NCBI GenBank assembly: GCA_024636515.1
Contig: JAGXGX010000086.1
Location: 1 to 37,131 of the forward strand
Direction: 5' to 3'
DNA from: Roseovarius sp.
GTDB lineage: Bacteria > Pseudomonadota > Alphaproteobacteria > Rhodobacterales > Rhodobacteraceae
Length of the DNA: 37,131 bases
Part shown: positions 1 through 37,131 of the stretch, one piece after another
Layout of the letters: each line of letters starts with the position of its first letter
Numbering within the stretch: position 1 is the stretch's first letter
Notes under the pieces: generated by a model
Told to the model about the DNA's origin: nothing
Databases searched by the model: none
The model's input: only the letters and a program-made list of their open reading frames with translations
Program-made: the position numbers and the translations under genes

Positions 1-609
1 AAGGCGGTCGCCGGGGATGCCGGTTGCGATAACCTCGGCCGTGACGCGCCCGATTTCGGTAGGCAGGGTGCCGCCGTTGGTATCACACAGCACGATCCAG
101 CGCGCGCCTGCACCCAGCGCGGCATGGCAGACCTCCAGCGCATAGGCGGGGTTCGCCTTGTAGCCGTCAAAGAAATGCTCGGCGTCTAGCAGCGCCTCGC
201 GCCCGCTAGCGACGAGGTGCGCGATGGAGGCTGCGACGTTCTCCGTATTCTCGGCCAGCGTGATGCCGAGCGCCCGCTCCACATGGAAATCATGCGCCTT
301 GCCGACGAGGCAGACGGAGGCTGTGCCCGCGTTCATCACGGCCGCCAGCACATCATCATTGGCCGCGCTGCGGCCCGCGCGCTTGGTCATGCCAAAGGCG
401 GTCATGCGGGCGCGTGTCTTGGGGGCTGCATCGAAAAATGCGCTGTCGGTGGGATTCGCGCCGGGCCAGCCGCCCTCGATATAATCGACGCCGAGGCTGT
501 CTAGCATTTCCGCGATGCGCTGCTTTTCAGCGGTCGAGAATTGGACGCCCTGCGTCTGCTGCCCATCGCGCAGGGTAGTGTCGTAGAGGGAGAGGCGGGT
601 GCGGGTCAT
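1..609 (-). CDS. cimA: (R)-citramalate synthase, N-terminal part (cut by window edge)
   Basis: This is the first 203 codons of a minus-strand gene that runs off the left edge. The protein opens with an aldolase-type TIM-barrel motif (LYDTTLRDGQQ, residues 8-18) followed by GVDYIEGGWPGANP, and later has LCDTNGG. These are signatures of the isopropylmalate/homocitrate/citramalate synthase family. The TTLRDG Arg-Asp pair and the DTNGG region bind the 2-oxoacid and the metal. The GGWPG sequence suits citramalate synthase better than LeuA. The enzyme would condense acetyl-CoA with pyruvate to citramalate, a route to 2-oxobutyrate and isoleucine. The start is ATG at 609. A leucine-sensing C-terminal domain is expected but lies outside the window. 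The neighbour upstream on the same strand is cysS, across a 154-bp hairpin-rich gap. Confidence 0.88.
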   Translation of the reverse strand, partial: MTRTRLSLYDTTLRDGQQTQGVQFSTAEKQRIAEMLDSLGVDYIEGGWPGANPTDSAFFDAAPKTRARMTAFGMTKRAGRSAANDDVLAAVMNAGTASVCLVGKAHDFHVERALGITLAENTENVAASIAHLVASGREALLDAEHFFDGYKANPAYALEVCHAALGAGARWIVLCDTNGGTLPTEIGRVTAEVIATGIPGDRL

Positions 610-661
610 TGGCCGCCTCGCGCGGGTATCAGTTGAGCGCTACAGCCGCTCCGTGCGCCAC

Positions 662-744
662 GGCCGTGCCGCTTGAGGCACGGCCAGCCCCCCACCGCCC
701 CCATGGGCGGGGGCTTCACCCCCACCCGCGGCCGGGGGCTGGCC
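662..744 (-). terminator. GC-rich stem-loops between cysS and cimA
   Basis: Two inverted repeats fill the gap after the cysS stop. GGCCGTGCC (662-670) pairs with GGCACGGCC (677-685) across a 6-nt loop. GGCCAGCCCCC (682-692) pairs with GGGGGCTGGCC (734-744), enclosing a smaller CCGCCC/GGGCGG stem (695-710). The two outer stems share bases 682-685, so they could compete with each other. No U-tract follows on the minus strand. A termination, attenuation or mRNA-processing role is inferred from position only. Confidence 0.35.
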
Positions 745-763
745 TTAGTCGTTGATGGCGCGG

Positions 764-2161
764 TCATTTCAAGGCGTCCAGTTTGGAGGGGTCGAAGTCA
801 ATTTCGGGATTCAGAAGCACCTCGTCCTTGTTCATTCTAATACCGACATTTGCCAGCGCCAGGATGTGCTTTATCCTGTCAACTTCGGAAAAGTCCTTGC
901 TCTCTTTCGCCTGAAACCGTTTAGCTTGAAGCTCTTTTGCGATGGCCGCCAAAGAGGTGAGCGCGCCACGATGCGTCGCGACACGGGTCGCCAATTGGTC
1001 ATCATCGAAAATACCCAAAAACACTAAATTCCGGGCCAATCTGTCTGCATCTGCTGCACCGTTCATTTTGATAAGGCAGTTAATTGCTGCATGAGTATTC
1101 AGATCGTCAGAAAGAGCATCAACAATTGCGGGTTCTGGCTCAAGACGACTGGAATCTTCTAGATCGCCATATTGAGCAATGTGTTCAATAAAGCCGTGGA
1201 GCCGGGATTGAGCTTCGACGGATTTCTCCGCCGTCCAATCCATCGGCTTGCGGTAATGCGTGCTCAAAAACACAAACCGGATCACCTCGCCCGGCACGCC
1301 CTGATCCAGCAGATCCCGCACGGTGAAGAAATTGCCCAGCGACTTGGACATCTTCTTGCCCTCGACCTGTAGCATCTCGTTATGCATCCAGACCTGCGCA
1401 AAGCCGCCCTCTGGGTGGGCGCAGCAGCTTTGTGCGATCTCGTTTTCGTGGTGCGGAAACATCAGGTCGTTGCCGCCACCGTGAATGTCGAACGAAGCGC
1501 CCAGCAGTTCATACGCCATGGCCGAGCATTCGATGTGCCAGCCGGGGCGGCCATAACCCCAAGGGCTGTCCCATCCGGGCTGCTCATCCGACGATGGCTT
1601 CCACAGGACAAAATCCATCGGGTTGCGTTTGTAGGGTGCCACCTCGACACGCGCGCCGGCGATCATGTCGTCGATGCTGCGGCCCGATAGGGCGCCGTAC
1701 TCGGTGTAGCTCTCGACGGCGAAGAGTACGTGCCCCTCGGCCTCGTAGGCGTGATCCTTGGCAATCAAGTCTGCGATCATCTCTACCATCTGGGGGATGA
1801 ACTCGGTCGCGCGGGGCATCATGTCTGGCTCCAGCGCGCCGAGGCTGCCCATATCGTCCAGAAACCACTGGATCGTCTCATCCGTGATCTCGCCTATCTT
1901 GCGGCCCGACTCTGCGGCGCGTGCGTTGATCTTGTCATCCACGTCGGTAAAATTTCGCGCGTAGGTCACAGCGCCCTCGCCATAGACGTGACGCAGCAGG
2001 CGGTAGAGCACGTCGAACACCACCACGGGCCGCGCATTGCCCAAATGCGCGCGGTCATAGACAGTTGGCCCGCAGACATACATCCGCACGTTCTTGTCGT
2101 CCAATGGCGTGAACACTTCTTTCTTGCGCGTGCGGGTGTTGTGCAGCTTGATCTGGGTCAT
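764..2161 (-). CDS. cysS: cysteine--tRNA ligase
   Basis: This cytoplasmic class I aminoacyl-tRNA synthetase charges tRNA-Cys with cysteine using ATP. The 465 residues match the family's usual length. The zinc-ligand Cys sits in [10 protein letters not shown] (Cys30), and the HIGH-type motif directly follows as HLGN (39-42). WHIECSAM and HHENEIAQ supply the other expected zinc-site residues. The KMSKS loop is intact as [10 protein letters not shown] near residue 275. The C-terminal third is helical, as expected for the anticodon-binding region. The start is ATG at 2161 with GCGAGG a few bases upstream. Downstream on the same strand is cimA. There is no sign of truncation or editing-domain fusion. 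Confidence 0.97.
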
Positions 2162-2301
2162 GGCGGGCCTCGCGGGGCTGGATGGCTCTGGGTCGCGCAG
2201 GGCTTATCAATTTCGTAGCTGGTTTGAAATAGTGCAGATGGCCGCGATTTGCCCGGATGCAGGTCAGGGGCGCGAGGCGCGGCCTCGCTATGGTGCAAAA
2301 A

Positions 2302-2313
2302 CGACATATGTCG
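2302..2313. promoter_or_regulatory. 12-bp perfect palindrome in the cysS / mttB-like divergent gap
   Basis: CGACATATGTCG reads the same on both strands and lies about 140 bp upstream of cysS and about 205 bp upstream of the mttB-like gene. The 2162-2517 gap otherwise shows only a possible small reading frame (2373-2471). A dimeric regulator site is possible, but no regulator gene is adjacent and a chance palindrome of this length cannot be excluded. Confidence 0.25.
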
Positions 2314-2372
2314 CGATCAGGACAGACGGCGCGCGTGCGACATGCTGAGGTTGAGGTGTCACAAGCGGAGAG

Positions 2373-2471
2373 ATGGCCATGACGCCATTCAGCAAGATCG
2401 CCCTCGTCGTGCGCACCATCGGCGCCGAGAGGGGCCGTGCGGCACGGGGCAGGCCTGCGGATCGCCGCTGA
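2373..2471 (+). CDS. possible 32-residue leader peptide upstream of the mttB-like gene
   Basis: An ATG-initiated frame of 32 codons lies 46 bp before the mttB-like gene. GCGGAGAG is placed as a ribosome-binding site, and a second in-frame ATG follows at codon 3. The peptide (MAMTPFSKIALVVRTIGAER, then an Arg-rich tail) starts with a possible amphipathic helix. I recognise no family. It could be a regulatory leader, a small protein or chance. The only support is the ribosome-binding site and its position. Confidence 0.2.
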   Translation: MAMTPFSKIALVVRTIGAERGRAARGRPADRR

Positions 2472-2517
2472 CCGCTCGCCGATTTCCCTTTGACCTCTCG
2501 CAAATGAGGCCCCTGAC

Positions 2518-4056
2518 ATGAACGATATCTCCCCACGCCGCTCTGGTGGACGCGCTGCGCGCCGCGCTGTCCGGTCTGCACCTCCGTCCGATGCCATGCG
2601 CTCGATCAGGCCCGGCATGGAAGGGGGGCTGTATAACCCCCTGACGGATGCCGAGGTGCTACGCATTCACCATACCGCGCTAGACGCGCTGGAGCAGATC
2701 GGCCTTGCCGATGCGCCTGCCAGCGGTGTGGCCTATCTGACGGGTGCAGGCGCGATTCTGGGTGATGACGGGCGCCTTCGCTTCCCCCGCGCGCTGATCG
2801 AGGACGTGATTGCACGCGCAAATCGCAGCGTGACCTTGATGGGCCGCGACGCGCGGCACGACATGCAGCTATCGGGCAGCCGCGTGCATTACGGCACCGC
2901 CGGCGCGGCGGTTAACATGATCGATGTGGATGGTCGCAACTACCGCGAATGTACCGTTCAGGATCTACACGATGCCGCGCGGATCGCTGACGTGCTGGAC
3001 AATATCCATTTTTTACAGCGCCCGATGGTGTGCCGCGATATTCCCGACAACCTCGAAATGGACCTGAACACGATCTATGCCTGCTGCGCCGGTACGACCA
3101 AGCATGTCGGCGTTTCGTTCACCGAGCGCGATTTTGCCCGCAAGGGGATCGAATTGCTGCACATGATCGCAGGTGGCGAGGCGGCATGGCGCGAGCGGCC
3201 ATTTGTGTCGAACTCCAACTGTTTCGTTGTGCCGCCGATGAAATTCGCCACCGAGGCATGCGAGGTGATGGAGGAGTGCATCAAGGGCGGCATGCCCGTC
3301 TTGCTGCTGAGCGCGGGTATGGCGGGCGCCACCGCGCCTTCGACCATCGCGGGCGCCATCGTGCAGGCGACTGCCGAATGCCTTGCCGGCCTCGTTTATG
3401 TCGACGCGGTCAAGCCGGGCCATCCGGCGATCTTTGGCACGTGGCCCTTCGGCCTCGACCTGCGCACTGGCGCGATGACGGGCGGCTCCGGCGAGCAGGC
3501 ATTGCTGAGCGCGGGCTGCGCGCAGATGCACCGTTTCTATGATGTGCCCGGCGGCGCGGCTGCGGGGATTACAGATGCCAAACTGCCCGACATGCAAGCC
3601 GGGTGGGAGCAGATGTGCTCTAACGTGATGGCGGGCTTGTCAGGGCTAAACATGGTGTACGAGGCGGCGGGAATGCATGCATCGCTGCTTGGTTTTTGCC
3701 TTGAGTCGCTGATTTTAGGGGATGATCTGATCGGCCATGCGCAGCGCTGCGTGCGCGGTATCGAAGTCGATGACGAGACGCTTGGGTTGGAGCAGATCCG
3801 CTCAGTCTGCATCGGCGGTCCCGGTCATTATCTGGGCACGCCGCAGACGCTGGCCCGGATGGAGAGTGACTACCAGTACCCCAAGACCGGCAACCGAATG
3901 AGCCCCAAGCAATGGGCGGAGGAGGGCAAGCCAGACCTCAACACCGATGCGACCGCGCGTAAGGAAGCGATCTTGGCCGAGCGATCAGCGGCCCGCTTTG
4001 CCCCCGATGTCGATGCGGCGATACGGGCTGCGTACAAGATACACCTTCCGTCCTGA
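2518..4056 (+). CDS. MttB-like (trimethylamine methyltransferase family) protein, non-pyrrolysine
   Basis: This 512-residue protein belongs to the COG5598/MttB superfamily, whose members move a methyl group from a quaternary or tertiary amine to a corrinoid protein. Recognisable segments are the N-terminal GGLYNPLTDAEVLRIHHTAL, the central GVSFTERDF and PVLLLSAGMAGATAP, and GTWPFGLDLRTGAMTGGSGEQ. The frame has no in-frame TAG, so this is the non-pyrrolysine branch. That branch includes glycine-betaine methyltransferases (MtgB), and the true substrate cannot be read from sequence. No corrinoid-binding partner protein lies next to it, so the methyl acceptor must be encoded elsewhere. The start at 2518 has a weak TGAGG upstream. 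A Met at residue 27 (2596) is an alternative, since the first 26 residues are Arg-rich and atypical. The EamA exporter gene begins 40 bp downstream. Confidence 0.85.
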   Translation: MNDISPRRSGGRAARRAVRSAPPSDAMRSIRPGMEGGLYNPLTDAEVLRIHHTALDALEQIGLADAPASGVAYLTGAGAILGDDGRLRFPRALIEDVIARANRSVTLMGRDARHDMQLSGSRVHYGTAGAAVNMIDVDGRNYRECTVQDLHDAARIADVLDNIHFLQRPMVCRDIPDNLEMDLNTIYACCAGTTKHVGVSFTERDFARKGIELLHMIAGGEAAWRERPFVSNSNCFVVPPMKFATEACEVMEECIKGGMPVLLLSAGMAGATAPSTIAGAIVQATAECLAGLVYVDAVKPGHPAIFGTWPFGLDLRTGAMTGGSGEQALLSAGCAQMHRFYDVPGGAAAGITDAKLPDMQAGWEQMCSNVMAGLSGLNMVYEAAGMHASLLGFCLESLILGDDLIGHAQRCVRGIEVDDETLGLEQIRSVCIGGPGHYLGTPQTLARMESDYQYPKTGNRMSPKQWAEEGKPDLNTDATARKEAILAERSAARFAPDVDAAIRAAYKIHLPS

Positions 4057-4096
4057 GGCGCATCTAGGCTAGCGTGGCCCCAACCCGGAGCCGCGC

Positions 4097-4942
4097 ATGA
4101 GCCTAACCGTATTCCTAGCCGTTCTCGGCGCCGCGATCCTGCACGCCGTCTGGAACGCGGCGGTCAAAGGCAGCACGGACAAGAGGACGGCCATGGGCGC
4201 GGTCGTGATCGGCCACGCGCCTCTGGCGGCACTGGCGCTATGCTTTGCGCCGTTGCCAAGCCTTGCCAGCTTGCCGTGGATGGCGGGGGGTCTAGCGCTG
4301 CATTTCGGCTACCAACTGTTTTTGATGCACGCGTACGAGCATGGCGATCTGAGCCAAGTCTATCCGATCGCGCGCGGCTCCGCGCCGCTGATCGTCGCGG
4401 TAGTTTCGGTCGCCGCGCTGGGCGTGCACCTGCAAGGCGCCGAGATGCTGGCGGTCGCGATCATCGCCGCAGGTATCCTTAGCCTCGTTCTGGTGCGCCG
4501 CGCGGACGGGTTGCGCAACGGTCGCGCTGCGGGGCTGGCACTGGTCACAGGCATGTTTATTGCGGCCTATTCGCTGGTCGACGGGTATGGTGCGCGGATC
4601 GCAGGTACGTCCTTGGGATTTTATGCATGGGTCGCGCTGATCAATGCGCCGCTGATGGCGCTCTATCTTGGGGCACGCGATCCGGGCATTTTAGGGCGTA
4701 TCGCAGGATCGGGACGCGCTAGTGCCATATTCGGAGGCGGCGCGTCATTTGTCGCTTATGCGGTGGTGACGTGGGCGTTCACGCAGGCGCCTATCGCTCT
4801 GGTCACAGCACTGCGCGAAACAAGCGTCGTATTTGCACTGCTGATCGGCGTCTTTTGCCTCAAGGAGCGTTTAGATCTGGCAAAGGTGCTGGCGACCGCC
4901 GCCACACTGGTTGGGGCTATTCTCCTGCGCTATGCGCGATAG
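4097..4942 (+). CDS. EamA-family (DMT superfamily) transporter
   Basis: This 281-residue inner-membrane protein consists almost entirely of hydrophobic segments, about ten, arranged as two EamA repeats. The first repeat starts at ILHAVWNAAVKG. The second ends with TALRETSVVFALLIGVFCLKERL, in which the ETS and the KE of the last loop are typical of the family. Such carriers export metabolites or amino acids, and the substrate cannot be inferred from sequence. It lies 40 bp after the mttB-like gene on the same strand and is probably co-transcribed. The 193 bp that follow hold no recognisable gene. The start is ATG at 4097 with CGGAG upstream. Confidence 0.85.
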   Translation: MSLTVFLAVLGAAILHAVWNAAVKGSTDKRTAMGAVVIGHAPLAALALCFAPLPSLASLPWMAGGLALHFGYQLFLMHAYEHGDLSQVYPIARGSAPLIVAVVSVAALGVHLQGAEMLAVAIIAAGILSLVLVRRADGLRNGRAAGLALVTGMFIAAYSLVDGYGARIAGTSLGFYAWVALINAPLMALYLGARDPGILGRIAGSGRASAIFGGGASFVAYAVVTWAFTQAPIALVTALRETSVVFALLIGVFCLKERLDLAKVLATAATLVGAILLRYAR

Positions 4943-5135
4943 CCCTAGGCCTATGCGCCTTTTCCGACTCGCATGCCGCCCGCATGATGACAAAGGCAAC
5001 CGATAAGGCGGACATCGTGATATGCGCGGCGGAGACGTTGGAGAGCCTAGCAAAATGCCACGCGCATGTCGCCAAACTGGTTCGACATCGGGTGCCCGGC
5101 AGGGCACTAAAGGTCAAAGCCGATAGGAGAGCGCC

Positions 5136-5894
5136 ATGCAACTGGACCATCTTGTTATCAATACTGCCCTCGGGATGGACGCCGCCGCTGCAATTTTTAC
5201 GGGTTTGGGCTTTCACCTCACGCCGCGCGGCCATCACTCTCTAGGTTCAATCAATCATCTGATGATCGACCCCACCAGCTATCTGGAGCTGGTCGGCGTG
5301 CCAGCCATAGGCAAACAACGGCAGGAGGTGCTGGACAGCCCGCTCGGCCTTAGCGGGTTGGTGTTTCGTACAGGGGACGCAGGCGCCACATATGCGCGTC
5401 TGGCCGCCGCTGGCTTCGCTCCGCAAGAGCCGATCTTGCTGGAACGGCCGGTGACCGTGGACGGCGCGGATGATGTTGCGCGGTTCCGCAATGTCCGGAT
5501 GACAGCGGCGCAATTTCCTGCTGGCCGCGTCTATTTCTGCCAACACCTGACGCCGGGACTGGTTTGGCGGGACGAGTGGCTGAGCCACCCAAACGGGTTC
5601 TGCGGTATCGCAGGGGTCACCGTGCACGATCCCGAGCCGGAGCGCGAAGCGGCGCGATATGCCGCGCTGGCCGGAGGTGATGCCCGCCGTAACGGCGGTG
5701 ACTGGTACATCAAGGAGGGCGGTTTCGCGCTGCGGATCACGCAAGGCGCGCGCGCCTTTGCCAGCGCTACGCTTCTCTTTGACGATCTCGGTGATATCGC
5801 GGCCCGCGCCGAGGCAAGCGTAGATGCAGAATGGCAGAGCGGTGTCCTGACCATTCCCTCGCTTGCAGTGACGCTGCACTGCCGGACAAAATGA
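5136..5894 (+). CDS. VOC-superfamily (glyoxalase-like) protein
   Basis: This 252-residue protein opens with MQLDHLVINT, in which His5 is the usual first metal ligand of vicinal-oxygen-chelate folds, and continues with SYLELVGV. Length and layout resemble the Glyoxalase_3-type two-module VOC proteins: a second betaalpha module starts near residue 150 (GIAGVTVHDPEPE). The reaction is unknown. A clear GGAG lies 6 bp before the start. The TGA stop overlaps an ATG as ATGA (5891-5894), so the following gamma-glutamyltransferase-like gene is probably translationally coupled, implying a shared pathway. The N-terminal metal site looks intact, but I could not assign all ligands. Confidence 0.75.
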   Translation: MQLDHLVINTALGMDAAAAIFTGLGFHLTPRGHHSLGSINHLMIDPTSYLELVGVPAIGKQRQEVLDSPLGLSGLVFRTGDAGATYARLAAAGFAPQEPILLERPVTVDGADDVARFRNVRMTAAQFPAGRVYFCQHLTPGLVWRDEWLSHPNGFCGIAGVTVHDPEPEREAARYAALAGGDARRNGGDWYIKEGGFALRITQGARAFASATLLFDDLGDIAARAEASVDAEWQSGVLTIPSLAVTLHCRTK

Positions 5895-7495
5895 CAATCC
5901 TAGACGAAAGCACCCTTATGACCGACGGCCCTCATTATCCGACCCACCGTACACCCGTTTTCGCGCAGAATATGGTGGCCACGTCCCAGCCATTGGCGGC
6001 TCAGGCTGGGCTGACGATGCTGGCGAACGGCGGCAATGCTATCGATGCGGCTCTCGCCGCCGCGATCTGCCTGACCGTGGTTGAACCGACGGGATGCGGC
6101 CTTGGCTCGGACGCGTTCGCGATTCTTTGGGACGGCTCGCAGTTGCACGGACTGAACGCATCAGGGCGCGCGCCCGCCGCATGGACGCCCGAGCAGTTCG
6201 ACGCCGGGGTGCCGCAGCGCGGCTGGGGCGCTGTGACGGTGCCGGGCGCGGTATCGGCGTGGGTGGCGCTGTCCAAGGGTCACGGGCGACTGCCGTTTGC
6301 ACAGCTGTTCGAGCCTGCGATTGGGTATGCACGCGGCGGCTTCCCTGTCTCGCCCACTATCGCGGGGCTATGGGCTAAGGGCGCGGAGTTGCTCAAGGAT
6401 CAGCCCGGTTTTGCGGATTGTTTTATGCCCGGCGGGCGGGCACCCAAGGCGGGCGAGACATTCCGCAACCCCGCGCTGGCCGCGACGCTGGAGGCAATTG
6501 CTGAAAGCGGCGGCGAGGCGTTCTATCGCGGCGCGCTGGCGGGCAAGATCGCCGAGGCCGCGCGCGCGAATGGTGCTGCATTGAATGAGGCTGATATGGC
6601 CGCGCATAAGCCCGATTGGTGCGGCACGCTCCAGATGCCGTTTCGTGGGTATGAGTTGCGCGAGATACCGCCAAACGGGCAGGGCATTGCCGCGTTGATC
6701 GCGCTGGGGTTGGTCGATCGTACCGGCATCGCGAACTATGGTCCCGATGATCCGGTGGCGCTTCACCTACAGATCGAGGCAACCAAACTGGCGCTGGTCG
6801 ATGCCGACGTGCATGTGGGCGATACCGATGCCATGGCTTTTGGTCCTGAGGCGTTGCTGAGTGCAAACTATCTAGACAGCCGCGCGGCCCTGATTGATAC
6901 GCGCCGCGCCGACGATCCCGGTGCGGGCGCGCCGCTCGCGGGCGGCACCGTTTATCTAAGCGCGGCGGATGCAGACGGGCGCATGGTGTCGTTCATTCAA
7001 TCTAACTACATGGGCTTTGGCGCCGGCGTGGTGGTGCCGGGGACGGGCATCCACATGCAGAATCGCGGTGCAGGCTTCGTCGCAACGCCGGGCCATCCAA
7101 ACCGCGTCGGCCCATCGCGCAGGCCGTTCCATACGATCATACCGGGCTTTGTCACCAAGAGCGGTGCGCCTGAGATGAGCTTTGGCGTCATGGGCGGGCC
7201 GATGCAGGCGCAGGGGCATTTGCAGATGATGCTACGCACCATGCTGTGGGGGCAGGACCCGCAGGCAGCCAGCGACGCACCGCGATGGCAGGTGGTGTCG
7301 GGCCGCAAAGTTGCGGTTGAGAACGCCATGCCCGATGCAATCGTCGAGGCGTTGCGCGCCATGGGACATGATGTGGTGCGCGAGGGGACGGCAGCCGAGT
7401 TCGGTTTTGGCGGCGCGCAGCTGATCCGGCGTATGGGCGATGGCTATATCGGTGGTTCAGACCATCGCAAAGATGGCGGCGTGGCGGGGTTCTAA
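5891..7495 (+). CDS. gamma-glutamyltransferase / Ntn-hydrolase family protein, no signal peptide
   Basis: This 534-residue proenzyme belongs to the gamma-glutamyltranspeptidase family, which cleaves itself in front of a threonine that becomes the N-terminal nucleophile. Family segments are MLANGGNAIDAALAAAICL and VVEPTGCGLGSD near the N terminus, GGTVYLSAADADG (the candidate nucleophile is Thr353), SRRPFHTIIPGF and FGVMGGPMQAQGH. The usual TTH at the nucleophile is GGTV here, as in many divergent paralogues. There is no signal peptide, so the enzyme should be cytosolic, unlike classical periplasmic Ggt; acylase or amide-hydrolase activity is as likely as glutathione turnover. I chose ATG 5891, which overlaps the VOC stop as ATGA. 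ATG 5918, with GACGAAAG upstream, would remove nine residues and is nearly as good. Its stop overlaps that of the convergent GntR gene. Confidence 0.85.
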   Translation: MTILDESTLMTDGPHYPTHRTPVFAQNMVATSQPLAAQAGLTMLANGGNAIDAALAAAICLTVVEPTGCGLGSDAFAILWDGSQLHGLNASGRAPAAWTPEQFDAGVPQRGWGAVTVPGAVSAWVALSKGHGRLPFAQLFEPAIGYARGGFPVSPTIAGLWAKGAELLKDQPGFADCFMPGGRAPKAGETFRNPALAATLEAIAESGGEAFYRGALAGKIAEAARANGAALNEADMAAHKPDWCGTLQMPFRGYELREIPPNGQGIAALIALGLVDRTGIANYGPDDPVALHLQIEATKLALVDADVHVGDTDAMAFGPEALLSANYLDSRAALIDTRRADDPGAGAPLAGGTVYLSAADADGRMVSFIQSNYMGFGAGVVVPGTGIHMQNRGAGFVATPGHPNRVGPSRRPFHTIIPGFVTKSGAPEMSFGVMGGPMQAQGHLQMMLRTMLWGQDPQAASDAPRWQVVSGRKVAVENAMPDAIVEALRAMGHDVVREGTAAEFGFGGAQLIRRMGDGYIGGSDHRKDGGVAGF

Positions 7496-8175
7496 GGTGC
7501 GTAAATGCGCGAAAATGCCATGCGCACGTTCAGCGTGACCTCCTCCAACCGACGCGAGATGTGAGAGCTCATCTCGCGTGCTGCGCCGTCCTCGTCGCCC
7601 GCGGCAACTGCGGCCAGAATACGGGCGTGCGGCTGGGTGGTGATGGCAGGCGCGCCGTCCCGCTCGCTTAACGATTGCAGGTCGATAACGCGGATATAAT
7701 GAATGCGCGCGGCGGCGTTATCCAGCAGGCGCACCAGTTCGGCATTGCGTGACAGCAGGGCGATGCGGCGGTGGAATTCCTCATCCAGTCGCACCAACTC
7801 AACCGGGGAGGCGCCGGGGCTGTATTCGGCCTTCGATTGTTCCAGAAATGTCTGCAACTCGGCCAGCTCACCGGGATCGGCGCGGCGTGCGGCAAGGCGT
7901 GCGGCCTGGCTTTCGATCGCGGCGCGGGCCTCGTAAAGGTCCATGATTTCGGCAGGGTTCAACGAGCGGCAGTGAAAGCCTTGGCCGCGCCGAAAGGTCA
8001 GAAATCCCTCGGCCGTGAGCCGGTTCAGCGCCTCGCGCAGGGGCGTTCGGCTGATTTCGAGCTGGGTGGAAATCGCGCTCTCGTTCAGCCGCTCGTCAGG
8101 TTTGATCGCAAAGCTTGCGGTCATTTCCTTGAGCTTGCGGTAAGCGCGGTCAACCGCGCCAGTGTCTTGTTCCAT
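7492..8175 (-). CDS. GntR-family transcriptional regulator (FCD domain)
   Basis: This 227-residue regulator has an N-terminal winged helix-turn-helix at about residues 10-72, with the typical SRTPLREALNRLTAEGFL recognition region. A C-terminal all-helical FCD ligand-binding domain follows, with DEEFHRRIALLSRN and QPHARILAAV carrying the usual metal-binding Asp/His residues. It is transcribed away from the thiamine-diphosphate enzyme and Tct transporter genes, which it most likely represses until the transported substrate or a product binds. A palindrome of the GTATAC type favoured by FCD-GntR regulators lies in the shared gap at 8275-8284. The start is ATG 8175 with AAGGCG upstream. The stop overlaps the GGT-like stop by four bases. 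Confidence 0.9.
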   Translation of the reverse strand: MEQDTGAVDRAYRKLKEMTASFAIKPDERLNESAISTQLEISRTPLREALNRLTAEGFLTFRRGQGFHCRSLNPAEIMDLYEARAAIESQAARLAARRADPGELAELQTFLEQSKAEYSPGASPVELVRLDEEFHRRIALLSRNAELVRLLDNAAARIHYIRVIDLQSLSERDGAPAITTQPHARILAAVAAGDEDGAAREMSSHISRRLEEVTLNVRMAFSRIYAP

Positions 8176-8187
8176 TCGTGCGCCTTA

Positions 8188-8284
8188 CAGATCGGCCCGG
8201 TGCGGGACAATATGCGCAGGCTACTTGGCGCATAGAAAAAAGCAATTGATTTGCATGCCGATCTGCATATTGTCCTGTATACAG
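8188..8284. promoter_or_regulatory. divergent promoter region with GntR-type operator and mirrored repeats
   Basis: CTGTATACAG (8275-8284) is a perfect palindrome with the GTATAC core typical of FCD-type GntR operators. GGACAATATGC (8205-8215) is mirrored exactly by GCATATTGTCC (8265-8275), and CAGATCGGC (8188-8196) by GCCGATCTG (8257-8265). The region therefore carries similar modules facing both divergent genes. The CATATT cores could also serve as -10 elements on each strand. Control by the adjacent GntR is inferred. Confidence 0.5.
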
Positions 8285-8325
8285 CTTGGCCGGACCCATC
8301 CGCGCCGCCACACCAAGGAGCGATG

Positions 8326-10017
8326 ATGAGCAATTCGATGACCGGCGCACAGGCCATGGTGCGCAGCCTGGAGGCGCATGGAGTGCGCCATATCTTTGGC
8401 CTGTGCGGTGATACCACGCTGCCGTTCTATGACGCGATGCTGCAACTGGACCACCCGATTCAGCATATTCTTACGCGGGACGAGCGTAGCGCAACCTACA
8501 TGGCCGACGGCTATTCGCGCGTCACGGGCCGCGTGGGCGTGTGCGAGGGGCCATCGGGGGGCGGCGCGACGTATATCCTGCCGGGCCTGATCGAGGCGAA
8601 TGAAAGCTCCTATGGCGTGCTGGGCATCACGACGGATGTGTCTGTCGCCAGCTATGGCCGCTACCCCCTGACTGAGGTCGACCAAGAGGCGCTGATGCGC
8701 CCGCTGACCAAGTGGAACACGGTCATCAAGCGCGCCGATCATATTCCGCGCATGGTCCGCCAAGCGTTTCGTGCGATGACGACGGGCCGCTCGGGCGCCG
8801 CGCATCTGGGTCTGCCATATGACATTCAATATGACGATGTGCCCGTCGATGACGTCTGGGCCGATCAACAACTGACCAGCTATCCCGCCTACCGCACTGG
8901 CCCCGAGCAGGGCGCGGTCGAGGCGGCGCTGGATGCGATCCTGTCGGCCAAATCGCCGCTGATCGTGTGCGGTGGCGGCGTGGTCATCGCGGGCGGGATG
9001 GACGCGCTGGACCGCCTAGCCACACGGCTGGATATCACCGTCGCCACGTCGATCTCTGGGCAAGGTAGCCTGGCGGAAACGCACCCCAATTGTCTGGGTG
9101 TCGTCGGATCGAACGGCGGCACGGACGAGACGTGGGAGGCGATGGCCGCTGCCGATCTGGTCGTGTTTATGGGCTGCCGTGCAGGCTCCACCACCACCTC
9201 GCGGTGGGAGGCGCCACAGCCCGGAACGCGGGTTGTGCATTGTGATGTCGATCCGATGGTCATCGGTGCAGTCCTGCCAACAGAGGTGGGCGTCGTTGGC
9301 GATTTGCGCATGACGCTGGACGCTATGAACGCTGAGCTGGACCGCCGCGATCAGGGTGCCAGCACCTTTGGCGGGGCCGCTGCCGTGGCTGACATCCGCA
9401 AGCGCAAGTTCGACAAGTTCGACGTGCTGGCCCAATCGGATGAGGCGCCAATTCGCCCCGAGCGGATCATCGCCACGCTGCAGCGTGTGCTGCCGGACGA
9501 TGCGACGATCGTGTCGGACCCCGGCACGTCCTGCCCTTATTTCTCGGCCTATTACCAGCTACCCAAGCCGGGCCGCCACTTCATCACCAACCGCGCGCAT
9601 GGCGCGCTGGGTTATGCGCTGTCGGCATCCCTCGGGGCGTGGTTTGGCAGGCCGCAGTCCAAGGTCGTTGGATTGATGGGCGACGGATCATTCGGCTTTA
9701 CCTGCGGCGAGCTAGAGACAGTGACACGCTGCCGCGCGCCGATCACCTACATCGTGTTTTCCAACTCAACCTTCGGGTGGATCAAGGCCAGCCAGCATGA
9801 TGATTGCGGCGGGCGCTACTATAATGTTGATTTTAACCGCACCGATCAGGCCGCCGTCGCTGCCGCCTATGGCATCAAGTCGTGGAAGGTCGAAGACCCG
9901 GCCAAGCTGGAAGCAGTCCTGAAGGAGGCGATTGCCTATGACGGTCCGACGCTGGTCGATATCGTCTGCCAGCCACTGGAAGAAGCGAAGGCCCCCGTCC
10001 GCCGCTGGATGGGTTAA
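8326..10017 (+). CDS. thiamine-diphosphate-dependent enzyme, acetolactate-synthase-like
   Basis: This 563-residue cytoplasmic enzyme has the three-domain layout of the acetolactate synthase/pyruvate oxidase family. The N-terminal PYR domain holds the catalytic glutamate in TRDERSATYMADGYSR (Glu53). A central domain spans about residues 190-340. The C-terminal PP domain has the GDG...N thiamine-diphosphate and Mg motif, with GDG at 452-454 and Asn480. Such enzymes decarboxylate or ligate 2-oxoacids; the substrate here is not evident. The next genes encode a tripartite tricarboxylate-type importer, so the substrate is probably an imported carboxylate or a product of one. AAGGAG at 8315-8320 best serves ATG 8326 (5-bp spacing) rather than the adjacent ATG 8323. 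No small regulatory subunit gene follows, which argues against biosynthetic IlvB. Confidence 0.85.
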   Translation: MSNSMTGAQAMVRSLEAHGVRHIFGLCGDTTLPFYDAMLQLDHPIQHILTRDERSATYMADGYSRVTGRVGVCEGPSGGGATYILPGLIEANESSYGVLGITTDVSVASYGRYPLTEVDQEALMRPLTKWNTVIKRADHIPRMVRQAFRAMTTGRSGAAHLGLPYDIQYDDVPVDDVWADQQLTSYPAYRTGPEQGAVEAALDAILSAKSPLIVCGGGVVIAGGMDALDRLATRLDITVATSISGQGSLAETHPNCLGVVGSNGGTDETWEAMAAADLVVFMGCRAGSTTTSRWEAPQPGTRVVHCDVDPMVIGAVLPTEVGVVGDLRMTLDAMNAELDRRDQGASTFGGAAAVADIRKRKFDKFDVLAQSDEAPIRPERIIATLQRVLPDDATIVSDPGTSCPYFSAYYQLPKPGRHFITNRAHGALGYALSASLGAWFGRPQSKVVGLMGDGSFGFTCGELETVTRCRAPITYIVFSNSTFGWIKASQHDDCGGRYYNVDFNRTDQAAVAAAYGIKSWKVEDPAKLEAVLKEAIAYDGPTLVDIVCQPLEEAKAPVRRWMG

Positions 10018-10019
10018 GA

Positions 10020-10044
10020 CGCGCGGCTCAAGAGTGGCCGCGCG
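10020..10044 (+). promoter_or_regulatory. stem-loop between the ThDP enzyme gene and tctC
   Basis: CGCGCGGC (10020-10027) pairs perfectly with GCCGCGCG (10037-10044) across a 9-nt loop, directly after the stop of the upstream gene. No T-run follows, so it is more likely an mRNA-processing or partial termination element than a full terminator. Confidence 0.4.
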
Positions 10045-10074
10045 CGACAACCGACAGGGAAAAAGGATAATAAC

Positions 10075-11061
10075 ATGATCACGTTCACACGCAGAAAGGC
10101 CGCGCTTGCGGCGCTCGCCCTCACGCTGCCCTTTGCCGGAGGCGCATCCGCGCAGGACTACCCCGACAAGGATCTGACGCACATCATGCCGTGGAGTGCG
10201 GGGGGCGGCACGGATACCGTCATGCGCACATTCATGAACTTCGCCGAAAAGACGCTGGGCGTGGGTATCAACACCCAGAACATCACCGGCGCCCAAAGCG
10301 GTATCGGCACGCTGCGCCTGATGAAGGCGCGGCCCGATGGGTACACCATCGGCTCGCTTACGTGGGATAGCGTCATCACCGTGCCCTATTATGGGTTAGT
10401 GCCCGGTTACGACACCAACGAGCTGACGTATCTGGCCTCGGTCACCGTGCACCCCACTGTTTTGGCCGTGAACGCCGATTCGCCTTATCAGACGCTTGAG
10501 GATTTCGTCGCGGCGGCCAAGGCCGACCCCGGCCAGCTGTCGATCTCGAACGTGGGCAGCGGCGGCGTGTGGCACCTGCCCGCGCTGGATCTGGCGGATG
10601 CGACCGGCATTGAGGTGAACCACGTGCCCTATCCCGACGGCTCTGGCCCGCAGCGCGAGGCGCTGCTGTCTGGCGAGACGGACGCCGCATCGCTAAGTGC
10701 GTCCGCGGTCTATGCCGCCGTGCAATCGGGACAAGCCCGCGTGCTGGGCGTCATGGGAACAAAGCGCAGCGAGTTCCTGCCTGATGTGCCGACGTTCAAA
10801 GAACTGGGCTATGACGTGATCTGGGGCAGCTTTCGCCTGATCGCCGCGCCGAAGGGCATCGACCCGGCGCAGCAGGCCGTGCTGGAAAAAGCATTCTCCG
10901 AAGTGTTCGACCTGCCCGAGTTTCAGGCCCGCGCTGAGGAAACCGCTATGGGCGCCGTCTATATGGACGGGGCAGAGACGACTGCATATGTCGAGGCATC
11001 GCAGAAAAAGGCGTTTGCGCTGATCGACAATCTGGTTGAGCAAGGTATCTTGGAAAAGTAA
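10075..11061 (+). CDS. tctC: tripartite tricarboxylate transporter, periplasmic binding protein TctC
   Basis: This 328-residue secreted protein has a clear Sec signal peptide: TRRK, a hydrophobic stretch, and GGASA before a cleavage site near residue 26. The mature part has Bug/TctC family features: an early MPWSAGGGTDTVMR that contacts the ligand carboxylate, GAQSGIGTLRLMKARPDGYT, and the late DVPTFKELGYDV. It would capture a carboxylate and deliver it to the TctAB membrane complex. The substrate is unknown, though the ThDP enzyme upstream suggests a 2-oxoacid-related compound. A stem-loop lies on each side of the gene (10020-10044 and 11068-11088). An AAAAAGGA lies just before ATG 10075. 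Confidence 0.93.
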   Translation: MITFTRRKAALAALALTLPFAGGASAQDYPDKDLTHIMPWSAGGGTDTVMRTFMNFAEKTLGVGINTQNITGAQSGIGTLRLMKARPDGYTIGSLTWDSVITVPYYGLVPGYDTNELTYLASVTVHPTVLAVNADSPYQTLEDFVAAAKADPGQLSISNVGSGGVWHLPALDLADATGIEVNHVPYPDGSGPQREALLSGETDAASLSASAVYAAVQSGQARVLGVMGTKRSEFLPDVPTFKELGYDVIWGSFRLIAAPKGIDPAQQAVLEKAFSEVFDLPEFQARAEETAMGAVYMDGAETTAYVEASQKKAFALIDNLVEQGILEK

Positions 11062-11067
11062 CGGCTT

Positions 11068-11088
11068 GGCGGGGTTTATAGCCCCGCC
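11068..11088 (+). promoter_or_regulatory. stem-loop after tctC
   Basis: GGCGGGG (11068-11074) pairs with CCCCGCC (11082-11088) across a 7-nt loop, seven bases past the tctC stop. In other operons, hairpins after binding-protein genes stabilise that part of the mRNA and lower expression of the membrane subunits. The same role is inferred here. Confidence 0.45.
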
Positions 11089-11118
11089 CATCCGCCTCGC
11101 ACAAAGGATCGCCCCCGA

Positions 11119-11628
11119 ATGACCGGCTCTGCCCGCCCGAACGGACAAGCGATCTTTGCGCTCGTGCTTCTTGTGCTAAACACCGTCTATGCCAGCCAGA
11201 TATTCAAGCTGGGCGTGCCTTTTAGCAACGGAGTGGAACCGGGCGCGTCCTTCCTGCCCATTGTCCTCTGTGCGGTCCTTTATCTGGCTGCCGGGCGCAT
11301 TTTGATAGCTGAGCTACGCAACAGCCGCAGTGCGGATGCACCCGTCCCAAGTGAAAAGTCAGACCACGTGCCAGCCATTGGCATCACCGGTCCGCTGATC
11401 ATCACATTGCTTACAATGGGCTTCGCCGCAGGGCTGGAGCGCGCCGGATATATTGTCACCGCCGGGGCGTATACCTTTGCGGTCGCGCTCTACTTCAATT
11501 TCGAGGATGGCGGCCGCTCGGTGCGGTCCGTGATCGTCGCAGCCATAACGGCGGTAATCATCACCGGCTTTGGCTGGCTCTTTTTCGTCAAGTTGTTCGA
11601 CCTCTACCTGCCGACATGGATCTTTTAG
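11119..11628 (+). CDS. tctB: tripartite tricarboxylate transporter, small membrane subunit TctB
   Basis: This 169-residue inner-membrane protein has four to five hydrophobic segments (about residues 10-30, 45-62, 92-108, 115-130 and 137-160). An early GVEPGASFLPIVL matches the TctB layout, in which a Pro-containing loop follows helix 1. Family sequence is weakly conserved, so the call rests on topology, length and its place between tctC and tctA. It partners TctA in the sodium- or proton-driven uptake complex. The tctA start follows after only three bases, indicating coupled translation. Confidence 0.88.
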   Translation: MTGSARPNGQAIFALVLLVLNTVYASQIFKLGVPFSNGVEPGASFLPIVLCAVLYLAAGRILIAELRNSRSADAPVPSEKSDHVPAIGITGPLIITLLTMGFAAGLERAGYIVTAGAYTFAVALYFNFEDGGRSVRSVIVAAITAVIITGFGWLFFVKLFDLYLPTWIF

Positions 11629-11631
11629 ACC

Positions 11632-13125
11632 ATGCTGGATCTCCTTGGCGGTTTCTCGACGCTTTTTACGTTATGGCCGTTCCTCTATCTGCTCGGCGGC
11701 TTCATGCTGGGCCTTTTCTTTGGCGCTATTCCGGGCCTAACGGCGACGCTGGCTATCGCTCTGTTGCTGCCATTTACCTTCGGGATGGAGGTGACGAACG
11801 CGTTGATCATGGTCATGGGCATCTACATGGCTGGCATTTATGCGGGCTCGATCACCGGCATCACGCTGAACATTCCCGGCGCACCGTCGGGCGCGATTAC
11901 CAGCATCGATGGCCACGCCTTGATGAAGAAGGGGCAAGGCGCGCAGGCGCTGAGCCTTGATGCCTTTGCCTCATCGGTTGGCGGCATGATCGGAGCGCTG
12001 ATTCTGATGCTGCTGGCGCAGCCCATCGGCGCGCTGGCGCTTTATTTCCGCACGCCCGAGAAATTCTCGCTGGTGCTGCTCGCGGTGGTGACAGTGACCA
12101 TCGTATCGCGCGGATCGCTGTGGAAGGCGATCATCGCAATGACGCTGGGCCTGATGATTTCGACCGTAGGGATTGACCCGATGGTGCCCAAAGGGCGCTT
12201 TGATTTCGGCAGCTACCATCTGGTCGAGGGGATTGGATTACTGCCCGCCGTCATCGGCCTGTTCGCCGTTTGTGAACTGCTGGTGCAGGCTACAATCCCG
12301 GCGCGAAACGCGATGGGCGTCGCGGTGGCTGACATGCCGCGGCTGCGGCACCGCGACTTCATCCCCGATTTACATATCGTCCGCGAGATCGGCGCGTGGC
12401 TCTATATCAAAAGCTCGATCATCGGCGTGCTGATTGGCATGTTGCCGGGGGGCGGTGCCTCCATGGCGTCCTTTATCGCCTATGCCGAGGCCAAGCGCAC
12501 GGCCAAGCATCCAAGCGAATTTGGCCAAGGCTCGCATGAGGGGCTGGCCGCATCGGAATCGGCGAACAATGCGATGTGCGGTGGCGCGATCATCCCGCTG
12601 CTGACGCTGGGTATTCCGGGCGACGCGGTGACGGCGATCATCTTCGGCGTGTTCCTGATCCACGGTCTCGTGCCCGGCCCCGGCCTGCTGACGCAGCATA
12701 CGGACGCTATTGCCCCGATGTTTGCCGCACTATTCGTCGCATCGGCCTTCGTCATGATCTCGGTCATTGCGTTCGGCCCATTCTACCTGCGGCTGGCGCG
12801 GATCAATCGCGGCGCGCTTTATGGCTTTATTGGCCTGATCTCGATGGCGGGGGTCTATGCCTCGTCGTTTTCGGGCTTTCAGATGTGGATGGCGCTGGCG
12901 ATCGGTATCTTCGCCTTCGCGCTGCGCCGGTTCGAATATCCGGCGGTGCCTATGTTGATGGGCGTCATCTTGGGGCCATACCTTGAGAAGTTTTTGCGCG
13001 GCTCTATGATCGTGTCGCAGGGCGATCCGCTGATATTTATCACGAGCCCGTTTAGCTTGATGTTTCTAGTTATGACGGCGGTGTTCATCTGGCTGCTGCG
13101 TCTGCGCCCCGGCGTGCGCAGCTAG
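11632..13125 (+). CDS. tctA: tripartite tricarboxylate transporter, large permease subunit TctA
   Basis: This 497-residue inner-membrane protein has about twelve hydrophobic segments. It carries the family's inverted-repeat hallmarks: GAIPGLTATLAIALLLP in the first half and GMLPGGGASMASFIAY in the second. NIPGAPSGAITSIDGHALMKKGQG and the later TLGIPGDAVTAIIFGVF are also typical of TctA. It forms the translocation path for the carboxylate bound by TctC. No strong ribosome-binding site precedes ATG 11632, consistent with re-initiation after tctB. Its stop lies three bases from the stop of the convergent cupin gene, so no separate terminator fits between the two operons. Confidence 0.95.
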   Translation: MLDLLGGFSTLFTLWPFLYLLGGFMLGLFFGAIPGLTATLAIALLLPFTFGMEVTNALIMVMGIYMAGIYAGSITGITLNIPGAPSGAITSIDGHALMKKGQGAQALSLDAFASSVGGMIGALILMLLAQPIGALALYFRTPEKFSLVLLAVVTVTIVSRGSLWKAIIAMTLGLMISTVGIDPMVPKGRFDFGSYHLVEGIGLLPAVIGLFAVCELLVQATIPARNAMGVAVADMPRLRHRDFIPDLHIVREIGAWLYIKSSIIGVLIGMLPGGGASMASFIAYAEAKRTAKHPSEFGQGSHEGLAASESANNAMCGGAIIPLLTLGIPGDAVTAIIFGVFLIHGLVPGPGLLTQHTDAIAPMFAALFVASAFVMISVIAFGPFYLRLARINRGALYGFIGLISMAGVYASSFSGFQMWMALAIGIFAFALRRFEYPAVPMLMGVILGPYLEKFLRGSMIVSQGDPLIFITSPFSLMFLVMTAVFIWLLRLRPGVRS

Positions 13126-13128
13126 GCC

Positions 13129-13482
13129 TCAGGCGAGGATGAAGTACACCTTGCGCACATGCGTCAGGTTTTCCCACGTCCCGCCAAAGCCAGCCGCAAC
13201 GACAAAGGTATCACCGGCACCAAACCGGCGCTGCACGCCCGCGCTGTCGGTCAGGCATACCTCACCCTCAAGGATATGGCACATCTCGTCAAAATCGCAC
13301 TTGCACCGCTCCAGATGCGGCTCCGCCTCCCATATCCCGGCGCTCGCGCCTTTGCCCTCGTTCTGGAAGTGCCGCCAGCAGGTCGCGGGATAGGGCGTGT
13401 CGACGGCGGCAGGATCGTCTGTGACGGCCTCGCGGGCAGGAACAGACATGTCGAACGGGATGACATTTGCGGGGTTGGTCAT
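13129..13482 (-). CDS. cupin protein, DUF861/Cupin_3 type (last gene of amine operon)
   Basis: This 117-residue single-domain cupin has a WEAEPHLERCKCDFDEMCHILEG-like core (here split for brevity), in which DEMCHILEG and the later GAGDTFVVAAG are the two cupin motifs of PF05899. The HxH of metal-binding cupins is reduced, leaving the Glu and His of DEMCH, so metal binding is uncertain. Relatives include EutQ-like and ureidoglycine-aminohydrolase-like cupins and many small proteins found with amine oxidases. It is the third such cupin in this operon and the most divergent. It follows the FAD oxidase by nine bases. The exact role is unknown; a catalytic step on, or sensing of, an unstable intermediate is possible. 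Confidence 0.8.
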   Translation of the reverse strand: MTNPANVIPFDMSVPAREAVTDDPAAVDTPYPATCWRHFQNEGKGASAGIWEAEPHLERCKCDFDEMCHILEGEVCLTDSAGVQRRFGAGDTFVVAAGFGGTWENLTHVRKVYFILA

Positions 13483-13491
13483 GATACTACC

Positions 13492-14871
13492 TTATGAACC
13501 GAAGCCGATGTTGAACCGGTCGAGCGTTTTGAGAAAGAGTGAGCGATGCCCTGTTGCATCCTCGCGTGCAAGATCGCGCTGCGCCCATTTTATACCAAAG
13601 CTGCGCAGCGGCTCGGGTGGGAAGGGCACAGCACTGCTACGCAACATTTTGAGGCGGGTGCGCTCCGTGTCCTTGCCTTCTAGCCGGTCCAGCATCGTCA
13701 ATGCGCCAAAGCGCGTCGCCGCCACGCCCTGACCAGAAAAACCGGCGGCATAGGCCACGCGCCCGCCCATGGCCGTTCCAACAAAGGCGGTCAAGCGCGC
13801 GGACGTGTCAATAATGCCGCCCCAGCGGTGGGTGAATCCGATATCGCCAAGCGCGGGGAAGGCATCGCGAAAATTTGCCTCGATCCGGGTGTAGGTGACA
13901 TCGCGGTGATGCAGTTCCTCGCCCCGTCCGCTGCCATAGTGATAGACGGCGTCATACCCACCCCAAAGGATGCGATTATCCGCCGTTTTGCGGAAATAGT
14001 GAAACTGGTTGCCGCTGTCAGCAATGCCGTAGCGCCCCTGCCAACCGATGGCTTTTAGTTGCGCCCCCGTCAGTGGCTCGCTCATCAAGGTATAGTCAAA
14101 GATCGGAATAATCGATGGGCGCAGCCGCCGCAGCAGCGGCACGGCGGCATTGGTGGCGAGGATCGCCTGCGCGGCGGTGATGGTGCCAGCGGCGGTCATC
14201 AGGCGCACACCGCCCCCGGTGTTCCTGAGGCCCGTAACCTTGGTATCCTCAAATATCTGCACGCCCCGCGCGATCGCCGTCTTGGCCAGCCCATCCACCA
14301 GTTTGGCGGGGTTCACCAACGCATAGTTCGGCTCAAAGAGGCCGGCATGATAGCGCGGCGTATCAAAGCGCGCGTCGAGTGCTGCGCCCTCCAGCAATTC
14401 GGTCTTGATGCCAAAGCGTGCATAGGCCGCGTGCATGTCGCGCAAACCAGCTGCCTGCCACGGCGTGGCGGCGACGTTCAATTTGCCCTCACGCTCGAAC
14501 TCGGCGTCAATGGTGTAGGTGTCCAGATCGGCCTCCAGCCCGTCGAGGTTTTCGCGCCCCAGCCTGACCAGCGCCTCGGCCTCATCGGGCCAGCGCGCGA
14601 CCGCGTTACTTACCCCATGCGAAATGCTGGGCGCGCAAAATCCGCCATTACGCCCGCTGGCGGCGTTGCCCATCTGGCCGCACTCCAGCACCACGATACG
14701 GGCATCCGGCATCCGCTCTCGCGCCTTTAGGGCCGACCAGAGGCCCGAAAAGCCACCCCCGACGATGGCCAGATCGCAGGCGATATCGCCGTCCAGCGGC
14801 GCGGCGGTAACCGGATTGGTGACGGTCTCGCGCCAGTAGGGCGCGGGTTTGGCGGCGGCGTATTTGGTCAT
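13492..14871 (-). CDS. FAD-dependent amine oxidoreductase, PuuB/OrdL-like
   Basis: This 459-residue protein belongs to the DAO family. It has an N-terminal Rossmann motif GGGFSG (38-43), the typical GNAASGRNGGFCAPS stretch near residue 70 and a C-terminal FSGQGVAATRFG. The PYWRETV start and the overall layout resemble gamma-glutamylputrescine oxidase (PuuB) and OrdL-like oxidases, which convert a primary or secondary amine to the aldehyde with release of ammonia or amine. It lies nine bases after the aldehyde dehydrogenase gene in the same operon, so amine oxidation followed by aldehyde oxidation is likely. The enzyme is cytoplasmic, with no signal peptide. The true substrate is unknown; no PuuA ligase is present in the window. 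Confidence 0.88.
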   Translation of the reverse strand: MTKYAAAKPAPYWRETVTNPVTAAPLDGDIACDLAIVGGGFSGLWSALKARERMPDARIVVLECGQMGNAASGRNGGFCAPSISHGVSNAVARWPDEAEALVRLGRENLDGLEADLDTYTIDAEFEREGKLNVAATPWQAAGLRDMHAAYARFGIKTELLEGAALDARFDTPRYHAGLFEPNYALVNPAKLVDGLAKTAIARGVQIFEDTKVTGLRNTGGGVRLMTAAGTITAAQAILATNAAVPLLRRLRPSIIPIFDYTLMSEPLTGAQLKAIGWQGRYGIADSGNQFHYFRKTADNRILWGGYDAVYHYGSGRGEELHHRDVTYTRIEANFRDAFPALGDIGFTHRWGGIIDTSARLTAFVGTAMGGRVAYAAGFSGQGVAATRFGALTMLDRLEGKDTERTRLKMLRSSAVPFPPEPLRSFGIKWAQRDLAREDATGHRSLFLKTLDRFNIGFGS

Positions 14872-14880
14872 GGGATCAGC

Positions 14881-16386
14881 CTATACATGCTTGCGGCCGC
14901 CTTCCTCAAGGAACCAGTCGTCGTCGTAGGGATACCACCAGTCGTGGCGCTGTGGCTTGTGATCCATGATGACCATTTTAGTGCGGCGGAACGTGTCGAG
15001 GCCCATGCGCCCCAGCTCGCGCCCGATGCCGGAGTTTTTCCAGCCGCCGAAAGGAAGCGCGTCATTGTCGATCATAGGATTGTTGATCCAGACCATCCCG
15101 GCCTCCAATCGCTCGTACGCTTCATGCGCCTCATTCAGATCGGTGGTAAACATCGACGCACCAAGCCCGAACTCGCTGTCATTGGCCATGGTGATAGCTG
15201 TGTCGAAGTCAGGAACGCGGACAATGGCGGCGATGGGGCCAAACACCTCCTCGTTCAGGATCGCCATTTCTGGTGTGCAGTTCGTCAGGATCGTAGGGGC
15301 GTAGAACCAGCCAGTCTCAAGCCCCTCGGGGATGCGCCCGCCGCATTCGACTACTGCGCCTTGCGCGACGGCGTCATCCACCAGCCGCGCCACCTTGTCG
15401 CGGGCTGCCTCACTGACCAATGGGCCGATCTCGGACTTTTGCAGGCCATTGCCGACGCGCAGGCGCTGCGTCTCGGTCACGAATGCGGCGACAAATTCGT
15501 CATGCACTGCGTCCACGACATACATTCGCTCGGTCGAGGTGCAGACTTGGCCGCTCATGTGGAATGCACCGGTAACGGCCCCGGCTGCTGCGATGGCGAT
15601 GGGGGCATGGGCAGTGATTATCATCGGGTCCGATCCGCCCGCCTCTATCACCGCGGGTTTCAGGCGCCGTGCGGCGGCCTCGGCCACAGCGCGGCCCGCC
15701 TTGACCGATCCGGTAAACGCGACGGCGTGCGTTTTGGGGCTGTCGACCAGCGCGCGGCCCACATCCACGCCGCCGGGCAGGCAGGCGACGAGGCCTTCGG
15801 GCAGGCCTGAGAACACCTTCATGAATTCCAGCGTCGACAGGGTCGTTGCCTCAGCAGGCTTGATGATCGCGCCATTGCCTGCGGCGAGTGACGCGGCGAC
15901 TGTCCAACACATCAGCAGGATAGGGAAGTTGAAGGGCATGATATGCACCGACACGCCCAAAGGCTCGTACCGGGCGAATTGCAGTGATCCCATCTGCGTG
16001 GTGCCCGCCACTTTGCCCGCCTCGTCGCGGGCCATTTCGGCATAGTAGCGGAAAATCGGCGCGCAGTTGGCGACTTCGCCGATGGCTTCGGGGTAGGGCT
16101 TGCCCATCTCGCGGCTCATCAGGATTGCGCAGTCTGTCATGTCATGCGCCTCAATCGCGCTTGCCAGTTTGTGCAAGATCGCGGCGCGGGTTTTGGCGTC
16201 GGTCTGCGCCCACATTTTCTGCGCGGCAGTGACGGAGGCAAGGGCGGTCGCGATCTCACTTTGCGTGACCTCTGCGCGCTGGGCGACGACCTCTAGCGTG
16301 GCAGGATCAATCACATCGCGCGGTGCGCCTTGGCTGGCGTGAAAGCCGGGGGCGACATAATAGGCGGGTGCAAGATTGTCGGACAT
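14881..16386 (-). CDS. NAD(P)-dependent aldehyde dehydrogenase
   Basis: This 501-residue ALDH-superfamily enzyme has all catalytic residues in place: Asn153 in MPFNFP, Glu248 in VIEAGGSDP and the nucleophile Cys282 in SGQVCTSTERMYV. The FTGSVKAGRAVA nucleotide-binding loop and the late NEEVFGPI are also present. It resembles succinate-semialdehyde dehydrogenases of the GabD/Sad type and PuuC-like enzymes that oxidise omega-amino or conjugated aldehydes. Its ATG overlaps the stop of the upstream kinase gene as TAATG (16386), which indicates coupled translation. With the PuuB-like oxidase downstream it would turn an amine into the corresponding acid. Confidence 0.93.
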   Translation of the reverse strand: MSDNLAPAYYVAPGFHASQGAPRDVIDPATLEVVAQRAEVTQSEIATALASVTAAQKMWAQTDAKTRAAILHKLASAIEAHDMTDCAILMSREMGKPYPEAIGEVANCAPIFRYYAEMARDEAGKVAGTTQMGSLQFARYEPLGVSVHIMPFNFPILLMCWTVAASLAAGNGAIIKPAEATTLSTLEFMKVFSGLPEGLVACLPGGVDVGRALVDSPKTHAVAFTGSVKAGRAVAEAAARRLKPAVIEAGGSDPMIITAHAPIAIAAAGAVTGAFHMSGQVCTSTERMYVVDAVHDEFVAAFVTETQRLRVGNGLQKSEIGPLVSEAARDKVARLVDDAVAQGAVVECGGRIPEGLETGWFYAPTILTNCTPEMAILNEEVFGPIAAIVRVPDFDTAITMANDSEFGLGASMFTTDLNEAHEAYERLEAGMVWINNPMIDNDALPFGGWKNSGIGRELGRMGLDTFRRTKMVIMDHKPQRHDWWYPYDDDWFLEEGGRKHV

Positions 16387-17423
16387 TATACTGCCCTTTC
16401 AGTGTGTTGAGTGGGGGTGATTCGAGAAGCGTCGGCCTGCCAACCCGGCAGGTGTGCCTCCAGCAGCGCTGCGATACTGCTTAGCTGCGCGGCCTCTAGG
16501 GCCGTGTGCAATTGCTGCGCGACGCGGGGCATCCATTTGAGGTAGTTCGGCTTGCCACTTAGGCGGTCCAACCGGACAAAGACACCTAGGATGCGCGCGT
16601 GTCGCTGCGCAGCGAGAATGTGATAGCGCTGGCGAATATCCGCAGCATTTCCCAAAATAGTGGGCGCATTTTCGATGTACCGCGCCAGCATCTCGTCCTC
16701 CAGACCCGGCGCCAGATCGCGGCGCGCGTCTTGCAAGAGTGACATAAGGTCATACTCGCAAGGGCCGATGACTGCGTCCTGAAAATCTAACAGACCACAG
16801 CGGGCGACGCCCATCCGCGCGGGTAGCAGCATCAGGTTATCGATATGGAAATCGCGCATCACCAGCGTGTCATGGCGTACTGCAATCGGGTCCAACGCGT
16901 CATGCCAACGGACGCGCCAATCTCGCGCGAAATCGTCGCTTAGGCCCGGCGCGATCGCGGGTGCAAACCATTCGGCAAAGATCGCCAGCTCATTCAGGTG
17001 GGTGTCCAGATCATAGAGCGGCTGATCCACCTCAGCGCTACGGGGATCGTGATGCAGGTGCAGCAGCGCGTCGACAGCGAGGCAGTAAAGCGCGCGCTCA
17101 TCCTCGCCTGTCCTTAGGCATTGCGCATAGGTTGCATCGCCCAGGTCCTCGATCAGGGCCAGTCCATTTGCCGGATCTTGTGCCATGACGCGGGGGGCCG
17201 ACAATCCAAGCGCGTTCAGATGCGCCGACAGACGCAAGTAGGCGGCATACCCGACGGGATCGGTGGGATCCTCCATCAGGATCAGGCCGCGCCCCTCCAG
17301 CCTGTGATACTGCCGGGGGGATGCGTCTGCCGTGAAGGGCGTCAGGATTGCATCATCATGACCCTCTGCCGCCAAAAAACCGGCGGCAGGGATGCTGAGT
17401 GTGCTGGCAGGCGCTGCGATCAT
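16386..17423 (-). CDS. APH-fold kinase, AmgK-like (sugar kinase candidate)
   Basis: This 345-residue aminoglycoside-phosphotransferase-fold kinase closely resembles AmgK, the anomeric N-acetylmuramate/N-acetylglucosamine kinase of cell-wall recycling. Visible features are ALIEDLGDATYAQCL (86-103), the Brenner-type catalytic stretch MRDFHIDNLMLL with Asp191 and Asn196, and the metal-binding DFQD (213-216) in LLDFQDAVIGPCEYDL. The gene is not next to MurU or tsaE; it lies inside an amine-catabolism operon, joined by an ATGA overlap to the cupin upstream and a TAATG overlap to the ALDH gene downstream. A role in phosphorylating a sugar or a sugar conjugate handled by the operon's glycosyltransferase is inferred. 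The C-terminal tail (about 20 residues) is divergent. Confidence 0.8.
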   Translation of the reverse strand: MIAAPASTLSIPAAGFLAAEGHDDAILTPFTADASPRQYHRLEGRGLILMEDPTDPVGYAAYLRLSAHLNALGLSAPRVMAQDPANGLALIEDLGDATYAQCLRTGEDERALYCLAVDALLHLHHDPRSAEVDQPLYDLDTHLNELAIFAEWFAPAIAPGLSDDFARDWRVRWHDALDPIAVRHDTLVMRDFHIDNLMLLPARMGVARCGLLDFQDAVIGPCEYDLMSLLQDARRDLAPGLEDEMLARYIENAPTILGNAADIRQRYHILAAQRHARILGVFVRLDRLSGKPNYLKWMPRVAQQLHTALEAAQLSSIAALLEAHLPGWQADASRITPTQHTERAV

Positions 17424-17764
17424 CGGATCATATAGACCTTCTTGATGGTCTCATGGACGGTGCAGACGCCCTTCCAATCCTTGGGAAAGAACGCCGCTGT
17501 GTCGGGCGTGATTTCAATCACGTCGCCGGATTCGTGCACATAGGTGCAGCGCCCCTCAAGGAAATGACAGAACTCGTCCGATGTCACGTGGCAGTCCCAT
17601 TTGCCGGGCGTACAAATCCAAAGGCCGCATTCGCTCTGCCCATCTGGTCCTTTGTGCAGGACCTTGCCCGAGACGTGGCTTTCCCCTTCTATCATCGTGG
17701 GGATGATGCCCCAATCGACGGTGTCGGTGATCTCCAGCGGGTTTTGCATCACAGGTGCTTTCAT
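17420..17764 (-). CDS. cupin protein, DUF861/Cupin_3 type (paralogue B)
   Basis: This 114-residue cupin is clearly paralogous to the one encoded just upstream. Both have WG..P.MI.G.SH.(S/T)G, then LHKGP and G.W(V/I)CTPGKW, then DEFCHF..GR.TY, and end with the same (K/R)(K/N).YM. pattern. It has the PF05899 core with DEFCHFLEG and no full metal-binding HxH. Start ATG 17764 has AGGAG at suitable distance. The stop overlaps the kinase ATG as ATGA. The function is unknown; retention of two copies suggests a heterodimer or two related substrates. Confidence 0.8.
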   Translation of the reverse strand: MKAPVMQNPLEITDTVDWGIIPTMIEGESHVSGKVLHKGPDGQSECGLWICTPGKWDCHVTSDEFCHFLEGRCTYVHESGDVIEITPDTAAFFPKDWKGVCTVHETIKKVYMIR

Positions 17765-17776
17765 CGGTTTTCTCCT

Positions 17777-18139
17777 TCAAACAAGCATGTAAATGTTGCG
17801 TAGCGTTTCGGTAATCTCGGCGGTGCCTTCCCAGCCTGCAGGGAACATGACGCAGGTGCCGGGACCTGCCTCGATCACCTCATCGCTGCCATCGCGGCGG
17901 TAGGTAACGCGGCCCGCTACGAAATGGCAGAACTCATCACGCGGCACGGAAATGCGCCATTTGCCGGGGGTGCAGACCCAGACGCCCGTTTCGGGCGAGT
18001 TGCCGGGTCCCTTGTGCAAGAGCCGCCCGGTCGAATGCGACTGGCCCGCGATCATATCCGGCTGAGGGCCCCAATCGGCCAGATCGTCATATGTTGTCGC
18101 ATCGTGGATATGGGGTGCGGATGATTTGAGATCGGTCAT
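17777..18139 (-). CDS. cupin protein, DUF861/Cupin_3 type (paralogue A)
   Basis: This 120-residue cupin starts MTDLKSSAP. The ATG at 18139 overlaps the glycosyltransferase stop as TAATG; a start 24 bases upstream would lie inside the glycosyltransferase gene and is less likely. Core segments are LLHKGPGNSPETGVWVCTPGKW, DEFCHFVAGRVTY and AGPGTCVMFPAGWEG (quoted in pieces). The paralogue B gene follows after 12 bases. The tight coupling to the glycosyltransferase suggests it acts on, stabilises or senses that enzyme's product, but no reaction can be read from the sequence. Confidence 0.8.
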   Translation of the reverse strand: MTDLKSSAPHIHDATTYDDLADWGPQPDMIAGQSHSTGRLLHKGPGNSPETGVWVCTPGKWRISVPRDEFCHFVAGRVTYRRDGSDEVIEAGPGTCVMFPAGWEGTAEITETLRNIYMLV

Positions 18140-19422
18140 TATTGCGCCTCTGCTAGATCGCACAGCAGCTTTGCCGCCTTTTCCTGACCGTTCTGCGACT
18201 GCATATGCGCACTGGTCTTGGCCAGTCGCGCCGCCATGTCCTCATCCGTCAGGCAGGCCTCAATCTTGGCCGTCAGATCCGCATCCGTCCACTCGTAGCG
18301 GTCCGAGCGGAAGCCGTGACCCGTCTCCTGCACGCGCATCGCGTTGTCGTGGCCGTCCCAAACGTAGGACATGATGATCGCCGGCTTGCCGAAGTAGAGA
18401 CATTCGGTGAACGAGTTGTTCCCGCCGTGGTGGATGACCGCGTCGACCTGCGGGATGACCGAGGGCTGGGGAAACCAGCTGCCGATGATGACATTGTCAG
18501 GAATATCCGAATACTCGGCCTCGTAATCGCCCACGTTGACCAGCGCGCGGTAGCGACTGCCACCGATCAGTTTGATGATCCGTTTGAGCAGGTCTGTATC
18601 GCCAGCACCCAGTGAGCCGAACGAGACATAGAGCAGGGGGCCGTCGTTGTTCTTCTTGAACGTCGGAACCTCATACGGCTTGTCCTGCCGCACACAGCCT
18701 TCGAGATATTGGAAGCGCTTCGGGTCCAGCGGCTGGGCGCGGTTGTATTTCATCTGCTCAGGGTAGAGCAGCAGGTTCAGATACGGCGACGGCTCAAAAA
18801 ATTCGCCAATGGGGTAAGGGTCTTCGCCGGTGGTTTTTAGGAAAGCGTTGAAATCGTCGTGAATCGGCTTGATGACCTCATTGAATTTCTTGCGAAAGGC
18901 CGCATGACCGGCGGTGTCGTCCACCGACATGCCCGACAGGTGCGGCGGGATATCCGCATCCTCAATCTCGTTTTCCGAGCATGAAATGACGCGCACCCAC
19001 GGCACGCCGAACTGCTTGATCGCGGGGAACAGGATCACATTATCGACGGCGATCACATCCGGCTTAATCTCGGCCAGAATGCCCGGCAGGTCCTTTTCGG
19101 CCCATTTTGCGCTGTCGACGATCGCCTCCCAACATTCCTTGACGTAGTTGTCGATCTGGTCGATCGGCGCTTTGCGAAAATTGGGGATGTGTCCGTTGAT
19201 GAAATCCTCCCAGAACTTGGCCATCTTCTCGGGGGGCATCGGCTCGCTCAGGTTCACGGGATACGCCTCAAAGCCGTAGTCCTTGTAGATATCGACAAAG
19301 CCGGGATCGGACAGGAACACCACCTTGTGGCCCTTCCGCTCGACCGCCTGTGCGATACCAACTGAATTGAGGGCAGGGCCAAAGGCGGCCTCAGGAAAGA
19401 AGGCGAAGGTTTTCTGGGTCAT
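18139..19422 (-). CDS. UGT-like GT-B glycosyltransferase (paralogue 1)
   Basis: This 427-residue cytoplasmic protein has the GT-B fold of the UGT/MGT superfamily. The C-terminal nucleotide-sugar site is well conserved: SWFPQPSV (315-322), HHGGNNSF (331-338), then ECLYFGKPAI and WDGHDNA (355-361). N-terminally, FFPEAAFGPALNSVGIAQA replaces the usual GHxxP region, so the position normally held by the catalytic His is Pro16. The partner Asp is plausibly Asp127 in PDVIAVDN. Donor and acceptor are unknown. A gene 5 kb away (24415-25686) encodes a paralogue with the same changes. It is the fifth gene of the amine-importer operon, 56 bp after the ATPase gene, with AAGGAG before ATG 19422. An acceptor delivered by the importer is the simplest inference. 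Confidence 0.85.
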   Translation of the reverse strand: MTQKTFAFFPEAAFGPALNSVGIAQAVERKGHKVVFLSDPGFVDIYKDYGFEAYPVNLSEPMPPEKMAKFWEDFINGHIPNFRKAPIDQIDNYVKECWEAIVDSAKWAEKDLPGILAEIKPDVIAVDNVILFPAIKQFGVPWVRVISCSENEIEDADIPPHLSGMSVDDTAGHAAFRKKFNEVIKPIHDDFNAFLKTTGEDPYPIGEFFEPSPYLNLLLYPEQMKYNRAQPLDPKRFQYLEGCVRQDKPYEVPTFKKNNDGPLLYVSFGSLGAGDTDLLKRIIKLIGGSRYRALVNVGDYEAEYSDIPDNVIIGSWFPQPSVIPQVDAVIHHGGNNSFTECLYFGKPAIIMSYVWDGHDNAMRVQETGHGFRSDRYEWTDADLTAKIEACLTDEDMAARLAKTSAHMQSQNGQEKAAKLLCDLAEAQ

Positions 19423-19478
19423 TGGGTGGTCTCCTTGTCGGTTTGTTCTGGTGCCGCTTAAACGCGGTCTATGGTGTG

Positions 19479-20534
19479 TCAGAGGGGGAATGCGCGTGTG
19501 TCGCGCGCAGCCCAGTAAACGGTAATCTCGTCGCCTTCGGCCACTGGGCGCGCCTCGGCATCGCTTGCGGTCAGGCGCATCAGAATAGGCTCGGGCGCGG
19601 CAGGGGTTTTCAAATGCACCTGCAGATCCAGCCCGTGATACGCAGTCGCGACGACCTTGCCGGTGATGCTGTTCTCGGCCTTGATGGTCAGGCTCAGACG
19701 TTCGGGGCGCACGGCCGCGACGCCTTGTTGGCCCGCGCTTAGCGGCGTTCCGGCTGCAATGACGCTGCCATCCTCAGCAATCAATTTGCCGTCCACCTCG
19801 CGTACAGGAAAGAAGTTCATCACGCCGATGAAATCCGCGGCAAAGCGGCTGCCGGGATGCTCGTAAATCTCGCGCGGGGTGCCTGATTGCAGCAACTTGC
19901 CATCCTTCAGGATCGCGACGCGGTCAGCCATGACCAGCGCCTCTTCCTGATCGTGCGTAACAATGATGAAGGTGATGCCGAACTCATGCTGAATGCGCTT
20001 TAGCTCCAGCTGCATTTCGCCGCGCAGCTTTTTGTCCAGTGCGCCCAGTGGCTCATCCAATAGCAAGAGGCGCGGGCGCTTGACCAACGCACGGGCAAGG
20101 GCGACGCGCTGGCGCTGGCCGCCCGATAGCTGGTCGGGCTTTCGTTTGGCCAAGTGACCCAGCTGGATCACGTCGAGAATCTCGTCCACGCGCGATTTGA
20201 TCTGCGCCTTTGGCAGCTTTTCCATCTCGAGCCCGTAGGCGATGTTCTGGGCCACGCTCATATGCGGGAAAAGCGCATAGGACTGAAACATCAGGTTGAC
20301 CGGTCGATGGTTGGGCGGGATGCGGCTCACGTCCTTGCCATCCAGAATGATTTGCCCAGCATCAGGTATCTCAAAGCCGGCCAGCATCCGCAGTAGCGTC
20401 GTCTTGCCGCTGCCCGACGCGCCGAGGAGGGCAAAAAACTCGTTCTCATAGATCTCGAGGTCGATCCCGTCGATCGCGCGGACCGCGCCAAAGTGCTTCT
20501 CTACGCCCTTTATGGATAGCAAGCTTTCGGTCAT
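19479..20534 (-). CDS. polyamine-type ABC importer ATPase, PotA-like
   Basis: This 351-residue ATPase powers import through the two permeases encoded upstream. It has Walker A GASGSGKTT (38-46), the signature LSGGQRQRVALARA, Walker B LLLLDEPLGALD and the switch His in IIVTHDQEEA. A C-terminal TOBE-like domain begins near residue 240 (FIGVMNFFPVREVDG), as in PotA/PotG. The ATG overlaps the permease stop by four bases (ATGA, 20531-20534). Ligand class follows from the PotD-like binding protein in the same operon; the exact amine is not determined. Confidence 0.93.
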   Translation of the reverse strand: MTESLLSIKGVEKHFGAVRAIDGIDLEIYENEFFALLGASGSGKTTLLRMLAGFEIPDAGQIILDGKDVSRIPPNHRPVNLMFQSYALFPHMSVAQNIAYGLEMEKLPKAQIKSRVDEILDVIQLGHLAKRKPDQLSGGQRQRVALARALVKRPRLLLLDEPLGALDKKLRGEMQLELKRIQHEFGITFIIVTHDQEEALVMADRVAILKDGKLLQSGTPREIYEHPGSRFAADFIGVMNFFPVREVDGKLIAEDGSVIAAGTPLSAGQQGVAAVRPERLSLTIKAENSITGKVVATAYHGLDLQVHLKTPAAPEPILMRLTASDAEARPVAEGDEITVYWAARDTRAFPL

Positions 20535-21322
20535 TGGCCCGGTAGCCCTCCACGGTTCAGGCGCTGCGACAGGGCCAGGATGATAACCGACACGGTCATC
20601 ACAATAGCGGCGAGCGCGTTGATTTCAGGGGTGACGCCGAAACGGATCATGGCAAAGATCTGCATCGGCAATGTGATAGAGTCGCGGCCCGCGCCTGCGG
20701 TAAAGAACGCGATGATGAATTCGTCGAGCGACAGCGTGAACGCCAGCAACGCGCCCGCGATCACGGCGGGCAGCATGACGGGCAGTACCACGCGCCAAAG
20801 GGTGACGACCATCGGCGCGCCCAGATCGGTAGACGCCTCGACGATGGACCAGTCGAACGTTTTCAGCCGCGCGCGTACGACCGAGCAGACAAAGGCGAGG
20901 TTAAAGACAACGTGGCTGACGATCACGGTGTGCAGGCCCATCGTGAAGTTGAGCAAGGAGAAAAAGCTAAGCAGCGCAATGGCCAGCACGATGTCTGGGA
21001 TGATCATGGGGGCAAAGATTATCGTCTCGAGGAACCGTCCCTTGCGGCGGCGGATTTCGACACCCACGGCAAGAAGTGTACCAAGGATCGTTGCGAGGAT
21101 GGTGGACACTATGGCAACGATCAGCGTGTTGAGGGCTGCGCCCATGATGTCGCCGTTGCGGAACAGCTCGCCGTACCATTTGACCGAAAATCCTGTCCAT
21201 ACGGTTGGCAAGCCGCCCTCGTTGAACGACAGCGCAAAAAGGACGGAGATCGGGATGTAGAGGAACGCGAAAACTGCCGAGAGGATCATCAGCATTAGTT
21301 TCGGGTTGGCGGTGCCGCGCAT
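20531..21322 (-). CDS. polyamine-type ABC importer permease, PotC-like
   Basis: This 263-residue inner-membrane permease has six hydrophobic segments. The cytoplasmic coupling (EAA) loop is EASTDLGAPMVVTLWRVVLP, followed by LPAVIAGALLAFTLSLDEFIIAFF, the usual PotC/YdcV ending. It pairs with the PotB-like permease, whose stop lies three bases upstream. Its own stop overlaps the ATPase start. The early LSFNEGGLPTVWTGFSVKWY is a periplasmic stretch typical of the family. Confidence 0.93.
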   Translation of the reverse strand: MRGTANPKLMLMILSAVFAFLYIPISVLFALSFNEGGLPTVWTGFSVKWYGELFRNGDIMGAALNTLIVAIVSTILATILGTLLAVGVEIRRRKGRFLETIIFAPMIIPDIVLAIALLSFFSLLNFTMGLHTVIVSHVVFNLAFVCSVVRARLKTFDWSIVEASTDLGAPMVVTLWRVVLPVMLPAVIAGALLAFTLSLDEFIIAFFTAGAGRDSITLPMQIFAMIRFGVTPEINALAAIVMTVSVIILALSQRLNRGGLPGQ

Positions 21323-21325
21323 GAC

Positions 21326-22177
21326 CTAATCCTCCCGCCGAGCGCCAGAGGCACGCTCGGTCGCGAAGGTCTGAAGGGTCAGCAGGCCCATCATGATCGC
21401 GATCAGGAACATCGACAATGCGGCGCCAAAGGGCCAGTCATTCGCCGTAAGGAACTGCGCATAAACAAGGTTGCCGATCATCTGGAATTGCCCACCACCC
21501 AGAAGGGCCGGCGTCACGAAATTGCCGATACTGAGGACAAAAACAAAGACAAAGCCCGTCGCGATCCCCGGCACCGTCATCGGCAGGATCACCCGCCGGA
21601 ATGTGGTCCAGCCACCGCCACCCAGATCGCGCGACGCCTCCGCGATTTCGGGGTTGAGGCGCGACAGGGGCGCATAACAGGCCAGAATGACGAAAGGCAG
21701 GTAGTTATAGACCAGCCCGATCACCACGGCGGTTTCGGTATAGAGCATCTTGGGCAATTCGCCGTCATAGCCCAGCCAAGCAGCGATGCCGGCGACCAGC
21801 CCTTCGCGATTCAGCATCACGATCCAGGCGTAGGTGCGCACGAGATAATTTGACCAAAACGGCAGCACTGCAAAAAAGAGCAGCGTTGCCTGACGGCGAG
21901 ATGGCGCGGCGGCGATGGCATAGGCGGCAGCGTAGCCGATCACCACGGCGATGGTCGCTGACAGCCCCGCGATCCACGCCGATTTTAGGAAAATCCCCGC
22001 ATAGAGAGGGTCGAACACCAGCGCGATGTTTTCCATCGTAAAGGTGTATTCGATGCCGCCATAGATACCGCGCCGGAAAAACGCCAGCGCAAGGATCAGC
22101 AGGCACGGCACCACCATAAAGGCAGTGAGCCACACCAGCGCCGGCGTCATCAGGTATAGCGGTTTGCGGTCGGTCAT
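21326..22177 (-). CDS. polyamine-type ABC importer permease, PotB-like
   Basis: This 283-residue inner-membrane permease starts MTDRKPLYLMTPALVW. An upstream in-frame start at 22303 would overlap the binding-protein gene, so ATG 22177 was chosen. Six hydrophobic segments are visible. The EAA coupling loop reads EASRDLGGGGWTTFRRVILP, and the last segments carry PGIATGFVFVFVLSIGNFVTPALLGG, typical of PotB/YdcU. It forms the translocation pathway with the PotC-like subunit. Confidence 0.92.
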   Translation of the reverse strand: MTDRKPLYLMTPALVWLTAFMVVPCLLILALAFFRRGIYGGIEYTFTMENIALVFDPLYAGIFLKSAWIAGLSATIAVVIGYAAAYAIAAAPSRRQATLLFFAVLPFWSNYLVRTYAWIVMLNREGLVAGIAAWLGYDGELPKMLYTETAVVIGLVYNYLPFVILACYAPLSRLNPEIAEASRDLGGGGWTTFRRVILPMTVPGIATGFVFVFVLSIGNFVTPALLGGGQFQMIGNLVYAQFLTANDWPFGAALSMFLIAIMMGLLTLQTFATERASGARRED

Positions 22178-22197
22178 CTGCTCGCTTTGGTCAGGTT

Positions 22198-22223
22198 GAG
22201 GGAAGCGCGGTCGCGCCTCCCTC
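22198..22223 (-). promoter_or_regulatory. stem-loop after the PotD-like gene
   Basis: An 11-position stem with one A/C mismatch (arms beginning GAGGGA and ending TCCCTC, inner GCGC/GCGC) closes a 4-nt loop, 21 bases past the binding-protein stop. It lacks a U-tract and sits between the binding-protein and permease genes, which suits a role in raising binding-protein mRNA over the rest of the operon. Confidence 0.45.
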
Positions 22224-22244
22224 GGGGCCTTATAAGGTGGTGGA

Positions 22245-23294
22245 TCAGTTGGCTTTGATCTCGGACACGGTGCGCGAATAGGCGCGCTGGGCCTCGCCCA
22301 CATCGCGAAGTTGCTCGTATTTCAGCAGTTGATCGGGAGTGATGCCCATATTCGGAAACTGCGTAACGAACTCTTCGGACAGCGCCTCCATCGCCGGCTT
22401 GTTGGGCACCTTGTAGAGGATATTCTCGGCGGCCCAGCCGTGGTTTGCGGGGTCGAGGATAAAGTCGACGAAGGCATAGGCGGCCTCCTTGTGCTCGGAA
22501 TTCTTGAGGATCACCATGGTGTCGACCCAGAGGTCCGAACCCTCGCTGGGGATGATGTATTTGATGTCAGCATTTTCCGCGATGCCGTAGTTGCACCAGC
22601 CATCCCACGCCTGCACAAGTTCGGCCTCGCCCGAAACCAATTTGGCGTAAAAGGTCGTGTCGTCATAGGCCAGCAACGTGCCTTTGGTTTCGATCAGTTG
22701 GTCGCGGACGGTGGCCAATTCATCCTCGTCGGTGGTGTTGACCGAATAGCCGTTTGCCAGCATCGCGGCGCCCAGCAACCAGCGGTCGGTTGCCAGCATT
22801 GTGGTCTTGCCGCTCAGCGCGTCTGTTGGTTTCAGCAGGTCATTCCAGCTATCCGGTGTGCCCTCAACCAGATCCGAGCGATAGCAGAGGCCCGTCGTGC
22901 CCCACGCATAGGGAAGCGAGAATGTGTTGCCTTCGTCATGCGAAAGCTGCGTCGCCTGCTCGTAGAGGTTCTCGATGTTGGGGATCTTGTCGTGGTCCAG
23001 CTCCTCAGCCAGCCCCAGATTATGTAGCACTTCAGCGAAGGGGGAGGAAACGAAGACGACGTCATAGCCCTTGCCCTTGGACGCAATCAGCTTACCCATG
23101 ATCTCCTCGTTGGTGCCGTGCAGCACTAGCTCGGCCTCGTTGCCAGTGGCCTCGTTAAAAGCGTCGATTGCCCCGGGCGCCATGTAGCCGTCCCAGTTGG
23201 ACACGACCAGTTTTTCGGCCCCCGCGACGCTGGCCGACAGGGCCAGCCCTGTGCCCATCGCTGCGGCGCCAATGATCTTGAGTTTACTAAACAT
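22245..23294 (-). CDS. polyamine-type periplasmic binding protein, PotD/PotF-like
   Basis: This 349-residue secreted protein starts at ATG 23294 behind a strong GGAGGAATAGG; a start 72 bases upstream is less likely. The signal peptide (FSKLK, hydrophobic core, SVAGA) is cleaved near residue 26, and VVSNWDGYMAPGAIDAF then opens the mature domain. The pattern LWVDTMVILKNSEHKEAAYAF matches the PotD/PotF segment whose Trp-x-Asp contacts an amine, so a di- or polyamine-like ligand is likely. It is the first gene of the eleven-gene operon, with a TATAAT hexamer upstream (23365-23370, minus strand). Confidence 0.92.
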   Translation of the reverse strand: MFSKLKIIGAAAMGTGLALSASVAGAEKLVVSNWDGYMAPGAIDAFNEATGNEAELVLHGTNEEIMGKLIASKGKGYDVVFVSSPFAEVLHNLGLAEELDHDKIPNIENLYEQATQLSHDEGNTFSLPYAWGTTGLCYRSDLVEGTPDSWNDLLKPTDALSGKTTMLATDRWLLGAAMLANGYSVNTTDEDELATVRDQLIETKGTLLAYDDTTFYAKLVSGEAELVQAWDGWCNYGIAENADIKYIIPSEGSDLWVDTMVILKNSEHKEAAYAFVDFILDPANHGWAAENILYKVPNKPAMEALSEEFVTQFPNMGITPDQLLKYEQLRDVGEAQRAYSRTVSEIKAN

Positions 23295-23364
23295 CCTATT
23301 CCTCCGTTTTTGCTGTCGGTGCGCGGGCATCATGGCCGCCGCGTCATTTTGGTTATTTGTGGAC

Positions 23365-23423
23365 ATTATAGACCACTTTCCGCAACAGTATTAAGATTAG
23401 TAAAAATACGTCAAACTGTATTA
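23365..23423. promoter_or_regulatory. divergent promoter and repeats between the importer operon and its GntR regulator
   Basis: On the minus strand a consensus TATAAT (23370 down to 23365) lies about 70 bases before the binding-protein start. Two near-identical decamers, AACAGTATTA (23384-23393) and AACTGTATTA (23414-23423), are spaced exactly 30 bp apart, about three helical turns. AATAC (23405-23409) and GTATT (23418-23422) also form an inverted repeat of 18 bp overall. These fit operator half-sites for the adjacent GntR regulator; binding is inferred. Confidence 0.45.
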
Positions 23424-23485
23424 GGTGTTCTTTTGTGCCTTTGGCTTGAAATATTGGATGCTCATTCGGCAAAAGGAGTGTGGCC

Positions 23486-24418
23486 GTGACTGAGGCGCGC
23501 CGAAACGTCAGGCAAAACCACCTTGCGCTGGCGCAGAAAATCCTCAGCGTGGCGATGGCGCGCGGTCTGAAATCTGGCGATCATCTGGCCGAACAAACGT
23601 TTTCTGAGGCGTGCGGCGTGTCGCGTACGCCTATTCGATCAGCATTTAAGGTGCTGGAAGAGCGTGATATTCTACAGTGGCGACAGGAGGAGGGGTATTT
23701 TCTAAGACTTGGCACGGCCGATGAGATCGCATCGGTTATCCGCGCGCTGGAGGATGCTGAAAATTCTGTCGCAGACCGGATCTTGTCGGACCGGGCCGAG
23801 CGGCGCATCAGCGACGTGCAATCGGTCAGTGCTCTGACACGGCGCTATAAGGTGCCACGTGCGTCAGTCCTAAACGCACTAAAGATACTGGCAAAAGACG
23901 GCATTGTGCGCCAGTTACCGGGCCGCGCATGGGCGTTTCAGCCTATGGTCGATTCCCCCGCAGGACTGGAGGACAGCTTCGACTTTCGCCTGATTATGGA
24001 GCCGCAGGCGATCATCGCCCCCGAATTTGCGCTAGATTCCAAGCGTGCCGGACTGCTGCGCGAGCAGATGAACAGCACGCTGAGCAAATTGGATGGGCGG
24101 CTGACCCCGGCCATATTCCGGCGCATCGACATCGAGTTTCACACCCTGATCGCTGAATGTTCGGGCAATCGTTTTCTGCGCGGCACGCTGGCTGCGCATC
24201 ATCGCCTACGCAAGGCATCACAGAAAAGCGCGGCGATCCCGGATTTTCGCCTGAAACAGGCCATGCTGGAGCATCTGGAGATCCTCGACAGTCTGGAGCG
24301 AAACCAGTTTCAACTGGCGGCGGACCAGATCATCGTGCATCTGCGCCGCTCTCGCATCCGCAAACCTCAGGCCGCAAATCGCGGTATTCCCCCGCTGGGA
24401 CAAGGATCGCGCACATGA
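23486..24418 (+). CDS. GntR-family regulator with two winged helices and an FCD domain
   Basis: This 310-residue regulator starts at GTG 23486, seven bases after AGGAG; the GTG at 23480 is only one base away and less likely. A first winged helix (about 10-76) has the usual GVSRTPIRSAFKVLEERDIL. A second (about 95-153) has YKVPRASVLNALKILAKDGIV followed by a wing-like RQLPGRAWAF, so the protein carries two GntR-like DNA-binding modules. An FCD-like helical domain follows (about 165-290), with Asp/His candidates in IDIEFHTLI, EHLEIL and VHLRRS. It is divergent from the importer operon and overlaps the second glycosyltransferase gene (ATGA), so it probably controls both. A second wHTH is unusual, since FCD regulators normally have one. 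Confidence 0.85.
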   Translation: MTEARRNVRQNHLALAQKILSVAMARGLKSGDHLAEQTFSEACGVSRTPIRSAFKVLEERDILQWRQEEGYFLRLGTADEIASVIRALEDAENSVADRILSDRAERRISDVQSVSALTRRYKVPRASVLNALKILAKDGIVRQLPGRAWAFQPMVDSPAGLEDSFDFRLIMEPQAIIAPEFALDSKRAGLLREQMNSTLSKLDGRLTPAIFRRIDIEFHTLIAECSGNRFLRGTLAAHHRLRKASQKSAAIPDFRLKQAMLEHLEILDSLERNQFQLAADQIIVHLRRSRIRKPQAANRGIPPLGQGSRT

Positions 24419-25686
24419 ATCGTCCGCCCGAAATCGCGTTCTTTCCCGAGGCTAGCTTTGGCGCTGCGCTGAATTGCGTCGGCATCGCGCAGGCATTGCA
24501 GCGGCAGGGGGCCAACCCGGTGTTCATCTGTCATGCGGGATTTACCGGCGTTTTTGCCGAATATGGTTTCAAGGAGTATCACCTGCCCGATCATCCCGGC
24601 AGCAGCGCCGAGGCGATTGCCGACTATTGGCAGGATTTTATCAACACCCATCTGCCGCATTTTGACCTAAGCCCGCTGGCTCAGCTCGACACTTATGTCG
24701 GCCCCACATGGCGCGCCATTGTCGAGACTGCTATCGCCGCCGAGGATGATCTGGCACGATTGCTGGCCCAGATTCGGCCCGATGCCATCGTGCTGGACAA
24801 CGTCATCATGTTTCCCGCTATTGCTAACGCAGGGTGCCCATGGGTGCGCATCGTGTCCTGCGCCGAGACGGAAATACCCGATGCCGCCGTGCCGCCCTAT
24901 CTGTCTGGTCTTGCGCCTGGCGAGGATACCGGCGCATTTGACGCGGCCTATGCGGCTGCCACCCGCGATGTGCACCGCCAATATAATGCCTTTCGCAAGC
25001 GGCATGGATTGCATGCCCTGCCGCCCGGTATTTTCCTTGAGCCGTCGGAGGACCTGAACCTGCTGCTGGCCCCGCAGGCCGTAAGGTATGAGCGTGCAGA
25101 GCCGCTGGACCCGGAGCGCTTCGTCTTTTTGGAAGGGTGCGTGCGGCACGAGAACGACTATGAGTTGCCGCGCTTTGCCGTTGAGGGCGGTCCGCTCGTC
25201 TATGTCGGGTTCGGCTCCCTTGGGGCCGTCGATACTGATTTAATCAAGCGGATGCTGGCCGTGTTCCAGACCATTCCCGCGCGGTTTCTGGTAAATGTCG
25301 GCGGGCTGATCGAGGCATACGACTCCGTGCCCGACAACGTGCATCTGGCCAGTTGGTTTCCCCAACCTTCGGTAATTGAGCAGGCGGCGCTGGTCATTCA
25401 TCACGGCGGTAACAACACCTTTTGCGAGGCGCTTTATCATGGGGTGCCGTCGCTGGTGATGCCGTATTGCTGGGATGGTCACGATAATGCGCAGCGCGCA
25501 GAGGGTGCCGGCGTGGGCCGTTCTATCAACCGCGCGGGGTGGAGCGACGCATCCCTGCGCGCCGCGATCGTAGACGTGCTGGAGGATGCGTCGATGCGCC
25601 GCCGTCTGGCGGAAGTGGCGCGCGGCATGCAGGCCGATCCCGGCACGTCCCGCGCGGCGAAGGGCATTTTGGACCTGCTAGATTAG
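24415..25686 (+). CDS. UGT-like GT-B glycosyltransferase (paralogue 2)
   Basis: This 423-residue paralogue of the 18139-19422 glycosyltransferase starts at ATG 24415, four bases inside the regulator gene. The two proteins match along their full length: FFPEASFGAALNCVGIAQAL, CPWVRIVSCAETEI, LDPERFVFLEGCVRHE, SWFPQPSVIEQ, HHGGNNTF and WDGHDNAQR. The position of the usual N-terminal catalytic His is Ala17. The donor-site motifs are intact. Its coupling to the regulator, and not to the main operon, could let its level differ from that of paralogue 1. Substrates are unknown; overlapping or sequential glycosylation of the same imported amine is possible. Confidence 0.85.
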   Translation: MNRPPEIAFFPEASFGAALNCVGIAQALQRQGANPVFICHAGFTGVFAEYGFKEYHLPDHPGSSAEAIADYWQDFINTHLPHFDLSPLAQLDTYVGPTWRAIVETAIAAEDDLARLLAQIRPDAIVLDNVIMFPAIANAGCPWVRIVSCAETEIPDAAVPPYLSGLAPGEDTGAFDAAYAAATRDVHRQYNAFRKRHGLHALPPGIFLEPSEDLNLLLAPQAVRYERAEPLDPERFVFLEGCVRHENDYELPRFAVEGGPLVYVGFGSLGAVDTDLIKRMLAVFQTIPARFLVNVGGLIEAYDSVPDNVHLASWFPQPSVIEQAALVIHHGGNNTFCEALYHGVPSLVMPYCWDGHDNAQRAEGAGVGRSINRAGWSDASLRAAIVDVLEDASMRRRLAEVARGMQADPGTSRAAKGILDLLD

Positions 25687-25888
25687 CGGCCAAATAAACT
25701 CATTTGCTGTCCGGCTGTTATTGACGCCCCGCTACCACGCTGGGCTTGTAACGCGTTGCTCAACATAGCGGCCATACAAACGGCGCTGCAGCGTGCCCAA
25801 TAGGGTTGATCCGGACACCAAACAACGACAGCATGCACCAAGAGGCATTCTACTTGTGGAGTGTCGTTTTAAGAGTTGGGGGTTACTC

Positions 25889-26692
25889 ATGCGTTCGATC
25901 ACATTTCTGTCCGCAGCATTTCTTTTGGTGGCTGGAGTTGCTGCGCCGGTGGCGGCAGCTACCTGCGGCAACAATTCTGGTGGCTTCAACGCGTGGAAAT
26001 CAGCCTTCGCACAAGAGGCCGCAAATGCTGGTGTTGGGCAGCGCGGATTGAACGCATTGGCGCAAGCACAATATGCCTCTGGCACCATCGCAGCAGACCG
26101 CAATCAAAAGTCGTTTAAATACACGCTGAGCAAATTTATGCAGGTTCGCGGGGCTGATACGATTGTCGCCCAAGGCCGCAAACGTAAGGCGCGCGACGCC
26201 GCCTTTTACCAGTCTCTTGAGTCCCGCTTTGGCGTGCCCGCAGGTGTCATAATAGCGATCCACGGGATGGAAACGGGGTTTGGCGGCTTTATGGGTGACA
26301 GCGCGGTCGTGTCGGCGATCACGACCCTCGCCTACGATTGCCGCCGCTCAGATTTCTTTAAACCCCATGCCATTGGCGCGCTGAAGCTGGTCGATAGCGG
26401 TGCCATTACCGGATCCACCAAAGGGGCAAAACACGGCGAGCTTGGTCATACGCAATTTCTGCCGGGCAACGCGCTACGCTATGGCATTGATGCCAATGGC
26501 GACGGGCGCGTCGATTTCTATAATCAAGCCGACGCGCTGGCGTCCACTGCAAACTTCCTGCGCCAAAAAGGCTGGCAACCCGGTAAGGGGTATGGCGAGG
26601 GCCAGACCAACTTTGCCGTGATTAAGCAATGGAATGCCGCAGGGGTTTATCAAAAAGCCATCGCCATCATGGCCGCGCGGATAGACGGCTAG
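25889..26692 (+). CDS. lytic murein transglycosylase, MltB/SLT_2 family
   Basis: This 267-residue exported protein has a signal peptide (MRSITFLSAAFLLVAGVAAP, then VAAA before a Cys at residue 26). Catalytic Glu128 lies in IAIHGMETGFGGFMGD, the MltB-type motif. AITTLAYDCRRSDFF, GHTQFLPGNALRYGID and GDGRVDFYNQADALASTANF (in pieces) are also family-typical. It cleaves peptidoglycan glycan strands to 1,6-anhydro products in the periplasm. It is shorter than full-length MltB (about 360), lacking a peptidoglycan-binding C-terminal domain. The chosen start gives a clean signal peptide; an ATG 96 bases upstream adds a non-hydrophobic extension. The 202 bp upstream hold no other gene. Confidence 0.88.
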   Translation: MRSITFLSAAFLLVAGVAAPVAAATCGNNSGGFNAWKSAFAQEAANAGVGQRGLNALAQAQYASGTIAADRNQKSFKYTLSKFMQVRGADTIVAQGRKRKARDAAFYQSLESRFGVPAGVIIAIHGMETGFGGFMGDSAVVSAITTLAYDCRRSDFFKPHAIGALKLVDSGAITGSTKGAKHGELGHTQFLPGNALRYGIDANGDGRVDFYNQADALASTANFLRQKGWQPGKGYGEGQTNFAVIKQWNAAGVYQKAIAIMAARIDG

Positions 26693-26711
26693 GAGCGCGC
26701 ATTTAGCAACC

Positions 26712-27263
26712 TCAGAAGGTCGGTGGCGTGTTGGCCCATAAAATGCGCGCGCGCGTTTCTCCGGGGTTGCGATAGCCGTGCTTGCGGGGTGAATTGAAAT
26801 GAAACGCGTCGCCTGCGGTCAAAAGGAACGTCTCATCATCCAGTAGTAATTCGATCTGCCCATCAAGGACAAAACCCATCTCTTCGCCAACATGGTCGAT
26901 CTGTCCGTCGCTCGATCCGCCCGGCTCCACGATGTGGATGTTGCATTGCAGCATATGACCGGGCGTGCATGGGATCACCCGCTCGAGGCTAAGACCTTTG
27001 CCTTGCCGCACTGTGTCGATCTTCAACACCGGGCGCTCGCCTGCGCGAGAGACTGATCGCTCGGGTGCTTCTGCTTCGTCAAAGAATAAATCGAGGTTCA
27101 TCCCCAATGTCTGCGCGATCCGGTGTAGCAGCGCCAATGACGCCTCTGTCTTGTCGTTCTCGATCTTGGACATGTGTCCTTCGGAGGTGCCGCTGCTTGT
27201 GGCTAACTCCTTGAGTGTCAGGTTTCTGAGCCGTCTTGCCGACTTGATCCGCGGACCGATCAT
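26712..27263 (-). CDS. XRE-family regulator with C-terminal cupin domain (PuuR-like)
   Basis: This 183-residue regulator starts at ATG 27263 behind AAGGAGG. Residues about 5-60 form an XRE helix-turn-helix (LTLKELATSSGTSEGHMSKIEN). Residues about 110-180 form a cupin sensor, with DHVGEEMGFVLDG and AGDAFHFNSPRKHGYRNPG. The layout is that of PuuR and related repressors of amine or amino-acid catabolism. It is divergent from the oligopeptide-type importer operon. A 23-bp palindrome (27353-27375) and a second site with the same spacing (27276-27292) in the gap are the likely operators, the second close enough to its own start for autorepression. Confidence 0.9.
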   Translation of the reverse strand: MIGPRIKSARRLRNLTLKELATSSGTSEGHMSKIENDKTEASLALLHRIAQTLGMNLDLFFDEAEAPERSVSRAGERPVLKIDTVRQGKGLSLERVIPCTPGHMLQCNIHIVEPGGSSDGQIDHVGEEMGFVLDGQIELLLDDETFLLTAGDAFHFNSPRKHGYRNPGETRARILWANTPPTF

Positions 27264-27275
27264 AGGATCCTCCTT

Positions 27276-27292
27276 ATGCAGGGCTTTTGCAT
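27276..27292. promoter_or_regulatory. second operator-like site near the XRE-cupin start
   Basis: ATGCA and TGCAT flank a 7-bp centre, the same geometry as the core of the larger palindrome at 27353-27375. It begins 13 bp upstream of the regulator's start codon (minus strand), consistent with autorepression. Confidence 0.4.
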
Positions 27293-27352
27293 TAGCTTTA
27301 ACAAGAGGCCGCGTCAGCGTTTCAAGTCTAAACTCAAAGCGCTGCACAATTA

Positions 27353-27375
27353 CCCATGCAAGATACTTGCATGGG
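27353..27375. promoter_or_regulatory. 23-bp perfect palindrome, likely XRE-cupin operator
   Basis: CCCATGCAAG, ATA and CTTGCATGGG form a perfect inverted repeat midway between the XRE-cupin gene and the importer operon. Ten-base-pair arms with a 3-bp centre exceed what chance would normally give in a gap of this size. Its core ATGCA-N7-TGCAT recurs at 27276. Confidence 0.6.
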
Positions 27376-27501
27376 CGCACCGGTTGCGCATAGGCTGAAA
27401 TCAGAAAGAAGCGCTCTTGAGGAGGGGTGCGAACAAAAATGGGACGGGGCGCCGGGGGTATCCCACGCGCGCAATCGTCCCGGATAATAGGGAGAGATAA
27501 A

Positions 27502-29112
27502 ATGACGAAACACACCGGTTTTAAATGCTTATCCGCGCCGATGCGCCATCTGGCGCTGGCCGGAACGGTCGCTGCTGCCGGGCTGGGCATCGCCGCGCCC
27601 GCGCTGGCCCAATCTGTGCTAAAGGTCGTGCCGCACGCCGACCTGCGCAACATCGACCCGATCTGGACCACTGCCTACATCACCCGCAACCACGGCTATC
27701 TGGTTTGGGACACGCTGTTTGCAATGGACGAGAATCTCGAAGTGCAGCCGCAGATGGCGGAGGGCTATGAGGTCAGCGAAGATGGTCTGACCTACACGAT
27801 CACCCTACGCGACGGCCTGATGTTCCACGACGGCGCGCCGGTCAAGGCCGAGGACGCGGTCGCATCGATCAAACGCTGGGGTCAGCGTGACGGCATGGGC
27901 CAAAAGCTGATGCGCGTCACCGAAAGCATTGAGGCCGTCGATGACAAGACCCTGACTTTGACCCTGTCCGAGCCCTACGGTCTGGTTCTGCAATCACTTG
28001 GCAAAATCTCGTCCAACGTACCGTTCATTATGCCTAAGCGGCTGGCAGATACTGACCCGAACGCGCAGATCGAAGAGATCATCGGCTCGGGCCCGTTCAA
28101 GTTTGTGGCCGATGAGTGGCAGCCGGGCAATCAGGTGATCTACGAGAAATTCGCCGAGTACGTTCCTCGCGACGAGCCTGCCAGCTACGCTGCGGGCGGC
28201 AAGGTCGCCAATGTTGATCGCATTGAATGGCGCTACATCCCCGATGCCGCGACGGCCAGTCAGGCGCTGATGGCTGGCGAGGTGGACTACTATGAGCAGC
28301 CCGCCGTCGATCTGCTACCGATGATCCAGTCGGACCCCGGCATCAAGGTCGAAACGGTTGACCCCCTCGGCACGCAGGGCGTTATCCGCTTTAACTTCAA
28401 GTATCCGCCCTTTGATAACAAGCTGGTACGTCAGGCTGCGATGTGGTCCGTCCAGCAGGCCGATTACATGTATGCGATCATGGGTGACCCCCAGTATTTC
28501 GAGGAATTCTGCGGCGCTTATTTCATGTGCGGCGGTCCCTACGAGACCGACGTGGGCAGCGAACTGCTGCGTGAGAAAGACATCGACAAGGCCAAGGCCC
28601 TTTTGGTCGAAGCCGGTTATGATGGCACGCCCGTCGTAATCTTGGACCCGACCGACGTGCCCGTGGCGCATGGTCAGGCACTGGTCACTGCGCAGGCGCT
28701 GCGCGACATCGGCATGAATGTGGAGCTGTCTGCACTCGATTGGGCGACGATGACGTCGCGCCGCGCCGTACGGGAGTCGCCTGAAAACGGCGGTTGGAAC
28801 ATCTTTCCAACATGGTGGCTGGCGGCAGATCAGCTGAACCCGATCACCAACATCTCGGTCGCCGCATCGGGCGAGAACGCATGGTTCGGTTGGCCCGAAA
28901 ATCAAAAGATCGAGGATCTGCGCAACGCTTTTGCCAAGGAAACCGATCTGGAGAAGCAAAAGGCCATCGTGGAAGAGCTACAAATCGAGCTCTATGATTT
29001 TGTCCCATATATTCCGACGGGGCAATATTATCAGCCAACAGCCTACCGTGATAACGTTAAGGGTGTTCTGACCGCACCGGTTCCGTTCTTTTGGAACATC
29101 TCGGTCGAGTAA
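27502..29112 (+). CDS. oligopeptide/nickel-type ABC importer, periplasmic binding protein
   Basis: This 536-residue SBP_bac_5-family protein has a signal peptide (APMRHLALAGTVAAAGLGIA, then APALA, cleavage near residue 36). Mature segments include NIDPIWTTAYITRNHGYLVWDTL, FHDGAPVKAEDAVASIKRW and GSGPFKF, typical of OppA/DppA/NikA relatives. It captures a peptide-like or other small ligand in the periplasm. ATG 27502 is preceded by GGAGAG, and longer in-frame starts would lack a signal peptide. The following M20 peptidase suggests an N-acylated or dipeptide ligand; nothing in the sequence fixes it. It is the first gene of a seven-gene operon, followed by a strong stem-loop. Confidence 0.92.
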   Translation: MTKHTGFKCLSAPMRHLALAGTVAAAGLGIAAPALAQSVLKVVPHADLRNIDPIWTTAYITRNHGYLVWDTLFAMDENLEVQPQMAEGYEVSEDGLTYTITLRDGLMFHDGAPVKAEDAVASIKRWGQRDGMGQKLMRVTESIEAVDDKTLTLTLSEPYGLVLQSLGKISSNVPFIMPKRLADTDPNAQIEEIIGSGPFKFVADEWQPGNQVIYEKFAEYVPRDEPASYAAGGKVANVDRIEWRYIPDAATASQALMAGEVDYYEQPAVDLLPMIQSDPGIKVETVDPLGTQGVIRFNFKYPPFDNKLVRQAAMWSVQQADYMYAIMGDPQYFEEFCGAYFMCGGPYETDVGSELLREKDIDKAKALLVEAGYDGTPVVILDPTDVPVAHGQALVTAQALRDIGMNVELSALDWATMTSRRAVRESPENGGWNIFPTWWLAADQLNPITNISVAASGENAWFGWPENQKIEDLRNAFAKETDLEKQKAIVEELQIELYDFVPYIPTGQYYQPTAYRDNVKGVLTAPVPFFWNISVE

Positions 29113-29125
29113 ACTCTGCCTGAAG

Positions 29126-29159
29126 CTGGTGGCGCATGCCGGTGTGCATGTGCCGCCAG
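29126..29159 (+). promoter_or_regulatory. 14-bp stem-loop after the binding-protein gene
   Basis: CTGGTGGCGCATGC (29126-29139) pairs with GCATGTGCCGCCAG (29146-29159), with two G-U wobbles in RNA and a 6-nt loop, 13 bases past the stop. The other two importer operons in the window have a hairpin in the same place. Confidence 0.5.
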
Positions 29160-29183
29160 GTATTCACTCGATCGGACCCTGAC

Positions 29184-30125
29184 ATGATCGCCTATATCAT
29201 CCGCCGTCTACTGGCTACGATACCCATCATGGCGCTTGTCGCTGTGTTCGTATTTATGCTTTTGCATCTTAGTCCCACTGATCCTGCGCTGATTATAGCG
29301 GGGGACTTTGCCACGCCCGAACAGGTGGACGAAATTCGCCGCCAGTTGGGCTTGAATGCGCCGCTCTATCAGCAGTTTTTGCATTGGGCGGGTAATTTGA
29401 TGCAGGGCGATTTGGGTAAATCTATCTACTCGGGTTTGCCGGTCACCACGCTGATCGGCCAGCGGGTCGAGCCGACATTGATGTTGACCCTTTGCACCAT
29501 GTTGATCGCCATCGTGCTAGCGATCCCATTGGGCGTGATTGCTGCGTGGAAGGTCGGGACATGGATTGACCGGACAGTGATGACGCTGGCGGTTTTCGGC
29601 TTTTCGGTGCCGGTGTTCGTGATTGGCTACCTTCTGATCCTTGGCGGCTCGCGCAAGCTGGGATGGTTTCCGGTGCAGGGCTATACCAGCATCCTTGATG
29701 ATTTTGGCGGGTTCGTGTCGCACATCACCCTGCCAGCGCTGGCGCTGGGCGCTGTTTACATGGCCCTGATCGCGCGAATGACACGCGCGACCATGCTAGA
29801 GGTGCTGAACGAGGATTACGTGCGCACCGCCTATGCCAAAGGGCTGGCAACGCGCAAAGTGCTGGTGAAACACGCGTTGAAAAACGCGATGGTGCCGATC
29901 AGCACGACCATCGGTTTGGGTGTGGCACTGCTAATCGGGGGCGTGGTGGTGACGGAAACGGTGTTCGCCATTCCGGGCCTTGGGAGACTGACAGTCGATG
30001 CCGTCCTGCGTACGGACTACCCGGTAATTCAAGGCGTTATTCTGGTCTTTTCACTGACATACGTCCTTCTGAACCTGCTGGTCGATCTCAGCTATGTGCT
30101 GTTCGACCCGCGCATTCGCTACTGA
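29184..30125 (+). CDS. oligopeptide-type ABC importer permease, DppB-like
   Basis: This 313-residue inner-membrane permease starts MIAYIIRRLLATIPIM, the classic DppB/OppB opening. The segment DPALIIAGDFATPEQVDEIRRQLGLNAPLY is family-specific (seen in pieces). The coupling loop carries VRTAYAKGLATRKVLVKHALKNAM, and the end reads FDPRIRY. Six hydrophobic segments are visible. ATG 29184 was preferred to an ATG 48 bases upstream because the longer form adds a non-hydrophobic, Cys-containing extension that lies partly in the stem-loop. Confidence 0.93.
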   Translation: MIAYIIRRLLATIPIMALVAVFVFMLLHLSPTDPALIIAGDFATPEQVDEIRRQLGLNAPLYQQFLHWAGNLMQGDLGKSIYSGLPVTTLIGQRVEPTLMLTLCTMLIAIVLAIPLGVIAAWKVGTWIDRTVMTLAVFGFSVPVFVIGYLLILGGSRKLGWFPVQGYTSILDDFGGFVSHITLPALALGAVYMALIARMTRATMLEVLNEDYVRTAYAKGLATRKVLVKHALKNAMVPISTTIGLGVALLIGGVVVTETVFAIPGLGRLTVDAVLRTDYPVIQGVILVFSLTYVLLNLLVDLSYVLFDPRIRY

Positions 30126-30156
30126 TGCGGCATGATTGCCCGAGGGAGCCATTTGC

Positions 30157-31044
30157 ATGAATGACACCACCATCAAGGATCCGTCTCTGGGCGCCCGGCT
30201 GCGACACCGCGCAGGCGTGGTGGTTGATAGTTTGCGGCGCAATCCGACCATGCTGTTCGGCCTCAGCGTGCTGCTGATCATGGCGTTTTCGTCGTTCATC
30301 GCGCCCTTTCTAGGTCTGCCCAGCCCAATGGAGCAATCCCCTCGCGACCGCCTGCAACCGCCGTCGGGCGATGCGTTCTTTGGTACTGATATGTATGGGC
30401 GCGACCTGTTTAGCCGGGTCCTGCATGGTGGACAGGTGTCGCTGGTGGTGGGCCTGTCGGTCGCGGCACTGGCGACCGCATTCGGTCTGGCGATCGGCCT
30501 TGTCACCGGCTTCATGCGCCGGGTGGATGCGGTGCTGATGCGCTTTATGGATGCGCTGATGTCGATCCCGTCGATCCTGCTGGCCATTGCGCTGGTGGCG
30601 CTCTGGGGCAGCAGCGTGCCGAATGTGATCCTGGCCCTCACCATTCCCGAAATTCCGCGTGTCGTACGACTGGTGCGGTCGGTTGTTCTGATGCTGCGCG
30701 ATCAGCTCTATGTGCAGGCCGCGATTGCGGCCGGCACATCGACCCCGCGCATCCTGATCCGTCATATCCTGCCGAACACCATCCCGCCGCTGATCGTGCA
30801 GGCGACGTATATCTGCGCGCAGGCGGTGATTTTCGAGGCCTATCTCAGCTTTGTCGGGGCCGGCACGCCGCCCGAAATCCCTAGCTGGGGTAACATCATG
30901 GCCGAGGGGCGCATGTTCTTTTTCCAAACGCCCAGCATCATCCTATATCCCGGCGCGTTCCTAGCGATCACCGTGTTCGCGATAAACACCTTCGGCGACG
31001 GCCTGCGCGACTCGCTTGATCCGCGTATGCAAAGGAGCGTCTGA
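30157..31044 (+). CDS. oligopeptide-type ABC importer permease, DppC-like
   Basis: This 295-residue inner-membrane permease starts at ATG 30157, eight bases after GAGGGAG. The N-terminal cytoplasmic stretch leads into NPTMLFGLSVLLIMAF. The periplasmic GTDMYGRDLFSRVLHGGQVSL is the DppC hallmark. The EAA-loop region reads VQAAIAAGTSTPRILIRHILPN, and the protein ends with FGDGLRDSLDPRM. It forms the channel with the DppB-like subunit. Confidence 0.93.
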   Translation: MNDTTIKDPSLGARLRHRAGVVVDSLRRNPTMLFGLSVLLIMAFSSFIAPFLGLPSPMEQSPRDRLQPPSGDAFFGTDMYGRDLFSRVLHGGQVSLVVGLSVAALATAFGLAIGLVTGFMRRVDAVLMRFMDALMSIPSILLAIALVALWGSSVPNVILALTIPEIPRVVRLVRSVVLMLRDQLYVQAAIAAGTSTPRILIRHILPNTIPPLIVQATYICAQAVIFEAYLSFVGAGTPPEIPSWGNIMAEGRMFFFQTPSIILYPGAFLAITVFAINTFGDGLRDSLDPRMQRSV

Positions 31045-31047
31045 ACC

Positions 31048-32097
31048 ATGGCCGATACCGGTACACTCGATACCCTCCGCGTTTTTGACCGCACCGCCGA
31101 GCCGGTGCTGGAGCTGGACGATCTGCGCACCTATTTCGACACCCGCGACGGTGTGGTTAAGGCCGTCGACGGCCTCAGCTTTGCCGTGCGGCCGGGCGAA
31201 ATACTCGGCATCGTGGGCGAGTCCGGCTGTGGCAAGTCGATCACGTCGCTATCGGTCATGCAGTTGGTGCCCAGCCCGCCCGCGCGCTACGCCTCGGGCG
31301 AGATACGCTATAAAGGGCGTGACCTTCTCAAGGCTAGCGATGCTGACATGCGCCGCATCCGTGGCAATGACATCTCGATGATCTTTCAAGACCCGATGTC
31401 GTCGCTGAACCCGGTGCTGAGCATCGGAGATCAGCTGACCGAGGCGATCATGCTACATCAGGGTCTCGGCTCCAAGGCCGCGCTGGACCATGCGCAAGAG
31501 ATGATGGAACTGGTCCACATCCCGGAGCCGCGGCGCCGTTTGGGCGAGTATCCTCACCAGCTATCTGGCGGGATGCGCCAGCGCGTGATGATCGCGATGG
31601 CCCTGTCGTGCAACCCGTCCGTCCTGATCGCTGACGAGCCTACGACGGCACTGGACGTCACCATTCAAGCGCAAATTTTGGCGCTGATGGAGGAGATCCG
31701 GGACAAGATGAAGACCGCGATCATCCTAATCACTCACGATCTGGGTGTGGTGGCCGAAATGTGTGACCGCGTGTTGGTTATGTATGCGGGTCGCAAGGTC
31801 GAGGAGGCCGACGTGATCGAGATTTTCGAGCGCCCGCAGCACCCCTATACGCGCGGCCTCATGCGGTCCGTTCCACGGATCACGGGCGACGAGGCGCCCG
31901 AGCATGGCGCGCGTCTGTCGGAAATTCCCGGCATCGTGCCTGCGTTGACCGACCTGCCTGTCGGCTGCACCTTTGCCGCGCGTTGCCCATTTGCACAGGA
32001 TCAATGCCGCGCCGAATATCCACCGTTGGAAGCCAAAAGACCCGACCACCTAGCCGCCTGCTGGCAAAGCGCAAATTTGCCGGAGTGGACAGCATGA
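31048..32097 (+). CDS. oligopeptide-type ABC importer ATPase, DppD-like
   Basis: This 349-residue ATPase follows dppC by three bases, with AAAGGAG upstream. It has Walker A GESGCGKS near residue 55, Q-loop [10 protein letters not shown], signature [15 protein letters not shown], Walker [13 protein letters not shown] and the switch LITHDLGVV. The C-terminal [14 protein letters not shown] carries the cysteine cluster seen in oligopeptide-transporter ATPases, which binds an iron-sulfur cluster in some homologues. Its stop overlaps the next ATG (ATGA). The ~25-residue N-terminal extension before ELDDLRTYF is slightly long for the family. Confidence 0.94.
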
Positions 32098-33074
32098 AGA
32101 GCGACGCACCGCTGCTGGAAGTCAGGAATCTGGCCAAGCATTTCCCGATCAGAGGGGGCCTTTTGAACCGCGAGCAGGCCCGCGTTTATGCCGTCGATGG
32201 CATCTCGTTCACCGTCGGCGCGGGCGAGACGCTGGGAGTCGTGGGCGAATCCGGCTGCGGCAAATCTACCGTGGGCAAGACGATTCTTAGACTTGAGGAC
32301 CCCACAGAGGGCCAAATCCTGCTAAAGGGTAATGACATAACGCATATCTCTCGCAAGCAGATGCTTCCCCATCGCCGCGAGATGCAGGTGATCTTTCAAG
32401 ACCCCTATGCGTCCCTGAACCAGCGGATGCGCGCACAGGATATCGTGGCCGAGCCGTTGGGCAATTTCGATACAGGATCGCGCCGCGACCGGCTGGAAAA
32501 GGTTGCTGACCTTTTTGCCCGCGTCGGCCTGCGACCCGATGCGATGCACCGCTTTCCCTACGAATTTTCGGGCGGGCAGCGCCAGCGCCTTGGTATTGCC
32601 CGCGCACTGGCCCTGAACCCCGAAATCATCATCGCGGACGAGCCTGTGTCGGCGCTGGACGTGTCGGTGCAGGCGCAAGTCATCAACCTGATGATGGACC
32701 TGCAAGAGGAGATGGGCCTGTCCTATCTCTTCATCGCGCATGATCTGGCCATTGTGCAGCATATCAGCCACCGCATTGGCGTCATGTACCTGGGCAAGAT
32801 GGTGGAAATCACTGACAAGCGCAGCCTGTTCCGTGATCCGCAGCATCCCTACACGCAGGCGCTGCTGGAGTCCGTTCCAGTGCCAAACCCGCGCATGCGT
32901 AAGGCCCGCGCGGTCCTGAAAGGCGACGTGCCCAGCCCGCTGAACCCGCCCAAGGGGTGCAGTTTCAACACCCGCTGCCCCTTTGCCTTCGACCGCTGTT
33001 TCCACGATGAGCCGAAGCTGAAAGAGGTCGCGCCGGGTCATATGGCTGCCTGCCACCTGCGCGATACCGCCTGA
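32094..33074 (+). CDS. oligopeptide-type ABC importer ATPase, DppF-like
   Basis: This 326-residue second ATPase starts at ATG 32094, overlapping the DppD-like stop. EVRNLAKHFPIRGG opens the domain as in DppF/OppF. Walker [53 protein letters not shown] and FIAHDLAIVQ follow in order. The C-terminal NPPKGCSFNTRCPFAFDRC has the family's cysteine cluster. It would pair with the DppD-like ATPase as a heterodimer. Confidence 0.94.
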   Translation: MKSDAPLLEVRNLAKHFPIRGGLLNREQARVYAVDGISFTVGAGETLGVVGESGCGKSTVGKTILRLEDPTEGQILLKGNDITHISRKQMLPHRREMQVIFQDPYASLNQRMRAQDIVAEPLGNFDTGSRRDRLEKVADLFARVGLRPDAMHRFPYEFSGGQRQRLGIARALALNPEIIIADEPVSALDVSVQAQVINLMMDLQEEMGLSYLFIAHDLAIVQHISHRIGVMYLGKMVEITDKRSLFRDPQHPYTQALLESVPVPNPRMRKARAVLKGDVPSPLNPPKGCSFNTRCPFAFDRCFHDEPKLKEVAPGHMAACHLRDTA

Positions 33075-33092
33075 TTTTACCGGAGCCATGAC

Positions 33093-34223
33093 ATGACCGA
33101 CACCATCACCGGACTCGATCTGACCAAGCGCCTGATCGCCTTCGACACGATCAACCCGCCGGGTGACGAGGCGGAGTGCTTTAAGTATCTGGCCAGCCTT
33201 CTAGAGCCTGCGGGATACGAGCTGACATGGCATGACTGGCGCCCAAACCGGCCCAACCTGATCGCGCGTCTTCCTGCGACTGAGCCCGAAAAACGCGCGC
33301 CGCTGGTCTATTCTGGACATGTCGATACCGTGCCGCTGGGGCAGGCGAAGTGGAGCGTCGATCCCTTCGCGGGCGAGATCAAGGATGGGCGCCTTTATGG
33401 GCGCGGGACGTCCGATATGAAGGCAGGCGTTGCCGCTTTTGTCGTCGCCGCATTGCGGCTGGCCGAGATTGAAGTGCGCCATGCCGAGATTCAGTTGGTC
33501 ATCACGTCGGGCGAGGAAACGGGCTGTGAAGGCGCGCTGGCGCTGGCCGCATCGGGTCTTCTGTCCGATTGCGCCGCGCTCGTGATTGCCGAGCCTACGG
33601 ACAACCGTGCGCTGTGTGGTCACAAGGGCGCGCTGTGGATGAACCTTGTGCATGAGGGTGTGACGGCGCATGGCTCAATGCCCGACAAGGGGCGTAACGC
33701 GATCTTTGCCGCTGTCGAGAGCATTGAGAGGCTGCGAGGCCATGATTTCGGGATCAAGCCGCATCAGGTGATGGGCGGCCCCACGTTGAATATTGGCAAC
33801 ATGCAGGCGGGGCTGAACGTGAATTCCGTACCTGACCTCGCGCGCGTTGGTGTCGATATCCGCTCGGTCGTGGGGCAAACGAACGCAGAAATTCGTAGCG
33901 ATTTGCAGCGTGTCTTGGGCGATCAGGTGCGGGTGGAGCCGCTGACTGACATGGATAACGTCTTTACCGATTTCGACGACCCTTGGATGAGCCAAGTATT
34001 TGCCACGACCAAAGAAATCCTCGGCACTGATCCAGAGGTTGCGACGGCGACCTACTTTACCGATGCCTCGGTTCTGAAACCGGCGATGGGCAATCCGCCG
34101 ACCCTGATCATGGGGCCGGGCACGATGGCGATGGCGCATCAGACGGATGAATATTGCGAGGTTGGCTTGATCGACCCCTGTATCGACGTATTCACCCGGC
34201 TCGGCCGCGATCACGTCGCGTGA
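33093..34223 (+). CDS. M20-family metallopeptidase (ArgE/DapE-like)
   Basis: This 376-residue cytoplasmic zinc hydrolase has the M20 metal ligands in place: His76 and Asp78 in YSGHVDTVP, the bridging Asp108 in GRGTSDMKAG, catalytic Glu141 and Glu142 in TSGEETG, and Glu167 in IAEPTDN. The dimerisation (lid) domain runs from about residue 180 to 290. Such enzymes remove an acyl group or cleave a short peptide bond. Position at the end of the importer operon suggests it acts on the imported compound. ArgE, DapE or another N-acyl-amino-acid hydrolase cannot be told apart by eye. The stop overlaps the GTG of the small zinc-ribbon gene. Confidence 0.9.
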   Translation: MTDTITGLDLTKRLIAFDTINPPGDEAECFKYLASLLEPAGYELTWHDWRPNRPNLIARLPATEPEKRAPLVYSGHVDTVPLGQAKWSVDPFAGEIKDGRLYGRGTSDMKAGVAAFVVAALRLAEIEVRHAEIQLVITSGEETGCEGALALAASGLLSDCAALVIAEPTDNRALCGHKGALWMNLVHEGVTAHGSMPDKGRNAIFAAVESIERLRGHDFGIKPHQVMGGPTLNIGNMQAGLNVNSVPDLARVGVDIRSVVGQTNAEIRSDLQRVLGDQVRVEPLTDMDNVFTDFDDPWMSQVFATTKEILGTDPEVATATYFTDASVLKPAMGNPPTLIMGPGTMAMAHQTDEYCEVGLIDPCIDVFTRLGRDHVA

Positions 34224-34384
34224 CGTCGAAGTGCCTGATTTGTGGCGCTGAGCTCAGCCGCTCTGCGACCTACTGCAAGTCTTGCGGCACGGTTCAGCCC
34301 CAGCGCCGGCTGGGCGGAACCATCGCGCTTGCAGTCTTGGTCGGCGCGTTGGCGGTCGCGGCGGTGGCCGCGATCCTGATTTAG
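34220..34384 (+). CDS. 54-residue zinc-ribbon single-pass membrane protein
   Basis: A GTG at 34220 overlaps the M20 stop (GTGA) and opens a 54-codon frame. Two CxxC pairs (CLIC and CKSC, 13 residues between them) form a zinc-ribbon, followed by a short basic linker and one C-terminal transmembrane helix (GTIALAVLVGALAVAAVAAI). Similar 'zinc ribbon + TM' microproteins are widespread but uncharacterised. Coupling to the importer operon suggests a membrane-associated accessory role; this is inference. The stop overlaps the convergent amidase stop by four bases. Confidence 0.65.
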   Translation: MTSKCLICGAELSRSATYCKSCGTVQPQRRLGGTIALAVLVGALAVAAVAAILI

Positions 34385-35823
34385 CCCTGCACAGGGTCTA
34401 TCGGCCCCAGAGGCCCGCCCATCGCCATCTCGACAAACCGAGCAGCGGCCAGGAGACCGGCCTCACCGCGCGGCTTGCCCACCAGTTGCAAGCCAACAGG
34501 CATATTGCGGGGGCCAAGGCCTACTGGTACCGACATCGCAGGCAGGCCTGCCGTCGTGGCGAGGAAGGCAAAGCGCAGCCAATCCATGTAGCCGGTAAGG
34601 TTCTGACCACCAATCTCGCGCACCCATTCCTCGGATTGCGGGTGCGGCATGCAGCCGACCACGGGCAGGGCTAGCACGTCGAACCGCTCAAAGAAGGCCT
34701 GCATCGCGTTAAAGATCGTCATGCGTCCCACCTGCGCCTCAGCCACATCCTGAATCGTCAGGCTTTCGCCGAAACGAGTGTTTTCCTCGAGCGTCGGCTT
34801 GAAATGCTGGCGCACGGCCGGGTCCAATGTTTGCGAGCCTGTAACCCAGCTAATGCCGCGCAGGATGTGATAGGTTCGGTCCAGTCCCGTCACATCGGGG
34901 CTGGCCTCTTCGACGGTCGCGCCGCTGCGCTCCAGCTGCTTCATCGCGCTGCTTAGGTGATCTGCCATTTCAGGATCGACCGGGCAGATGCCACCCAAAT
35001 CAGGGGAGAAACCGATGCGCAGTTTGCCATCTGCCCTTCGCACAGCCTCCTGAAAAGGAGTGTCCGGCGCGGGATATGAGATAGGAAAGCGCGGCTCGAA
35101 CCCGGCCATCGCGTCTAGAAACAAGGCGCAGTCCGTGACAGAGCGCGCCATCGGACCCTGAGCGCTCTCGATCAGGTAGCCAGCCTTTGGCGATGCGCCG
35201 CCCGCCCGACCGGGGCTGGGCCGCATCCCGACGATGCCGCAATAGGCTGCGGGCGTGCGCAACGACCCGCCGTGGTCGGACCCGTGGCTGAGCCATACCT
35301 CGCCGGTCGCCAGGCCCGCCGCTGCGCCACCCGAGGAGCCACCCGCATTCATCGACGTGTTCCACGGGTTCACCGTCGCGCCGAACACCTCGTTGAATGT
35401 GTTGGCTCCAGCGCCCATTTCGGGCGTGTTTGTCTTGCCTACCACCAGCGCGCCGCGCGCCTCCAACCGCTCGACCAGCGGATCGCTCGCATTGGGGATG
35501 TTATCGGCCAAGCCCTTTGTACCGAAGGTAGTGCGTACTCCGGCGACCGGGGTCAAATCCTTGATCCCAATGGGCAGGCCAGCCAGCCAACCGGGCGCAT
35601 CGCTCTTACCCTTGGCCAGCGCTGCAATCGCAGCCTCCGCGCGGTCCCAGCAGGTTGTAGGCATGGCATTGATGCTAGGCTCAACGGCCTCAGTGCGGGT
35701 GCGCGACGCCTTGATTAGATCACGCGGCTCGATCTCGCCCTTGCGCAGTAGTGCAACGACCGCATGCGCCTCGTACGCGCACAGATCCGGCCCAGTGAAA
35801 GGATGTGTTACAGACGATTTCAT
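34381..35823 (-). CDS. amidase-signature family amidase
   Basis: This 480-residue enzyme has the Ser-cisSer-Lys triad of the amidase signature family: Lys88 in GLPIGIKDLTP, Ser163 in NAGGSSGGAAAG and the nucleophile Ser187 in GSDHGGSLRTPA. CGIVGMRPSPGR and SAQGPMARSV are also typical. It hydrolyses an unidentified amide; GatA is unlikely, since no gatB or gatC is nearby. The enzyme is cytoplasmic, with no signal peptide. GGGAGGG precedes ATG 35823. It is convergent with the importer operon, and both could act on the same class of N-acyl or amide compounds. Confidence 0.92.
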   Translation of the reverse strand: MKSSVTHPFTGPDLCAYEAHAVVALLRKGEIEPRDLIKASRTRTEAVEPSINAMPTTCWDRAEAAIAALAKGKSDAPGWLAGLPIGIKDLTPVAGVRTTFGTKGLADNIPNASDPLVERLEARGALVVGKTNTPEMGAGANTFNEVFGATVNPWNTSMNAGGSSGGAAAGLATGEVWLSHGSDHGGSLRTPAAYCGIVGMRPSPGRAGGASPKAGYLIESAQGPMARSVTDCALFLDAMAGFEPRFPISYPAPDTPFQEAVRRADGKLRIGFSPDLGGICPVDPEMADHLSSAMKQLERSGATVEEASPDVTGLDRTYHILRGISWVTGSQTLDPAVRQHFKPTLEENTRFGESLTIQDVAEAQVGRMTIFNAMQAFFERFDVLALPVVGCMPHPQSEEWVREIGGQNLTGYMDWLRFAFLATTAGLPAMSVPVGLGPRNMPVGLQLVGKPRGEAGLLAAARFVEMAMGGPLGPIDPVQG

Positions 35824-36353
35824 AGCGCCCTCCCGGCGGTAGGCGCGTTATGGCGGCGCTCGCAGAAGTGTAAGCAGTGAAGGCGTCAGGGTACAAGAGC
35901 ACTTGGGCGGGGTGGGCTCGGCTATCGTTTGCCGACAAAGCTAAATTTGCAATTGTTCAAGCAGCGCAACGCAATCGAACTTGTCTGCGATAAGGCGCTG
36001 TCTGTGCAATGTGTTCGGTAGGCGTCAAAAAAATGCAGCGGTTTTAGTGTAATAACGTCATTGGCCCCCGAAGTAGATCTTGCAGGCGTATCCGCAATCA
36101 TCTTTGGTATACTAGAGATGAATGAAGGCCGTTTACGACTGCCGCAAAAACGGTAATCGCGGTATCAGTTTCCTTAATCGAGATTGGTTTGAGCAAGCCG
36201 TGACAGGCGATCTCTGGCAGCTAACGGCCCTCCTGATATCAATCGTTTTAGCAACGTCTTCTAGTAGCGCTGACGTCAGACAACGTATCTGGTAGTAAGA
36301 TCTGTTATAACTTCGATCGATTTGGCGCGCAGGCCTACCCCGAATAGCGTCTG
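35824..36353. other. AT-richer gap, no convincing gene
   Basis: This 530-bp stretch is visibly richer in A and T than the genes on either side. It holds the amidase promoter side (35824 to about 35950) and otherwise only short frames. The longest open frame with any start is the 57-codon one at 36122-36295. No tRNA, terminator, insertion-sequence end or riboswitch fold was recognised. It could be a decayed gene or a recombination scar. Confidence 0.5.
36122..36295 (+). CDS. possible 57-residue hypothetical protein
   Basis: An ATG frame inside the AT-richer gap encodes MKAVYDCRKNGNRGISFLNR, then a Trp-containing stretch and a moderately hydrophobic LTALLISIVLA. A TATACT hexamer lies just upstream, but no clear ribosome-binding site or -35 box is seen. 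No family is recognised, and it may be chance. Confidence 0.15.
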   Translation: MKAVYDCRKNGNRGISFLNRDWFEQAVTGDLWQLTALLISIVLATSSSSADVRQRIW

Positions 36354-37131
36354 CTATTCAGTATTCTTATCCGGCCCATCTTTTAGCGGCGTATCATCCC
36401 GAAGTGTTATCGCCTGCCGTTCAATCATGCGATGTACCTTGGGCCGTTCCCTACCGCGATGTAGTTTCAGAACGCGCTCGTAGGATTCGGCATCGGCCTG
36501 CGTTCGACGCTCGTGATGGCGGACATACTCGACCCAAGTGGGCACATGATATGTTTCGGTCCACACATCTGGGTTTTCAAGATCCCGCAAAAGCGCCCAT
36601 TGCTGTGCCCCATCGCGGATTCTGATACGTCGTCTCGCGTTCATGACGGCCAGAAATTCGGTCACGTCCTCCTGCGCAATCTCGTAATCAACCATGATCA
36701 TAATCGGACCGCTACGCTGCTTTAAGTCGAGCCTCAGGGCCGGCTCTGTGAAGGTGTTGAGCGGATTAAGGTCAAGATCGGTCGAATCTGGCAATGGCAC
36801 ACTCAGCCCCGCCAAAGCCCCCAACACCAGCAGGGCGGCTGCCACAAACATCGCACGGTCCGCACCGAAGTTTTCAGCTATTGCGCCCCACGCCCAACTT
36901 CCCCCGGCCATGCCGCCAAAGACGCCAGTTTGGTACAGTGCAAGGGCCCTGCCGACGACCCAGCGCGGTGTAGACAACTGAACCGTTACATTGAACAGGG
37001 ACAGGGCAATGACCCAGCTGCCGCCAGCAAGTAGTAGGGCCGCGCCACTGAACGCGTAGTTTCGGCTCAGCGCCAGAGTGATGCTGCTGACCGCGAAGGC
37101 AATAAATGCGGCTTGGGTAATTCGCTCGTTC
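36354..37131 (-). CDS. MFS exporter, MFS_3/EntS-like, C-terminal part (cut by window edge)
   Basis: This is the last 258 codons of a minus-strand gene that enters from the right edge, so its start is not visible. The visible N-terminal part has hydrophobic helices (SITLALSRNYAFSGAALLLAG, in pieces; GVFGGMAGGSWAWGAIAEN; ADRAMFVAAALLVLGALAGL). A soluble tail of about 120 residues then begins at GPIMIMVDYEIAQEDVTEFL, resembling the monooxygenase-like C-terminal region of PF05977 (MFS_3) proteins. Family members export siderophores or small molecules. The substrate is unknown. It is not obviously linked to the neighbouring amidase gene. Confidence 0.82.
   Translation of the reverse strand, partial: NERITQAAFIAFAVSSITLALSRNYAFSGAALLLAGGSWVIALSLFNVTVQLSTPRWVVGRALALYQTGVFGGMAGGSWAWGAIAENFGADRAMFVAAALLVLGALAGLSVPLPDSTDLDLNPLNTFTEPALRLDLKQRSGPIMIMVDYEIAQEDVTEFLAVMNARRRIRIRDGAQQWALLRDLENPDVWTETYHVPTWVEYVRHHERRTQADAESYERVLKLHRGRERPKVHRMIERQAITLRDDTPLKDGPDKNTE

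Follow-up and report, generated by a model that had tools for sequence, protein, structure and literature searches.

The question raised by this locus of Roseovarius sp. is why glycosyltransferase (GT) genes lie among genes for the import and oxidation of an amine, and whether a sugar there takes the part played by glutamate in the Puu pathway, in which PuuA gamma-glutamylates putrescine, PuuB and PuuC oxidise the product and PuuD removes the glutamyl group. In the window (the whole stretch of 37,131 nucleotides that was analysed), the first-pass annotation described an operon of importer, GT, cupin, kinase, aldehyde dehydrogenase (ALDH) and oxidase genes, divergent from a GntR regulator coupled to a second transferase. 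All genes listed were found among the open reading frames (ORFs) of positions 13129-25686, and the minus-strand operon (potD to cupinC) was confirmed as genuine, tightly coupled and divergent from the GntR-GT2 unit, with intergenic gaps of 67, 3, -4, 56, -1, 12, -4, -1, 9 and 9 bases in the order PotD to cupinC. The features are given below, with counts referring to 80 related loci.

13129..13482, minus strand: cupinC, EutQ-like cupin (Cupin_3; PF05899, 67.3 bits; 14/80 loci)
13492..14871, minus strand: FADox, DAO-family FAD amine oxidase/dehydrogenase (PF01266, 191 bits; 28/80 loci)
14881..16386, minus strand: ALDH, NAD(P)-dependent aldehyde dehydrogenase (PF00171, 488 bits; 74/80 loci)
16386..17423, minus strand: AmgK-like sugar kinase, APH fold (PF01636, 77 bits; 32/80 loci)
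17420..17764, minus strand: cupinB, EutQ-like cupin (PF05899, 63 bits; 78/80 loci)
17777..18139, minus strand: cupinA, EutQ-like cupin (PF05899, 57 bits; 69/80 loci)
18139..19422, minus strand: GT1, UGT-like GT-B transferase (PF06722/PF00201)
19479..20534, minus strand: PotA-like ABC ATPase (named by eye from sequence; conserved neighbour)
20531..21322, minus strand: PotC-like permease (named by eye from sequence; conserved neighbour)
21326..22177, minus strand: PotB-like permease (named by eye from sequence; conserved neighbour; reading frame open as far as 22303)
22245..23294, minus strand: PotD-like solute-binding protein with an altered ligand pocket (PF13416, 94.5 bits; SBP_bac_8)
23365..23394, minus strand: promoter-like site upstream of potD (10/12 consensus matches; weak)
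23480..24418, plus strand: GntR/FadR-type regulator (GntR and FCD domains; 71/80 loci)
24415..25686, plus strand: GT2, paralogue of GT1 (PF06722, 75 bits; 71/80 loci)

The cupinA ORF is readable from 18163, the start in orthologues being 18139, which overlaps the GT1 stop, and the GT2 ORF is readable from 24157, with an ATGA overlap with the GntR stop at 24415-24418. The start codon of potD (complement CAT at 23292-23294) lies beside a purine-rich stretch resembling a ribosome site. The consensus promoter scan gave a weak result (two sites, relative to 0.4 expected by chance), and no repeats of at least 12 bases were found in 23280-23490. For the tandem wHTH proposed for the regulator, the first domain stood, while the second was matched only weakly (TrmB, 20.0 bits; cut-off 25.6). 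Similarly, PuuB-like is a loose label for the oxidase, which does belong to the DAO family but fell below every NCBIfam cut-off listed; the aminophosphonate oxidoreductase profile TIGR03329 matched best, with 221 of 633 bits. All three cupins matched Cupin_3 (57-67 bits; cut-off 23.5), and no complete two-His metal motif was seen by eye in their sequences.

The 80 named loci were retrieved through a GT1 search, and several are interrupted by contig ends. With GT1 as the query, only the retention of GT2 bears on whether transferase genes are missing from most conserved clusters, the second outcome named beforehand as speaking against the proposal. Since most of them keep cupinB (78, the most conserved of the three cupins), ALDH (74), PotD (72), GT2 (71) and GntR (71), the gene layout is not a product of chance. 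GT, cupin and ALDH constitute the core, and the oxidase (28/80) and kinase (32/80) are accessory, which weakens the comparison with Puu. The cluster recurs in Alphaproteobacteria and Gammaproteobacteria, with many carriers marine or halophilic by name and Mesorhizobium species also among them, and the GT-cupin-ALDH core was found on two haloarchaeal plasmids (Natrialba and Natronorubrum), the archaeal sample consisting of these two in all. cupinB, kinase, ALDH and either the oxidase or a saccharopine-dehydrogenase-like enzyme (SacDH) are all encoded in 26 loci, with GlmU also in 12. FADox, SacDH and GS are all absent from 27 loci, where the route proposed below would therefore require genes elsewhere. 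No cupin or ALDH adjoined the actinobacterial homologues (35-37% identical) in the one region of three that was annotated, its gene table being incomplete, and no paper on such a cluster was found among open-licence papers.

As previously annotated, neither a PuuA-type ligase nor a PuuD-type amidotransferase occurs among the cluster ORFs (13129-25686). The claim that glycosylation is used instead of gamma-glutamylation was not supported. Elsewhere in the Roseovarius genome lie a GS-amidotransferase-GS-DAO oxidase set (C150), a GS-DAO oxidase-PotD-like-PotA-like set (C208) and class-I amidotransferases, and a GS-like ligase is present in 19 of the 80 loci (18 titled Mesorhizobium and one Hyphomicrobiales). 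This ligase directly follows GT2 in 18 loci (13-94 bases away, same strand), and comes after ALDH in L128. Natrialba has a GS-like ligase as well, approximately 7 kb from the GT. A PuuA-like ligase co-varying with the operon, named beforehand as evidence that would speak against the proposal, was in this way seen in mild form. Because of the GS-oxidase clusters in the genome and the ligase beside GT2, the GTs are not a straightforward substitute for glutamylation, and a plain exchange of PuuA for a GT was dropped as a reading. The absence of PuuA was itself discarded as evidence: profile NF045547 gave matches in 14 of 14 control genomes, none above cut-off, and therefore cannot decide the matter. 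Mutual exclusion of GS with the kinase or FADox was likewise rejected as a functional signal, since GS changes only three times on the tree and the pattern reflects one or two lineages.

The reading preferred here, at a probability of roughly 0.42, is an amine-catabolic operon built on transient glycosylation, in which an N-glycosyl secondary amine would be cleaved oxidatively and the sugar recycled to UDP-sugar. What was observed is the gene content, its coupling and conservation, the sugar-salvage linkage in bacteria and archaea and the active-site changes described below; the substrate, the sugar and the role of the cupins are inferred. PotDBCA would import a cationic amine, and GT1, perhaps with GT2, would glycosylate its nitrogen with a UDP-sugar as donor (UDP-GlcNAc being the likeliest), giving a glycosylamine, a secondary amine. 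The oxidase (DAO family here, SacDH-like in some loci) would cut the C-N bond on the substrate side, and the resulting aldehyde would be converted to an acid by the ALDH, judging from its family. The leftover 1-aminosugar would lose ammonia, spontaneously or with the cupins, freeing the sugar, which is the weakest step. The freed sugar would then pass to the AmgK-like kinase for phosphorylation at C1 and on to a GlmU-type enzyme, in the window's case presumably the genome's own GlmU, for conversion back to UDP-sugar, a predicted reaction for genes whose linkage is observed. GntR probably controls both units. A fuller version is put forward more tentatively: the sugar may serve as a catalytic carrier, in a cycle of a His-less GT, cleavage to aldehyde and aminosugar, ammonia release by cupins and UDP-sugar regeneration by kinase-uridylyltransferase (bacteria) or kinase-mutase (haloarchaea), occurring in both domains and partly plasmid-borne.

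In the N-methylglutamate and saccharopine pathways, a carrier makes a primary amine secondary and a sarcosine-oxidase-like or saccharopine dehydrogenase enzyme cleaves it; the sequence of carrier, secondary amine and cleavage is alike, but the carrier there is glutamate or 2-oxoglutarate and here would be a sugar. Conjugation of the amine, oxidation by a flavoenzyme or dehydrogenase plus ALDH, and release of the handle are also common to Puu and to ethanolamine glutamylation by GlnA4 (PMC9397018). The differences are that the handle here would be a sugar, that PuuA and PuuD are absent from the cluster and that the oxidase lies above no curated NCBIfam cut-off.

The nature of the imported amine was addressed in an alignment of 72 PotD sequences, the window's included. 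W34, Y37, W229 and D257, which with W255 we take to be polyamine-binding pocket positions, were kept in 72 of 72 (W255 in 71). At D168, E171 and Q327, presumably the residues binding a polyamine's second amine, T, W and L/M, respectively, were found in all 72, E36 was replaced by G in all, and Y85 was also lost (Pro in 72/72). The pocket does not resemble that of a diamine binder, and the cationic amine is unlikely to be putrescine or spermidine as such. New acids in the pocket (D35, D169, D211 and D230) could nevertheless bind a second amine, which counts against the preferred reading. For FADox (AF2 pLDDT 85), the nearest folds were L-amino acid deaminase, glycine oxidase and sarcosine oxidase; the first two act on primary amines, which counts against transient glycosylation. 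FADox alternates with SacDH, the two occurring together in 0 of 80 loci; enzymes that act on secondary amines are known in each family, in favour of the preferred reading.

These data bear on the form in which the sugar was first proposed to act, as a shield on one end of a diamine during oxidation of the opposite end by FADox and ALDH, to be removed afterwards like the glutamate of Puu. The joint occurrence of a PotDBCA-type importer, FADox and ALDH, the sugar-salvage genes linked to the cluster and the use of cryptic glycosylation as a protecting group in biosynthesis (PMC13184244) agree with it, but it is unlikely given a PotD without D168, E171, E36 and Q327, the replacement of FADox by SacDH in some loci, the Puu-like gene sets elsewhere in the genome and the lack of a glycosidase among the ORFs. 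Cryptic glycosylation occurs in the biosynthesis of nicotine, steroidal glycoalkaloids and anisomycin, the sugar of nicotine being added and later removed (PMC13184244); glycosylation is likewise hidden within the pathway, but in biosynthesis and with a hydrolase for nicotine, whereas breakdown and sugar recycling are proposed here.

GT1 and GT2 are 50% identical, and both match UDPGT/EryCIII-C families. The AF2 model of GT1 (pLDDT 92.9) has a GT-B fold, with TM scores (query) of 0.91 to 7mco/7lvy (spider-mite UGT203A2), 0.60-0.73 to the macrolide GTs 2iyf/2iya and 0.71-0.72 to CalG1. Macrolide inactivation was rejected as a function, TIGR01426 and NF033129 giving only 65-125 bits (cut-offs 260 and 700, respectively). 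Residues W316, H332, N335, N336, S337, E340 and D356 of what we take to be the UDP-binding motif (W...PQ...HHGG-NN-S...E...D) are kept in 170-174 of 174 family sequences. The N-terminal catalytic His is replaced in 173 of 174 (one gap), by Pro in GT1, where the position aligns with the His of UGT203A2, and by Ala/Ser in GT2, and the PSPG Gln after Asp is Gly in 174/174. E150, E152 and D127 are invariant, E11 is kept in 173 and D155 in 172; in UGT203A2, positions 11, 150, 152 and 155 are not acidic, although position 12 is Asp. The fold and the UDP-binding C-terminal domain are common to GT1/GT2, spider-mite UGT202/UGT203 (PDB 6pnt, 7lvy) and MGT/OleD, from which GT1/GT2 differ in the replaced His and Gln, the invariant acceptor-domain acids and the catabolic neighbourhood. 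The invariant acids could fit an amine acceptor. The nearest solved relatives belong to a family described as putatively detoxifying, and this, with the many marine or halophilic carriers, would suit GTs whose product is a stable amine, aldehyde or alcohol glycoside destined for storage or export, the kinase and uridylyltransferase only supplying the donor. Such detoxification or solute synthesis is improbable, as the importer and ALDH are core (72/80 and 74/80), a free-sugar kinase represents salvage and not a de novo route, and Mesorhizobium species also have the cluster.

For transient glycosylation, sugar recovery is the half of the first-pass proposal that was supported. The AmgK-like kinase scored 228 bits to NF045698 AmgK (cut-off 500), and D, H and N of the D-x-H-x-x-N stretch, presumably the functional residues of such kinases, are kept in all 38 aligned. 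The other AmgK-like gene of the genome, a 41% identical paralogue, adjoins a nucleotidyltransferase that is MurU-like by eye. No uridylyltransferase was found in the window's own operon. A stand-alone GlmU-N uridylyltransferase is present in the operon in 12 of the 80 loci, in 12/12 with the AmgK-like kinase and on the operon strand between ALDH/ALDH2 and FADox, 23-107 bases before FADox; this gap leaves no room for an acetyltransferase domain, and the input should therefore be an already acetylated sugar-1-phosphate. The residues checked, which we take to be GlmU catalytic or sugar-binding positions, are retained in 12/12. Aldose-1-epimerase occurs in three of the 80 loci, all with the kinase. 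On the haloarchaeal plasmids, whose set is 74-89% identical between the two genera with differing flanking gene order, GT-cupin-ALDH adjoins a ROK sugar kinase and a GlmM-like mutase, both below NCBIfam cut-offs, with the ROK on the opposite strand and hence a neighbour, not an operon member. GlmU presence switches at least eight times on a poorly resolved GT1 tree (17/76 inner branches starred), and sister-pair sign tests were not significant (GlmU/kinase, median p 0.5; kinase/FADox, 0.25). In AmgK-MurU cell-wall sugar salvage, an anomeric kinase is followed by a uridylyltransferase that remakes the UDP-amino sugar; the logic is alike, but here a separate paralogue lies in an amine operon and its partner, where present, is GlmU-N. 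The lack of a dedicated glycosidase, previously considered the weakest point, is real among the ORFs, but weighs less heavily given that the hydrolysis of aliphatic glycosylamines needs no enzyme.

The proximity of kinase, GlmU and epimerase genes to an importer, and the reversibility of GT reactions, could also indicate import of a ready sugar-amine conjugate, cut by oxidase and ALDH, with the kinase salvaging sugar and the GTs trimming or running backwards to UDP-sugar; this is very unlikely, PotD-like proteins being known for small cations and a reversed GT yielding UDP-sugar directly, so that no kinase would be needed. Without the catalytic His the GTs could be inactive, a point against transient glycosylation, yet GT-like proteins that lack transferase activity and assist the cupins as UDP-sugar sensors or scaffolds, a reading in keeping with the missing His and PSPG Gln across the family and the overlap of GT2 with the regulator gene, are highly improbable given acceptor-domain acids that are invariant, not fold residues alone, and a GT1 better conserved than the importer in the distant locus L021 (77% versus 56-66%), the order being reversed in L049, the nearest locus (GT1 91%, PotB 94%, PotC 96%).

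If transient glycosylation is correct, sugar nucleotides would join glutamate and 2-oxoglutarate as handles in amine consumption, a new way of consuming amines that would match, on the side of breakdown, the cryptic glycosylations of biosynthesis. EutQ-like cupins would gain a testable role, and the GT1/GT2 family would provide candidate amine-directed glycosyltransferases for chemistry. A widespread, unnamed cluster of marine and soil bacteria would then gain a function in organic nitrogen cycling.

The window is one entire contig (37,131 bases; G000:C108), and the genome to which it belongs is incomplete (2.68 Mb, 86.6% complete). The gene cluster described in the first-pass annotation was borne out by gene content, order, coupling and family matches, and lies at 13129-25686 as two units:

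Minus strand, in operon order: PotD, PotB, PotC and PotA (importer), UGT-like glycosyltransferase GT1, EutQ-like cupinA and cupinB, AmgK-like sugar kinase APH, ALDH, DAO-family oxidase FADox, cupinC
Plus strand: GntR regulator, then GT2, a paralogue of GT1, the genes overlapping by ATGA

Intergenic gaps in the minus-strand operon range from -4 to 67 bases, and neither a GlmU nor an aldose epimerase gene is present within it. The GntR assignment held, while the second wHTH of its proposed tandem was weakly supported; the oxidase gene is likewise real, though its label, PuuB, is loose. The window also contains:

2518-4056, plus strand: trimethylamine methyltransferase (MttB)-like gene, which falls short of the TIGR02369 cut-off (351 of 525 bits), followed by ORFs that are transporter-like and glyoxalase-like by eye
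5831-7495, plus strand: gamma-glutamyltransferase-like gene, scoring 314 bits against a cut-off of 358 and lying 5.6 kb short of the lower-coordinate end of the amine cluster
8251-13125, plus strand: ThDP-dependent acetolactate-synthase-like enzyme, then three ORFs resembling a TctCBA-type transporter by eye, convergent to the amine operon

The pathway proposed for the cluster would begin with transient N-glycosylation, converting an amine to a secondary amine, which would be cleaved by the oxidase or by a saccharopine-dehydrogenase-like (SacDH-like) enzyme; ALDH would make the acid, and the sugar would be freed, then phosphorylated and then recharged. Release of ammonia from the aminosugar by a cupin is the least certain step, put forward because of the resemblance that we take the cupins to bear to ureidoglycine aminohydrolase. 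N-methylglutamate and saccharopine chemistry are parallels of such a carrier route. Glutamylation pathways (PMC9397018) form another, and no word beginning 'glycos' occurs in the part of that text available to us. Cryptic glycosylation is known from biosynthesis, according to the available part of one account (PMC13184244), and no catabolic case was found in the literature searched.

GT1 was present in 9 of 248 genomes of a family sample (E <= 1e-30), 13 of 385 of a class sample and 8 of 398 of a phylum sample (E <= 1e-40), the samples overlapping one another and each count including the window's own genome. The order PotDBCA-GT1-cupin-ALDH was kept in all eight other family genomes and GntR-GT2 in six, with APH and FADox each in two (one FADox split over two frames). 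At locus L017, FADox is split in two frames (3211-4577) and APH is absent, the GT1, cupin and ALDH matches being unbroken; its GT1 is identical to that of Ruegeria locus L051. A cupin adjoined the transferase in 8 of 10 fetched regions (12 further class members in all), and the same cluster, APH included, was found in three genomes of 6-7 Mb that belong to another family and not to the window's class. Scanning of named genomes confirmed 428 relatives, and the best 80 of these, which were kept, include Roseobacters, Halomonas, Aidingimonas, Marinomonas, Ancylobacter, Defluviimonas, Mesorhizobium and others; the closest GT1 among the listed loci was from an uncultured Roseovarius (91%). Counted as tblastn matches anywhere in a locus, at identity thresholds of our choosing and with several contigs ending early, the genes found were GT1 (80, by design, the loci having been recruited through it), cupinB (78), PotA (76), ALDH (74), PotD (72), GT2 (71), GntR (71), cupinA (69), APH (32), FADox (28), ALDH2 (23), a glutamine-synthetase-like (GS-like) gene (19), FAD2 (18), cupinC (14), a stand-alone GlmU-type uridylyltransferase, GlmU-N (12), SacDH-like (6), aldose epimerase (3) and FAD3 (1). 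These counts point to a core of importer-GT1-cupin-ALDH plus GntR-GT2, to which oxidase and kinase are accessory. In some loci, among them L090 (Defluviimonas) and L099 (Mesorhizobium), cupinA and cupinB are separated by a third EutQ-like cupin.

The predicted GT1 model (pLDDT 92.9) resembles spider-mite UGT203A2 (TM 0.91, 28% identity); the available part of PMC9704763 mentions UGTs of bacterial origin that the mite acquired. Across 174 GT1/GT2 sequences the His position holds Pro (99), Ala (64), Ser (10) or a gap (1), the Gln position is always Gly, and UDP-contact residues are conserved; the two archaeal transferases described below share the Pro and Gly (alignment by eye). Three acids, E150, E152 and D127, never vary, and E11 is present in 173 sequences and D155 in 172. 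At these positions UGT203A2 carries Met (11), Pro (150), Leu (152), Gly (155) and Asp (127), with a further Asp at 12. We infer that an amine nucleophile would require no base and that these acids would bind the amine, and the missing Gln may give space for an N-acetyl group. Compared with E. coli PotD, 72 importer proteins including the window's conserve W34, Y37, S83, W229, Y293 and D257 (W255 in 71) and show changes to G36, P85, T168, W171 and L/M327. A diamine pocket is unlikely, although a second cation could possibly be bound through new acids D35 (in 69), D169, D211 and D230.

Sugar recovery gained support. GlmU-N, a stretch of about 230-250 codons that matches the N-terminal half of GlmU (two of the 12 were scanned against families), is read in operon direction and sits after ALDH or ALDH2, 23-107 bases ahead of FADox, leaving no room for the acetyltransferase domain. 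The 12 aligned sequences keep LAAG, the R of GxRM, HKVLH, Q-x-x-Q, GT, LYGDVPL, RIVE, CNSG and NS near the end, motif residues whose roles we presume. GlmU-N and APH occurred together in 12 loci, APH only in 20, GlmU only in none and neither in 48 (Fisher p 3.7e-6 over 80 loci, uncorrected for kinship). On a quick GT1 tree (79 of 95 distinct rows, namely those extending 6 kb or more downstream, after removal of three identical rows; 17 of 76 inner branches starred), presence changed at least 8 times for GlmU, 8 for APH, 7 for FADox, 5 for SacDH and 3 for GS, and sign tests on independent pairs were not significant. The three loci with an aldose-1-epimerase-like gene (one scanned: PF01263) all have APH. 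Elsewhere in the window's genome, another AmgK-like gene (41% identical) adjoins one that is MurU-like by eye, and a GlmU match lies within a 463-codon frame.

A plasmid search with GT1 gave 15 records, including Natrialba magadii and Natronorubrum aibiense (58-59% identity), where the neighbours on both are an FAD oxidase, IclR, the transferase, a cupin, ALDH, a ROK kinase and a GlmM-like mutase, 74-89% identical across the two genera. The ROK gene, on the strand opposite to ALDH and mutase, scores above the Pfam ROK cut-off and below every NCBIfam one (best, a glucokinase model); the mutases reach 288 and 292 of 439 bits against the archaeal GlmM model. Upstream in Natrialba are GS-like, FAD oxidase, amidotransferase and class-III aminotransferase genes, and downstream in Natronorubrum an aminotransferase gene and an importer with a spermidine/putrescine-type annotation. 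By predicted function, kinase and mutase form a different pair of enzymes that follows the same logic, from free sugar to sugar-1-phosphate. Of the independent evidence for sugar recycling this is the strongest, on two records. The search also returned a three-piece GT-like match on a Pseudomonas frederiksbergensis plasmid (L163, 10001-10998), located in a type VI secretion region.

The FADox model (pLDDT 85) has as nearest folds L-amino acid deaminase, glycine oxidase and sarcosine oxidases; the first two act on primary amines, which does not speak for oxidation of a secondary amine. None of the six loci with a SacDH-like gene has FADox; on a Pararhizobium gei plasmid such a gene comes after ALDH. 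In 18 of the 80 loci GT2 is succeeded, 13-94 bases downstream and in the same orientation, by a GS-like gene, mostly with an FAD oxidase next; in locus L128 the GS-like gene comes after ALDH. FADox, SacDH and GS are all absent from 27 of 80, and only 26 combine cupinB, APH and ALDH with either an oxidase or SacDH (12 with GlmU). Two other contigs of the window's genome carry GS-amidotransferase-GS-DAO oxidase genes (C150) and GS-DAO oxidase-PotD-like-PotA-like genes (C208), so that glutamylation is probably present there, and the earlier proposal that a sugar tag is used instead of glutamylation lost ground even as sugar recovery gained it.

Two genomes of one family (f81; L044 and L046) have two transferase copies and an adjacent cupin, with neighbours that by eye are trimethylamine-dehydrogenase-like or GcvT-like, and the GT-cupin pair may for this reason serve other amines. 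For the cluster itself, conjugation-based amine catabolism in a new variant would be the most likely reading, at a probability of about 0.4.
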